Origin: Nitrospira sp.
GTDB taxonomy: Bacteria; Nitrospirota; Nitrospiria; Nitrospirales; Nitrospiraceae
DNA length: 34,208 nucleotides
Direction: 5' to 3'
NCBI GenBank assembly: GCA_016873495.1
Contig: VGXC01000031.1
Location: 1-34,208, forward strand
In this document: positions 1 through 34,208 of the stretch, one piece after another
Layout: each line of letters begins with the position of its first letter
How positions within the stretch are numbered: the stretch's first letter is position 1
Translations under genes and position numbers: made by a program
The notes under the pieces: generated by a model
What the model saw: the letters and a program-made list of their open reading frames with translations, nothing else
The model's database searches: none
What the model was told of the DNA's origin: nothing

Positions 1-268
1 ACGTCGGTGTGCCCCAAGAGCTCTTGCACCGTCCGAATATCGTAGCCGTCTTCCAAAAGGTGAGTGGCGAAGCAATGTTGCATGGTGTGCGGGCCGGCTG
101 GTTTTGAGATGCCGGCCATCAGCCGCGCATCTCTGACGGCCTTCTGCAGCACCGATTCGTGCAGGTGGTGACGGCGCATTTCGCCGGTGATGCTGTCGGT
201 GTAGTGGCTAGTGGCGGGAAAGACCCATTGCCATGCCCACTCCTTCCCGGCGTTGGGTGCTCTTCCTT
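1..268 (-). pseudogene. Integron-type tyrosine recombinase, 3' remnant
   Basis: Reading the minus strand from about 268 down to 1 gives a continuous frame that resembles the C-terminal catalytic region of integron integrases: an [14 protein letters not shown] segment, [15 protein letters not shown], then [17 protein letters not shown] and [10 protein letters not shown]. The frame has no start. It begins inside the stop codon of rsmE, so the N-terminal half is gone, and the last part (including the Tyr nucleophile) lies outside the window. In active members the box reads HTLRHSFATHLL. Here the Arg of the HxxR pair is Gln (codon at 80-78), so a catalytic residue is lost. I infer a decayed mobile-element relic and not a working integrase. 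It could still be a full gene in another strain. Confidence 0.75.
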
Positions 269-1009
269 TTAGCCCAACTCGCCCAAGCGGCTCTGAATCA
301 CGCTCACGGCTGCTAGGGCTGCGGTTTCGGCCCGCAAAATCCGTGTCCCCAGGGTGACCGGCAGGAAGCCGCAGGCCTGGGCCTTGTTCAGTTCCTCTTT
401 CGTCCAGCCGCCTTCCGGGCCTACCGCGATCGACACGCTCTCGTCCGGTTTCGAGGGCAATGCCACTGTGGCGAGGCTCTGGCCATCGGACCGCTCGCTC
501 AGGATCAACCGGCAGGAGGCCGATGGCTGGGCCTCGAAAAAGGCCATTATGTCGCAAGGCGCTGCGATCTCCGGCACCTCCCAGCGCTCGGCTTGCTGTG
601 CCGCTTCCAGGGCGATCTTCTGCCAGCGCTCCTGCTGAGCCTGGTGCCGCTCGGTCCTTGGCCTCACGATGGCATGGCTTGTCACGATGGGAATCAGGGA
701 GGCCACGCCGAGTTCGGTGGCTTTCTGGATGAGCCAGTCCATCCGGTCGCCCTTTAAAATAGCTTGCGCGAGTGTGATGGGCGGGTTGGGTGGGGATTGG
801 TTGGCTTGCTCTTCCAGGATTTGGCCGCGCAGCAGATGCCGGCTCACTTCAAGGGCTTTGACCCGGTACCGTCGCCGTCGTTCGTCGCCGATCCAGAATG
901 TCTCTCCCTCCGCGACACGCAGGCTGCCGCGCAGATGGTCGCAGAGGGGACCGGTAATCGTGACGGTTCCGTCGGCGACTTGGGCCGAATTGATGAAGAA
1001 GACGGGCAT
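269..1009 (-). CDS. rsmE: 16S rRNA (uracil-1498-N3)-methyltransferase RsmE
   Basis: A 246-residue SPOUT-class methyltransferase that methylates N3 of U1498 in 16S rRNA, using S-adenosylmethionine, in the cytoplasm. The N-terminal part (about residues 1-70) is the PUA-like RNA-binding region ([13 protein letters not shown]). The C-terminal part carries the trefoil-knot signatures [21 protein letters not shown] and [20 protein letters not shown], which bind SAM. Length fits the family. The ATG at 1009 starts MPVFFIN, preceded only by a weak purine stretch. It lies 117 bp downstream of dnaJ on the same strand, a neighbourhood seen in many bacteria. The gap holds inverted AAAAGT/ACTTTT-type repeats. 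Its stop is directly followed by the integrase remnant. Confidence 0.95.
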
Positions 1010-1021
1010 CTTCTGGGAAGT

Positions 1022-1126
1022 TAAAAGTGTAACGTGAAAAGTAAAAAGCGGGAAGAAGCGCGCATCACAGGACAGGGCTGATCATTCCGTAAAAACCTTT
1101 CACTTCTCACTTTTCACTGGTCCACG
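1022..1126. repeat. Intergenic imperfect inverted repeat (GTGAAAAGT type)
   Basis: Between dnaJ and rsmE, AACGTGAAAAGTAAAAAG (about 1031-1048) faces TTCACTTCTCACTTTTCACT (about 1101-1120). The arms can pair imperfectly. Short stretches of the same flavour occur between birA and coaX, for example CTCACCTTTTACCTTG near 5934-5949. It may act as a transcript end or be a REP-like element. The pairing is imperfect and no clear T tract follows. Confidence 0.4.
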
Positions 1127-2257
1127 TCACTCGAAATATGTCTTCATCTTGTCGAAGAATCCATCCCCATCCTGATCCATGGTCATGCCGCTTTCCTTCG
1201 CGAAGTCCGTCAGGAGCGCCTTCTGTGCGGCGGTCAGCTTGGTGGGGATTTGAATTTTGACCGTCATGATCTGATCGCCCGTGTGCTGCCCTTTCAGGCT
1301 GGGCACGCCGAGCCCCTTCAGGCGAAAGGCCTTGTCCTGCTGGGTCCCGGCCGGCACCTTGATGACGGTCGTGCCCTTGAGCGTGGGCACCTCCACTTTG
1401 CCGCCGAGCGTCGCGGTGACGAAGCTGACCGGAATGTCGCAGAGGATGTCGTTGCCCTTGCGGGAGAAGATCTCGTGGGACTGCACCGTCACGGCGACGT
1501 AGAGGTCGCCCGGCGGGCCGCCGTTGTCCCCCGGTTCCCCTTCGTTGGCGAGCCGCAGCCGCATGCCCGATTCGATGCCGGCGGGAATGTTCACCGAGAG
1601 CATGCGCTCGCGGCGGACTCGCCGGCGCCCTCGGCAGGTCCCGCAAGGGTCGGTGATGATCTGGCCGGCGCCCTCACACTGATTACACGGCCGACTGATG
1701 CTGAAGAAGCCTTGTTGGAAGCGAAGCTGACCGGCTCCTTTGCAACTGGGGCAGACCTTGACGGCATCGGCCGCTCGGGCTCCTGTGCCTTTACAGTCCG
1801 CGCAGGGCTCGGCCCTGGGAATCTTGAGTGTCGCTTCTTTGCCGTAGACCGACTCTTCGAAGGATAGTTCCAGGTTGTACTGGAGATCGGAACCGCGTTC
1901 GGCCCGCTGGCCGCTTCGCCCGGCCCCGAAAAAATCCTCGAAAATGTCGTTGAACACGTCCCCGAATCCGCCACGCCCGAAGTCGAACCCTTCCGCCCCG
2001 CCGCCGAAACCCTGCTGGGCGCCGGCATGGCCGAACATGTCGTACCGGCGTCGCTTTTCCTGATCGCTCAGAACTTCGTAGGCCTCGTTGATCTCCTTGA
2101 ATTTTTCTTCAGAGACTTTCTTGTGCTGATCCCCGTGCTGGAGATCCGGATGGTACTGGCGGGCCAGCTTGCGGAAGGCTTTCTTAATCTCGTCGTCGGC
2201 CGCGTTGCGGTCGATGCCGAGCGTTTCGTAGTAGTCGCGCTTTGCCACAGATGCCAT
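1127..2257 (-). CDS. dnaJ: Chaperone protein DnaJ (Hsp40)
   Basis: A 376-residue type I J-protein that delivers unfolded clients to DnaK and stimulates its ATPase. The J domain (about residues 5-75) has YETLGIDRNA and the essential HPD within RQYHPDLQHGD. A Gly/Phe-rich linker follows (GFGGGAEGFDFGRGGFGDVF). The zinc-binding domain has four CxxCxG-type repeats: CADCKGTG, CPSCKGAG, CNQCEGAG and CGTCRGRR, the last lacking the usual final Gly. The C-terminal substrate-binding domains end in a short FFDKMKTYFE tail. I chose the ATG at 2257. A GTG at 2284 would add nine residues, but it lies in the arm of a hairpin. The gene is third in grpE-dnaK-dnaJ, 69 bp after dnaK. Confidence 0.96.
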   Translation of the reverse strand: MASVAKRDYYETLGIDRNAADDEIKKAFRKLARQYHPDLQHGDQHKKVSEEKFKEINEAYEVLSDQEKRRRYDMFGHAGAQQGFGGGAEGFDFGRGGFGDVFNDIFEDFFGAGRSGQRAERGSDLQYNLELSFEESVYGKEATLKIPRAEPCADCKGTGARAADAVKVCPSCKGAGQLRFQQGFFSISRPCNQCEGAGQIITDPCGTCRGRRRVRRERMLSVNIPAGIESGMRLRLANEGEPGDNGGPPGDLYVAVTVQSHEIFSRKGNDILCDIPVSFVTATLGGKVEVPTLKGTTVIKVPAGTQQDKAFRLKGLGVPSLKGQHTGDQIMTVKIQIPTKLTAAQKALLTDFAKESGMTMDQDGDGFFDKMKTYFE

Positions 2258-2275
2258 CGTGCTGGAAACAATGAA

Positions 2276-2304
2276 CCGGCTCACACCCCGAGGGCGTGAG
2301 CCGG
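2276..2304 (-). promoter_or_regulatory. Hairpin between dnaK and dnaJ
   Basis: CCGGCTCAC (2276-2284) and GTGAGCCGG (2296-2304) form a perfect 9-bp stem. CCC and GGG inside the loop can add three more pairs after one mismatch. There is no long T tract after it on the minus strand, so it looks more like an attenuator or mRNA-processing hairpin that could lower dnaJ output relative to dnaK than a full terminator. Confidence 0.5.
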
Positions 2305-2326
2305 CGTGATTGGGTTGCTTTTGTGC

Positions 2327-4264
2327 TTACTTCTTGTCCTTGTCGACTTCTTCGAATTCGGCATCGACCACTTTCTCGTCGGTCTTGGCCGAGCCGCCTC
2401 CGTTATCCTGGCCGCCCTGATTGGCGCCGTCCCCGGTGCCGGCCGTTCCGGTTCCGGCAGAGGCTTTCTTGTACATCTCCTCGGCCAGCTTGTGCGAGGC
2501 GGTCGTCAACGTCTGGGTGGCCGACTCGATGGCGGCCGGGTCGTCGCCTTCCATGGCCTTGCGGAGCGCGGCGATGGCTTCCGTGATCCGGTTCTTGTCG
2601 TCTTCGCCGATCTGGTCCCCGTGTTCGGTCAGGTTCTTCTCCGTGCCGTAGATCAGGTTATCGGCCTGGTTCCTGGCTTCGGCCACCCGTCGCCGTTTTT
2701 TATCCTCGTCCGTGTGGGACTGGGCTTCCTTGACCATCTTCTCGATCTCGTCCTTGCTGAGCCCGCTGGAGGCCGTGATCTTGATGGACTGTTCCTTCTG
2801 CGTGCCCAGATCCTTGGCGGCGACGTGCACGATCCCGTTGGCGTCGATGTCGAAGGTCACCTCGATTTGCGGCACGCCTCGAGGGGCGGGCGGGATGCCG
2901 ACCAGATCGAACTGGCCCAGGAGTTTGTTGTCGTTCGCCATCTCGCGTTCGCCCTGGAAAACCCGGATCGTCACCGCGCTTTGGCTGTCGGCGGCCGTCG
3001 AGAAGGTCTGGCTCTTCTTGGTGGGGATGGTCGTGTTGCGCTCGATGAGATGCGTGAAGATCCCGCCCAGCGTTTCGATGCCGAGCGTGAGAGGCGTGAC
3101 GTCCAGCAGCAGAACATCCTTGACCTCACCCTTCAGCACGCCGCCCTGGATGCCGGCTCCGATGGCCACGACTTCATCCGGGTTGACGCCCTTGTGCGGC
3201 TCCTTGCCGAAGAATTCCCGCACCCTTTCGATCACCTTGGGCATGCGGGTCATGCCGCCGACCAGCACCACCTCGTTGATGTCCTTTGCGGTCACGCCCG
3301 CATCGGACAGCGCCTTCTTGCAGGGCTCGATGGTGCGCTGAATCAAATCCTCCACCAATTGTTCCAGTTTGGCCCGGGTCAGCTTGATGACCAGGTGCTT
3401 GGGGCCGCTGGCGTCGGCGGTGATGAAGGGGAGGTTGATCTCGCTCTCCTGTGAGGAGGACAGTTCGATCTTGGCCCGCTCCGCCGCTTCCTTCAGCCGT
3501 TGAAGGGCCATCCGGTCCTTCCGCAGGTCGATACCTTCCTGCTTCTTGAACTCGTCCACCAGCCAATCCATCACGCGCTGGTCGAAGTCGTCGCCGCCCA
3601 GGTAGGTGTCGCCGTTCGTGGATTTGACCTCGAACACGCCCTCGCCGATTTCCAGGATGGAAATGTCGAAGGTGCCGCCCCCGAGGTCGTACACCGCGAT
3701 GCGCTCATCCTTCTTCTTGTCCAATCCGTAGGCCAGCGACGCGGCGGTCGGCTCGTTGATGATGCGGAGCACGTTGAGGCCTGCAATCTGCCCGGCATCC
3801 TTGGTGGCCTGGCGCTGGCTGTCGTCGAAGTACGCCGGCACCGTGATGACGGCCTCGGTCACCCTTTCGCCCAGGTAATCCTCGGCGGTCTGCTTCATCT
3901 TTTGGAGAATCATCGCCGAGACTTCGGAGGGGCTGTAGCGCTTGCCGCGAATCTCGACGTGCGCGTCTCCGTTGTTCGCTTCCACAACCTTATACGGCAG
4001 GCGTTTGGCGGCCTCTTGTACCTGGCGGCTGCTGAATTTTCGGCCCATCAACCGCTTGACCGAGAAAATCGTGTTTTCCGGATTGGTAATGGCCTGACGC
4101 TTGGCGATCTGGCCGACGAGCCGTTCGCCCTTATCCGTGATACCCACGACCGAGGGGGTGGTGCGGCTGCCTTCGGCGTTGGCGATGACGACCGGGTCTC
4201 CGCCGCTCATGATGGCCACGCAGGAGTTCGTCGTGCCCAAATCAATGCCGATAACCTTACCCAT
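2327..4264 (-). CDS. dnaK: Chaperone protein DnaK (Hsp70)
   Basis: A 645-residue Hsp70 that binds exposed hydrophobic segments in an ATP-controlled cycle with DnaJ and GrpE. The N-terminal ATPase domain starts [18 protein letters not shown] and contains [16 protein letters not shown] and [13 protein letters not shown]. The substrate-binding domain has the [14 protein letters not shown] entry and the helical lid. The C-terminus ends [10 protein letters not shown], the usual acidic EEVD-like tail. The ATG at 4264 is chosen because GGAAGGAG sits just upstream and [12 protein letters not shown] is the family start. Twelve upstream codons are in frame but not conserved. It follows grpE by 56 bp on the same strand. 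Confidence 0.98.
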
Positions 4265-4320
4265 GGTATGTTCTCCTTCCTCAAAAAAACGGGACGTCAA
4301 CCGGGAAGCGGCTGTTCTCT

Positions 4321-4947
4321 TTATGCCGTGCCGGTTGAAGAATGCTCCTGGTTGCTTGCCGGGGCGCTGGCCACCGTGACCATGGCTGCCCGCAATATCC
4401 GTTCGTGCAAGAGGTACCCCTTTTGAAATTCCTCGACGACCGTATTGTCCTGCGCCCCGGTAGACTCGACGCGAGCCACGGCTTGGTGGCGGGCCGGATC
4501 GAATGGCTCACCGACGCTGGCGATCTGGCGAACCCCGGCCTTGGCCAGCAGGTCCATGAACTGCTTGAGCGTGAGCTCGACGCCTTCAATCAGACTGCCG
4601 GTCTTGGCCCCTTCCTTCGGGGCCTCCTTCGCGGCTTTGATCGCCCGCTCGAGGTTATCGACAATCGGCAGCAGGTCTTTTAGCAAACTTTCATTGGCGA
4701 AACGGGCGTAATCCCGTTGGTCCTTTTGCGCCAACCGCTTATAGTTCTCGAATTCGGCCGCCAGCCGCAAGTGCTTGTCGTGAAGGGCCTGGGCCTCTTC
4801 CGTTTTGGAGGCCAGGGCCTGTTTCAACCCATCGTCCAAACCCTGCTCTGCTTCTCCCCCATTGTCCTGGGAGAAGCTTTCGGTAGCTCCAGAATCTAAC
4901 CCATTGATAGAACTTGTATTTTCTTTGTCTTTGCTCACGAGCTGCAC
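4321..4947 (-). CDS. grpE: Nucleotide exchange factor GrpE
   Basis: A protein of about 208 residues that releases ADP from DnaK and acts as its thermosensor. The first 45 residues are acidic and low in structure, as usual. A long helix follows ([20 protein letters not shown]), then the beta-domain with the signature [20 protein letters not shown] and [21 protein letters not shown]. Start choice is uncertain: GTG at 4947, GTG at 4938 and TTG at 4950 are all possible behind a GAGGG. It is the first gene of the grpE-dnaK-dnaJ set. No hrcA lies upstream and I see no CIRCE element, so HrcA control is not supported locally. Confidence 0.95.
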
Positions 4948-4984
4948 CAACCCTCGGCAGAGATAGCCACAGGGGCCATAAAGT

Positions 4985-5011
4985 CAACGGGGAGGCTCAA
5001 TTTAGTTCAAG
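4985..5011 (-). promoter_or_regulatory. Possible sigma-32-type promoter of grpE-dnaK-dnaJ
   Basis: On the minus strand CTTGAAC (5011-5005) and CCCCGTTG (4992-4985) are separated by 12 bases. This resembles the heat-shock sigma-32 pattern CTTGAAA-N(11-16)-CCCCATNT. The expected start would lie about 30 bases before the first candidate grpE start codon. The match is partial. A TTGACT just downstream could instead belong to a sigma-70 promoter. Confidence 0.35.
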
Positions 5012-5069
5012 ACTTAGGAGTTCGGGCGAGGACAGCGAGACTGTCTTCCTGTCGGCCTAAAGTCAGGCA

Positions 5070-5849
5070 TCAGATCCTGGTTTGGCCTCTGGTACGGCGG
5101 TGAAGCAGTTCCAGCCCTTCCAGCGTCAAATAGGGCCTGACTTCCTGAATCTTACGCGAGCAGGGGGAAAGCAGTGAGGAAAATCCACCGGTTGCGACCA
5201 CCAATGCCCGTTGCCCCAATTCATCATGAATCCTGGCGATGAGATCGTCCACCATGGAAGCATGACCGTAGATGAGTCCGGACTGAATGCTGGTGACGGT
5301 ATCCCGACCGATGACGGCCTTTGGTTGGACCAGAGAGACGTGGGGTAGTTGGGCCGTTTTGGCTGAGAGCGCCTCGGCCCCGATGCCGAGTCCTGGCGCG
5401 ATGGCGCCGCCCAGAAAGTCGCCTTGCCCGGTAATGACGGAGAAGGTGGTGGCGGTGCCCAAGTCCACCACGATCAGACTGGTCTTGTACCGGTCGTAGG
5501 CGGCAGCGGCGTTGACCAGGCGGTCGGCCCCGAGTGTGCGCGGATCGGCATAATGAAGCGTGAGGCCCGTATCCATGTCGGTGGAGACGACCAGCGGCTT
5601 GCGGTGGGACAGATCTTGTGCCATCTGCTCAAAGGCCGGGATCAATGCGGGGACGACGCTGCAGAGAATCGCATCGGTGATCGTATCTACGGACTGGCCG
5701 GCGCTCCGGAGTTGATGGGCCAGCACATTCCCATAGTCTCCTGCGGTCCATGTCGGATTTGTATCCGCGCGCCAATGGCCGATCAGGGTCTGCTGCCGGA
5801 ACAGACCCCAGACGACGTTAGAATTGCCGATGTCGATGGTCAGCAGCAT
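5070..5849 (-). CDS. coaX: Type III pantothenate kinase CoaX
   Basis: A 259-residue kinase of the ASKHA fold that phosphorylates pantothenate, the first step of coenzyme A synthesis. Visible motifs are the N-terminal phosphate loop MLLTIDIGNSNVVWGLF, GADRLVNAAAAYD, the second phosphate segment LIVVDLGTATTFSVI, and the glycine-rich GGAIAPGLGIGAEAL and VVATGGFSSLL. Length is normal for the family. The ATG at 5849 starts directly with the conserved MLLTIDIGN, though no good ribosome-binding site precedes it. It lies about 100 bp downstream of birA, with repeat-like sequence between, so it may be the end of the valS-nadC-birA transcript or have its own promoter. Confidence 0.96.
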   Translation of the reverse strand: MLLTIDIGNSNVVWGLFRQQTLIGHWRADTNPTWTAGDYGNVLAHQLRSAGQSVDTITDAILCSVVPALIPAFEQMAQDLSHRKPLVVSTDMDTGLTLHYADPRTLGADRLVNAAAAYDRYKTSLIVVDLGTATTFSVITGQGDFLGGAIAPGLGIGAEALSAKTAQLPHVSLVQPKAVIGRDTVTSIQSGLIYGHASMVDDLIARIHDELGQRALVVATGGFSSLLSPCSRKIQEVRPYLTLEGLELLHRRTRGQTRI

Positions 5850-5952
5850 TGGTAGTTCGTAAGGCGTGAAAGGAAAGCCGTGAAGTGGGGGATGAAACGC
5901 ATCGCAAGAGGGGGTGTCGTCTCACTGTTTACCTCTCACCTTTTACCTTGTG

Positions 5953-6780
5953 CTAGCGCAAGTGGAGCACATCACCCGCACGGACTTCGATCAGGCCGCC
6001 GCCGAAGGCCGGCTCGCGGACGATGCGAAGCGACCCATCCGGGGCGATGGAATCAGCCAGCCCGTCGATGGTCTGTCCTTCAGACAAAGAGACCCTCACT
6101 TTTCGCCCTAGCGTTGCGCAGAGCCGGGCATACTCGCTCAGGAACGTTTCGGGAGGACGAGTCAGCAGGGCCTCGGAGTAAAGCTCAAGCTCCATGAGGA
6201 TAGAGGCTAAGAGCGAGGCCCGGTCGCATGGACGACCGGTCTCGGAGGCGATGGAGGTGGCGAGACCGCGGATCTCCTCCGGAAATCCTTCTCGGCTGCC
6301 GTTGACATTGAGCCCGATCCCGACGACGACGAAAGTCGCCGATAAGCCGGCCAGGCTGCTTTCGCAGAGCAGCCCGCCCAGCTTACCGTCTCCGGCCAGG
6401 ATATCGTTCGGCCATTTGAGCGAGGGTTTGAGGTCGGCTACCCGCTGAATGGCCCTGACAACCGCCACGGCCGAGAGAAGCGGAATCACCGAGAGCCATC
6501 CGGTCAGATTGTCTGCCGGCCGGTTTCGCAGGATCACGGAACAATAGAGATTGTCTCCGGGCGGCGAATACCAGCTGCGCCCCAACCGTCCTTTGCCCGC
6601 AGTCTGTGTCTCGGCCACAAGAACGGTTCCGTCAGAGGCCCCCTGCTGGGCCAGTTTCATGGCGTCCTGGTTGGTCGAAGTGGTTTCCTGCAACACATGC
6701 AGGGTGCGCCCGAATGTCTTGGTGCGCAACAGGGCTTGGATCGCTTCTTGAATCAGGGGCTGGGTGGGAGGGGAGGCCAT
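5953..6780 (-). CDS. birA: Biotin--[acetyl-CoA-carboxylase] ligase, single-domain type
   Basis: A 275-residue biotin protein ligase that makes biotinyl-AMP and attaches biotin to the carrier protein of acetyl-CoA carboxylase. The catalytic domain starts near residue 25 with TTSTNQDAMKLA, followed by the biotinyl-AMP loop GKGRLGRSWYSPPGDNLYCS, the KWPNDI motif and GIGLNVNG. A small SH3-like C-terminal domain ends the protein. The N-terminal region is too short to hold the winged-helix DNA-binding domain of E. coli BirA, so this form should not act as a biotin-operon repressor. It starts 4 bp after the nadC stop, indicating one transcript. Confidence 0.95.
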   Translation of the reverse strand: MASPPTQPLIQEAIQALLRTKTFGRTLHVLQETTSTNQDAMKLAQQGASDGTVLVAETQTAGKGRLGRSWYSPPGDNLYCSVILRNRPADNLTGWLSVIPLLSAVAVVRAIQRVADLKPSLKWPNDILAGDGKLGGLLCESSLAGLSATFVVVGIGLNVNGSREGFPEEIRGLATSIASETGRPCDRASLLASILMELELYSEALLTRPPETFLSEYARLCATLGRKVRVSLSEGQTIDGLADSIAPDGSLRIVREPAFGGGLIEVRAGDVLHLR

Positions 6781-6784
6781 CGGC

Positions 6785-7675
6785 TTATCGTCCTTGCTTG
6801 CGAGGTTGTCCGAAAAGGCGGCGGGGCTGGATATCCATGCTCAGGTCGGCCGCTGGGGCCGAGTGGGTCAAGGCGCCGATGGAAATGAAATCCGCCCCGG
6901 CCTCGGCCATCTCACGGACATTTTGGAGGGTGACCCCTCCGGAGACCTCCGCCAAGGCTCTGCCGTGAATGAGCGCGACCGCTTTCCGCACGAGGGACGG
7001 CGTCATGTTGTCCAGCAGAATCACGTCGGCCTCCCCGCGCAGGGCCTCCCTGGTCTGTTCGAGTGTCTGGACTTCGACGTTGATCCGTAGTCCATGCGGC
7101 GCGTGCTTGCGAGCGAGTATGCAGGCCTGGGCGATGCCGATGCGCCGGCCTTGCAACAACAGCAGATGGTTATCCTTGATCAGAATGCCGTCCCCCAGGG
7201 AGTGCCGATGGTTCTGCCCTCCGCCCAACGTCACGGCCCATTTCTGCAAGGTGCGGAGTCCGGGCGTGGTTTTCCTCGTGTCCAAAATTATGGCGCGACT
7301 GCTGCGGACAGCGTGGCAAAACTGCCCGGTTAAGGTGGCGATGCCAGACAAATGCTGGAGGAAGTTCAGCGCCACCCGCTCCGCCATCAGAAGCGAACGG
7401 GCGTCGCCCTGGACCGTCAGCACGACCTGGCCCTTCTTGACCGGGGTTCCGTCTTTGAGCGCCCGGACGACCCGTATCCCCGGGTCCACTGTCGTGAAGA
7501 CCTCCCGCGCCACGGCCATCCCGGCAAGGATGAGCTTTTGATGAGCCGTGACGGTGCCGTGGGCTGGGATCGGGACAGGAAAGAGGGCGGCGGTCGTCAC
7601 GTCGCCCCAGGCAAGATCTTCGTCCAGGGCCCGGCGGATCGCCGTTCGAATCTGCTCGGCGGAAGGCACTGGCAT
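6785..7675 (-). CDS. nadC: Nicotinate-nucleotide diphosphorylase (carboxylating)
   Basis: A 296-residue quinolinate phosphoribosyltransferase that converts quinolinate and PRPP to nicotinate mononucleotide in NAD synthesis. Family signatures include EDLAWGDVTT near the N-terminus, AERVALNFLQHLSGIAT, LDTRKTTPGLRTLQKWAV, GGGQNHRHSLGDGILIKDNH, VEVQTLEQ, DVILLDNM and EVSGGVTLQNV. Together these supply the phosphate- and quinolinate-binding residues. Length is typical. Its ATG (7675) directly abuts the valS stop and its own stop is 4 bp from birA, so valS, nadC and birA are likely co-transcribed. Confidence 0.97.
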   Translation of the reverse strand: MPVPSAEQIRTAIRRALDEDLAWGDVTTAALFPVPIPAHGTVTAHQKLILAGMAVAREVFTTVDPGIRVVRALKDGTPVKKGQVVLTVQGDARSLLMAERVALNFLQHLSGIATLTGQFCHAVRSSRAIILDTRKTTPGLRTLQKWAVTLGGGQNHRHSLGDGILIKDNHLLLLQGRRIGIAQACILARKHAPHGLRINVEVQTLEQTREALRGEADVILLDNMTPSLVRKAVALIHGRALAEVSGGVTLQNVREMAEAGADFISIGALTHSAPAADLSMDIQPRRLFGQPRKQGR

Positions 7676-10474
7676 CTAGTCCTTGGCGGGCATCATGGCG
7701 CGCAACTGCGTTTCGCTGCTCGCGAGCAATCGGCTTTCCTGTTCAAGGATTCTGACGCGCTCGCGGTGTTCGTGAATGACTTCGCTCGGAGCTTTTGACG
7801 TGAACTCGGCATGGCCGAGCTTGCCCTCGATCCGTTTCGCTTCCTGACGATTCTCTTGGTGCTGCTTCTGAAGTTTTTGGAGCACGCTCTCTAGATCGAC
7901 CTCTCCCTCGACGGCCAACCCCGCCGAGATCCCTTCCGAGGCCAGGCGAAGCACCTTGCCGGTCGGCCATGTTTCGATGGCGGTCAACTGCACCGTGCCG
8001 CGGCTGAGGTGTTCGAGGTAGGCATGAAGATGCCTCAAGCGTGCGAAGTGTTCCCCTCCGACCGCTGCCCCGTAGAGGGTGACTTTCTTGCCCGGTTGAT
8101 AATTGAGCAAGGCTCGTCCGGTTCTGACCGTCGTCACAAACTGTTCCAGGCAGGCGAAGGAAGCTTCGGCGTCCTTGGACTCCCAGTCAGGATTCGGGCT
8201 CGGGTAGGGCTGAGTGACGATGCTGTCGCCTTCATGCGGAACCGTCTGCCAGACTTCTTCGGTGAGAAAGGGCATGAAAGGGTGGAGGAGGCGCAACAGC
8301 GTTTCGAACGACTCGAGAAGGGTCTGCCTGGTCCGGCCGGCTTCGGGCGACTCTTTGTCCTGAAGAGAGGGCTTCGCCAACTCCAGATACCAATCGCAGT
8401 ACTCGTGCCAGATGAATTGATAGAGCTGGCTGGCCGCCTGGTCGAACCGGTACTGCTCCAGGGACGTGCTGACGGCCCGGATCGTGTGGTTCAGTCGGCT
8501 CATGATCCAACGGTCGGCAAAAGATCGATCGGCGAGCGGGCCCGAAGCCCTGGGTCCGTCTATATGCATCAAGATAAACCGGGCGGCATTCCAGATCTTG
8601 TTCGCAAAGTTGCGGTAACCTTCGATCCGCTCCTCGGCCAGTTTGATGTCCCGGCCGGGCGAGGCCATGGAGGCCAGGGTAAACCGCAAGGCGTCGGTGC
8701 CGTATCGGTCCATCACGCTCAAGGGATCGATCACGTTTCCTTTGGACTTGCTCATCTTCTGGCCTTCCGCGTCCCGGACGAGGGCATGGATGTAGACGTC
8801 GCGGAAGGGAACCTGGCCGGTGAATTTGAGTCCCATCATGATCATGCGGGCGACCCAAAAGAACAAAATGTCCAGGCCGGTGACGAGGGTCGACGTCGGA
8901 TAGAAGGTTTTGAGCTCGGGAGTCTGCTCCGGCCAGCCCAGCGTTGAAAAGGGCCAGAGCGCCGACGAGAACCAGGTGTCCAGCACGTCCGGGTCCTGGA
9001 GGAAGTTGCTTCCGCCGCAGGCCGGGCAGTTCGTCGGCTGGGTCCGCATAACCAATGGCTTGGCATTCGACAGGATCGTAACGCGTTGGCGCGAGGCCTT
9101 GGGCAGGGCCTGCGCCTCGGTCGTGGCCATACCCTCGTGCGCGGTTTCCAAAATCGTATCGGCGTTGCAGGAGCGGCAATACCAGGCGGGAATCTGGTGC
9201 CCCCACCAGATTTGCCGCGAAATGCACCAGTCTTTGATGTCGCGCATCCAGCCAAGGTAGTTGTTGGTCCAGGCCTCAGGAATCAGGCGGATGCGGCCGT
9301 CCTCCACCGCCTGGATGGCCGGTTCCGCCAGCGGCTTGATCATGACGAACCACTGGGGCGAGAGGTAGGGCTCGACGACCGTCTTGCACCGGTAGCACTT
9401 GCCCAAGGCCATCTTGTGGGCTTCGACGGTTGCCAGCAGCCCTCGTTCCTGCAGGAGCGCTTCGATCTTCGGCCTGGCCTGGTTGACGCGCAGCAATTCG
9501 ACGGCCTCGATGACCGCTTGCTCCACCGCGGCGGCCCGCAATCCGACAGGATCGAGTCGGGCCTGGTGGTCCAGGATCGGCAGGCGCGGAAGACCGTGCC
9601 GTTCGCCGGCCTCAAAGTCGTTGAAGTCGTGCGCGGGCGTGATCTTGACCGCGCCGGTGCCGAACTCCCGATCCACCAGGATCGGGTCGCCGACGATCGG
9701 GATCGTCCGCTGGGTCAACGGGAGGCGAACCTGCTTGCCGATGAGATGCTTGTAGCGGGGATCATCCGGATGCACCGCCACGGCCGTGTCGCCCAACAGT
9801 GTCTCCGGCCTGGTCGTGGCGACGATTAATTTGGTCTGTGGATCGTCGGCCAGTCGGTAGTAGATGTGATAGAGCTTGCCGGCCGACTCCTCATGCTCGA
9901 CTTCGATATCCGACAGGGCCGTCAGGCATCGGGGACACCAGTTGATCAGCCGTTCGCCCCTGTAGATCAGGCCTTCTTCGTGGAGACGGACAAAGACCTC
10001 GCGGACCGCGAGGGAGAGGCCTTCGTCCATCGTGAAGCGGAGCCGGTCCCAATCGCAGGAGGCACCCAACCGTTTCAACTGTTGGATGATGGTTCCGCCG
10101 GACTGGGCCTTCCAGTCCCAGACCCGCTGGATAAACGCGTCGCGGCCAAGGGTCTCCCGGGAGGTGCCCTCGGCCATCAGTTGCCGCTCGACGACGTTTT
10201 GCGTGGCGATGCCGGCATGGTCCGTTCCGGGCATCCAGAGGGTATTGCGCCCCTGCATGCGGCGCCAGCGGATCAGAATGTCCTGCAAGGAGTTGTTCAG
10301 CGCGTGGCCGACGTGCAGGGAGCCGGTGACGTTGGGAGGAGGAATGACGATGGTGTAGGGCGTCTGCGAACGATCGGTGGAGGCGTGGAAGTAGCCCCGG
10401 TCGATCCAGAACCGGTACCATCGTTCTTCGACTTGCTTGGGCTCATAGGTCTTCTCAAGTTGCCGGGAGGCCAT
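7676..10474 (-). CDS. valS: Valine--tRNA ligase
   Basis: A 932-residue class I aminoacyl-tRNA synthetase that charges tRNA-Val. The Rossmann fold carries the HIGH-type motif in PPPNVTGSLHVGHALNN (about residues 45-60) and the KMSKS loop in GQKMSKSKGNVIDP (about 540). Between them lies the CP1 editing domain (for example TRPETLLGDTAVAVHPDD). Zinc-ligand-like cysteine pairs (CYRC, CRSC and CPAC) are present. The C-terminal part has the anticodon-binding domain and a coiled coil (about 870-930) that packs on tRNA. The ATG at 10474 starts MASRQLEKTYEPKQVEERWY, the usual beginning. It is the first gene of valS-nadC-birA. No T-box leader is seen upstream. Confidence 0.97.
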   Translation of the reverse strand: MASRQLEKTYEPKQVEERWYRFWIDRGYFHASTDRSQTPYTIVIPPPNVTGSLHVGHALNNSLQDILIRWRRMQGRNTLWMPGTDHAGIATQNVVERQLMAEGTSRETLGRDAFIQRVWDWKAQSGGTIIQQLKRLGASCDWDRLRFTMDEGLSLAVREVFVRLHEEGLIYRGERLINWCPRCLTALSDIEVEHEESAGKLYHIYYRLADDPQTKLIVATTRPETLLGDTAVAVHPDDPRYKHLIGKQVRLPLTQRTIPIVGDPILVDREFGTGAVKITPAHDFNDFEAGERHGLPRLPILDHQARLDPVGLRAAAVEQAVIEAVELLRVNQARPKIEALLQERGLLATVEAHKMALGKCYRCKTVVEPYLSPQWFVMIKPLAEPAIQAVEDGRIRLIPEAWTNNYLGWMRDIKDWCISRQIWWGHQIPAWYCRSCNADTILETAHEGMATTEAQALPKASRQRVTILSNAKPLVMRTQPTNCPACGGSNFLQDPDVLDTWFSSALWPFSTLGWPEQTPELKTFYPTSTLVTGLDILFFWVARMIMMGLKFTGQVPFRDVYIHALVRDAEGQKMSKSKGNVIDPLSVMDRYGTDALRFTLASMASPGRDIKLAEERIEGYRNFANKIWNAARFILMHIDGPRASGPLADRSFADRWIMSRLNHTIRAVSTSLEQYRFDQAASQLYQFIWHEYCDWYLELAKPSLQDKESPEAGRTRQTLLESFETLLRLLHPFMPFLTEEVWQTVPHEGDSIVTQPYPSPNPDWESKDAEASFACLEQFVTTVRTGRALLNYQPGKKVTLYGAAVGGEHFARLRHLHAYLEHLSRGTVQLTAIETWPTGKVLRLASEGISAGLAVEGEVDLESVLQKLQKQHQENRQEAKRIEGKLGHAEFTSKAPSEVIHEHRERVRILEQESRLLASSETQLRAMMPAKD

Positions 10475-10606
10475 CGGGTAACGTCACGATCTAAAAGGTG
10501 AAGGAGCTGTTTCAACGTGGCGCGCATCTTAACACGCCCCTCCAGCACCGGCAAGGCGCCGCCTTGCCCAGCGTCACCCCGTGCGCCTCTCTGCCATGCA
10601 AATCGC

Positions 10607-10636
10607 TTGTGCGAGTGAAGAGGAGTGTGTTATACA
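10607..10636 (+). promoter_or_regulatory. Sigma-70-like promoter of the small basic protein gene
   Basis: TTGTGC (10607-10612) and TATACA (10631-10636) are spaced by 18 bases. The expected start near 10643 gives a leader of about 38 bases before the ATG at 10681. This supports the short gene as real. Confidence 0.5.
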
Positions 10637-10680
10637 TCGCGCCGTTCGGATGCTTGTGGTTAACCAGGAGATCGTGGTCT

Positions 10681-10791
10681 ATGGCACGTGGACGCGAGAA
10701 AGATCGGAAGGTTCGGAAGAAGCACCGCAAGAACATCAAGCGGGTCAAGGGATTGGCCAAAGCCAGGAAGGCGAAACGAACGAAGCGCTAG
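10681..10791 (+). CDS. Small highly basic protein (36 residues)
   Basis: A 36-residue protein beginning MARGREKDRKVRKKHRKNIK. More than half of it is Lys or Arg, and it has no acidic cluster or membrane segment. The ATG at 10681 has AGGAG about ten bases upstream (CCAGGAGATCGTGG), and a promoter-like pair lies at 10607-10636. A longer frame from 10498 is possible, but its extra N-terminus shows no conserved character. The composition resembles small ribosome-associated proteins such as bTHX or the bacterial AURKAIP1/COX24-like proteins, but I cannot match it to either. Role is unknown; RNA or ribosome binding is inferred from charge alone. It is divergent from valS, with about 200 bp between. 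Confidence 0.7.
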   Translation: MARGREKDRKVRKKHRKNIKRVKGLAKARKAKRTKR

Positions 10792-10881
10792 AGTTTTTTC
10801 GGGCAGGGTCGGATTCCACGCTTCTCGGTCTTCTGCCGGTTGACCTCCCGCCACTGTCGTTGCGGGTTGGCGCTCCGGTCT

Positions 10882-11607
10882 TCAGGTTCCTTGGCTCGTG
10901 CCGTCGAGCGACCGCTCGGCCAAGCGCTTCTCGATCAGTTCCCGCACCAGTCGTTCCGTGATCTCCGTCACGCGTTCCTGAATCATGGGCTTGATATCCG
11001 CGATCAGTTGGTGCGAGATGTCCGGCAAGGCTTGCTGCACCGCTTCCATGGCGATCAACGTCATGTCTTCACGCGGATAGGCTTGGACAACCTGGCTCGG
11101 CAGCTCGGCTTGCAGCAGACGTGGCAGCTGCTTGCCGACTTCACGAGCAACCAACTCAGCCAGATCCGCCGATCCCGATGCCGTCGCCTGGGCGGGCCGT
11201 GCCGCATCGGGGTCTTTGGGATTTGCCAGTCTCAGCCCGAGTTCGGTGCACAACGGCCGGATGGCCTGGAGCAAGTCGTCGGACTGGAGTGGCTTGTGGA
11301 CGAACGATTTGACCCCGAGAAAACGCAGCTCTGCTTCGTCGAACTGATCTTCCGGGCTGACCAGTGCCACAATCGGCGGAGAAGGCGTGAGTTCCATCCC
11401 TGCCAGCCGCTCGCAGAACGAAATGAAGGTGGCGCCAGTCAGCCGGTAGCTCGCGATCACCAGCGCGGGTTTGAGTCGTCCGATCGCGTCCAGCGCCGTC
11501 ACGGCATCCTTGAAGCAGGCAGCGTCCAGCCCCAGTGACAGGGTAGTGTGCTCGATGAGACGCTGCACAGCGGGATCTCCGTCAACCAGCAGCAGTCGTG
11601 TAGGCAC
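10882..11607 (-). CDS. Response-regulator-like protein lacking the phospho-acceptor Asp
   Basis: 241 residues. The N-terminal 120 residues form a receiver domain: RLLLVDGDPAVQRLI supplies the acidic pocket, ALVIASYRLTG sits at beta-3, IVALVSPE at beta-4, and SFVHKPLQ keeps the conserved Lys-Pro. At beta-3 the usual LLD is IAS, so the acceptor Asp is replaced by Ser and ordinary phosphorylation is unlikely. After a Pro/Ala linker, residues 145-235 are helical and amphipathic (LAELVAREVGKQLPRLL, ERVTEITERLVRELIEKRL), with no DNA-binding domain visible. The GTG start at 11607 has AGGAGG four bases upstream. It is divergent from the HAD gene. It probably acts as a protein-interaction module; partner unknown. 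Confidence 0.8.
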   Translation of the reverse strand: MPTRLLLVDGDPAVQRLIEHTTLSLGLDAACFKDAVTALDAIGRLKPALVIASYRLTGATFISFCERLAGMELTPSPPIVALVSPEDQFDEAELRFLGVKSFVHKPLQSDDLLQAIRPLCTELGLRLANPKDPDAARPAQATASGSADLAELVAREVGKQLPRLLQAELPSQVVQAYPREDMTLIAMEAVQQALPDISHQLIADIKPMIQERVTEITERLVRELIEKRLAERSLDGTSQGT

Positions 11608-11637
11608 CGAACCTCCTAATTTTATTGGGGTATCGGC

Positions 11638-11666
11638 AAACTAACAGAGGCTCTTGTGCTTGTCAA
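11638..11666 (-). promoter_or_regulatory. Sigma-70-like promoter of the receiver-protein gene
   Basis: On the minus strand a perfect TTGACA (11666-11661) is followed after 17 bases by TAGTTT (11643-11638). The -10 box is weak, but position and spacing fit, and a strong AGGAGG precedes the GTG start at 11607. Confidence 0.45.
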
Positions 11667-11689
11667 GAAACCGACCGATCCAGGAGATT

Positions 11690-11719
11690 TTGACTTCATT
11701 TCAAACGTGTCGGTACACT
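11690..11719 (+). promoter_or_regulatory. Sigma-70-like promoter of the HAD hydrolase gene
   Basis: TTGACT (11690-11695) and TACACT (11714-11719) with an 18-base spacer lie about 40 bases before the GTG start at 11760. Confidence 0.45.
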
Positions 11720-11759
11720 GCCCGCACCAAAGCAGCCGAAGCGATAAAAGGATGGGATT

Positions 11760-12470
11760 GTGAGCCGAATCAAAGTCGTATTTTTCGATGCCGCCGGCAC
11801 CCTGTTTCACGTCAGGGGCTCGGTGGCCGAGGTGTATCTGTCCCATGCCGAGCCGTTTGGCGTACGCCGGACACCCGAACTGACGCAGGCCGTCAATGAA
11901 GCCTTCAAACGCGCATTCCGGGATGCCCCGCCGCCGCTTTTTGCCGTAAGCGATCCGGTCGAATTGAAACAGTGCGAGCGGCTCTGGTGGTTCGACATTG
12001 TCCACAATGTCTTCTACCGGGTGGGGATGTTCGAGGGGTTCGACGACTACTTCGACCAGGTCTACGAGGCCTTTTCAGGCCCCCAGCACTGGGCACTCTA
12101 CCCGGATACCCTGGCCACATTGCAAAGCCTGAAGGAGCAGGGATTCGAACTCGGCGTCGTTTCCAACTTCGACACCAGGCTGTTTACCGTCCTCAAGGGA
12201 CTGGGCCTGACTAACCTCTTCGACACCGTCACGATCTCCAGCCTGTCGCGCGCGGCCAAACCGGCTCCGAAAATCTTTCGTTTGGCTCTCGACAAGCATG
12301 CCGTGGATGCGGAAGAAGCGGTCCATGTCGGGGACAGTCTGAAAGACGACTTGGAAGGAGCCCGCGCGGCCCGTCTGACAGGGCTGCTCCTGGATCGCGA
12401 GGGGGTCCATCAAGGGCAGCCGACGATCAAGGGGCTGGATGAGGTGCCGGGGGCGATCGCTGGATTGTAG
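11760..12470 (+). CDS. HAD-superfamily hydrolase (subfamily IA)
   Basis: A 236-residue cytoplasmic phosphatase-like protein. Motif I is VFFDAAGTLFHV. The second Asp of the usual DxDGT is Ala here, so the general acid position is changed. A helical cap follows (about 20-110). Motif II is LGVVSNFD, motif III is the Lys in RAAKPAPKIF, and motif IV is VHVGDSLKDDLEGA. The overall layout recalls HDHD3/REG-2-like members. Substrate cannot be named; small phosphorylated metabolites are typical for the family. The GTG start at 11760 has AAAGGATGG upstream. It runs convergent with the sirtuin gene, which ends 5 bp away on the other strand. Confidence 0.85.
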   Translation: MSRIKVVFFDAAGTLFHVRGSVAEVYLSHAEPFGVRRTPELTQAVNEAFKRAFRDAPPPLFAVSDPVELKQCERLWWFDIVHNVFYRVGMFEGFDDYFDQVYEAFSGPQHWALYPDTLATLQSLKEQGFELGVVSNFDTRLFTVLKGLGLTNLFDTVTISSLSRAAKPAPKIFRLALDKHAVDAEEAVHVGDSLKDDLEGARAARLTGLLLDREGVHQGQPTIKGLDEVPGAIAGL

Positions 12471-12475
12471 GCTGG

Positions 12476-13201
12476 CTACAGCAAGAGCGGGACGGTTTCA
12501 GCGGCCCTGCCACCGATCATGAGGTCCACCATGGCCGACTGGGGCTGGTCGTCCAGATTGATCTCGATCACGAAGGCGCCGGCGGCTTTGGCGATGCCTG
12601 CGAACGAGGCGGCTGGGTTCACGACCCCTGAGGTGCCGATGATCAGCATAACATCGCAGGAGGCAACGGCCCCCATGCTCCGGTCCAAGGATTCTTCCTC
12701 CAGCGCTTCGCCGAACCAGACAATATGCGGTCGGACCAACCCATGGCAGGCCCGGCAGTGGGGTGGGAGGGCGATCGGCACCTCCCGGTTCTCCGCGACC
12801 TGTTTGCAGATGGTGCAACGGACCTTCCAGATATTGCCGTGAATCTCCAGCAGCTTGTTCGATCCTGCGGCCCGGTGCAGGCCGTCCACGTTCTGCGTGA
12901 TCAACAGGAACCGGTCGTGCCGCCCTTCCAACTCCACGAGCGCCCGATGCGCCGCATTCGGCTGCTTGGTCGCGATCAGTTCCCGCCGCCAGTTGTACCA
13001 TTCCCAGACCAGGCGAGGATCGCGCGCAAAGGCTTCCGGCGTGGCCAAGTCCTCGGCCCGGAAATTGCGCCAGAGTCCGTCGGCGCCGCGGAACGTCGGA
13101 ATGCCGCTGTCGGCTGAGATGCCGGCGCCGGTGAGCACGGTGACGGAACGGGCGCGGGCGAGCCTGGATTTGGCTTCTAGAATGACGGCCGATGGCGACA
13201 T
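12476..13201 (-). CDS. cobB: NAD-dependent protein deacylase (sirtuin, CobB-like)
   Basis: A 241-residue Sir2-family enzyme that removes acyl groups from lysines using NAD+. The NAD site is VTVLTGAGISADSGIPTFRG near residues 20-40, the catalytic region TQNVDGLHRAAG and EIHGN follows, and the zinc ribbon is CTIC...HCRAC. Further NAD contacts are IIGTSGVVNPA and EINLDD. WYNWRR in the substrate region has the YxxR pair that in SIRT5 and E. coli CobB recognises succinyl or malonyl lysine, so desuccinylation is likely besides deacetylation. I chose the ATG at 13201 at the usual family start. A GTG at 13231 is in frame. It is divergent from the panE-like gene. Confidence 0.93.
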   Translation of the reverse strand: MSPSAVILEAKSRLARARSVTVLTGAGISADSGIPTFRGADGLWRNFRAEDLATPEAFARDPRLVWEWYNWRRELIATKQPNAAHRALVELEGRHDRFLLITQNVDGLHRAAGSNKLLEIHGNIWKVRCTICKQVAENREVPIALPPHCRACHGLVRPHIVWFGEALEEESLDRSMGAVASCDVMLIIGTSGVVNPAASFAGIAKAAGAFVIEINLDDQPQSAMVDLMIGGRAAETVPLLL

Positions 13202-13220
13202 GGAGGCTATTATAGCGACT

Positions 13221-13248
13221 TTGCCCCTCACAAGGCGCGTGCTATAGT
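13221..13248 (+). promoter_or_regulatory. Possible promoter of the panE-like gene
   Basis: TTGCCC (13221-13226) and TATAGT (13243-13248) are spaced by 16 bases upstream of the ATG at 13351. On the other strand a perfect TATAAT lies about nine bases before the sirtuin ATG, too near for a standard leader. The two signals overlap, so divergent control is possible. Confidence 0.3.
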
Positions 13249-13258
13249 GGCGGAGGCT

Positions 13259-13321
13259 TTCAGCCGTCCGCTGTCAGCTTCAAGGCTAGGGCAGGTTTCA
13301 GAAAGCTGAGAGCTGACGGCC
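13259..13321. repeat. Imperfect inverted repeat upstream of the panE-like gene
   Basis: AGCCGTCCGCTGTCAGCTT (13262-13280) faces AAGCTGAGAGCTGACGGC (about 13302-13319). The arms match at 17 of 19 compared positions. The AGCTGACRGCTGA flavour suggests a REP-like intergenic element. It lies in the leader of the panE-like gene and could fold in its mRNA. Confidence 0.55.
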
Positions 13322-13350
13322 GATCGCCGAGAGCGTTTTCGGAGGTCTTT

Positions 13351-14715
13351 ATGCAACAGATCATGGTCGTGGGGGCCGGATCCGTCGGTGGCTTCTTCGG
13401 GGCCCATCTGGCCAAACAGGGTCCCAACGTTTCGTTCCTGCTGCGTCCGCGCACGTTGCGGGCCGTTCAGGCAAACGGGTTGACGATCCGGAGCGCTTCC
13501 GGAACGTTCACTGTCCGGCCGCCTTGCGCCTCCAATCCCCGTGAGCTACCGGCGCCAGATCTCATTATCTTGGCGGTCAAGGCCTACGATTTGGATGCCA
13601 CGCTGGATCAGCTCGAGCCGGTCTTGACCGAGCGAACGGTCCTGCTGACGCTGCAGAACGGCGTGGATGTGGAGGATCGGCTCCTGAGCCGACTCAAGCG
13701 GGATTGCGTCGTGGGCGGGGTGGCCTTCATCTATTCCAAAATCGTCGCGCCGGGCGTGATCGAGCACTACAAGCGCGGGGCTGTGTCCATCGGCGAGCTG
13801 ATGGGGCACAAGAGTCCGAGGGTTCTGGCGATCGCCGACTTGTTCAAGCAGGCGGGCCTTCCCTGCCACCTGGTGGACGACATCCGTCGCGCCAAATGGG
13901 AGAAGATGTGCTGGAACTGCGTCTTCAATCCCCTGACCGTCCTGATCGACGATCGGATCGCCAAAGCCTTGGATCATCCGGAAATGCTGCCGGTGATCCG
14001 CCAGATCGTCGGGGAAGTGGCGGCGGTGGCGGCTACGCTGAAAGTCCCGTTGAGCGAGGATATCGCCGACAAGGTGGTGCGCTGGTCCCAGGAGATCAGA
14101 GACATCCACACCTCCATGTACGACGACTGGAAGGCCGGCCGGCAGACGGAGATCGACACGCTCAACGGCCATATCGTCAAGCTGGGGCATGAGTTGGGCA
14201 TTCCGGTCCCTTTGAATGAAGCCCTCACGGCGACGATCAAGGTGGTCACGGAGCGCGAACGGAGCGGGCCGGGTATCCTCCGGATCGACGGAGACGTCAT
14301 TCAACCGATCCAGCTCGGCCTGGATGCCATCGCCAAGCTTCCGGCCGAACATCACGTGCCGGATGTGAGCAAGCTTGCGTCAGGATTCAAGGGGAAAGGC
14401 GTGCGGGTCAAGGGCTTGCTCGAAGTGCCGGCCATGGCCATCGGCGCGGACCATGTCACGTTTCATTCCCTGGACGGCAAGTTTGCCGCTTGCCTGACCA
14501 TTCCCCAGGCGGTGGAGCATGGGATCTTGATCTACGAGTTGGACGGCGCCGTGCTTTCGGAACAAAAAGGCGGACCCTTCCGGCTGATCGCGCCCGGTCT
14601 CGGCGATCTCTGCGCCAATGTCAAAGGGGTCGGGCGTATTCAGGTGTCCAAAGGGCCCGGCAGGGACACCAGGCCTTCCTTGAATTGCGATCCCAAACCA
14701 TCTCCGTCAAGTTAA
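13351..14715 (+). CDS. Ketopantoate-reductase-like protein with C-terminal sulfite-oxidase-like domain
   Basis: 454 residues, about 150 more than usual PanE. Residues 1-315 are a 2-dehydropantoate 2-reductase: the NADP-binding MQQIMVVGAGSVGGFFGAHLA, LIILAVKAYD, LLTLQNGVDVEDRL, the catalytic-lysine region RRAKWEKMCWNCVFNPLTVL, and the C-terminal NGHIVKLGHELGIPVPLNEAL. This reaction makes pantoate for CoA, which fits coaX nearby. After a linker, residues about 345-440 (TFHSLDGKFAACLTIPQAVE, YELDGAVLSEQKGGPFRLI, LCANVKGVGRIQV) resemble the second half of molybdopterin-binding oxidoreductase domains, but the upstream catalytic-Cys region is not apparent. The ATG at 13351 has GGAGG six bases upstream. 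Function of the fusion is unknown; the ketopantoate substrate is inferred. Confidence 0.85.
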   Translation: MQQIMVVGAGSVGGFFGAHLAKQGPNVSFLLRPRTLRAVQANGLTIRSASGTFTVRPPCASNPRELPAPDLIILAVKAYDLDATLDQLEPVLTERTVLLTLQNGVDVEDRLLSRLKRDCVVGGVAFIYSKIVAPGVIEHYKRGAVSIGELMGHKSPRVLAIADLFKQAGLPCHLVDDIRRAKWEKMCWNCVFNPLTVLIDDRIAKALDHPEMLPVIRQIVGEVAAVAATLKVPLSEDIADKVVRWSQEIRDIHTSMYDDWKAGRQTEIDTLNGHIVKLGHELGIPVPLNEALTATIKVVTERERSGPGILRIDGDVIQPIQLGLDAIAKLPAEHHVPDVSKLASGFKGKGVRVKGLLEVPAMAIGADHVTFHSLDGKFAACLTIPQAVEHGILIYELDGAVLSEQKGGPFRLIAPGLGDLCANVKGVGRIQVSKGPGRDTRPSLNCDPKPSPSS

Positions 14716-14741
14716 AACGTTGCACTCTGCGGCACGCGACC

Positions 14742-16271
14742 ATGGCCATCCTTCGAGATCCAATGCCCCAGGCCTCTCCGGGAACATTCCGGCTCTCCAA
14801 ATCGAAATACCTCTCCGGGTTGCAATGTCAGAAGCGGCTCTACCTGGAGATCCATGCGCCGACCTTGGCCAGCGCCCCCGATGAACAGACCCAGGCAATT
14901 CTGGACATGGGCACGGAAGTGGGCGAACTGGCCCGCCGTCGTTTCCCCGGCGGCCTCCTGGTGACGGCCGACCATCGCCATCCGACGGAGGCGCTGCGCC
15001 AGACCGCCGCCTTGCTCGCCGACCCGGCGGTGCCGGCGATATTCGAAGGGGCCCTGGAATATGACCGGGTCCTGGTCCGCGTAGATATCCTCGAACGGGT
15101 CGCGTCGGCTTCCGGCGGCCCGGACGCCTGGCGCCTCATCGAGGTGAAATCCTCGAGCCGGGCGAAGGACATTCATGTCAGCGATCTGGCGATTCAGGCC
15201 CATGTCTTGCGGGGGGCCGGCCTTTCACTCGACGGCACATGGCTCATGCATATCAACACACAGTATGTCTATCCGGGAGGCCCCCTGGATTTGACGCAGC
15301 TGTTTTCACTGCACGATCTCTCTGTCCAGGTCGCTGCGCTTCAGCCGGATGTCGCTCCGCGCCTGGCCCGGATGAAAACCATGCTGCAGGCGCCGCTCCC
15401 GCCGGCCATCGAGCCGGGTAGTCACTGCCACCAGCCCTATGACTGTCCGTTCTGGGACCATTGCACGAAAGAGAAGCCGGCCCGCTGGATTTATCACTTG
15501 CCGGGAAGCGCGCAGACGGTCGAACGGCTGGCCCGTCAGGGCGTCGAGACCATCGATGCCATCTCCCAGGACGTCACGCTAACCCCCGTGCAACGGCGCG
15601 TCAAAGACAATGTCGAATGGGTCGATGCGCGCCTGAACGACGCGCTCTCGTCCATCCGCTTTCCCGTCCATCATCTCGACTTTGAAACTTTCATGCCCGC
15701 TATCCCCAAATTCCCGATGACCAGGCCCTATCAGACCATCCCGACGCAGTGGTCCAATCACATCGAGATGGAAGGGGGGCAGGTCAGGCACGTGGCCTAT
15801 CTCTGCCGCGATCCCGACGATCCGCGTGAAGAGTTTGCGGTCACCTTGCTCGAAGCCCTTGGGCGAGAGGGCAGTATTTGCGTCTATTCCGACTATGAAC
15901 GGACCGTGTTGCAGCGATTGGCCGACGCCCTGCCGTCGCTGAGGGCCGATCTCACGCAGGTCATAGCCCGCTTGTGGGACTTGCTCACGATCATCAGGGC
16001 GCATTATTACCATCCCGCGTTTGCCGGTTCCTTTTCGATCAAGACCGTCCTGCCGGCCTTGGTGCCGGACCTGAGCTACGCGGATCTGGAGATCAGGGAA
16101 GGGGGCACGGCTGCGCGCGCCTACCAGCAGATGGTCTTCGAAGAAACCGATTGGGTGGAGAAGGAACGATTGCGAGACGCGTTGTTGCAATATTGCGAAC
16201 GGGACACCTTGGCCATGGTGGCGGTCCGTAAAGCCTTGGCGGCTCGGGCCATGGAGGCAAGGCATGACTGA
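14742..16271 (+). CDS. DUF2779 family protein, RecB-like/exonuclease-like nuclease
   Basis: A protein of about 509 residues. The N-terminus LSKSKYLSGLQCQKRLYLE is typical of DUF2779 and of TM0106/Cas4-like RecB nucleases. Residues 100-160 carry RVDILE and LIEVKSSSRAKDIHVSDLAIQ, the D...ExK pattern of a PD-(D/E)xK nuclease. HCHQPYDCPFWDHC, together with the early Cys, looks like a four-cysteine iron-sulphur site. The C-terminal half has HHLDFETFMP, RLWDLL and YCERDTLAMV, resembling a DEDD exonuclease fold. The start is ATG 14742, with ATG 14763 as alternative. In-frame codons back to 14490 overlap the previous gene and look like noise. Its stop overlaps the HIT gene start (ATGACTGA). A nucleic-acid-processing role is inferred; no partner helicase is visible. 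Confidence 0.88.
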   Translation: MAILRDPMPQASPGTFRLSKSKYLSGLQCQKRLYLEIHAPTLASAPDEQTQAILDMGTEVGELARRRFPGGLLVTADHRHPTEALRQTAALLADPAVPAIFEGALEYDRVLVRVDILERVASASGGPDAWRLIEVKSSSRAKDIHVSDLAIQAHVLRGAGLSLDGTWLMHINTQYVYPGGPLDLTQLFSLHDLSVQVAALQPDVAPRLARMKTMLQAPLPPAIEPGSHCHQPYDCPFWDHCTKEKPARWIYHLPGSAQTVERLARQGVETIDAISQDVTLTPVQRRVKDNVEWVDARLNDALSSIRFPVHHLDFETFMPAIPKFPMTRPYQTIPTQWSNHIEMEGGQVRHVAYLCRDPDDPREEFAVTLLEALGREGSICVYSDYERTVLQRLADALPSLRADLTQVIARLWDLLTIIRAHYYHPAFAGSFSIKTVLPALVPDLSYADLEIREGGTAARAYQQMVFEETDWVEKERLRDALLQYCERDTLAMVAVRKALAARAMEARHD

Positions 16272-16692
16272 ACGCCGCCTGACATGCAAAGCCTGTGACG
16301 GTCGCTGGCCTCCACAGGATCATCGGATCGCCGATCTTGGCCTGACCGTGGCCTATCTGTTTGAAGACCAGTTTTTCCCCGGTTGGACCGTGCTGGTCCT
16401 CAAACGACATGCGAGGGAATTGTATGAGCTGACTAGAGAGGAACGCAGCCACGTGATCGAGGAGGTGAACACCGTCGCCCAAGTGCTGGCGGAAGAGTTC
16501 CATCCGGTAAAGGTTAACTACGGGCTCCTGGGGAATCAACTCCCGCACATCCACTGGCACGTCATTCCCAGGCTGGCCGACGATCCGGCGCCGCTCGAAT
16601 CGGTCTGGGGCCATCCCCACCAACCCAAGCCCTTGGGCGAACGAGTCCGAACGGAGCTGATCGCCAAGCTGCAAGCCAGCCTCCGAGGCTGA
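16264..16692 (+). CDS. HIT family protein (histidine-triad hydrolase)
   Basis: A 142-residue nucleotide-binding protein of the HIT superfamily, whose members hydrolyse or transfer nucleotidyl groups (for example Ap4A or AMP-amides). The histidine triad is HIHWHVIPR near residues 95-103, preceded by NYGLLGNQLP. The N-terminal CKACDG supplies two Cys that may bind zinc, as in some HIT proteins. LFEDQFFPGWTVLVLKRH is the usual beta-strand region before helix A. Start ATG 16264 overlaps the last codons of the DUF2779 gene, so translation is probably coupled and the two proteins may work in one nucleic-acid or nucleotide repair or turnover step. Exact substrate unknown. Confidence 0.9.
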   Translation: MTERRLTCKACDGRWPPQDHRIADLGLTVAYLFEDQFFPGWTVLVLKRHARELYELTREERSHVIEEVNTVAQVLAEEFHPVKVNYGLLGNQLPHIHWHVIPRLADDPAPLESVWGHPHQPKPLGERVRTELIAKLQASLRG

Positions 16693-17112
16693 CAGCGCGC
16701 CCTGCAACGCCCGCAGGCGATCGAAGTGGGCAGCCGGTACGACACGATGAAAAAAGCTACAGCTACTAGAGGGGTTCCTCCGCCGCCTCAATCACGATCA
16801 AGCGATAAATGGGCCGCGGTGCAACCGATAGCTATGGAACGCCATTGCCTATTGGTACTCTGGCGCGTCACTGCCCGGTGCAAAGTGAGATTCGCTGCGG
16901 ATCGCCGCTGGAATCGGTGGAAAGGTATTTTTCCGGCCCCCGCTGATCGCAGGGGCCGGTTCACACGAAGTGCGGTATGCTCCCGCCAAACAAGTTCGGG
17001 ATCGGAACGAAGTTGCGCTTCGCGACACCTTGCTCATGGTGATGGTCTGCCGCAGCAGGAAAGGATGGGGTAGCGCGCCACTGCCTAGTGGAAGGAGAGC
17101 CGGGCATTTTCT

Positions 17113-17148
17113 ATCGCGCTAGAAATGGCGGAGAGGGTGGGCATTCGA
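17113..17148 (-). repeat. Partial copy of the tRNA-Ser 3' end and flank
   Basis: TCGCGCTAGAAATGGCGGAG and on through GAGGGTGGGCATTCGA repeats the 3' end of the intact tRNA and its flank at 17391-17423 (TCGCGCCAAGAATGGCGGAG onward) with few changes. It includes the acceptor 3' strand, CCA and part of the T arm. It looks like an attachment-site-type direct repeat or the 3' half of a broken tRNA gene. Confidence 0.65.
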
Positions 17149-17262
17149 CGTCGCGCTCGCAAGTCCAGCTCGCGCTCCCACTGAGGGGGCCAGCCCCCTC
17201 GTGTCTCCCCACGAAGGGGACCCATCCCCTTCGTAACCCCTGTTCGAATCCCACCCTCTCGT
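17126..17262. repeat. Cruciform element: outer tRNA-derived stem with two inner hairpins
   Basis: GAGAGGGTGGGCATTCGA (17131-17148) pairs with TTCGAATCCCACCCTCTC (17243-17260) in a stem of about 17 bp with one bulge. Inside are two further hairpins: GAGGGGG/CCCCCTC (17183-17200, loop CCAG) and ACGAAGGGGA/TCCCCTTCGT (17211-17234, loop CCCA), both perfect. The outer arms are the T-arm/acceptor sequence of the neighbouring tRNA-Ser in opposite orientations. It could be a structured RNA, a MITE-like element or a processing site. Confidence 0.6.
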
Positions 17263-17402
17263 GTGGCCCTCGCCACCCAATTACCAATGCCTGTCGCGAC
17301 AGCGACACCGTTACATGGGCCTGGCGCATCACTACGTGCCGGTAATGCTGGCGCGTCATTGTCCGTAGGCGAATAAACCGGAAGCTTCCGTCGCGCCAAG
17401 AA

Positions 17403-17492
<90 letters not shown>

Positions 17493-17552
17493 GTTTATAA
17501 GTGACTGGATACCGGCGGCACGTCCCAGGCTGTACCGCTCAAAAACAAGTGG

Positions 17553-17600
17553 TTTCGAGACTGTCCGGTCTCACCGGGTCGGCCACTCTGGCGCCTCTCC
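17553..17600 (-). pseudogene. tRNA-Ser 5'-half copy
   Basis: On the minus strand from 17600, GGAGAGGCGCCAGAGTGGCC and then CAGTCTCGAAA copy the acceptor, D arm and anticodon loop of the intact tRNA-Ser, with changes and a few extra bases in the D loop. Beyond the anticodon loop the similarity stops: there is no matching anticodon stem, T arm or 3' acceptor strand. It is best read as a broken tRNA copy upstream of the intact one. Confidence 0.6.
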
Positions 17601-17624
17601 TCCGCCCACATGGCAAGGAGCGGG

Positions 17625-18110
17625 TTATCCAGCTCGTTCGCTCACCCCGTCGCGCAGGCCGCGAAAAAACGCCTGCATCAACTCCTGGCTTTCCCGTTCC
17701 AAGACACCGCCCACGACCTGGACTCGATGGTTCAGACGCCGCTCATCCGGCAAGTTAAAGACAGATCCGCAGGCGCCGGCTTTGGGGTCCTTGGTGCCGA
17801 AAACCAGCCGGGTGATTCGCGACTGGATGATGGCGCCGGCACACATGGAACAGGGCTCGACCGTGACATACATGGTCGTTCCGGTCAGCCGCCAGCTTCC
17901 AAGCTTGGTGGCCGCTTCCCGGATGGCCACCACTTCCGCATGAGCGGTCGGGTCCTGCCAGATCTCCCGAAAATTGTGGACCTGGGCCAGCACCTGCCCG
18001 TCGAGCACCAACACGGCGGCGATCGGCACTTCGCCGAGCGCCGGGGCCCGCCTGGCCTGCTCCAACGCCAGCTGCATATATTCCAGGTCTTTGTCGCCGA
18101 TAAAGCTCAT
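17625..18110 (-). CDS. tadA: tRNA-specific adenosine deaminase TadA
   Basis: A protein of about 161 residues that deaminates adenosine-34 to inosine in the anticodon of tRNA-Arg(ACG), allowing it to read CGU, CGC and CGA. The zinc/proton-relay motif is PTAHAEVVAIREA (His ligand and catalytic Glu), and the second zinc motif is VEPCSMCAGAI. LGEVPIAAVLVLDG and the C-terminal helix LMQAFFRGLR are typical. The start is ATG 18110; a GTG at 18119 would add three residues. It lies next to tRNA-Ser, transcribed in the same direction. All catalytic residues are intact. Confidence 0.95.
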   Translation of the reverse strand: MSFIGDKDLEYMQLALEQARRAPALGEVPIAAVLVLDGQVLAQVHNFREIWQDPTAHAEVVAIREAATKLGSWRLTGTTMYVTVEPCSMCAGAIIQSRITRLVFGTKDPKAGACGSVFNLPDERRLNHRVQVVGGVLERESQELMQAFFRGLRDGVSERAG

Positions 18111-18188
18111 GGGTGTCACACGATCCGATCGTCCTCAGCGGGCGCTATCTTAACACAGCCACCCCGTACGGAGAAGCCCTAGCGGTCC

Positions 18189-19094
18189 TTAACGATGAAA
18201 GAATTCAAATTCGACTCGGAGTTGAATGGCCGTATAGCGCTGCACCAATCCGGATCGGTCGAGCGGCGTATCCTGTTCGTGATAGAGGCTGATTTCCGCA
18301 TCCCTCCAGCGCAAGGCGAGGCCGGTGATCCAATCTAGCTCGGAGGGCCGGAGCGCATGGCCGCTGGTCCGATCCGTGAAGAAATTCGTGTCCACGAACA
18401 GCACGACCAGGTTGCGGTAGAGGTCGATGTCCGTGTGGGCGACGTACCGGTAGAGGGCGCGGCCGGTGTTGTCGGGGCGCGCGAAGTAGCTTTGGTTGGA
18501 GAAGAGCCACCCCGCGCCGATATAGGCGGTGATATTTTGCTTCGGAAAGACTGAGCGCCACCAGGACCACTGGTTTGCGTCGGCCATGCGGTAGGTCAGC
18601 AGCGTATCCCCATAGCTCTGTATGGTTCCGCTCCGGTCCAGCGGCGCGTCCCGCTCGTACTGCACCCGCCAGCCGACATTGTTCCAGGATCCGGTCAGGG
18701 CATAGGTCTGGTCCCATTCCGTCAGGGTGATCCACCCTTTCCTGCGGTCCGAGAAGAAATTCTGGTCCGTGTAGAACTGGAGGTATTCCTTGTAGAGGTC
18801 CGTTTCCACGTGGACCATGTGCCGGAGACCGGCTAAGCCGCTGTTGTCCGGTCTGGCGGCAAAGGTGGGGTTGTCTACAAGGACCGACGACAGGAGATAG
18901 CCACGAACCCAATGGTCTTCCTTCACCTCGGGATGCGCAACCCCTTCTTCCTGGACCTCTCCGATGGCAGGCAGTGGACGGCCGTATTTCTCAAGCGCCT
19001 CGGCAGGGTTGGGACAGGCGAGAAGACAGAGGCAGAGACATCCGCCAAGCCACAGCGGGCCCCGTATCCGTCCTGTTCTTTTGCTTCTCCACAC
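18189..19094 (-). CDS. Exported beta-rich protein with a two-fold internal repeat
   Basis: 301 residues with an N-terminal signal peptide (positive start, then GPLWLGGCLCLCLLACPNPAEA). A Cys in the hydrophobic stretch could make it a lipoprotein, but no clean lipobox is seen. The mature part contains two homologous units: about 75-170 (ARPDNSGLAGLRHMVHVETD, TDQNFFSDRR, DAPLDRSGTIQSY) and about 200-300 (ARPDNTGRALYRYVAHTDID, VDTNFFTDRT, DTPLDRSGLVQRY). Alternating polar/aromatic strands and the C-terminal VEFEFFHR suggest an outer-membrane barrel. The GTG start at 19094 has GAGGG seven bases upstream. No known family is recognised. It lies downstream of the sigma/anti-sigma pair, so it may belong to their output. 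Confidence 0.75.
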   Translation of the reverse strand: MWRSKRTGRIRGPLWLGGCLCLCLLACPNPAEALEKYGRPLPAIGEVQEEGVAHPEVKEDHWVRGYLLSSVLVDNPTFAARPDNSGLAGLRHMVHVETDLYKEYLQFYTDQNFFSDRRKGWITLTEWDQTYALTGSWNNVGWRVQYERDAPLDRSGTIQSYGDTLLTYRMADANQWSWWRSVFPKQNITAYIGAGWLFSNQSYFARPDNTGRALYRYVAHTDIDLYRNLVVLFVDTNFFTDRTSGHALRPSELDWITGLALRWRDAEISLYHEQDTPLDRSGLVQRYTAIQLRVEFEFFHR

Positions 19095-19223
19095 GATACC
19101 CTCGATTGTCCTGCCGCCACCAGACGGTCCGCCTGTCTTGTTGCGCCTTGTTCATGGAAGTCTGGCTCTTGTATCCGTGTCGGATAGAACTGTCAAGGAA
19201 AGAGCGCGATAAGCGGACAGGGG

Positions 19224-20240
19224 TCAGAGCTGTCCCAATAAATAGATTTCACCGGTCGGTTGCGGACGGCCTCCTTCGGGTTCCAGGCTCACGGCAAACT
19301 TCGTGAGCTGGGTTGGAGCGGGCATGCTGCGGACGATGAGGCGGCTCTTGTGGCCTGTATCGGTGGAGAAGATGCCGGCGCTGACCGGTTTATCCACGAT
19401 CGCCCAGAGTTGATAGGTCTTCCCGGCCGGCAGGGCCGGCATATTGAAGGCGTAGAGGAACGCTTTCTTGGTATCCGGATCGTAGAGCAGGAGGGCGCCG
19501 GCGGACTTAGCCATCGCCGATCCGGCTAAGGATACGGCCTTCACGTGTGGTGATCGCAAAAAGGCCAGCATCTCATCCCTCTGCGCCAGCGCTTTGCGCA
19601 AGCCGGCTGTTTCTTGTTCGCGGCTAGCCACCTGTGCCCGCAATTGCGCCACTTCGGCCTCCTGGCGGACCAGAAGGTCCTGTAACTCGCTGAGGTTGCC
19701 TGCCCCGCGATTGACCTCCTCTCGCATGCCTGTCAGTAGCTGTTCCTGTTCCTGGATCTTGCCTTGCAACGTCTGTATCCGTCCGGATTCCATATGCAGG
19801 GCCTCTTCGATCCGTTGACGTTCCTCGACCGCCGTCGAGGCCTGGTACTGAACCGACAAAGCGTAGAAGGCCGTGCCTGCGAGGAGGACGAGAAGAAGGG
19901 CCGCAAAGGCCGGGTGCGTTCGCCAGGTCGGTGGGGGAGGGAGCAGGTGCTTGACCCAGCCGCCCGATTCGAGGGTTGGACTGGCTTGAGGAACGATGGA
20001 GGGTTGAGGGGCGGCGGCCTGGGCCAACGAGCCCATGAGGCTTGTCTTAAGCTGCGGCGGCGCCGATTGCAGAGGCAAGGAGTAGGGGAGCAGCCCCGCT
20101 AACTTGCGCGACTCTTTGAGCGCGGCATGGCAGGCTTGGCAGCCGGTCAGGAGGTGCGCCTCGAGGGCCTGTCGCTCCGGCCGCTCCAAAGCTCCGGTTG
20201 CGTAGGAGGCAATGTGCTCTTCAAAGACTTCGTGAGACAT
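19224..20240 (-). CDS. Zinc-finger anti-sigma factor with RskA-like C-terminal domain
   Basis: 338 residues. The N-terminal 45 residues carry the anti-sigma zinc motif (HIASYATGALERPERQALEA, then HLLTGCQACHAAL) that binds the ECF sigma factor. A single membrane span follows near residues 110-130 (AFAALLLVLLAGTAFYAL), then a long periplasmic coiled coil (about 135-225, Glu/Gln-rich heptads). The C-terminal RskA-like domain contains LLLYDPDTKKAFLYAFNMPA, GKTYQLWAIVDKPVSAGIFS and FAVSLEPEGGRPQPTGEIYL. Inner membrane topology is inferred. It holds the sigma factor inactive until a signal triggers release. It lies 40 bp downstream of the sigma gene, same strand, a classic pair. Confidence 0.92.
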   Translation of the reverse strand: MSHEVFEEHIASYATGALERPERQALEAHLLTGCQACHAALKESRKLAGLLPYSLPLQSAPPQLKTSLMGSLAQAAAPQPSIVPQASPTLESGGWVKHLLPPPPTWRTHPAFAALLLVLLAGTAFYALSVQYQASTAVEERQRIEEALHMESGRIQTLQGKIQEQEQLLTGMREEVNRGAGNLSELQDLLVRQEAEVAQLRAQVASREQETAGLRKALAQRDEMLAFLRSPHVKAVSLAGSAMAKSAGALLLYDPDTKKAFLYAFNMPALPAGKTYQLWAIVDKPVSAGIFSTDTGHKSRLIVRSMPAPTQLTKFAVSLEPEGGRPQPTGEIYLLGQL

Positions 20241-20280
20241 GCTGGCGATTCCTACTCGAGTGCGATGCCGTCGTTACGGC

Positions 20281-20865
20281 TTAGTCGGCCCATGACTGCA
20301 GAGCGATCTTCAGCTTGGTCATGCCGAGCTTGATTCTGGTCTTGATGGTTCCCACCGGCTGGCGCAATCGTTCGGCGATTTCCGTGTGGGAGAGCCCTTC
20401 GAAATAGGCCAGCTCCAGGGCTTGTTGCTGCCCCTCTGGCAACTCCGCTAAGGCTTTTCGGACCGATGCCCGCAGTTCCGTCTGCTGTTGATCTTCCAGA
20501 GGGCTCGGACCTTCGTTCGGCAATTGCGCCGCCAGCCGGTCGTCAATCGGATCGGTCGTTCCATAGCCCTTGCTGGCGCGCGACCGCAGCCGGTCGATCG
20601 CACGGCTGCGGGCCAGGGTCACCAGCCAGGCCATCGGCGAGCCGCGGCCGACGTCGTACCGGGCCACCTTGCGCCAGACCTCTAGATAGATCTCTTGCAA
20701 CAGCTCGGTGGCTTCATCGCGGTCCCCGAGAATTCTGAGGGCGAGCGTGTACAACAGCGCGCTCGACTGGTCGTAGAGTTCTTCGAATGCTTGTTGGCTC
20801 CCCTTGGCCACTTGCGCCAAGAGGTCTGGGGATAGGGCGGACGCTGGTCTGGTCGACGAATCCAT
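20281..20865 (-). CDS. ECF RNA polymerase sigma factor (SigK/RpoE-like)
   Basis: A 194-residue extracytoplasmic-function sigma factor. Region 2 (about 25-95) has AFEELYDQSSALLYTLALRI, the EATELLQEIYLEVWRKV box and SPMAWLVTLARSRAIDRLRS. Region 4 (about 130-185) has LAELPEGQQQALELAYFEGL, SHTEIAERLRQPVGTIKTRI and the final KLKIAL. It recruits RNA polymerase to stress-type promoters. Its regulator, the RskA-type anti-sigma, follows directly. Target genes may include the downstream exported protein. Whether it also controls the lasso cluster is open; the cluster's last gene ends only 137 bp upstream on the same strand. Confidence 0.94.
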   Translation of the reverse strand: MDSSTRPASALSPDLLAQVAKGSQQAFEELYDQSSALLYTLALRILGDRDEATELLQEIYLEVWRKVARYDVGRGSPMAWLVTLARSRAIDRLRSRASKGYGTTDPIDDRLAAQLPNEGPSPLEDQQQTELRASVRKALAELPEGQQQALELAYFEGLSHTEIAERLRQPVGTIKTRIKLGMTKLKIALQSWAD

Positions 20866-20960
20866 GCTCGCTTGCGAGTCGGCTCAGCCCTCAGGACCGT
20901 GATGCGCATCTTAGCATCCTACGGGTAAGGGGCGCAAAAGGATGTACGGGAGTGATGCAA

Positions 20961-20976
20961 GGGTGACGCGTCACCC
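20961..20976. promoter_or_regulatory. Perfect 16-bp palindrome upstream of the sigma gene
   Basis: GGGTGACGCGTCACCC is its own reverse complement. It lies about 95 bp upstream of the ECF sigma start and just past the end of the nucleotidyltransferase gene of the lasso cluster. With no loop it is a poor terminator but a plausible dimer-binding operator. The protein that would bind is unknown. Confidence 0.45.
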
Positions 20977-21002
20977 CGTAATTCATCAAGGCTTGCGCTC
21001 AA

Positions 21003-22292
21003 TCAGGGAGTTGCAGGGCCCTGCGGCTTCGACGCGACCGCTTGTGGCAAGGAACCTCTCCGCCGCGAGGTGATCGAACGCGGCGGCTCAAGCGAAGCTT
21101 GGTATGGCGGGCTCTGGCGCGGCGTCGGTCTGATGGCGACCAACCCCACCAGCCCCTTGCCGCCCTCCCAGAGGAAGTAAAGGAGGCGGGCCATATAACG
21201 GAAGCCCAGCCAGGGGCGACCGGAGAGGCCATAATGGGCCCGCATGAAATCCGAAGAGGGGAAGAGAATCCCGCATGCATAACGCCACTTAGCCTGGAAT
21301 CCCCTCATGGTCAGCAAGTGGGCAAGGCTCTCGCGCCCGTCCACGTCGGAATCGCCCCGCAAGAGTGGGGTCAATCGCCGATACAGGAAGTTCCGGGGCA
21401 CAGGCTCCGAGGGAGCCCTCAACTGAGTGAAGATGGGCGCTGGAATGGGCGAACCGAGGAGGGCACGGACCTCGCCGAGCAGTCCGGCCAGCAATTCATG
21501 CTGCCCCGTCTGCCTGGCCATGTGCAGAACCTGCGTCCAGTCAAGGGTGTCCGGCTCCTGTCGGATGACGAGGTCCAATTCATACCACCAGAGCAGGGGG
21601 GCCTGCGCCCCTTTGTGAATCAGATGAAAACAGAGGTGCAGCAGGAGGTCGGAGCGGCTCAGCAACAAGGTGTCGACGCCGACCACCCTGCCGGGCACCG
21701 CTCGCGCCCAGACCGCGTCCATATCCATGCAATCGGCAAAGGGCGGATAGGCAATCGTCCAGTGGGGCTCCACACAGACCCTCGCCGGGCGCTCTTTGAC
21801 GAATTCCAGGGTGTAGGAATAAGTTTTGGCAAACCCGGGCCTCCGATCAACTTCTCGGTAGTCCAACTCAGCCAAGGCCGTCCCGACCTCGGAAAGCTGG
21901 GTTCGTTGCACCAGAAGATCAAGATCGCCGAAGAAACGGGCGGTCGGGTCGCCATACAATTGCGTAGCCAAAGCAGGTCCGCGGATCGGAATACAAGCGA
22001 TCCCCCTCTGGTCGAGAGATTTTAAAATGAGGGCCAGTTCTTCGGCTAGGAACATGCTGCGCGCTGCGCGCTGCGCCATGCGGGGCCTCAGGCCGGCGGC
22101 CAATCTCCGGAGTACCGGACGATGCTCGCTTCGTTCGACCAGCCATCGAAAGACGATTGGCGAGAGGTCTTGGGCCTCCGCCCCCTCGACGGCTTGGGCC
22201 CATTCGGATTCGCCTTCCTCGGTGACAGGAGGCTCTCCTCCGGACGGGTTAAGCAATGCCATCAAGTACGGGTGGGCAGTATCCCTTGTCAT
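21003..22292 (-). CDS. Nucleotidyltransferase family protein of lasso cluster
   Basis: A 429-residue protein of the NTP_transf_5-like group. The core region has GIACIPIRGPALATQLYGDP, followed by FFGDLDLLVQ, whose GDLD provides the metal-binding acidic pair of the nucleotidyltransferase fold. The N-terminus (SEWAQAVEGAEAQDLSPIVF) and the helical C-terminal half (HLCFHLIHKGAQAPLLWWYE, LVIRQEPDTLDW) also fit this group. Such genes are frequent companions of lasso-peptide clusters with an HPr-kinase-like enzyme, where they are thought to act on the phosphorylated tail. I chose ATG 22292 behind GAGAGG. An in-frame extension to 22613 overlaps the previous gene and is low in features. It is the last gene of the cluster. 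Confidence 0.85.
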   Translation of the reverse strand: MTRDTAHPYLMALLNPSGGEPPVTEEGESEWAQAVEGAEAQDLSPIVFRWLVERSEHRPVLRRLAAGLRPRMAQRAARSMFLAEELALILKSLDQRGIACIPIRGPALATQLYGDPTARFFGDLDLLVQRTQLSEVGTALAELDYREVDRRPGFAKTYSYTLEFVKERPARVCVEPHWTIAYPPFADCMDMDAVWARAVPGRVVGVDTLLLSRSDLLLHLCFHLIHKGAQAPLLWWYELDLVIRQEPDTLDWTQVLHMARQTGQHELLAGLLGEVRALLGSPIPAPIFTQLRAPSEPVPRNFLYRRLTPLLRGDSDVDGRESLAHLLTMRGFQAKWRYACGILFPSSDFMRAHYGLSGRPWLGFRYMARLLYFLWEGGKGLVGLVAIRPTPRQSPPYQASLEPPRSITSRRRGSLPQAVASKPQGPATP

Positions 22293-22459
22293 GGCTGGGC
22301 GACCTCTCGATGTTGCGCTAGGAGGCCAAGGTTCGTGGTCGAATGAAGGACCGGATTTTCGTACAGGCGGTTGACTCGCTTCGGCCCCTTGAGCGGTCAA
22401 GGTCTCCTCCCGCAATTTGTGTGGGCGATCAACCTGGCTGACCTGTGTGGCGTCCTCCG

Positions 22460-24049
22460 TTATCGCCAGAGCTGGCGCGTCCGGGTGAACATTCGGCGAA
22501 CGGCACGCTTCCATACCTTCGGAATCAGAGCCAGCCCTTGGCGCAATTCTCGTATTGCTTCTTTCCGCTGCCCTTGCTTCAAGTACAGACGAGCCAAGCG
22601 ACCGCGGACCCACAGGGTATCATAGTCGCCGGCAATGCCCATGCGGTAGCCGTTGATGGCCTCTTTCATGGCTCCTTGTATCTCATACAGACGGGCAAGT
22701 CTGGCGTGGATCAAACCATGCTCAGGGTCCAGGAAATGTGCTTGCCTTACCAGCGTCGCGATCGGCTCATGCAGAGGTTTCTGCCCTTCGAGCGCCAGCT
22801 TGAGCGACCGTTCGTAGGCTGCAATGGCGTCTTCCACACGTCCTTGCTTCACAAGGACATCCCCTAACGAGCGGTACCCGTCGGTGAAACGGTTGTCCAA
22901 AGCCAGGGCCTTCTTGAGCCATTCCTCTGCTTCATGCCACTGTTTGTGGCGAATGGCTAGGAGTCCAAGGCCGAAATGCGCATACGGATTGAGGGGGTCG
23001 AGCTGGAGCATGCGATGGTGCTCCTGCTTGGCTCTCTCGAATTGTCTGACCGAATGGTACAAGAGCCCGGAGTGACCGTAGGGGGTACGGTAGGTCCGGT
23101 CCAGATCTAAGGCGCGTTGATACTGGACTCTCGCTTCTGCGATCCGACCTTGTTGAAGATGCAAGTGGGCGAGGTGGTAGCATGGGGCGGCGGACCCCGG
23201 CAGGAGTTTGCTGGCTACCTGGTAGCCCTCTTCTGCAATCTGCAACTGGCCGACTTCTGCGGCCTGTGCTCCTTGTCGCATCCGCGCCAAGCCCTGCAGG
23301 GTTAAAGCATCGGCCCTGCCTGTGAGACGGGAGGCGACCTCCATACCCAGGTACTTCCATTTAAGCGGAGTGAAACCTCCTTCGACCGAATAAGCAATGG
23401 TGGCACATCGTGCCTGAATCCCGGCGGCATGCAGCCGCCCGGCCAGATCCTCCGGCCAGCACCAGGGAAGGGAGCTGTGCTGGCCGGCTGTCTCATAGGA
23501 CACATGCGGGATGACAAGAAAATCGATATCAATATCGAGGAGCACCGCTTCTTCGATCGGGAGCAACGCTCTTAGCGGATAGATCGTGAACGGTTTGGCC
23601 AGGACCGTCGTGGAAATCCGATCTCCATCGAGATCGATTGCTTGCCGAGGGCCAGGATACTGCCGGATGAGGTCTTTCAGATGGCGAAGGATGGCACGAC
23701 GACTGCTGGGCTGATCCCACGAGGGGTCGGGCACGACCCAATGGACTTCCCTCACCAGCCCGTCAAGCAGGGCGGGACAAATATAGTTCGCAATGGTGAG
23801 AGACTCAGCGGCGTTCATCCAGTACATGTCATGGTGAGCGTCAATATGGATGAGGAGGTGATCCCGGATGCCCTCTTCGCGCCAGACATGATAGGCCTGG
23901 TCGTGATTCTCCATCAAAACGATCCGGGTAGGGGAGTCCGGATGAGCCCATCCCGATGGTTCAGTGACTGTGAGGCCAGGTTTCGCCATCTTATTTTTGT
24001 CGCGGCTGCCGAGGGTTGCGGCGTGTACTATCGATGGGCGCAGGGGCAT
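22460..24049 (-). CDS. UPF0489 arginase-fold protein fused to TPR repeats; candidate peptide arginase
   Basis: 529 residues. Residues about 35-245 are a UPF0489 domain of the arginase/deacetylase fold: RIVLMENHDQAYHVWREEG, LLIHIDAHHDMYW with the Mn-binding DAHxD, and AVLLDIDIDFLVIPH with the second DxD pair. Residues about 265-515 are six or more TPR units (YHLAHLHLQQGRIAEARVQY, PYAHFGLGLLAIRHKQWHEA). From memory, UPF0489-type enzymes (OspR and relatives) convert Arg to ornithine in ribosomal peptides, releasing urea. The precursor core here has four Arg, so this role is attractive but unproven. The TPRs may hold the peptide or partner enzymes. ATG 24049 lies 5 bp after the kinase stop; ATG 23989 is an alternative. 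Confidence 0.82.
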   Translation of the reverse strand: MPLRPSIVHAATLGSRDKNKMAKPGLTVTEPSGWAHPDSPTRIVLMENHDQAYHVWREEGIRDHLLIHIDAHHDMYWMNAAESLTIANYICPALLDGLVREVHWVVPDPSWDQPSSRRAILRHLKDLIRQYPGPRQAIDLDGDRISTTVLAKPFTIYPLRALLPIEEAVLLDIDIDFLVIPHVSYETAGQHSSLPWCWPEDLAGRLHAAGIQARCATIAYSVEGGFTPLKWKYLGMEVASRLTGRADALTLQGLARMRQGAQAAEVGQLQIAEEGYQVASKLLPGSAAPCYHLAHLHLQQGRIAEARVQYQRALDLDRTYRTPYGHSGLLYHSVRQFERAKQEHHRMLQLDPLNPYAHFGLGLLAIRHKQWHEAEEWLKKALALDNRFTDGYRSLGDVLVKQGRVEDAIAAYERSLKLALEGQKPLHEPIATLVRQAHFLDPEHGLIHARLARLYEIQGAMKEAINGYRMGIAGDYDTLWVRGRLARLYLKQGQRKEAIRELRQGLALIPKVWKRAVRRMFTRTRQLWR

Positions 24050-24054
24050 GACGA

Positions 24055-25056
24055 TCAGACATGACCAAGCTCTGATCCAGCCACATCTAGGAGCACCGTC
24101 TCTCTGACTGAGGATAGAGCGGAGAGGTCATTGGGCAGTTTCAGCAGCCGAACTGGAACCAGGGATACCATCTGCGCCAGAAAGGAAAGCTGTTCTTGCA
24201 GGACCAGGCGATCCGTGATGTCGAGCGTGAATAATCCTTGGAGGAGTTCCATAAAAGCAACCCGGCGACTGAGCGGTTCGATCCGACCACCTCGGTCTGC
24301 CTGTTCATCGTCCCGTCGCAGGCAGAAGATTCTCGCCAGCGGTTCCGGGGCAGTCGGGAAATCCTGGTGGTCGGGCAAGACCAGGCGCTGCTTGCTGGTG
24401 TAGTGCGCGACAGGAAGAGCTGGGTGATGGGATGAGTTGAGGGCCTCGCGCACGTCATCCCAGAGGCGGACCCCCGGAGAGGCTGGAACGGCAAGAATCT
24501 GTCCCTGGCGCTCTTGGACGACTAGGCAATCATCGCTCAGGATCGGGTAGCCGGCCAGAGCGAAGCTGGCTGCCAGGGTAGACTTTCCCGCCCCGCTGGG
24601 ACCGGTAAATGCACAGACGCCGTGGGGAGTAAGCACAGCCGTCGCATGGAGTGCCTGGATGCTTCGCAGACTAAGGACCAACGGGAGGGTCTGGTTCAAA
24701 AGGAGGTGGTGCAGGGTCTCCGGCGGTGTGCCGAGGCAGGGCTGCCCAAGGACATGCTGCCCTTCACGGTCTGTTAAAAAATCCGCCAGCCCGTGGAACC
24801 GGAGCAAGTAGCCGTTTTCCTGCTTGGCGCAGGAGAGCCACGGCTCTCCGTCCGGCAGGCTGGAGGACATGAACCAATCAGAGGCGGGCAAGAGACCATC
24901 GTGGGCATCCGAGAGGCAAACATGGATACCCGCTTCTGTGCCAAGACTTCCGTCGGGGAGCGCGGGCAATTGGGAAAGCGGCATGTTGCAGGTCAGGGTC
25001 AGACCGGAGAACCGATAGGTGAAGGGATGGCCCGGCGATGGAGAATCGATAGTCAT
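24055..25056 (-). CDS. HPr-kinase-like lasso-peptide kinase
   Basis: A protein of about 333 residues. The N-terminal part starts FTYRFSGLTLTCNMPLSQLP, typical of HprK-related enzymes in lasso clusters. The central P-loop is CAFTGPSGAGKSTLAASFA (Walker A), followed by YPILSDDCLVVQE, which corresponds to the Asp-rich metal site of HPr kinase. In the paeninodin pathway such a kinase phosphorylates the C-terminal Ser of the precursor. Here the precursor ends in Arg, so the target may be Ser9 or Ser5 of the core, or another substrate. I chose ATG 25056; ATG 25149 would add 31 basic residues not seen at the start of relatives. It lies just downstream of the precursor gene. Confidence 0.85.
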   Translation of the reverse strand: MTIDSPSPGHPFTYRFSGLTLTCNMPLSQLPALPDGSLGTEAGIHVCLSDAHDGLLPASDWFMSSSLPDGEPWLSCAKQENGYLLRFHGLADFLTDREGQHVLGQPCLGTPPETLHHLLLNQTLPLVLSLRSIQALHATAVLTPHGVCAFTGPSGAGKSTLAASFALAGYPILSDDCLVVQERQGQILAVPASPGVRLWDDVREALNSSHHPALPVAHYTSKQRLVLPDHQDFPTAPEPLARIFCLRRDDEQADRGGRIEPLSRRVAFMELLQGLFTLDITDRLVLQEQLSFLAQMVSLVPVRLLKLPNDLSALSSVRETVLLDVAGSELGHV

Positions 25057-25203
25057 TGGCCGTTGCCTATCATGATGTTTGCTGCCAATGGTGGCAGGTT
25101 TGCGGCGTGACCGAGGAGAGTCGACTGGCAGCGGAAGGCGGCGATGCATGCGGCTTCGCCATTTCGATCAGTCGCTATCAGGCGCCGGCCTGAGTTCAAG
25201 TTG

Positions 25204-25353
25204 TTATCGCTTGCGGCGGTGACTGTCCTTACCGGAGCCAGCCCTCCCCTGCGTCAATTTCGCAATTGGACCGTACTCTGTGAGTTGAGGAGTCTCATAG
25301 GGCTTTTTGCCCACGGAGGGAACTGGTTTTGATCCTTGATTATTCTGCGTCAT
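25204..25353 (-). CDS. Lasso peptide precursor (49 residues)
   Basis: A short gene found by direct translation between the synthetase and kinase genes. It starts ATG 25353 behind AAGGAGG, spaced four bases, the best ribosome-binding site in the cluster, and ends TAA at 25204. The leader contains YETPQLTEYGPIAKLT (residues 19-34), an exact fit to the lasso leader pattern YxxPxLxxxGxxxxxT. Tyr, Pro and Leu are bound by the PqqD-like protein, and the Thr is the penultimate leader residue. The predicted core is GRAGSGKDSHRRKR: Gly1 and Asp8 can form the macrolactam ring, leaving a six-residue tail SHRRKR. Four Arg, two Lys and one His make it strongly cationic. Other cleavage or ring sites are not excluded, but the only carboxylate side chain after the Thr is Asp8. 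Confidence 0.88.
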   Translation of the reverse strand: MTQNNQGSKPVPSVGKKPYETPQLTEYGPIAKLTQGRAGSGKDSHRRKR

Positions 25354-25374
25354 GGAGCCTCCTTACTTATCTTT

Positions 25375-27330
25375 TCAGGCCAAGGTCAGAGACTGATTTT
25401 TACCTGAGGCCGCACGGATATGATCCGGAGCCATTTCTAGGGCTTCGCGGTTCGACTGGGCCTCGGTGAGCCAAAGTTCCATCCCGACGATCATCCAGAG
25501 AGGCGAACAATAAGCCCTGTAAGCCTGATTGTCTTGCCGATAGCGCTGTCTCAGGTCGTGATACATCCGTTGGACTTCTATGGAATCGATCCATCCTAAC
25601 GTGCCGATGGTCGTCGTTTCCAGGAAATTCAGCATCGCCCCAGCCCAGGGAGTCAGTAGTAGCTCGGCATCAGTATGCGAGAAATCGGCTTTGGTCGAAC
25701 GCTGCCGGACCGACTCGGGTAGGCGATCGCCCATGGTCCGGCGAAGTACGAATTTAGTGATGGGCCCGCGCTGGCGCTGGTCTTGGGGGATGGCCAAGGC
25801 GAACTCCACTACACGCCGGTCATTGAACGGATGGCGTGCGTCAAGCCCAAGCCGGCTCGTGGCTCGTTCGGCCATCTCGTAGCAGATGCTCTGCTCGCCG
25901 CTTCTGACAAACTCATATAGGGACCGCTGGGCGTAGCTCTGGAAGCGACTTGGGAGGGGTGCGGACCGCAACCGGTCGGCCAGATAAATGCGCTTGGCGA
26001 ATTCTTTATCAATCCAGGCCGGCACTCCGTCACGCTTGAAGACCCGGCCATAAGCCTGCCGGACACGTGGAAGGAGCAGGCCGAGTGTTTCTTTGAAGTT
26101 CGCGAGGACATGCCTTGCACTTCCTTCACACGTGAGCGAGCGGAGGAATGTGCCAATTTGTCCTGTGCGCAGCAGATCCGCATAGGGGGCGAAACCCTCG
26201 CCAAGCCAGTCGTCTCCCCCCATCCCTGTAAGAACAACCCGTATTCCCTTCTCGCGAACGAGGCGATAGAGGTCCATGGCCATTGTTTCATTCGGATGGT
26301 CAGGGAAATCACGTTGCTGTCGGATTTGGCGGAGGAGATCGTTGGGAGCGGCCCTATACTCGTCTACCAGGTTCGATTTGAGATCCCATAACTGCACGAC
26401 GTCCTGAATATAGGAACGTTCATCGCAGGGCCTGCCCGGGAAGATCAAGGAGAAGGTCTCGAACCCCTGGCCCTGAACAGTACCCTCCCGGTGCAGGCTT
26501 TGGATCAGGCCAACGACAGAAGAGGAATCCAGGCCCCCACTTAACTCGGCTCCAATCGGACCGTTACTGCGCAGGCGAGCTCGGACGGCCTCTCCGAGCA
26601 CTGAACCGAAATGCTCTGCGTAGGCGTCATCGGTAACGTAACGGATTTCGTGCAGAAGATCGATATCCCAGTACCGGAAGGTTTGCAGCCGATTCGGTTG
26701 CACCGACAGCCAATGGGCGGGCGGGAGCCGTACGATCCCTCGGTACAGTGTCTCCTCCTGACTCAGAATGTCGTCCGCCAAGAACTCGCCGATCATCCCC
26801 TCATTAGGCTCACAAGGGACGGCCGGATGGATCAACAGGGGAGCCAATTCGGAAGCGAAGAGGAACCGACGATCGTCGGCATAGTAGTAGAACGGCCGGA
26901 TTCCAATATGGTCGCGGGCGCAAAAGAGGCGGCGCCGGCGCTCGTCCCAAATCGCAAAGGCGAAGTCGCCGACGAGGTGAAGCGGCGCCGTGTCACCCCA
27001 GCACTCGTACGCAGCAAGCACCAGTTCGGCATCGGTGTCGTCGCGCAGAATGTGTCCCTTGGCTTCCAGCTCCCGATGCAATTCCTCGCGGTTATCCACC
27101 CGGCCGTCGAGCGTGAGGGCCAGCCGTCCGGTCCGATCGACCAGCGGCAGTTGTTCGTGGAGCGATTCGGGCGTGGTGCAAAGTCGGGCATGGCCCAACC
27201 CGATCGGCCCGGCGATCCAGAGGCCTTGTCCATCCGGCCCCCGGTGGATCATCTGCGCGAGCATCCGATCGAGCAAGGTCCGCTCGATCGGGCGGCCGTC
27301 ATAATGGAGGATGCCGACAATGCCACTCAT
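25375..27330 (-). CDS. Lasso peptide macrolactam synthetase (asparagine-synthetase-like, C protein)
   Basis: 651 residues of the AsnB family. The N-terminal glutaminase-like domain (1-200) begins MSGIVGILHYDG and has MIHRGPDGQGLW and GDFAFAIWDERRRRLFCARD. Position 2 is Ser, where active glutamine amidotransferases have Cys, so ammonia release from glutamine is not expected. The synthetase domain (about 230-600) has the PPi-loop ELSGGLDSSSVVGL, VVLTGMGGDDWLGEG and the C-terminal HPFNDRRVVEFALAIP. In lasso pathways this enzyme adenylates the Asp/Glu side chain and closes the ring onto the core N-terminus. Start ATG 27330 has AGGAG seven bases upstream. The precursor gene follows 21 bp downstream. 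Confidence 0.9.
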   Translation of the reverse strand: MSGIVGILHYDGRPIERTLLDRMLAQMIHRGPDGQGLWIAGPIGLGHARLCTTPESLHEQLPLVDRTGRLALTLDGRVDNREELHRELEAKGHILRDDTDAELVLAAYECWGDTAPLHLVGDFAFAIWDERRRRLFCARDHIGIRPFYYYADDRRFLFASELAPLLIHPAVPCEPNEGMIGEFLADDILSQEETLYRGIVRLPPAHWLSVQPNRLQTFRYWDIDLLHEIRYVTDDAYAEHFGSVLGEAVRARLRSNGPIGAELSGGLDSSSVVGLIQSLHREGTVQGQGFETFSLIFPGRPCDERSYIQDVVQLWDLKSNLVDEYRAAPNDLLRQIRQQRDFPDHPNETMAMDLYRLVREKGIRVVLTGMGGDDWLGEGFAPYADLLRTGQIGTFLRSLTCEGSARHVLANFKETLGLLLPRVRQAYGRVFKRDGVPAWIDKEFAKRIYLADRLRSAPLPSRFQSYAQRSLYEFVRSGEQSICYEMAERATSRLGLDARHPFNDRRVVEFALAIPQDQRQRGPITKFVLRRTMGDRLPESVRQRSTKADFSHTDAELLLTPWAGAMLNFLETTTIGTLGWIDSIEVQRMYHDLRQRYRQDNQAYRAYCSPLWMIVGMELWLTEAQSNREALEMAPDHIRAASGKNQSLTLA

Positions 27331-27417
27331 GGCTCTCCTACGGTCGGGACAGGGCTCGTGAGCGAGGCGCGTTGATCGGCAGGAGAGCGCCATCCTGCCC
27401 CCGATGTCGCATGTGGT

Positions 27418-27852
27418 TCATTTCTCGCTTGTGGAATAGAGCAGGGTATAGTTCTCGAAGCCCGCTTGCCCGAGTAAGACCCGGCCGTTCTGATCCAACC
27501 AGGCATGGGCCGTGAAAAAACCGTGCTCCCGTGCCACGCCGATCCGCACGTGCCCCTCCTGCCCGCGCCGTCTGAGCATATACAGCAGCACCAGCGTTTG
27601 CCTGAGGCAAGGACCTCTGGCCGGCCCGGCAAGGGCGGCACGCTCGACCAACCAGGCCAGTCGAGGCGCGTCTGCCTCGGCGGACAACGGCCACCGGATC
27701 GCGCTGGATGGAACCCGGCGCAGGAAGTTCAGCACAGACTGGAATGGGATCACGAGGAGAGCGATCTCTAGCGACCACAGCAGCCCCCAGGCTTGCCCTA
27801 GGCAGAGCGCTTCTGCCCACGTGAGCCGACGGAGCTTACGCAGTCGTTCCAT
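27418..27852 (-). CDS. Lasso peptide leader peptidase (B2, transglutaminase-like)
   Basis: 144 residues of the lasso B2 / Transglut_core3 family, a cysteine protease that cuts the leader after the residue following the conserved Thr. The catalytic Cys lies in GPCLRQTLVLLYMLRRRG, the His in FTAHAWLDQNGRVLLG, with the Asp just after it, and the end GFENYTLLYSTSE is typical. The start ATG 27852 (MERLRKLRRLTWAEALCLGQ) lies inside the end of the B1 gene, a 17-base overlap, so translation is probably coupled. A longer frame from 27936 would lie within B1. Works together with the PqqD-like protein, which brings the leader. Confidence 0.9.
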   Translation of the reverse strand: MERLRKLRRLTWAEALCLGQAWGLLWSLEIALLVIPFQSVLNFLRRVPSSAIRWPLSAEADAPRLAWLVERAALAGPARGPCLRQTLVLLYMLRRRGQEGHVRIGVAREHGFFTAHAWLDQNGRVLLGQAGFENYTLLYSTSEK

Positions 27853-28147
27853 CTTGGAGTTCAAATAGCCCCTTCTCCAGCCCAAGGGCAACGAACTTGA
27901 GCAAGTCTTCGCGGCACCGTGCTTCGGCCACCTCATATTCTTGGACCATGCGGTCCAATACCGACTGCAGGTGCCGGTGTTCCTGCAACAAGTGCCAGAT
28001 ACGCGTGCCCACCTGGTCCAGGCCGAAATATACTCCGGTCGTCAGGTTGAGGAGCACCAATTCTCCCTGCAGATCTCGGAACACGACGCCCTCCGCAATG
28101 TTCACGCGGGAGGCAGGTGATAGCTGTGGGTCTGTGACGTTGGACAT
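27836..28147 (-). CDS. PqqD-family leader-binding protein (lasso B1, RRE)
   Basis: 103 residues of the PqqD/RRE fold (three strands and a helical bundle). It contains VNIAEGVVFRDLQGELVLLN, LTTGVYFGLDQVGTRIWHLL and VLDRMVQEYEV, the usual PqqD pattern with the leader groove between strand 3 and helix 3. It binds the lasso leader at the Tyr-Pro-Leu motif and presents it to the B2 protease and the synthetase. Start ATG 28147 is preceded by only weak purines. It overlaps B2 by 17 bases. Split B1 and B2 are usual in clusters from Firmicutes, Actinobacteria and several other phyla. Confidence 0.9.
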   Translation of the reverse strand: MSNVTDPQLSPASRVNIAEGVVFRDLQGELVLLNLTTGVYFGLDQVGTRIWHLLQEHRHLQSVLDRMVQEYEVAEARCREDLLKFVALGLEKGLFELQDGTTA

Positions 28148-28283
28148 TGGGCTGAAAGGAACGGTTGAGTCGTCGTTGGCGTAGGGTATCGTCCAAGCTC
28201 TCGGAAGTCAAGAAAGGCGTGGTTCCCGAAGATAGGGCCTGCGAAAGGTTCGACCTGTCGCCTGTCGAAAGACCTGAGCAAGG

Positions 28284-29369
28284 TTAGCGGAGGTGCGAGG
28301 CCAGGATCTCTGCGGCTTCGGCCGCTCCGGTCGGCGCCGGCGGAGCATAGAGCGGGGCAGGCAAGGCCTGCACCGCCGCAAGCGCCGCTTCCCAACGACC
28401 TGCCTCGAAATCCTGAACGGACAGTTGTAGCGCCCGTCCATATCGGTGAAGAAACTGTACCAGGCATTCTTCTTCCGCGAAATCAGACCGTCTGACATAG
28501 AGGGTGGGCTTCCCCATGGTCACGGCCTCGACGGTCATGTTGTAGCCGGGTTTGGAGACAATCACGTCGACCGAAGCCATGAGGGTGTCGAACGAAAAAG
28601 GCATCGATCTCGATGAGCGCAGGCGAGAACACCCGGATGGCACGGACTCGCTGATGATAAACCGGTAGCCCTGAAGGGCGTCGAGCTGGCTCAGCGGGAG
28701 ACGAGTATGGGCGATCCCCCCGAAGCCCACCAACACCAAACAATCGTCCGGCTGAACTCCCAGCGCGGCGTTGAGCCGAGGGCGCTCAGAAACCAGTGGT
28801 CGTATAATAGGAGCGATGACAGTCTGTTTTGGGAACGCGGAAAAAGACATGCCGGGCCTAACCCGCATCAACAGATCCGCATGGCTGTAGGCATGCCGGA
28901 TCTGTTGGATCACCTTCGCCTGCTGAGTATCACCCGGCGTCATGAGCGGCTCTAGGATCTGGTCCCAGGACAAGCTGGACATCGCAATCGTCGGGAGGCC
29001 AGCCCTGGCTCCGGCTTCGACAGCCAAGTGCGAAATGTTCGACAGGAGCAGGCTTGGCGCTTGGGAGCGGATGGCGCGGGTTTCTTCTTCGACCAGGGCA
29101 TCCCACCGTTCATGAAACCGCTGCGTTTTGGCCCAGGTTGCGGCACGGTCGATGTGAAGCGGGTCGTCCTGCACGCAGCCGATATCCTGTGGCTGGGGAC
29201 TGATCTCCCACTCGATCGTGAGGCGTTCTTCAAAAAACCGCCGGGGCACCGTGGTACGGAGCAGGGTTTTGAGGCCCGGGATGCGGGCTCCGAGTTCGTT
29301 GAGCACCGGGACCGTTTGCGCGGCATGTCCGAACCCATGGCCTGAGATGGAGCACCAGATCAGTGGCAT
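28284..29369 (-). CDS. GT-B glycosyltransferase (MurG/UGT-like) in lasso cluster
   Basis: 361 residues. The N-terminal loop CSISGHGFGHAAQTVPVLNE resembles the glycine-rich acceptor loop of GT-B enzymes (MurG/MGT type). The C-terminal nucleotide-sugar region has VIVSKPGYNMTVEAVTMGKP and LYVRRSDFAEEECLVQ. LLSNISHLAVEAGARAGLPT is the typical mid-domain helix. No membrane segment is seen, so it should act in the cytoplasm. It starts 9 bp after the small TPR gene and lies 136 bp ahead of B1 on the same strand. That suggests a tailoring role, possibly sugar addition to Ser, His or a phosphorylated tail, but the donor and acceptor are unknown. It could also be unrelated to the peptide. Confidence 0.75.
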   Translation of the reverse strand: MPLIWCSISGHGFGHAAQTVPVLNELGARIPGLKTLLRTTVPRRFFEERLTIEWEISPQPQDIGCVQDDPLHIDRAATWAKTQRFHERWDALVEEETRAIRSQAPSLLLSNISHLAVEAGARAGLPTIAMSSLSWDQILEPLMTPGDTQQAKVIQQIRHAYSHADLLMRVRPGMSFSAFPKQTVIAPIIRPLVSERPRLNAALGVQPDDCLVLVGFGGIAHTRLPLSQLDALQGYRFIISESVPSGCSRLRSSRSMPFSFDTLMASVDVIVSKPGYNMTVEAVTMGKPTLYVRRSDFAEEECLVQFLHRYGRALQLSVQDFEAGRWEAALAAVQALPAPLYAPPAPTGAAEAAEILASHLR

Positions 29370-29378
29370 GCGGAGGGA

Positions 29379-29696
29379 CTATCCAAGCTGCTGGAGGAGA
29401 GCCATCAGCTCCGGGACTAGATCGACCCCGCCGGAGGATCGGCCCGACTGGGCTGCGTCGATGCCGGCTTGCAAGATTGGCCTGGCTTCGTCCTTCCGCC
29501 CAAGTTTGACGAGGGCGCGGCCCAGGGCCAGGTGGGAAGCGACATGCGTCGGATCCAATTGAATGGCGATCTGTAGATGCTCGGCTGCTTCTGAGAGGTC
29601 GCCACCTTCTTGCAGCAACTTATTGCCCAACCCATAGCGCCCCAAAAATCCCTTTGGGTTTTTAACCACCATCTGGCGGAATGCGTCAATATCCAT
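29379..29696 (-). CDS. Small TPR protein, first gene of lasso operon
   Basis: A 105-residue soluble protein made of two or three tetratricopeptide units (FLGRYGLGNKLLQEGGDLSE, HVASHLALGRALVKLGRKDE). No signal peptide or catalytic motif. The ATG at 29696 has AGGA eight bases upstream. Its stop is 9 bp from the glycosyltransferase start, so it very likely leads the same transcript as the lasso genes. It may bind partners or the precursor; the UPF0489 protein of the cluster also has TPRs. Specific function unknown. Confidence 0.85.
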   Translation of the reverse strand: MDIDAFRQMVVKNPKGFLGRYGLGNKLLQEGGDLSEAAEHLQIAIQLDPTHVASHLALGRALVKLGRKDEARPILQAGIDAAQSGRSSGGVDLVPELMALLQQLG

Positions 29697-29729
29697 GATC
29701 GTATCCTGGTTTCTCTTTAATCGCGCGGC

Positions 29730-29738
29730 ATCATAGCA
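29730..29738 (-). promoter_or_regulatory. Extended -10 promoter of the lasso operon (candidate)
   Basis: On the minus strand TGCTATGAT (29738-29730) fits an extended -10 element (TGnTATAAT). It lies about 35 bases before the ATG at 29696. A clear -35 box is not visible. It is the most likely start for the transcript running from the small TPR gene through the lasso genes. Confidence 0.4.
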
Positions 29739-29765
29739 TTAAGTCTTGGCGGCCATCCACAGCGA

Positions 29766-30539
29766 TTACCGTTCCAATCGGGCTTGCCGCAGGACTGCCA
29801 AACGAGCTTCATCCTCCGCCGCCTGAGCGAGCCGATATCGGCTGTTCACCACGACCACCCGCGCCAGACATCGAACGGCCGAGAGCCGATCGCCTCGCCG
29901 TTCGTAGAGTGACGCCAGGAGGCGCAGTACCGCAGCTTCGCCCGGCTCATTTCCCAGCTTGATGAAATGCTCCGAGGCGTTATTGAGGCATTTCTCGGCC
30001 TGATCGTCCCGGCCTGCGGCCAGAAAGGTCTTGCCCAGTTGACTGTAGGTCACGGCCAGTCCATCTTCGTCTCCCGCGACGCGGTGGGAATCCAGGGCTT
30101 GTTTGAAGGCGGCGATCGCTTCGTCATAACGATGGCCGGCCGCTTCCTGGAGCCCGAGGTTCGAATAGAGGATGCCGAGCGCCCGATGGTCCTGGAGCGG
30201 CACGAGCATGTCCAAGGCTTCGAGGTAGTAGGGCCGTGCCTGCTCCGGATGGCCTGCCTCGGCCTGGATATTGCCCAGATTCACCAGGGTCTGCCCGACG
30301 GCCCGTTGGTCCGGTTCGGCTCGTTGGATGGCTAGGACTTCCCGGTAATATCGGTCCGCCTCATCGAGCGCTCCCAGCATGGCGCAGACGTTTCCGAGGT
30401 TGCCGAGGGTCTCGGTGAGCGACATTGCGGGGCCGCAGACTCGGTCTTCCGCAAGCGCCAGCTCAAACCAGTACCGAGCTTGCGCGAGATCGCCGCGATG
30501 CAGGAAGATCTTGCCTTTTTCCTTGTGAGCCTCCGACAT
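29766..30539 (-). CDS. TPR repeat protein
   Basis: A 257-residue soluble protein of about six TPR units from residue 5 to 245 (HRGDLAQARYWFELALAEDR, LGNLGNVCAMLGALDEADRY, LVNLGNIQAEAGHPEQARPY, LYSNLGLQEAAGHRYDEAIA). The longer helices recall Rapsyn/LGN-type TPRs. No signal peptide or enzyme domain is seen. ATG at 30539. It lies 69 bp upstream of the small TPR gene on the same strand, so it may be read through into the lasso operon. It is divergent from the adenylate cyclase gene. Function is unknown; protein scaffolding is inferred. Confidence 0.85.
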   Translation of the reverse strand: MSEAHKEKGKIFLHRGDLAQARYWFELALAEDRVCGPAMSLTETLGNLGNVCAMLGALDEADRYYREVLAIQRAEPDQRAVGQTLVNLGNIQAEAGHPEQARPYYLEALDMLVPLQDHRALGILYSNLGLQEAAGHRYDEAIAAFKQALDSHRVAGDEDGLAVTYSQLGKTFLAAGRDDQAEKCLNNASEHFIKLGNEPGEAAVLRLLASLYERRGDRLSAVRCLARVVVVNSRYRLAQAAEDEARLAVLRQARLER

Positions 30540-30669
30540 GATGGCTAGGATAAGATGGAGCGCAAGCGAAATCCAGCGTCATGTTCGACGGTTGACCAGC
30601 CGACAGGCGCGCAGTCCGTAGCGCGATGATCGGTCGCAGTGCGGTCGTGTGTCGGCCCGGGAGTGCATC

Positions 30670-32808
30670 ATGGCCCGCGTCTGGCTCGGAAAAACCCAGG
30701 TCATTCATAAGCTGGCCTTCGGCCTGGCGGTGGGGCTCACGTTGACCGTCATGGCGCTGGCATGGATAGGGCCGGCTCCTCTCGTTCGGTTGGAAAACCT
30801 TTCCTTGGACCTTCGCTTCAAGCTTCGGGGGGAACGGCCTCCGGGAAACGACATCCTCATCGTCGTTGTGGATGAGAAGAGCCTGAAGGAGATTGGACGC
30901 TGGCCTTGGTCCCGGGACAAGCAGGCCGAGTTGGTCCGCAGCCTCGCCGGAGACGGCGCTAAGGTGATCGGGCTTGATATCATCTACTCGGAGGCCGAAG
31001 TCACCGAGTACCTCCGCGGCCTCCAAGAGCTGATGGATGCCGCCCACTCCGCCCCGCCGGCGTTTGCCGGCTTGCTGCGCAAGAAGCTGGCGGAAGCCGA
31101 TACGGACCGCCGTTTCGTCCAGAGTCTCCGCGAGGCGGGCAATGTCGTCCTGGCGTTGCCGCTCCTCGTCACCCATACACAGTCGGGGGCGGCAACTTCT
31201 CCCGAGGAAACGCCGCCGGACTACATCAAGAAAAGCCTGTTCATGCTGGTCGGACACGCCAGAAGCGGGCAAGCGCTGGAGCCGCAGCGTGCCGTGGCGA
31301 CCACGCCTCCCTTGAGGGTATTCGCGGAGGAAGCGGTGAGCCTCGGCCATGTCTACAGTCTGCCCGATGTGGACGGGGTCACCCGCTATGAATATCTGGC
31401 CCTGACCTACGGCTCGGAAGAGGACTATTATCCCTCGTTCGCGCTGGAAGTGGCCAGGCAGTATCTGGGCGTACCGCGCGACCGGATGTCCCTGACGCTC
31501 GGCGAGGGGGTTCGCCTGGGAGACCGCCTGGTGCCGACGGACCAGAAGTCCCGCATGCTGATCAACCATGTGGGGCGGGAGGGACGGTTCTCGTACGTGT
31601 CCGCGTCCGACGTGCTCCATCGGCGAGTTCCACCCGGGACGTTCACGGGGAAAGCCGTCCTGGTCGGGACGGCGGCGCTCGGCACCTATGACCAGAAGAC
31701 CTCGCCGTTCTCCGCCAACTTTCCCGGTGTGGAAAAGAACGCCACGGTCGCCGAGAACATCATCCACGGAGAATTCCTGGAGAAGAGCCTCTGGGCCGGT
31801 CCGCTGGACATGGGCCTGATTCTCTGCTTCGGGTCCGCGTTGGGTTACGCTCTGCCGCGACTCCGGGCTCTCCAAGGATTCCTGGTGGCCCTGTCCGTGC
31901 TGGTGGGGTACGGCGTGGCCGCTCAGTATCTCTTCGTCGCCCATGGGTTTTGGATCGACGTCGTCCACCCGATGCTCACCATCCTCGTGGTGTTTACCGC
32001 GGTCATGGTGCTCCGCTTCATGACGGAAGAGAGGCAGGCCCAGGAAATCCGGACGATGTTCTCGAGCTATGTGAGCCCCAGGATCGTGGAGGAGCTGATC
32101 AAAGATCCGGCCAAGGCCACCCTGGGCGGACAACGGAAGGAACTGACGATGTTGTTCTCGGATCTGGCCGGGTTCACCACCTTCAGCGAAAAACATTCGG
32201 CGGAAGAGGTCGTGGCCCAGTTGAACGAATACCTCGGCGCCATGACGGAGATTATTTTTCGGTGGAACGGCACGCTCGACAAGTTCGTCGGCGACGCCAT
32301 TGTGGTCTTCTGGGGAGCCCCGCTCGAACAGCCCAACCATGTAGAGTTGGCCATCAAGTGCGCGCTGCACATGCGAAAGCGGCTGGGGGAGCTTCAGGAA
32401 AAATGGAAGGCGGAAGGGAATGAGTCCTTCGAGAACGGCATCGGGATCAACACCGGCCATGTGGTGGTGGGCAACATCGGAGCCGCGGGGAAAAAGATGG
32501 ACTATACGATGATCGGCGATCACGTCAATCTGGCGGCGCGAGCCGAGGGGCTCACTAGAAAGTTCGGCTCTCCGATCGTTATTACGGAGTACACAGCTGA
32601 GCGCCTCAAGCAGTTGATGAGCGCCGAAGAAACCGAGGACAACTTCGGACGGATCAGGCACATCGACCTGCGCAAGTTGGGATCGGTCAGGGTGAAGGGT
32701 AAAGACCAGCCGGTCGTCGTCTATGGGTTGGGTTCCTTGGGGCGGAGTCAGAAGTCCGTGGTCGCCGAAGACGCATCGGACGAGACGCTGGACATGACGG
32801 ACAAGTGA
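30670..32808 (+). CDS. CHASE2-domain class III adenylate cyclase
   Basis: A membrane protein of about 712 residues. One N-terminal span (about 12-32) leads into a CHASE2 sensory domain outside the cytoplasm (about 40-340; LENLSLDLRFKLRGERPPGN, ILIVVVDEKSLKEIGRWPWS, VLVGTAALGTYDQ). Three spans follow (about 377-445), then a cytoplasmic cyclase domain from about 490: LTMLFSDLAGFTTFSEKHSA with the first metal Asp, DKFVGDAIVVFWGAP with the second Asp and the purine-recognising Lys, and MDYTMIGDHVNLAARAEGL. These residues predict ATP to cAMP. I chose ATG 30670, with GGGAG six bases upstream; a GTG at 30649 is also in frame. The signal sensed by CHASE2 is unknown. Confidence 0.93.
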   Translation: MARVWLGKTQVIHKLAFGLAVGLTLTVMALAWIGPAPLVRLENLSLDLRFKLRGERPPGNDILIVVVDEKSLKEIGRWPWSRDKQAELVRSLAGDGAKVIGLDIIYSEAEVTEYLRGLQELMDAAHSAPPAFAGLLRKKLAEADTDRRFVQSLREAGNVVLALPLLVTHTQSGAATSPEETPPDYIKKSLFMLVGHARSGQALEPQRAVATTPPLRVFAEEAVSLGHVYSLPDVDGVTRYEYLALTYGSEEDYYPSFALEVARQYLGVPRDRMSLTLGEGVRLGDRLVPTDQKSRMLINHVGREGRFSYVSASDVLHRRVPPGTFTGKAVLVGTAALGTYDQKTSPFSANFPGVEKNATVAENIIHGEFLEKSLWAGPLDMGLILCFGSALGYALPRLRALQGFLVALSVLVGYGVAAQYLFVAHGFWIDVVHPMLTILVVFTAVMVLRFMTEERQAQEIRTMFSSYVSPRIVEELIKDPAKATLGGQRKELTMLFSDLAGFTTFSEKHSAEEVVAQLNEYLGAMTEIIFRWNGTLDKFVGDAIVVFWGAPLEQPNHVELAIKCALHMRKRLGELQEKWKAEGNESFENGIGINTGHVVVGNIGAAGKKMDYTMIGDHVNLAARAEGLTRKFGSPIVITEYTAERLKQLMSAEETEDNFGRIRHIDLRKLGSVRVKGKDQPVVVYGLGSLGRSQKSVVAEDASDETLDMTDK

Positions 32809-32877
32809 TATAGGCATTGTATCCGGATTCATTTATATCCGTGCTCGATCGATCATATTTTTATTGTATGGAGCTAC
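32809..32877 (+). promoter_or_regulatory. AT-rich spacer with RBS upstream of exported TPR gene
   Basis: A 69-base AT-rich gap in an otherwise GC-rich region, with two TATCCG copies (GTATCCGGATTC and TTATATCCGTG) and GGAG five bases before the ATG at 32878. A promoter is likely here, but no box pair is convincing. Confidence 0.3.
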
Positions 32878-33807
32878 ATGATGCCTGTTTCCCGTGCCGC
32901 CGATAGCTGCGCTGGGGTTCTGCCTCTCGGACTATTTCTGCTGGCTCTGTGGTGCCCCGTTGCCGCCAACGCCCAATCCGATAGGGGCAGCGCGCCGACG
33001 ACGGCGGTTCCCTCGGATCCAGACGAGGATGTCGAAACGTATGAGCTCAAATTTTCGAGAGGCCTGGTCGAATTCGGACAAGGACACTACGAGGCGGCTG
33101 AAATTTATTTCGAACTGGCCCTCGACGGCAAACCCGGCGACCCGGAGGCCAGCTACTACTTGGGCCAATCCCTCCTTCGGCAGGGCAAGCTTGATGACGC
33201 GGAAGATGTGTTCTGCGACATGGTGGATGCGGATCCGGAATCGGGCAAGGCCTGGCTCGGCATCGGCATGATCCAATACAGCCGCAAGGAATATCGCGAG
33301 GCCCTGACGAGCCTCGGCGCCGCCGAGAAGATCATGCCCAGCGACGCCTTGGTCTACTACTTCCAGGGCTTGGCGTACCACGAGTTGCAGGAGTTCGATA
33401 GTTCCCCGGGCCGGTTCCTGCGGGCGATGACGCTCAGCCCGGATTTGGCGCCGACGGCCCAGTATTACAGCGGCGTGGCCTATTTCAAACGCGGCGTAAT
33501 GGATGAGGCTAAAACGGCCTTTGAGTCGGCGATTGCGGCGCAAGGGGACTCGGAGCAGATTCGGGTGGCGCGGGAACTGCTGGCCCAAACCGTCACTCGG
33601 CTGCCGGAAGGCCCCAGGAAATGGAGTCTGAGCGCCAACTTTTCCGGCGAGTACGACACCAACGTGGTCGTACTGCCAAGCGGGACACAGCCGCCCGGAG
33701 GCAGCACCGGCATCTACCGCACCCGGCAAATGGAACTTATTCATAGCGATAACTCCGATTGGGTGCTGATGGAAGCGGAGGAGGACTGTGAAGTCCTCAG
33801 TAGTTAA
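32878..33807 (+). CDS. Exported TPR protein, C-terminus replaced after about residue 280
   Basis: 309 residues as read. The signal peptide (LPLGLFLLALWCPVAANAQS) is followed by about six TPR units (residues 55-240; FGQGHYEAAEIYFELALDGK, YYLGQSLLRQGKLDDAEDVF). At about 250 comes WSLSANFSGEYDTNVVVLPS, the usual first strand of a C-terminal outer-membrane barrel or surface-assembly domain. After GGSTGIYR (about 33719) the frame continues with unrelated sequence, MELIHSDNSDWVLMEAEEDC, and stops at 33807. The barrel domain is therefore missing. The stop overlaps the next start (TAATG), so the tail belongs to the phage-like gene set. I read a break at about 33.72 kb from an insertion or assembly join. 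Confidence 0.75.
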   Translation: MMPVSRAADSCAGVLPLGLFLLALWCPVAANAQSDRGSAPTTAVPSDPDEDVETYELKFSRGLVEFGQGHYEAAEIYFELALDGKPGDPEASYYLGQSLLRQGKLDDAEDVFCDMVDADPESGKAWLGIGMIQYSRKEYREALTSLGAAEKIMPSDALVYYFQGLAYHELQEFDSSPGRFLRAMTLSPDLAPTAQYYSGVAYFKRGVMDEAKTAFESAIAAQGDSEQIRVARELLAQTVTRLPEGPRKWSLSANFSGEYDTNVVVLPSGTQPPGGSTGIYRTRQMELIHSDNSDWVLMEAEEDCEVLSS

Positions 33808-34208
33808 TGAGTCAGCAATCCTTTGCGGCTTTACTGCCGAGCGAGGACACGAAGGATCTGAAGCGGTTTTCAGAGGAAGTGCAGCCGTGCTTGAACAACA
33901 CCATACAGGGTCGCATTACCACGACGGACGCGACGGCGACCACATTACTGTCCGTCAAGCTCATGGCGAATACGACCTATTTGCTCGAAGCGCGGGTGGT
34001 GGCGCGGCGGACGGGGGGCAGCAGCGGCACGGCGGACGACGGGGCAGGATATGTCATCCGGGCGGCGTATCAGACGGCAACAGGCACGGTGACGCTCATC
34101 GGGGCGGTGTCGCAGATTTTCGTCGCCGAGAGCCAGGCCGGCTGGGATTGCACGTTCGACGTGAGCGGCCTATTAGTGCGACTGCGCGTGACGGGCGCGG
34201 CAAATAAT
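33807..34208 (+). CDS. Phage-like virion/tail protein, 5' part
   Basis: An open frame starting at ATG 33807, overlapping the previous stop (TAATG), and running off the window after 134 residues. It starts MSQQSFAALLPSEDTKDLKR. A beta-rich Thr/Gly/Ala segment follows (ITTTDATATTLLSVKLMANT, TYLLEARVVARRTGGSSGTA, QIFVAESQAGWDCTFDVSGL, LLVRLRVTGAA). Such segments are, from memory, common near the C-terminus of phage tail or tail-fibre-like proteins. No signal peptide. It supports a prophage or phage-derived sequence beginning near 33.72 kb. Confidence 0.55.
   Translation, partial: MSQQSFAALLPSEDTKDLKRFSEEVQPCLNNTIQGRITTTDATATTLLSVKLMANTTYLLEARVVARRTGGSSGTADDGAGYVIRAAYQTATGTVTLIGAVSQIFVAESQAGWDCTFDVSGLLVRLRVTGAANN

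What the first reader, a model, noticed from the sequence alone, without database searches (positions are those of the whole stretch)
21003..29696. Complete lasso-peptide cluster with an unannotated precursor gene
Directly visible: a PqqD-like B1, a Cys/His/Asp B2 peptidase, an AsnB-like synthetase and a 49-residue precursor at 25204-25353 with an exact YxxPxLxxxGxxxxxT leader and a core with Gly1 and Asp8. The precursor is too short for ordinary ORF length cut-offs but has the strongest ribosome-binding site of the cluster. Accessory genes are an HPr-kinase-like enzyme, a UPF0489-TPR protein, a nucleotidyltransferase, a GT-B transferase and TPR proteins. The combination is one I do not know from any characterised lasso pathway.
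Basis: partly seen in the sequence, partly recalled or inferred. Interest (0 to 1): 0.9.

Follow-up and report, generated by a model that had tools for sequence, protein, structure and literature searches.

The report
Lasso-peptide cluster with peptide-arginase gene
A Nitrospirota-family bacterium carries genes for a small knotted (lasso) peptide together with an enzyme that very probably turns the peptide's arginines into ornithine, a pairing I found described in no paper I could search; several of the other genes listed with it are ordinary neighbours found in nearly all relatives.

Summary
The 49-residue precursor (25204-25353, minus) passes NCBI's lasso-leader model. Its neighbours are a PqqD-type B1, a B2 peptidase and an AsnB-like cyclase. 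Fourteen related loci carry the same leader; thirteen keep an Asp at core position 8 or 9, while residue 1 varies (Gly, Ser, Lys, Glu, Met).

Two corrections to the interpretation. First, the GT-B and TPR genes are conserved flanks (GT in 159 of 175 family genomes, B2 in 23). The site between GT and an ECF-sigma/anti-sigma pair is a swap locus: empty, lasso cluster, or radical-SAM/PqqD RiPP cluster. Kinase plus nucleotidyltransferase is already known from pseudomycoidin. Second, the "UPF0489-TPR" protein is the real novelty. Its fold matches the peptide arginase OspR best (Z 14.4; ordinary arginases 10.0 or less) and all six Mn-binding residues are present. All four Arg of the precursor lie in the core. 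The congeners lack this gene. Its closest relative lies in a second lasso cluster in another phylum (Acidobacteriota); the two form a 100/99 clade.

Best reading: an ornithine-containing lasso peptide. No such pairing turned up in the papers searched. Enzyme activity and threading are inferred, not shown.

The parts
25204..25353 (-). lasso precursor A, 49 aa; leader without any Arg, core GRAGSGKDSHRRKR with all four Arg
   Evidence: NF033521 28.4 bits > 19; 14 related loci carry the same leader; ring motif xxxGSxxD shared by most 8-residue rings
25375..27330 (-). macrolactam cyclase C (AsnB-like); ORF opens at 27393, homologous start MSG at 27330
   Evidence: NF033535 524.9 bits, cut-off 525; SGGLDS
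27418..27936 (-). leader peptidase B2 (transglutaminase-like, Cys and His motifs)
   Evidence: (NF033537 67.8 bits > 33)
27836..28147 (-). RRE protein B1 (PqqD family)
   Evidence: (PF05402 58.4 bits > 23.4)
24055..25056 (-). HPr-kinase-like protein (ORF from 25149); H-K-D-D residues (LHAT, GPSGAGKST, SDD) present
22460..23989 (-). peptide-arginase-like domain (UPF0489, Mn ligands invariant) fused to TPR repeats (ORF from 24049); proposed Arg-to-Orn enzyme
21003..22292 (-). nucleotidyltransferase PF14907 (ORF from 22613; homology begins near 22292)
28284..29369 (-). GT-B-like glycosyltransferase: conserved left flank of the swap locus, not a lasso gene
29379..30539 (-). two TPR proteins: conserved flank
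19224..20865 (-). anti-sigma (19224-20240) and ECF sigma (20281-20865): conserved right flank of the swap locus

Best explanation
The cluster makes a lasso-type RiPP that carries ornithine. B1 (RRE) would bind the YxxPxLxxxG leader. The arginase domain of the UPF0489-TPR protein would hydrolyse some or all of the core arginines (R2, R11, R12, R14) to ornithine and urea, most likely on the linear precursor. B2 would cut after TQ and C would join Gly1 to Asp8 around the cationic tail. The HPr-like kinase and nucleotidyltransferase would add a further group, perhaps at a core Ser, though not at a C-terminal Ser as in paeninodin. The cassette sits at a chromosomal locus where this bacterial family swaps RiPP clusters. 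Shown here: genes, motifs, predicted fold, conservation, co-occurrence. Inferred: arginase activity on the core, order of steps, threading.
For: Precursor, B1, B2 and C pass or reach lasso-related models. The leader and Asp8/9 are conserved in relatives. The UPF0489 domain hits OspR by sequence (8brp, E 1.2e-5 alone, 7.6e-9 as a profile) and OspR is the top structural match (VIA Z 14.4, next 10.0; Foldseek E 1.1e-7). The residues aligned with OspR's Mn ligands (H12, D39, H41, D43, D165, D167; PMC10028609) are invariant across 19 homologues (H15, D36, H38, D40, D138, D140). The same enzyme (43% over 487 aa) lies inside a second lasso cluster with B1, B2, kinase, C, precursor and methyltransferase in an Acidobacteriota MAG (L061), and the two form a 100/99 clade apart from homologues found mostly in radical-SAM/PqqD clusters. 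The leader has no Arg, the core four of 14; twelve arginase-less relatives (L028 left out) carry 7 Arg in 280 core residues. Two congeners have the lasso cluster without the arginase, so it is an add-on to this cluster.
Against: No activity is shown. Pfam's gathering score for UPF0489 is not reached (21-22 of 27 bits), nor is the FlmR/OhkR cut-off (39 of 350). OspR's Glu11 is Asn here. L028 has an Arg-rich core and no arginase was found in its fragmented assembly, so Arg-rich cores need not go with one. Only two lasso-arginase clusters are known, and the Arg comparison rests on few related cores. The 14-residue core with a 6-residue tail is short and lacks an aromatic plug.
Confidence: 0.7

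Rival explanations
1. A lasso cluster of ordinary type in which the UPF0489-TPR protein is inactive on the peptide (a scaffold, or a leftover from a radical-SAM cluster that once held the same locus).
For: UPF0489-TPR genes are mostly found in radical-SAM/PqqD clusters, and in G304 one sits at this very locus beside the GT. The locus exchanges clusters.
Against: All metal ligands are kept; the closest relative is in another lasso cluster in another phylum, not in the local radical-SAM clusters; the gene lies between kinase and nucleotidyltransferase in the same direction.
Confidence: 0.2
2. The product is not a threaded lasso but another peptide cyclised by the same enzymes (for example a branched macrolactam), because the core is short, without a bulky aromatic plug, and relatives have Lys or Glu at position 1.
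For: Core residue 1 is Gly, Ser, Lys, Glu or Met in the family; the tail is SHRRKR.
Against: B1, B2 and C are the lasso set and score with lasso models; Asp8/9 is conserved.
Confidence: 0.2
3. The cluster is decaying or silent: precursor shortened, methyltransferase lost, no transporter.
For: The methyltransferase found in most relatives gave no match in the whole genome; no ABC transporter lies in the cluster; some relatives keep only B1-B2-C or a piece of the nucleotidyltransferase (L093).
Against: All reading frames are intact, the precursor has a strong ribosome-binding site, and no remnant of a longer tail follows its stop.
Confidence: 0.1

Closest known systems
Paeninodin / pseudomycoidin lasso clusters (kinase PadeK/PsmK, nucleotidyltransferase PsmN; PMC9266682)
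   Same: split B1/B2, AsnB-like C, HPr-kinase-like protein with H-K-D-D residues, nucleotidyltransferase
   Different: the known kinases modify a C-terminal Ser, here the core ends in Arg; no arginase is described in the known ones; no transporter here
Peptide arginases OspR, FlmR, OhkR (UPF0489; PMC10028609, PMC12703449)
   Same: arginase fold, six Mn ligands, RiPP setting
   Different: TPR fusion; precursor types listed for known peptide arginases (NHLP, N11P, SCIFF and others) do not include lasso leaders
PbsE / BipC, biphenomycin arginases (PMC12257519, PMC12707348)
   Same: PbsE: TPR-containing arginase by its authors' description, makes Orn in a RiPP; BipC: UPF0489 superfamily, makes Orn in a RiPP
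   Different: act on an FRF motif of MNIO clusters; sequences were not compared here
Citrulassin (peptidyl arginine deiminase; PMC9266682)
   Same: lasso peptide with a modified Arg
   Different: citrulline, not ornithine; enzyme of another family encoded far from the cluster

Membership tests
Lasso peptide cluster | leader YxxPxLxxxGxxxxxTx with Thr at -2 | tested here: met
Lasso peptide cluster | small residue at core position 1 and Asp/Glu at 7-9 | tested here: met
   window: Gly1, Asp8; in relatives Asp8/9 in 13 of 14, residue 1 variable
Lasso peptide cluster | RRE protein B1, transglutaminase-like B2, AsnB-like cyclase C | tested here: met
   (C is 0.1 bit under the NF033535 cut-off)
Lasso peptide cluster | threaded product | not testable with these tools
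   needs chemistry
Peptide arginase (UPF0489) | arginase fold nearest to OspR | tested here: met
Peptide arginase (UPF0489) | six Mn-binding His/Asp residues | tested here: met
Peptide arginase (UPF0489) | EEH(N/H)EAF motif as in pfam12640 members | tested here: inconclusive
   window has ENHDQAY: Glu, His and Ala kept, others differ
Peptide arginase (UPF0489) | Pfam gathering score | tested here: not met
   21.0 and 22.2 of 27 bits; hence called a homologue, not a catalogued member
Peptide arginase (UPF0489) | Arg-to-Orn activity on a peptide | not testable with these tools
   needs the enzyme
Paeninodin-type phosphorylated lasso | C-terminal Ser as kinase target | tested here: not met
   core ends in Arg; none of the relatives' cores ends in Ser
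Paeninodin-type phosphorylated lasso | HPr-like kinase with H-K-D-D residues | tested here: met

The most novel reading that the evidence does not exclude
Ornithine-containing lasso peptides exist: a dedicated lineage of TPR-fused peptide arginases serves lasso clusters in at least two phyla and edits the charge of the threaded peptide.
Probability: 0.65. Interest if true: 0.6.

Novelty: new variant of a known kind. Interest (0 to 1): 0.56.

Why it matters
It would add Arg-to-Orn conversion to the known tailoring of lasso peptides and lasso leaders to the substrates of peptide arginases, with an enzyme that could be used to put a reactive amine into lasso scaffolds. It also shows a chromosomal site where a bacterial family exchanges whole RiPP clusters, which can be read as a natural collection.

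Tried and rejected
GT-B and TPR genes as accessory genes: rejected, present in nearly all family genomes and beside empty sites. The PRMT-like methyltransferase of the relatives as an arginine methyltransferase on the core: unlikely, since most of those cores have no Arg. Precursor shortened by a recent frameshift: no remnant in any frame. More lasso-arginase clusters in the order of L061: none in 257 genomes; plasmids gave only TPR matches in the rows listed. Fold search with the whole fusion protein was swamped by TPR structures, so the domain was modelled alone. Arg content as proof: the numbers favour it (P 3e-4 against relatives, 0.017 against an assumed 7.5% background), but relatives are not independent and L028 is a counter-example.

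Full report
Observation. B1, B2 and C are confirmed by family models. The precursor has the best ribosome-binding site of the cluster.

Relatives. B2 homologues occur in 23 of 175 genomes of the family. In most of those read, the order is GT - B1 - B2 - C - A - (methyltransferase) - HPr-like kinase - nucleotidyltransferase - sigma - anti-sigma. Thirteen of these loci and the Acidobacteriota locus L061 carry a precursor with the same leader. Thirteen of the fourteen have Asp at core position 8 or 9, and most 8-residue rings share xxxGSxxD, as in the window (GRAGSGKD). Residue 1 is Gly in most but Ser, Lys, Glu or Met in others. In four loci (L030-L033) B1, GT and C are there but no kinase, nucleotidyltransferase or precursor was found beside them; the two read gene by gene (L030, L032) have unrelated genes directly after C.

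A swap locus. GT is in 159 and the anti-sigma gene in 153 of 175 genomes. Where both lie on one contig (118 genomes), 74 have them less than 2 kb apart, 10 have lasso genes between them, and 33 have a gap of 7-12 kb without a B2 match. Ten of those were read: all ten hold a kinase-like and a nucleotidyltransferase-like gene, and PqqD-like or radical-SAM proteins are plainly visible in at least five; G304 holds a radical-SAM cluster with its own UPF0489-TPR gene. One genome, L093, has only a piece of the nucleotidyltransferase left. Five genomes with a B2 match have a near-empty site, so their lasso genes lie elsewhere. Against the congener L026 the window's DNA matches at about 79% down to 26845, finds no match from there to 22004, and matches again at 73.5%. 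The break lies inside C, where protein identity falls from 72-80% to mostly 32-52%. So the core cassette was exchanged in one of the two lineages while B1, B2 and the flanks stayed.

The arginase. Two congeners and most of the family lack UPF0489; it is in 4 of 175 genomes, the other three in radical-SAM settings. The domain matches OspR by sequence, and a good model (mean pLDDT 86) has OspR as its first structural match, well above ordinary arginases. The metal ligands named for OspR (PMC10028609) are invariant in 19 homologues. The window and L061 share the absence of a stretch of about 35 residues that the radical-SAM type has after the DxHxD motif, and form a clade with support 100/99. L061 is a lasso cluster in another phylum with B1, B2, arginase-TPR, kinase, C, precursor and methyltransferase. 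In L062 (the same contig as L054) the same kind of enzyme carries a PqqD domain at its C-terminus, a further sign of a RiPP role.

Known work. Peptide arginases are reported with NHLP, N11P, SCIFF and several provisional precursor types, and in biphenomycin-type clusters (PMC12703449, PMC12257519, PMC12707348); the first does not contain the word lasso. Two reviews of lasso tailoring do not contain the word ornithine (PMC9266682, PMC8498205). Searches for the two subjects together gave no paper on this pairing. The library holds open-licence papers only, so an earlier report elsewhere cannot be excluded.

Mechanism. The leader has no Arg and the core four, so within this precursor only core arginines can be the enzyme's target. 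I expect Arg-to-Orn conversion on the linear precursor before B2 and C act; that order is inference. The kinase keeps its H-K-D-D residues, but the known C-terminal Ser target is absent, so its target is open.

Noticed in passing
window 19224-20865 and 28284-29369; L087-L099: A family-wide RiPP swap locus between a GT gene and an ECF-sigma/anti-sigma pair: empty, lasso, or radical-SAM/PqqD cluster.
   Followed up: partly
L026 5836-7029, L027 10187-11401, L036 9063-10259, L061 7152-8312: Lasso clusters of relatives carry a PRMT-like methyltransferase with a C-terminal extension, although most of their cores have no Arg; target unknown, and the window's cluster lacks it.
   Followed up: partly
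L054 6275-8218: UPF0489 arginase, TPR repeats and a PqqD domain fused in one protein inside a radical-SAM cluster.
   Followed up: no
L034, L039, L045, L058: Lasso-type cores with Met-rich tails ending in Cys-Leu.
   Followed up: no
L093 2070-2693: A lone piece of the nucleotidyltransferase between GT and sigma, apparently the remains of a lost cluster.
   Followed up: no

What the first reader, a model, noticed from the sequence alone, without database searches (positions are those of the whole stretch)
22460..25353. Predicted ornithine-containing lasso peptide: Arg-rich core beside a UPF0489 arginase-fold enzyme
The core GRAGSGKDSHRRKR has Arg at positions 2, 11, 12 and 14. Two genes downstream is a UPF0489 protein with intact DAHHD and DIDIDF metal motifs. 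UPF0489-type peptide arginases turn Arg into ornithine in other ribosomal peptides. An arginase acting on a lasso scaffold would be a new tailoring step as far as I know. Each conversion lowers mass by 42.02 Da.
Basis: partly seen in the sequence, partly recalled or inferred. Interest (0 to 1): 0.92.

Follow-up and report, generated by a model that had tools for sequence, protein, structure and literature searches.

The report
Lasso peptide cluster with arginase-like enzyme
A bacterial gene cluster for a knot-shaped (lasso) peptide carries a gene for an enzyme built like those that turn arginine into ornithine, a pairing that recurs in several unrelated bacterial groups and may be a new way of decorating lasso peptides, although the chemistry has not been shown.

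Summary
The window holds a complete lasso-peptide cluster (B1, B2, cyclase, precursor, HprK-type kinase), and a UPF0489+TPR gene two genes downstream of the precursor. The UPF0489 domain is a divergent peptide-arginase-type ureohydrolase. OspR (8BRP) is its only significant PDB sequence relative (profile E=6e-21) and its best structural match (Z 16.1, against 10.5 for the next enzyme). All six Mn ligands are present. One residue thought to help catalysis (OspR Glu11) is Asn48. PbsE, a TPR-containing arginase, is an experimental precedent. New here: UPF0489+TPR genes of this kind occur in seven further lasso clusters (Melainabacteria, Acidobacteriota, Chloroflexota, Pseudomonadota), and the cyclase tree needs about six separate gains. 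I found no paper reporting an arginase in a lasso cluster. The window and a Melainabacteria cluster have the two most Arg-rich cores of 66 (4 of 14 each). But Arg content does not differ overall (P=0.24), many clusters without UPF0489 have 2-5 core Arg, and one UPF0489 cluster has a core without Arg. Arg-to-ornithine conversion on this lasso is the best explanation (about 0.6), unproven. Which Arg are converted, and when, is unknown.

The parts
22460..24049 (-). UPF0489 (arginase-fold) domain, residues ~40-245, fused to TPR repeats, residues ~248-515; likely start 24049 or the in-frame ATG at 23989
   Evidence: Pfam UPF0489 21 bits, NF052474 5.5e-10, OspR profile 6e-21, fold Z 16.1; TPR_2 2e-23
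23933..24049 (-). N-terminal region of the UPF0489 protein (residues 1-39) before the catalytic domain; mostly low-confidence in the model, no signal peptide apparent by eye
   Evidence: pLDDT <50 for residues 1-36
23900..23911 (-). ENHD motif (residues 47-50), metal ligand H49 (OspR H12); N48 stands where OspR has Glu11
23828..23842 (-). DAHHD motif (residues 70-74), metal ligands D70, H72, D74 (OspR D39, H41, D43)
23519..23539 (-). LDIDIDF motif (residues 171-177), metal ligands D174, D176 (OspR D165, D167)
25204..25353 (-). Lasso precursor A (49 aa), leader then core GRAGSGKD-SHRRKR
   Evidence: lasso_leader_L3 28.4 bits (cut-off 19); leader conserved in relatives
25207..25248 (-). Core region (14 codons); predicted Gly1-Asp8 ring, Arg at 2, 11, 12, 14
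   Evidence: the ring prediction is inference from lasso rules
24055..25056 (-). HprK-type lasso peptide kinase (start chosen at the conserved MTIDS; the longest ORF starts at 25149)
   Evidence: (HprK_rel_A 3.6e-8)
25375..27330 (-). Lasso macrolactam cyclase C (asparagine-synthetase-like), start at MSGIVGI
   Evidence: NF033535 524.9 vs cut-off 525 bits
27418..27852 (-). B2 leader peptidase (Transglut_core3; NF033537 above cut-off)
27836..28147 (-). B1 PqqD-like leader-binding protein
21003..22292 (-). NTP_transf_5 nucleotidyltransferase-like protein, conserved at this place in related lasso clusters
28284..29369 (-). Glycosyltransferase-like protein (MJ1255/VC2487 type, weak match) flanking the cluster in relatives; role in the pathway unknown

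Best explanation
This is a lasso peptide cluster that has acquired a tailoring enzyme of the peptide-arginase lineage. Most likely the UPF0489 domain, a Mn-dependent ureohydrolase, hydrolyses one or more arginines of the precursor core to ornithine, releasing urea (-42.02 Da each), before or after leader removal by B1/B2 and ring closure (Gly1-Asp8) by C. The TPR part probably holds the precursor or the B1 protein. The HprK-type kinase would phosphorylate a Ser, probably Ser5 or Ser9, since the core has no C-terminal Ser. Shown here: the lasso gene set, the arginase fold with all six metal ligands, and recurrent pairing with lasso clusters in several phyla. Inferred: activity on arginine, the substrate being this core, the number, position and order of conversions, the role of the TPR part, and the kinase site.
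For: Sequence: NF052474 peptide arginase E=5.5e-10. A profile of the domain finds OspR 8BRP at E=6.1e-21 as the only significant PDB entry. Fold: the isolated domain model (pLDDT 90.7) matches OspR at Z 16.1, 2.8 A over 176 residues; the next entries are guanidinopropionase and agmatinase at about 10.5. Ligands H49, D70, H72, D74, D174, D176 correspond to OspR's six and are invariant in 14 homologues. PbsE, a TPR-containing arginase of pfam12640, was shown to make L-ornithine and to act in vitro with Mn (PMC12257519; pfam assignment from PMC12703449). UPF0489+TPR genes of this kind sit in seven other lasso clusters (L060-L064, L069, L182). UPF-positive cyclases are scattered among UPF-negative ones, about 6 changes on the tree, 5-6 of them forced by supported branches, while active-site residues stay fixed. 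In the window's own family, UPF-negative cores average 0.44 Arg (n=9) against 4 here. The window and the Melainabacteria core GTRSRGKE-TTRRSA are the two most Arg-rich of 66 and share length 14, GK[DE] at 6-8 and RR at 11-12.
Against: L063 has the intact enzyme but no core Arg and no second related precursor in its genome. Across 66 cores Arg fraction does not differ by UPF0489 (P=0.24); acidobacterial UPF-positive cores have just one Arg each against a mean of 1.62 without the gene. OspR Glu11, proposed to hold the guanidine, is Asn48 here and Asn in the six other lasso homologues whose motif could be read. The domain is shorter than OspR (which has an added dimerization region) and scores below Pfam's and NCBIfam's cut-offs. 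Exported UPF0489-TPR homologues in the phylum lie outside peptide clusters, so the architecture alone does not prove the function.
Confidence: 0.6

Rival explanations
1. The UPF0489 protein is an active ureohydrolase-fold enzyme of the lasso pathway, but its target is not core arginine: a leader arginine, another guanidino or amidino group, or a small molecule.
For: L063 has an intact active site and an Arg-free core. Asn replaces OspR Glu11 throughout the lasso-linked group. Arg content shows no overall association.
Against: Five of six UPF-positive cores contain Arg, two of them very richly. The nearest solved relative by far is a peptide arginase rather than agmatinase or arginase. Characterised peptide arginases left leader Arg unmodified (PMC12703449).
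Confidence: 0.22
2. The UPF0489-TPR protein is mainly a scaffold or recognition factor that brings precursor, B1, kinase and cyclase together; any catalysis is vestigial.
For: Large TPR half. Most lasso clusters do without the protein, which fits an accessory role.
Against: Metal ligands and surrounding active-site residues are invariant in lasso clusters of several phyla, which a pure scaffold would not require.
Confidence: 0.08
3. The UPF0489 gene is a chance neighbour in a mobile cassette and has nothing to do with the lasso peptide.
For: Only the window's own cluster has it among the sampled lasso clusters of its family; the region between GT/B1/B2 and the far flank is exchanged relative to a same-genus genome.
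Against: Eight separate lasso clusters contain it, often inside the operon (between B2 and C in L064, between B2 and HprK in L061, 33 bp after the methyltransferase in L063), with a scattered distribution on the cyclase tree.
Confidence: 0.06

Closest known systems
OspR, peptide arginase of landornamide A biosynthesis (PDB 8BRP; PMC10028609)
   Same: Ureohydrolase fold; same six metal ligands; TIANFI and HxDxHxD regions align; sits in a ribosomal peptide cluster
   Different: The window domain is shorter (OspR has an added dimerization region), has Asn48 for Glu11, Glu223 near the Ser264 position, and a TPR half; its substrate would be a lasso precursor, not a proteusin
PbsE / BipC, arginases of biphenomycin-type peptides (PMC12257519, PMC12707348)
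   Same: pfam12640/UPF0489 enzymes in peptide clusters; PbsE is described as TPR-containing like the window protein
FlmR/OhkR peptide arginases (NCBIfam NF052474; PMC12703449)
   Same: Significant profile match (E=5.5e-10) covering the catalytic motifs
   Different: Score 39 against the family cut-off of 350 bits; precursors there are the DD(I/V)LF type
Citrulassin and peptidyl arginine deiminase (review PMC9266682)
   Same: A known enzymatic change of an arginine in a lasso peptide
   Different: Gives citrulline (+0.98 Da), by an unrelated enzyme encoded away from the cluster
Kinase-containing lasso clusters (paeninodin PadeK, BsfK/BsfN; PMC9266682, PMC10368454)
   Same: B1, B2, C and an HprK-like kinase in one cluster, in some with a nucleotidyltransferase-like gene
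   Different: None is reported with a UPF0489 gene; the window core has no C-terminal Ser

Membership tests
Lasso peptide biosynthetic cluster | Precursor with YxxPxLxxYG-type leader and Thr at -2, followed by Gly1 and Asp/Glu at 7-9 | tested here: met
   lasso_leader_L3 above cut-off; T-2, G1, D8
Lasso peptide biosynthetic cluster | B1 (PqqD-like), B2 (transglutaminase-like) and C (asparagine-synthetase-like) genes | tested here: met
   B2 NF033537 67.8 vs 33 bits; B1 PqqD 58.4 vs 23.4; C 524.9 vs 525 bits, at the cut-off
Lasso peptide biosynthetic cluster | Threaded lariat product | not testable with these tools
   needs isolation and MS/NMR
Peptide arginase (pfam12640/UPF0489) | Six metal ligands in EEH, DxHxD and DIDxD motifs | tested here: met
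   H49, D70, H72, D74, D174, D176
Peptide arginase (pfam12640/UPF0489) | Full EEH(N/H)EAF motif, with the second Glu proposed to stabilise the guanidine | tested here: not met
   window ENHDQAY; Asn48 at the OspR Glu11 position
Peptide arginase (pfam12640/UPF0489) | OspR-like three-layer fold | tested here: met
   Z 16.1, 2.8 A over 176 residues, next 10.5; on a predicted model
Peptide arginase (pfam12640/UPF0489) | Score above Pfam gathering cut-off | tested here: not met
   21 vs 27 bits
Peptide arginase (pfam12640/UPF0489) | Arg to Orn conversion with urea release | not testable with these tools
   needs enzyme assay
FlmR/OhkR peptide arginase family NF052474 | Score above NCBIfam cut-off | tested here: not met
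   39.2 vs 350 bits, so a relative but not a member
HprK-type lasso kinase | H...G..GKS...DD motif | tested here: met
   LHATAVLTPHGVCAFTGPSGAGKST...SDD, compared by eye with the motif in PMC10368454
HprK-type lasso kinase | C-terminal Ser in the precursor (paeninodin type) | tested here: not met
   core ends in Arg; BsfK-type kinases use Ser3 instead

The most novel reading that the evidence does not exclude
A widespread but unreported group of lasso peptides in which a TPR-linked peptide arginase, gained several times independently, converts core arginines (here up to four of fourteen residues) to ornithine, possibly with a rearranged guanidine-binding site (Asn48/Glu223 in place of OspR Glu11/Ser264).
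Probability: 0.5. Interest if true: 0.75.

Novelty: new variant of a known kind. Interest (0 to 1): 0.62.

Why it matters
If true, lasso peptides gain an ornithine-forming tailoring step, with an enzyme carried in the cluster. Peptide arginases would be extended to a knotted scaffold, and ornithine gives a primary amine handle on a very stable peptide. The eight clusters listed here, with matched neighbours lacking the gene and one Arg-free exception, make the question directly testable by co-expression and mass spectrometry.

Tried and rejected
(1) Using core Arg content as proof: no overall difference (P=0.24), 5 independent pairs only. (2) Arg presence as specific to UPF0489 clusters: rejected by acidobacterial controls with up to 5 Arg. 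(3) UPF0489 taken from the radical-SAM peptide clusters of the same family (L050, L086, L087): those form their own supported group (100/100 with L066) and carry an insert of about 30 residues, whereas the window protein is nearest to lasso-linked ones from other phyla. The lasso-linked proteins themselves did not form a supported clade. (4) A missed second precursor in L063: none found by motif scan or homology. (5) A precursor for L064: none found; for L182 the contig ends first. (6) More cases on plasmids: no match. (7) The first tree used a mis-framed L182 sequence and was replaced. (8) Full-length fold search is swamped by TPR hits, so the domain was folded alone. (9) The whole genome could not be had as a file.

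Full report
What is there. On the minus strand the window carries, in order, a glycosyltransferase-like gene, B1 (PqqD-like), B2 (transglutaminase-like peptidase), the cyclase C, a 49-aa precursor, an HprK-type kinase, a UPF0489+TPR protein and an NTP_transf_5 protein. The precursor is real: its leader hits the NCBIfam lasso leader model above cut-off, and the same leader occurs between C and the downstream tailoring genes in relatives. The core reads GRAGSGKDSHRRKR. Ring closure Gly1-Asp8 is inferred from lasso rules.

What the enzyme is. Pfam UPF0489 is sub-threshold (21 vs 27 bits) and NF052474 peptide arginase gives E=5.5e-10, far below its family cut-off score. A profile from 14 homologues finds one significant PDB relative, the peptide arginase OspR, at E=6.1e-21. 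The full-length model places the catalytic domain at about 40-245 and TPR repeats after it. Folded alone (pLDDT 90.7), the domain matches OspR with Z 16.1 (2.8 A, 176 residues), ahead of guanidinopropionase, agmatinases and arginases at about 10.5 and below. All six OspR metal ligands (His12, Asp39, His41, Asp43, Asp165, Asp167; PMC10028609) are present: H49, D70, H72, D74, D174, D176. Two second-shell differences matter. OspR Glu11, proposed to stabilise the guanidine, is Asn48 here and Asn in the lasso-linked proteins whose motif was read. A Glu (Asp in L064) at window 223 lies two residues after the position aligned with OspR Ser264, the residue that replaces arginase Glu277. A TPR-containing peptide arginase, PbsE, has been shown to make L-ornithine and to work in vitro with Mn (PMC12257519), so the architecture has an experimental precedent.

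Is the pairing with lasso clusters real? Within the window's family (175 genomes searched) only the window's UPF0489 is in a lasso cluster; three other genomes have related proteins, two of them (L050, L087) in radical-SAM peptide clusters and one (L086) beside radical-SAM genes on a short contig. The family is placed in Nitrospirota because one member (G335) is the record titled Nitrospirae bacterium nzgw276. A scan of the 84,980-genome collection found lasso-linked relatives at 41-52% identity in Melainabacteria (L060), Acidobacteriota (L061, L062, L069), Chloroflexota (L063) and Pseudomonadota (L064), and a class search added L182. In L061-L064 the gene lies inside the operon. The cyclase tree needs about six separate gains. 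So the gene is a recurrent accessory part of lasso clusters, though rare (1 of 200, 1 of 249 and 2 of 265 genomes in three groups).

Does Arg content follow the gene? I assembled 66 precursor cores, 6 with and 60 without the gene. The window and L060 (GTRSRGKE-TTRRSA) have the highest Arg fractions of all (0.29) and resemble each other in length, GK[DE] at 6-8 and RR at 11-12. That likeness was noticed after the fact. L061, L062 and L069 have one Arg each and L063 has none. Without the gene, 9 cores of the window's own family average 0.44 Arg, but 50 acidobacterial cores average 1.62, with up to 5. Overall P=0.24. On the cyclase tree, independent pairs go with the hypothesis 2.5 times and against it 0.2 times out of 5, too few to decide.

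Local history. Against a same-genus genome (L042) the flanks align at 79-87% DNA identity (17553-20944 and 26845-33713). The stretch between them, from inside C through precursor, kinase and UPF0489, aligns only in short diverged pieces (68-74%), including part of the NTP_transf_5 gene. Cyclase identity falls from 72-80% in the first 150 residues to mostly 26-52% after. The relatives carry a PRMT-like methyltransferase between precursor and kinase, for which the window has no match. This looks like a cassette exchange in which the methyltransferase was lost and UPF0489 gained; the direction is inferred.

Mechanism. Most likely the Mn enzyme hydrolyses core Arg to Orn and urea, perhaps with the precursor held by the TPR part; the kinase phosphorylates a core Ser; B1/B2 remove the leader and C closes the ring. 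Fold, ligands and gene association are shown. Chemistry, target residues and order are inferred. Confidence that it is an ornithine-forming enzyme acting on this precursor: about 0.6.

Novelty. A 2022 review of lasso modifications (PMC9266682) covers citrullination but does not mention ornithine or arginase, and searches for lasso with arginase or ornithine found no report. The library covers open-licence papers only, so an unseen report is possible. I rate it a new variant of a known kind.

Noticed in passing
L037-L044, L047, L061, L063, L123-L132 (e.g. L044:10749-11894): A PRMT-like methyltransferase (PRMT_C above Pfam cut-off in L044 and L061) is a frequent gene of lasso clusters in this family and in Acidobacteriota, often with cores lacking Arg, so its target is unclear; its C-terminal part looks PqqD-like by eye.
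   Followed up: partly
window 17553-33713 vs L042: Sharp drop in identity inside the cyclase gene between same-genus genomes, consistent with exchange of the cyclase C-terminal part, precursor and tailoring genes as a cassette while GT, B1 and B2 stay 75-93% identical in protein.
   Followed up: partly
L060:11488-16327: Five tandem similar genes in the Melainabacteria lasso cluster; the two tested are 2OG-Fe(II) oxygenases fused to PqqD-like domains, suggesting repeated hydroxylation of a lasso precursor.
   Followed up: no
L050:5981-11519, L087:4663-9568: Radical-SAM peptide clusters in the window's family with UPF0489-TPR proteins (in L050 apparently also fused to a PqqD-like domain) and Arg-containing candidate precursors; in L087 the cluster sits beside the same glycosyltransferase-like gene as the lasso clusters.
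   Followed up: partly
L051-L059: A separate group of UPF0489-TPR proteins with apparent signal or lipoprotein N-termini, several beside multihaem-cytochrome-like or ABC-transporter-like genes in Nitrospirota, with no sign of a peptide cluster; function unknown.
   Followed up: no
L123-L178: 54 of 95 genomes in one acidobacterial order carry a lasso cyclase homologue, many of the precursors with a conserved [RK]T near the core C-terminus and a kinase gene next door, hinting at Thr phosphorylation.
   Followed up: no
L045, L046: Cyclase plus B1 with no recognisable precursor found nearby and a fatty acid desaturase-like gene directly downstream.
   Followed up: no
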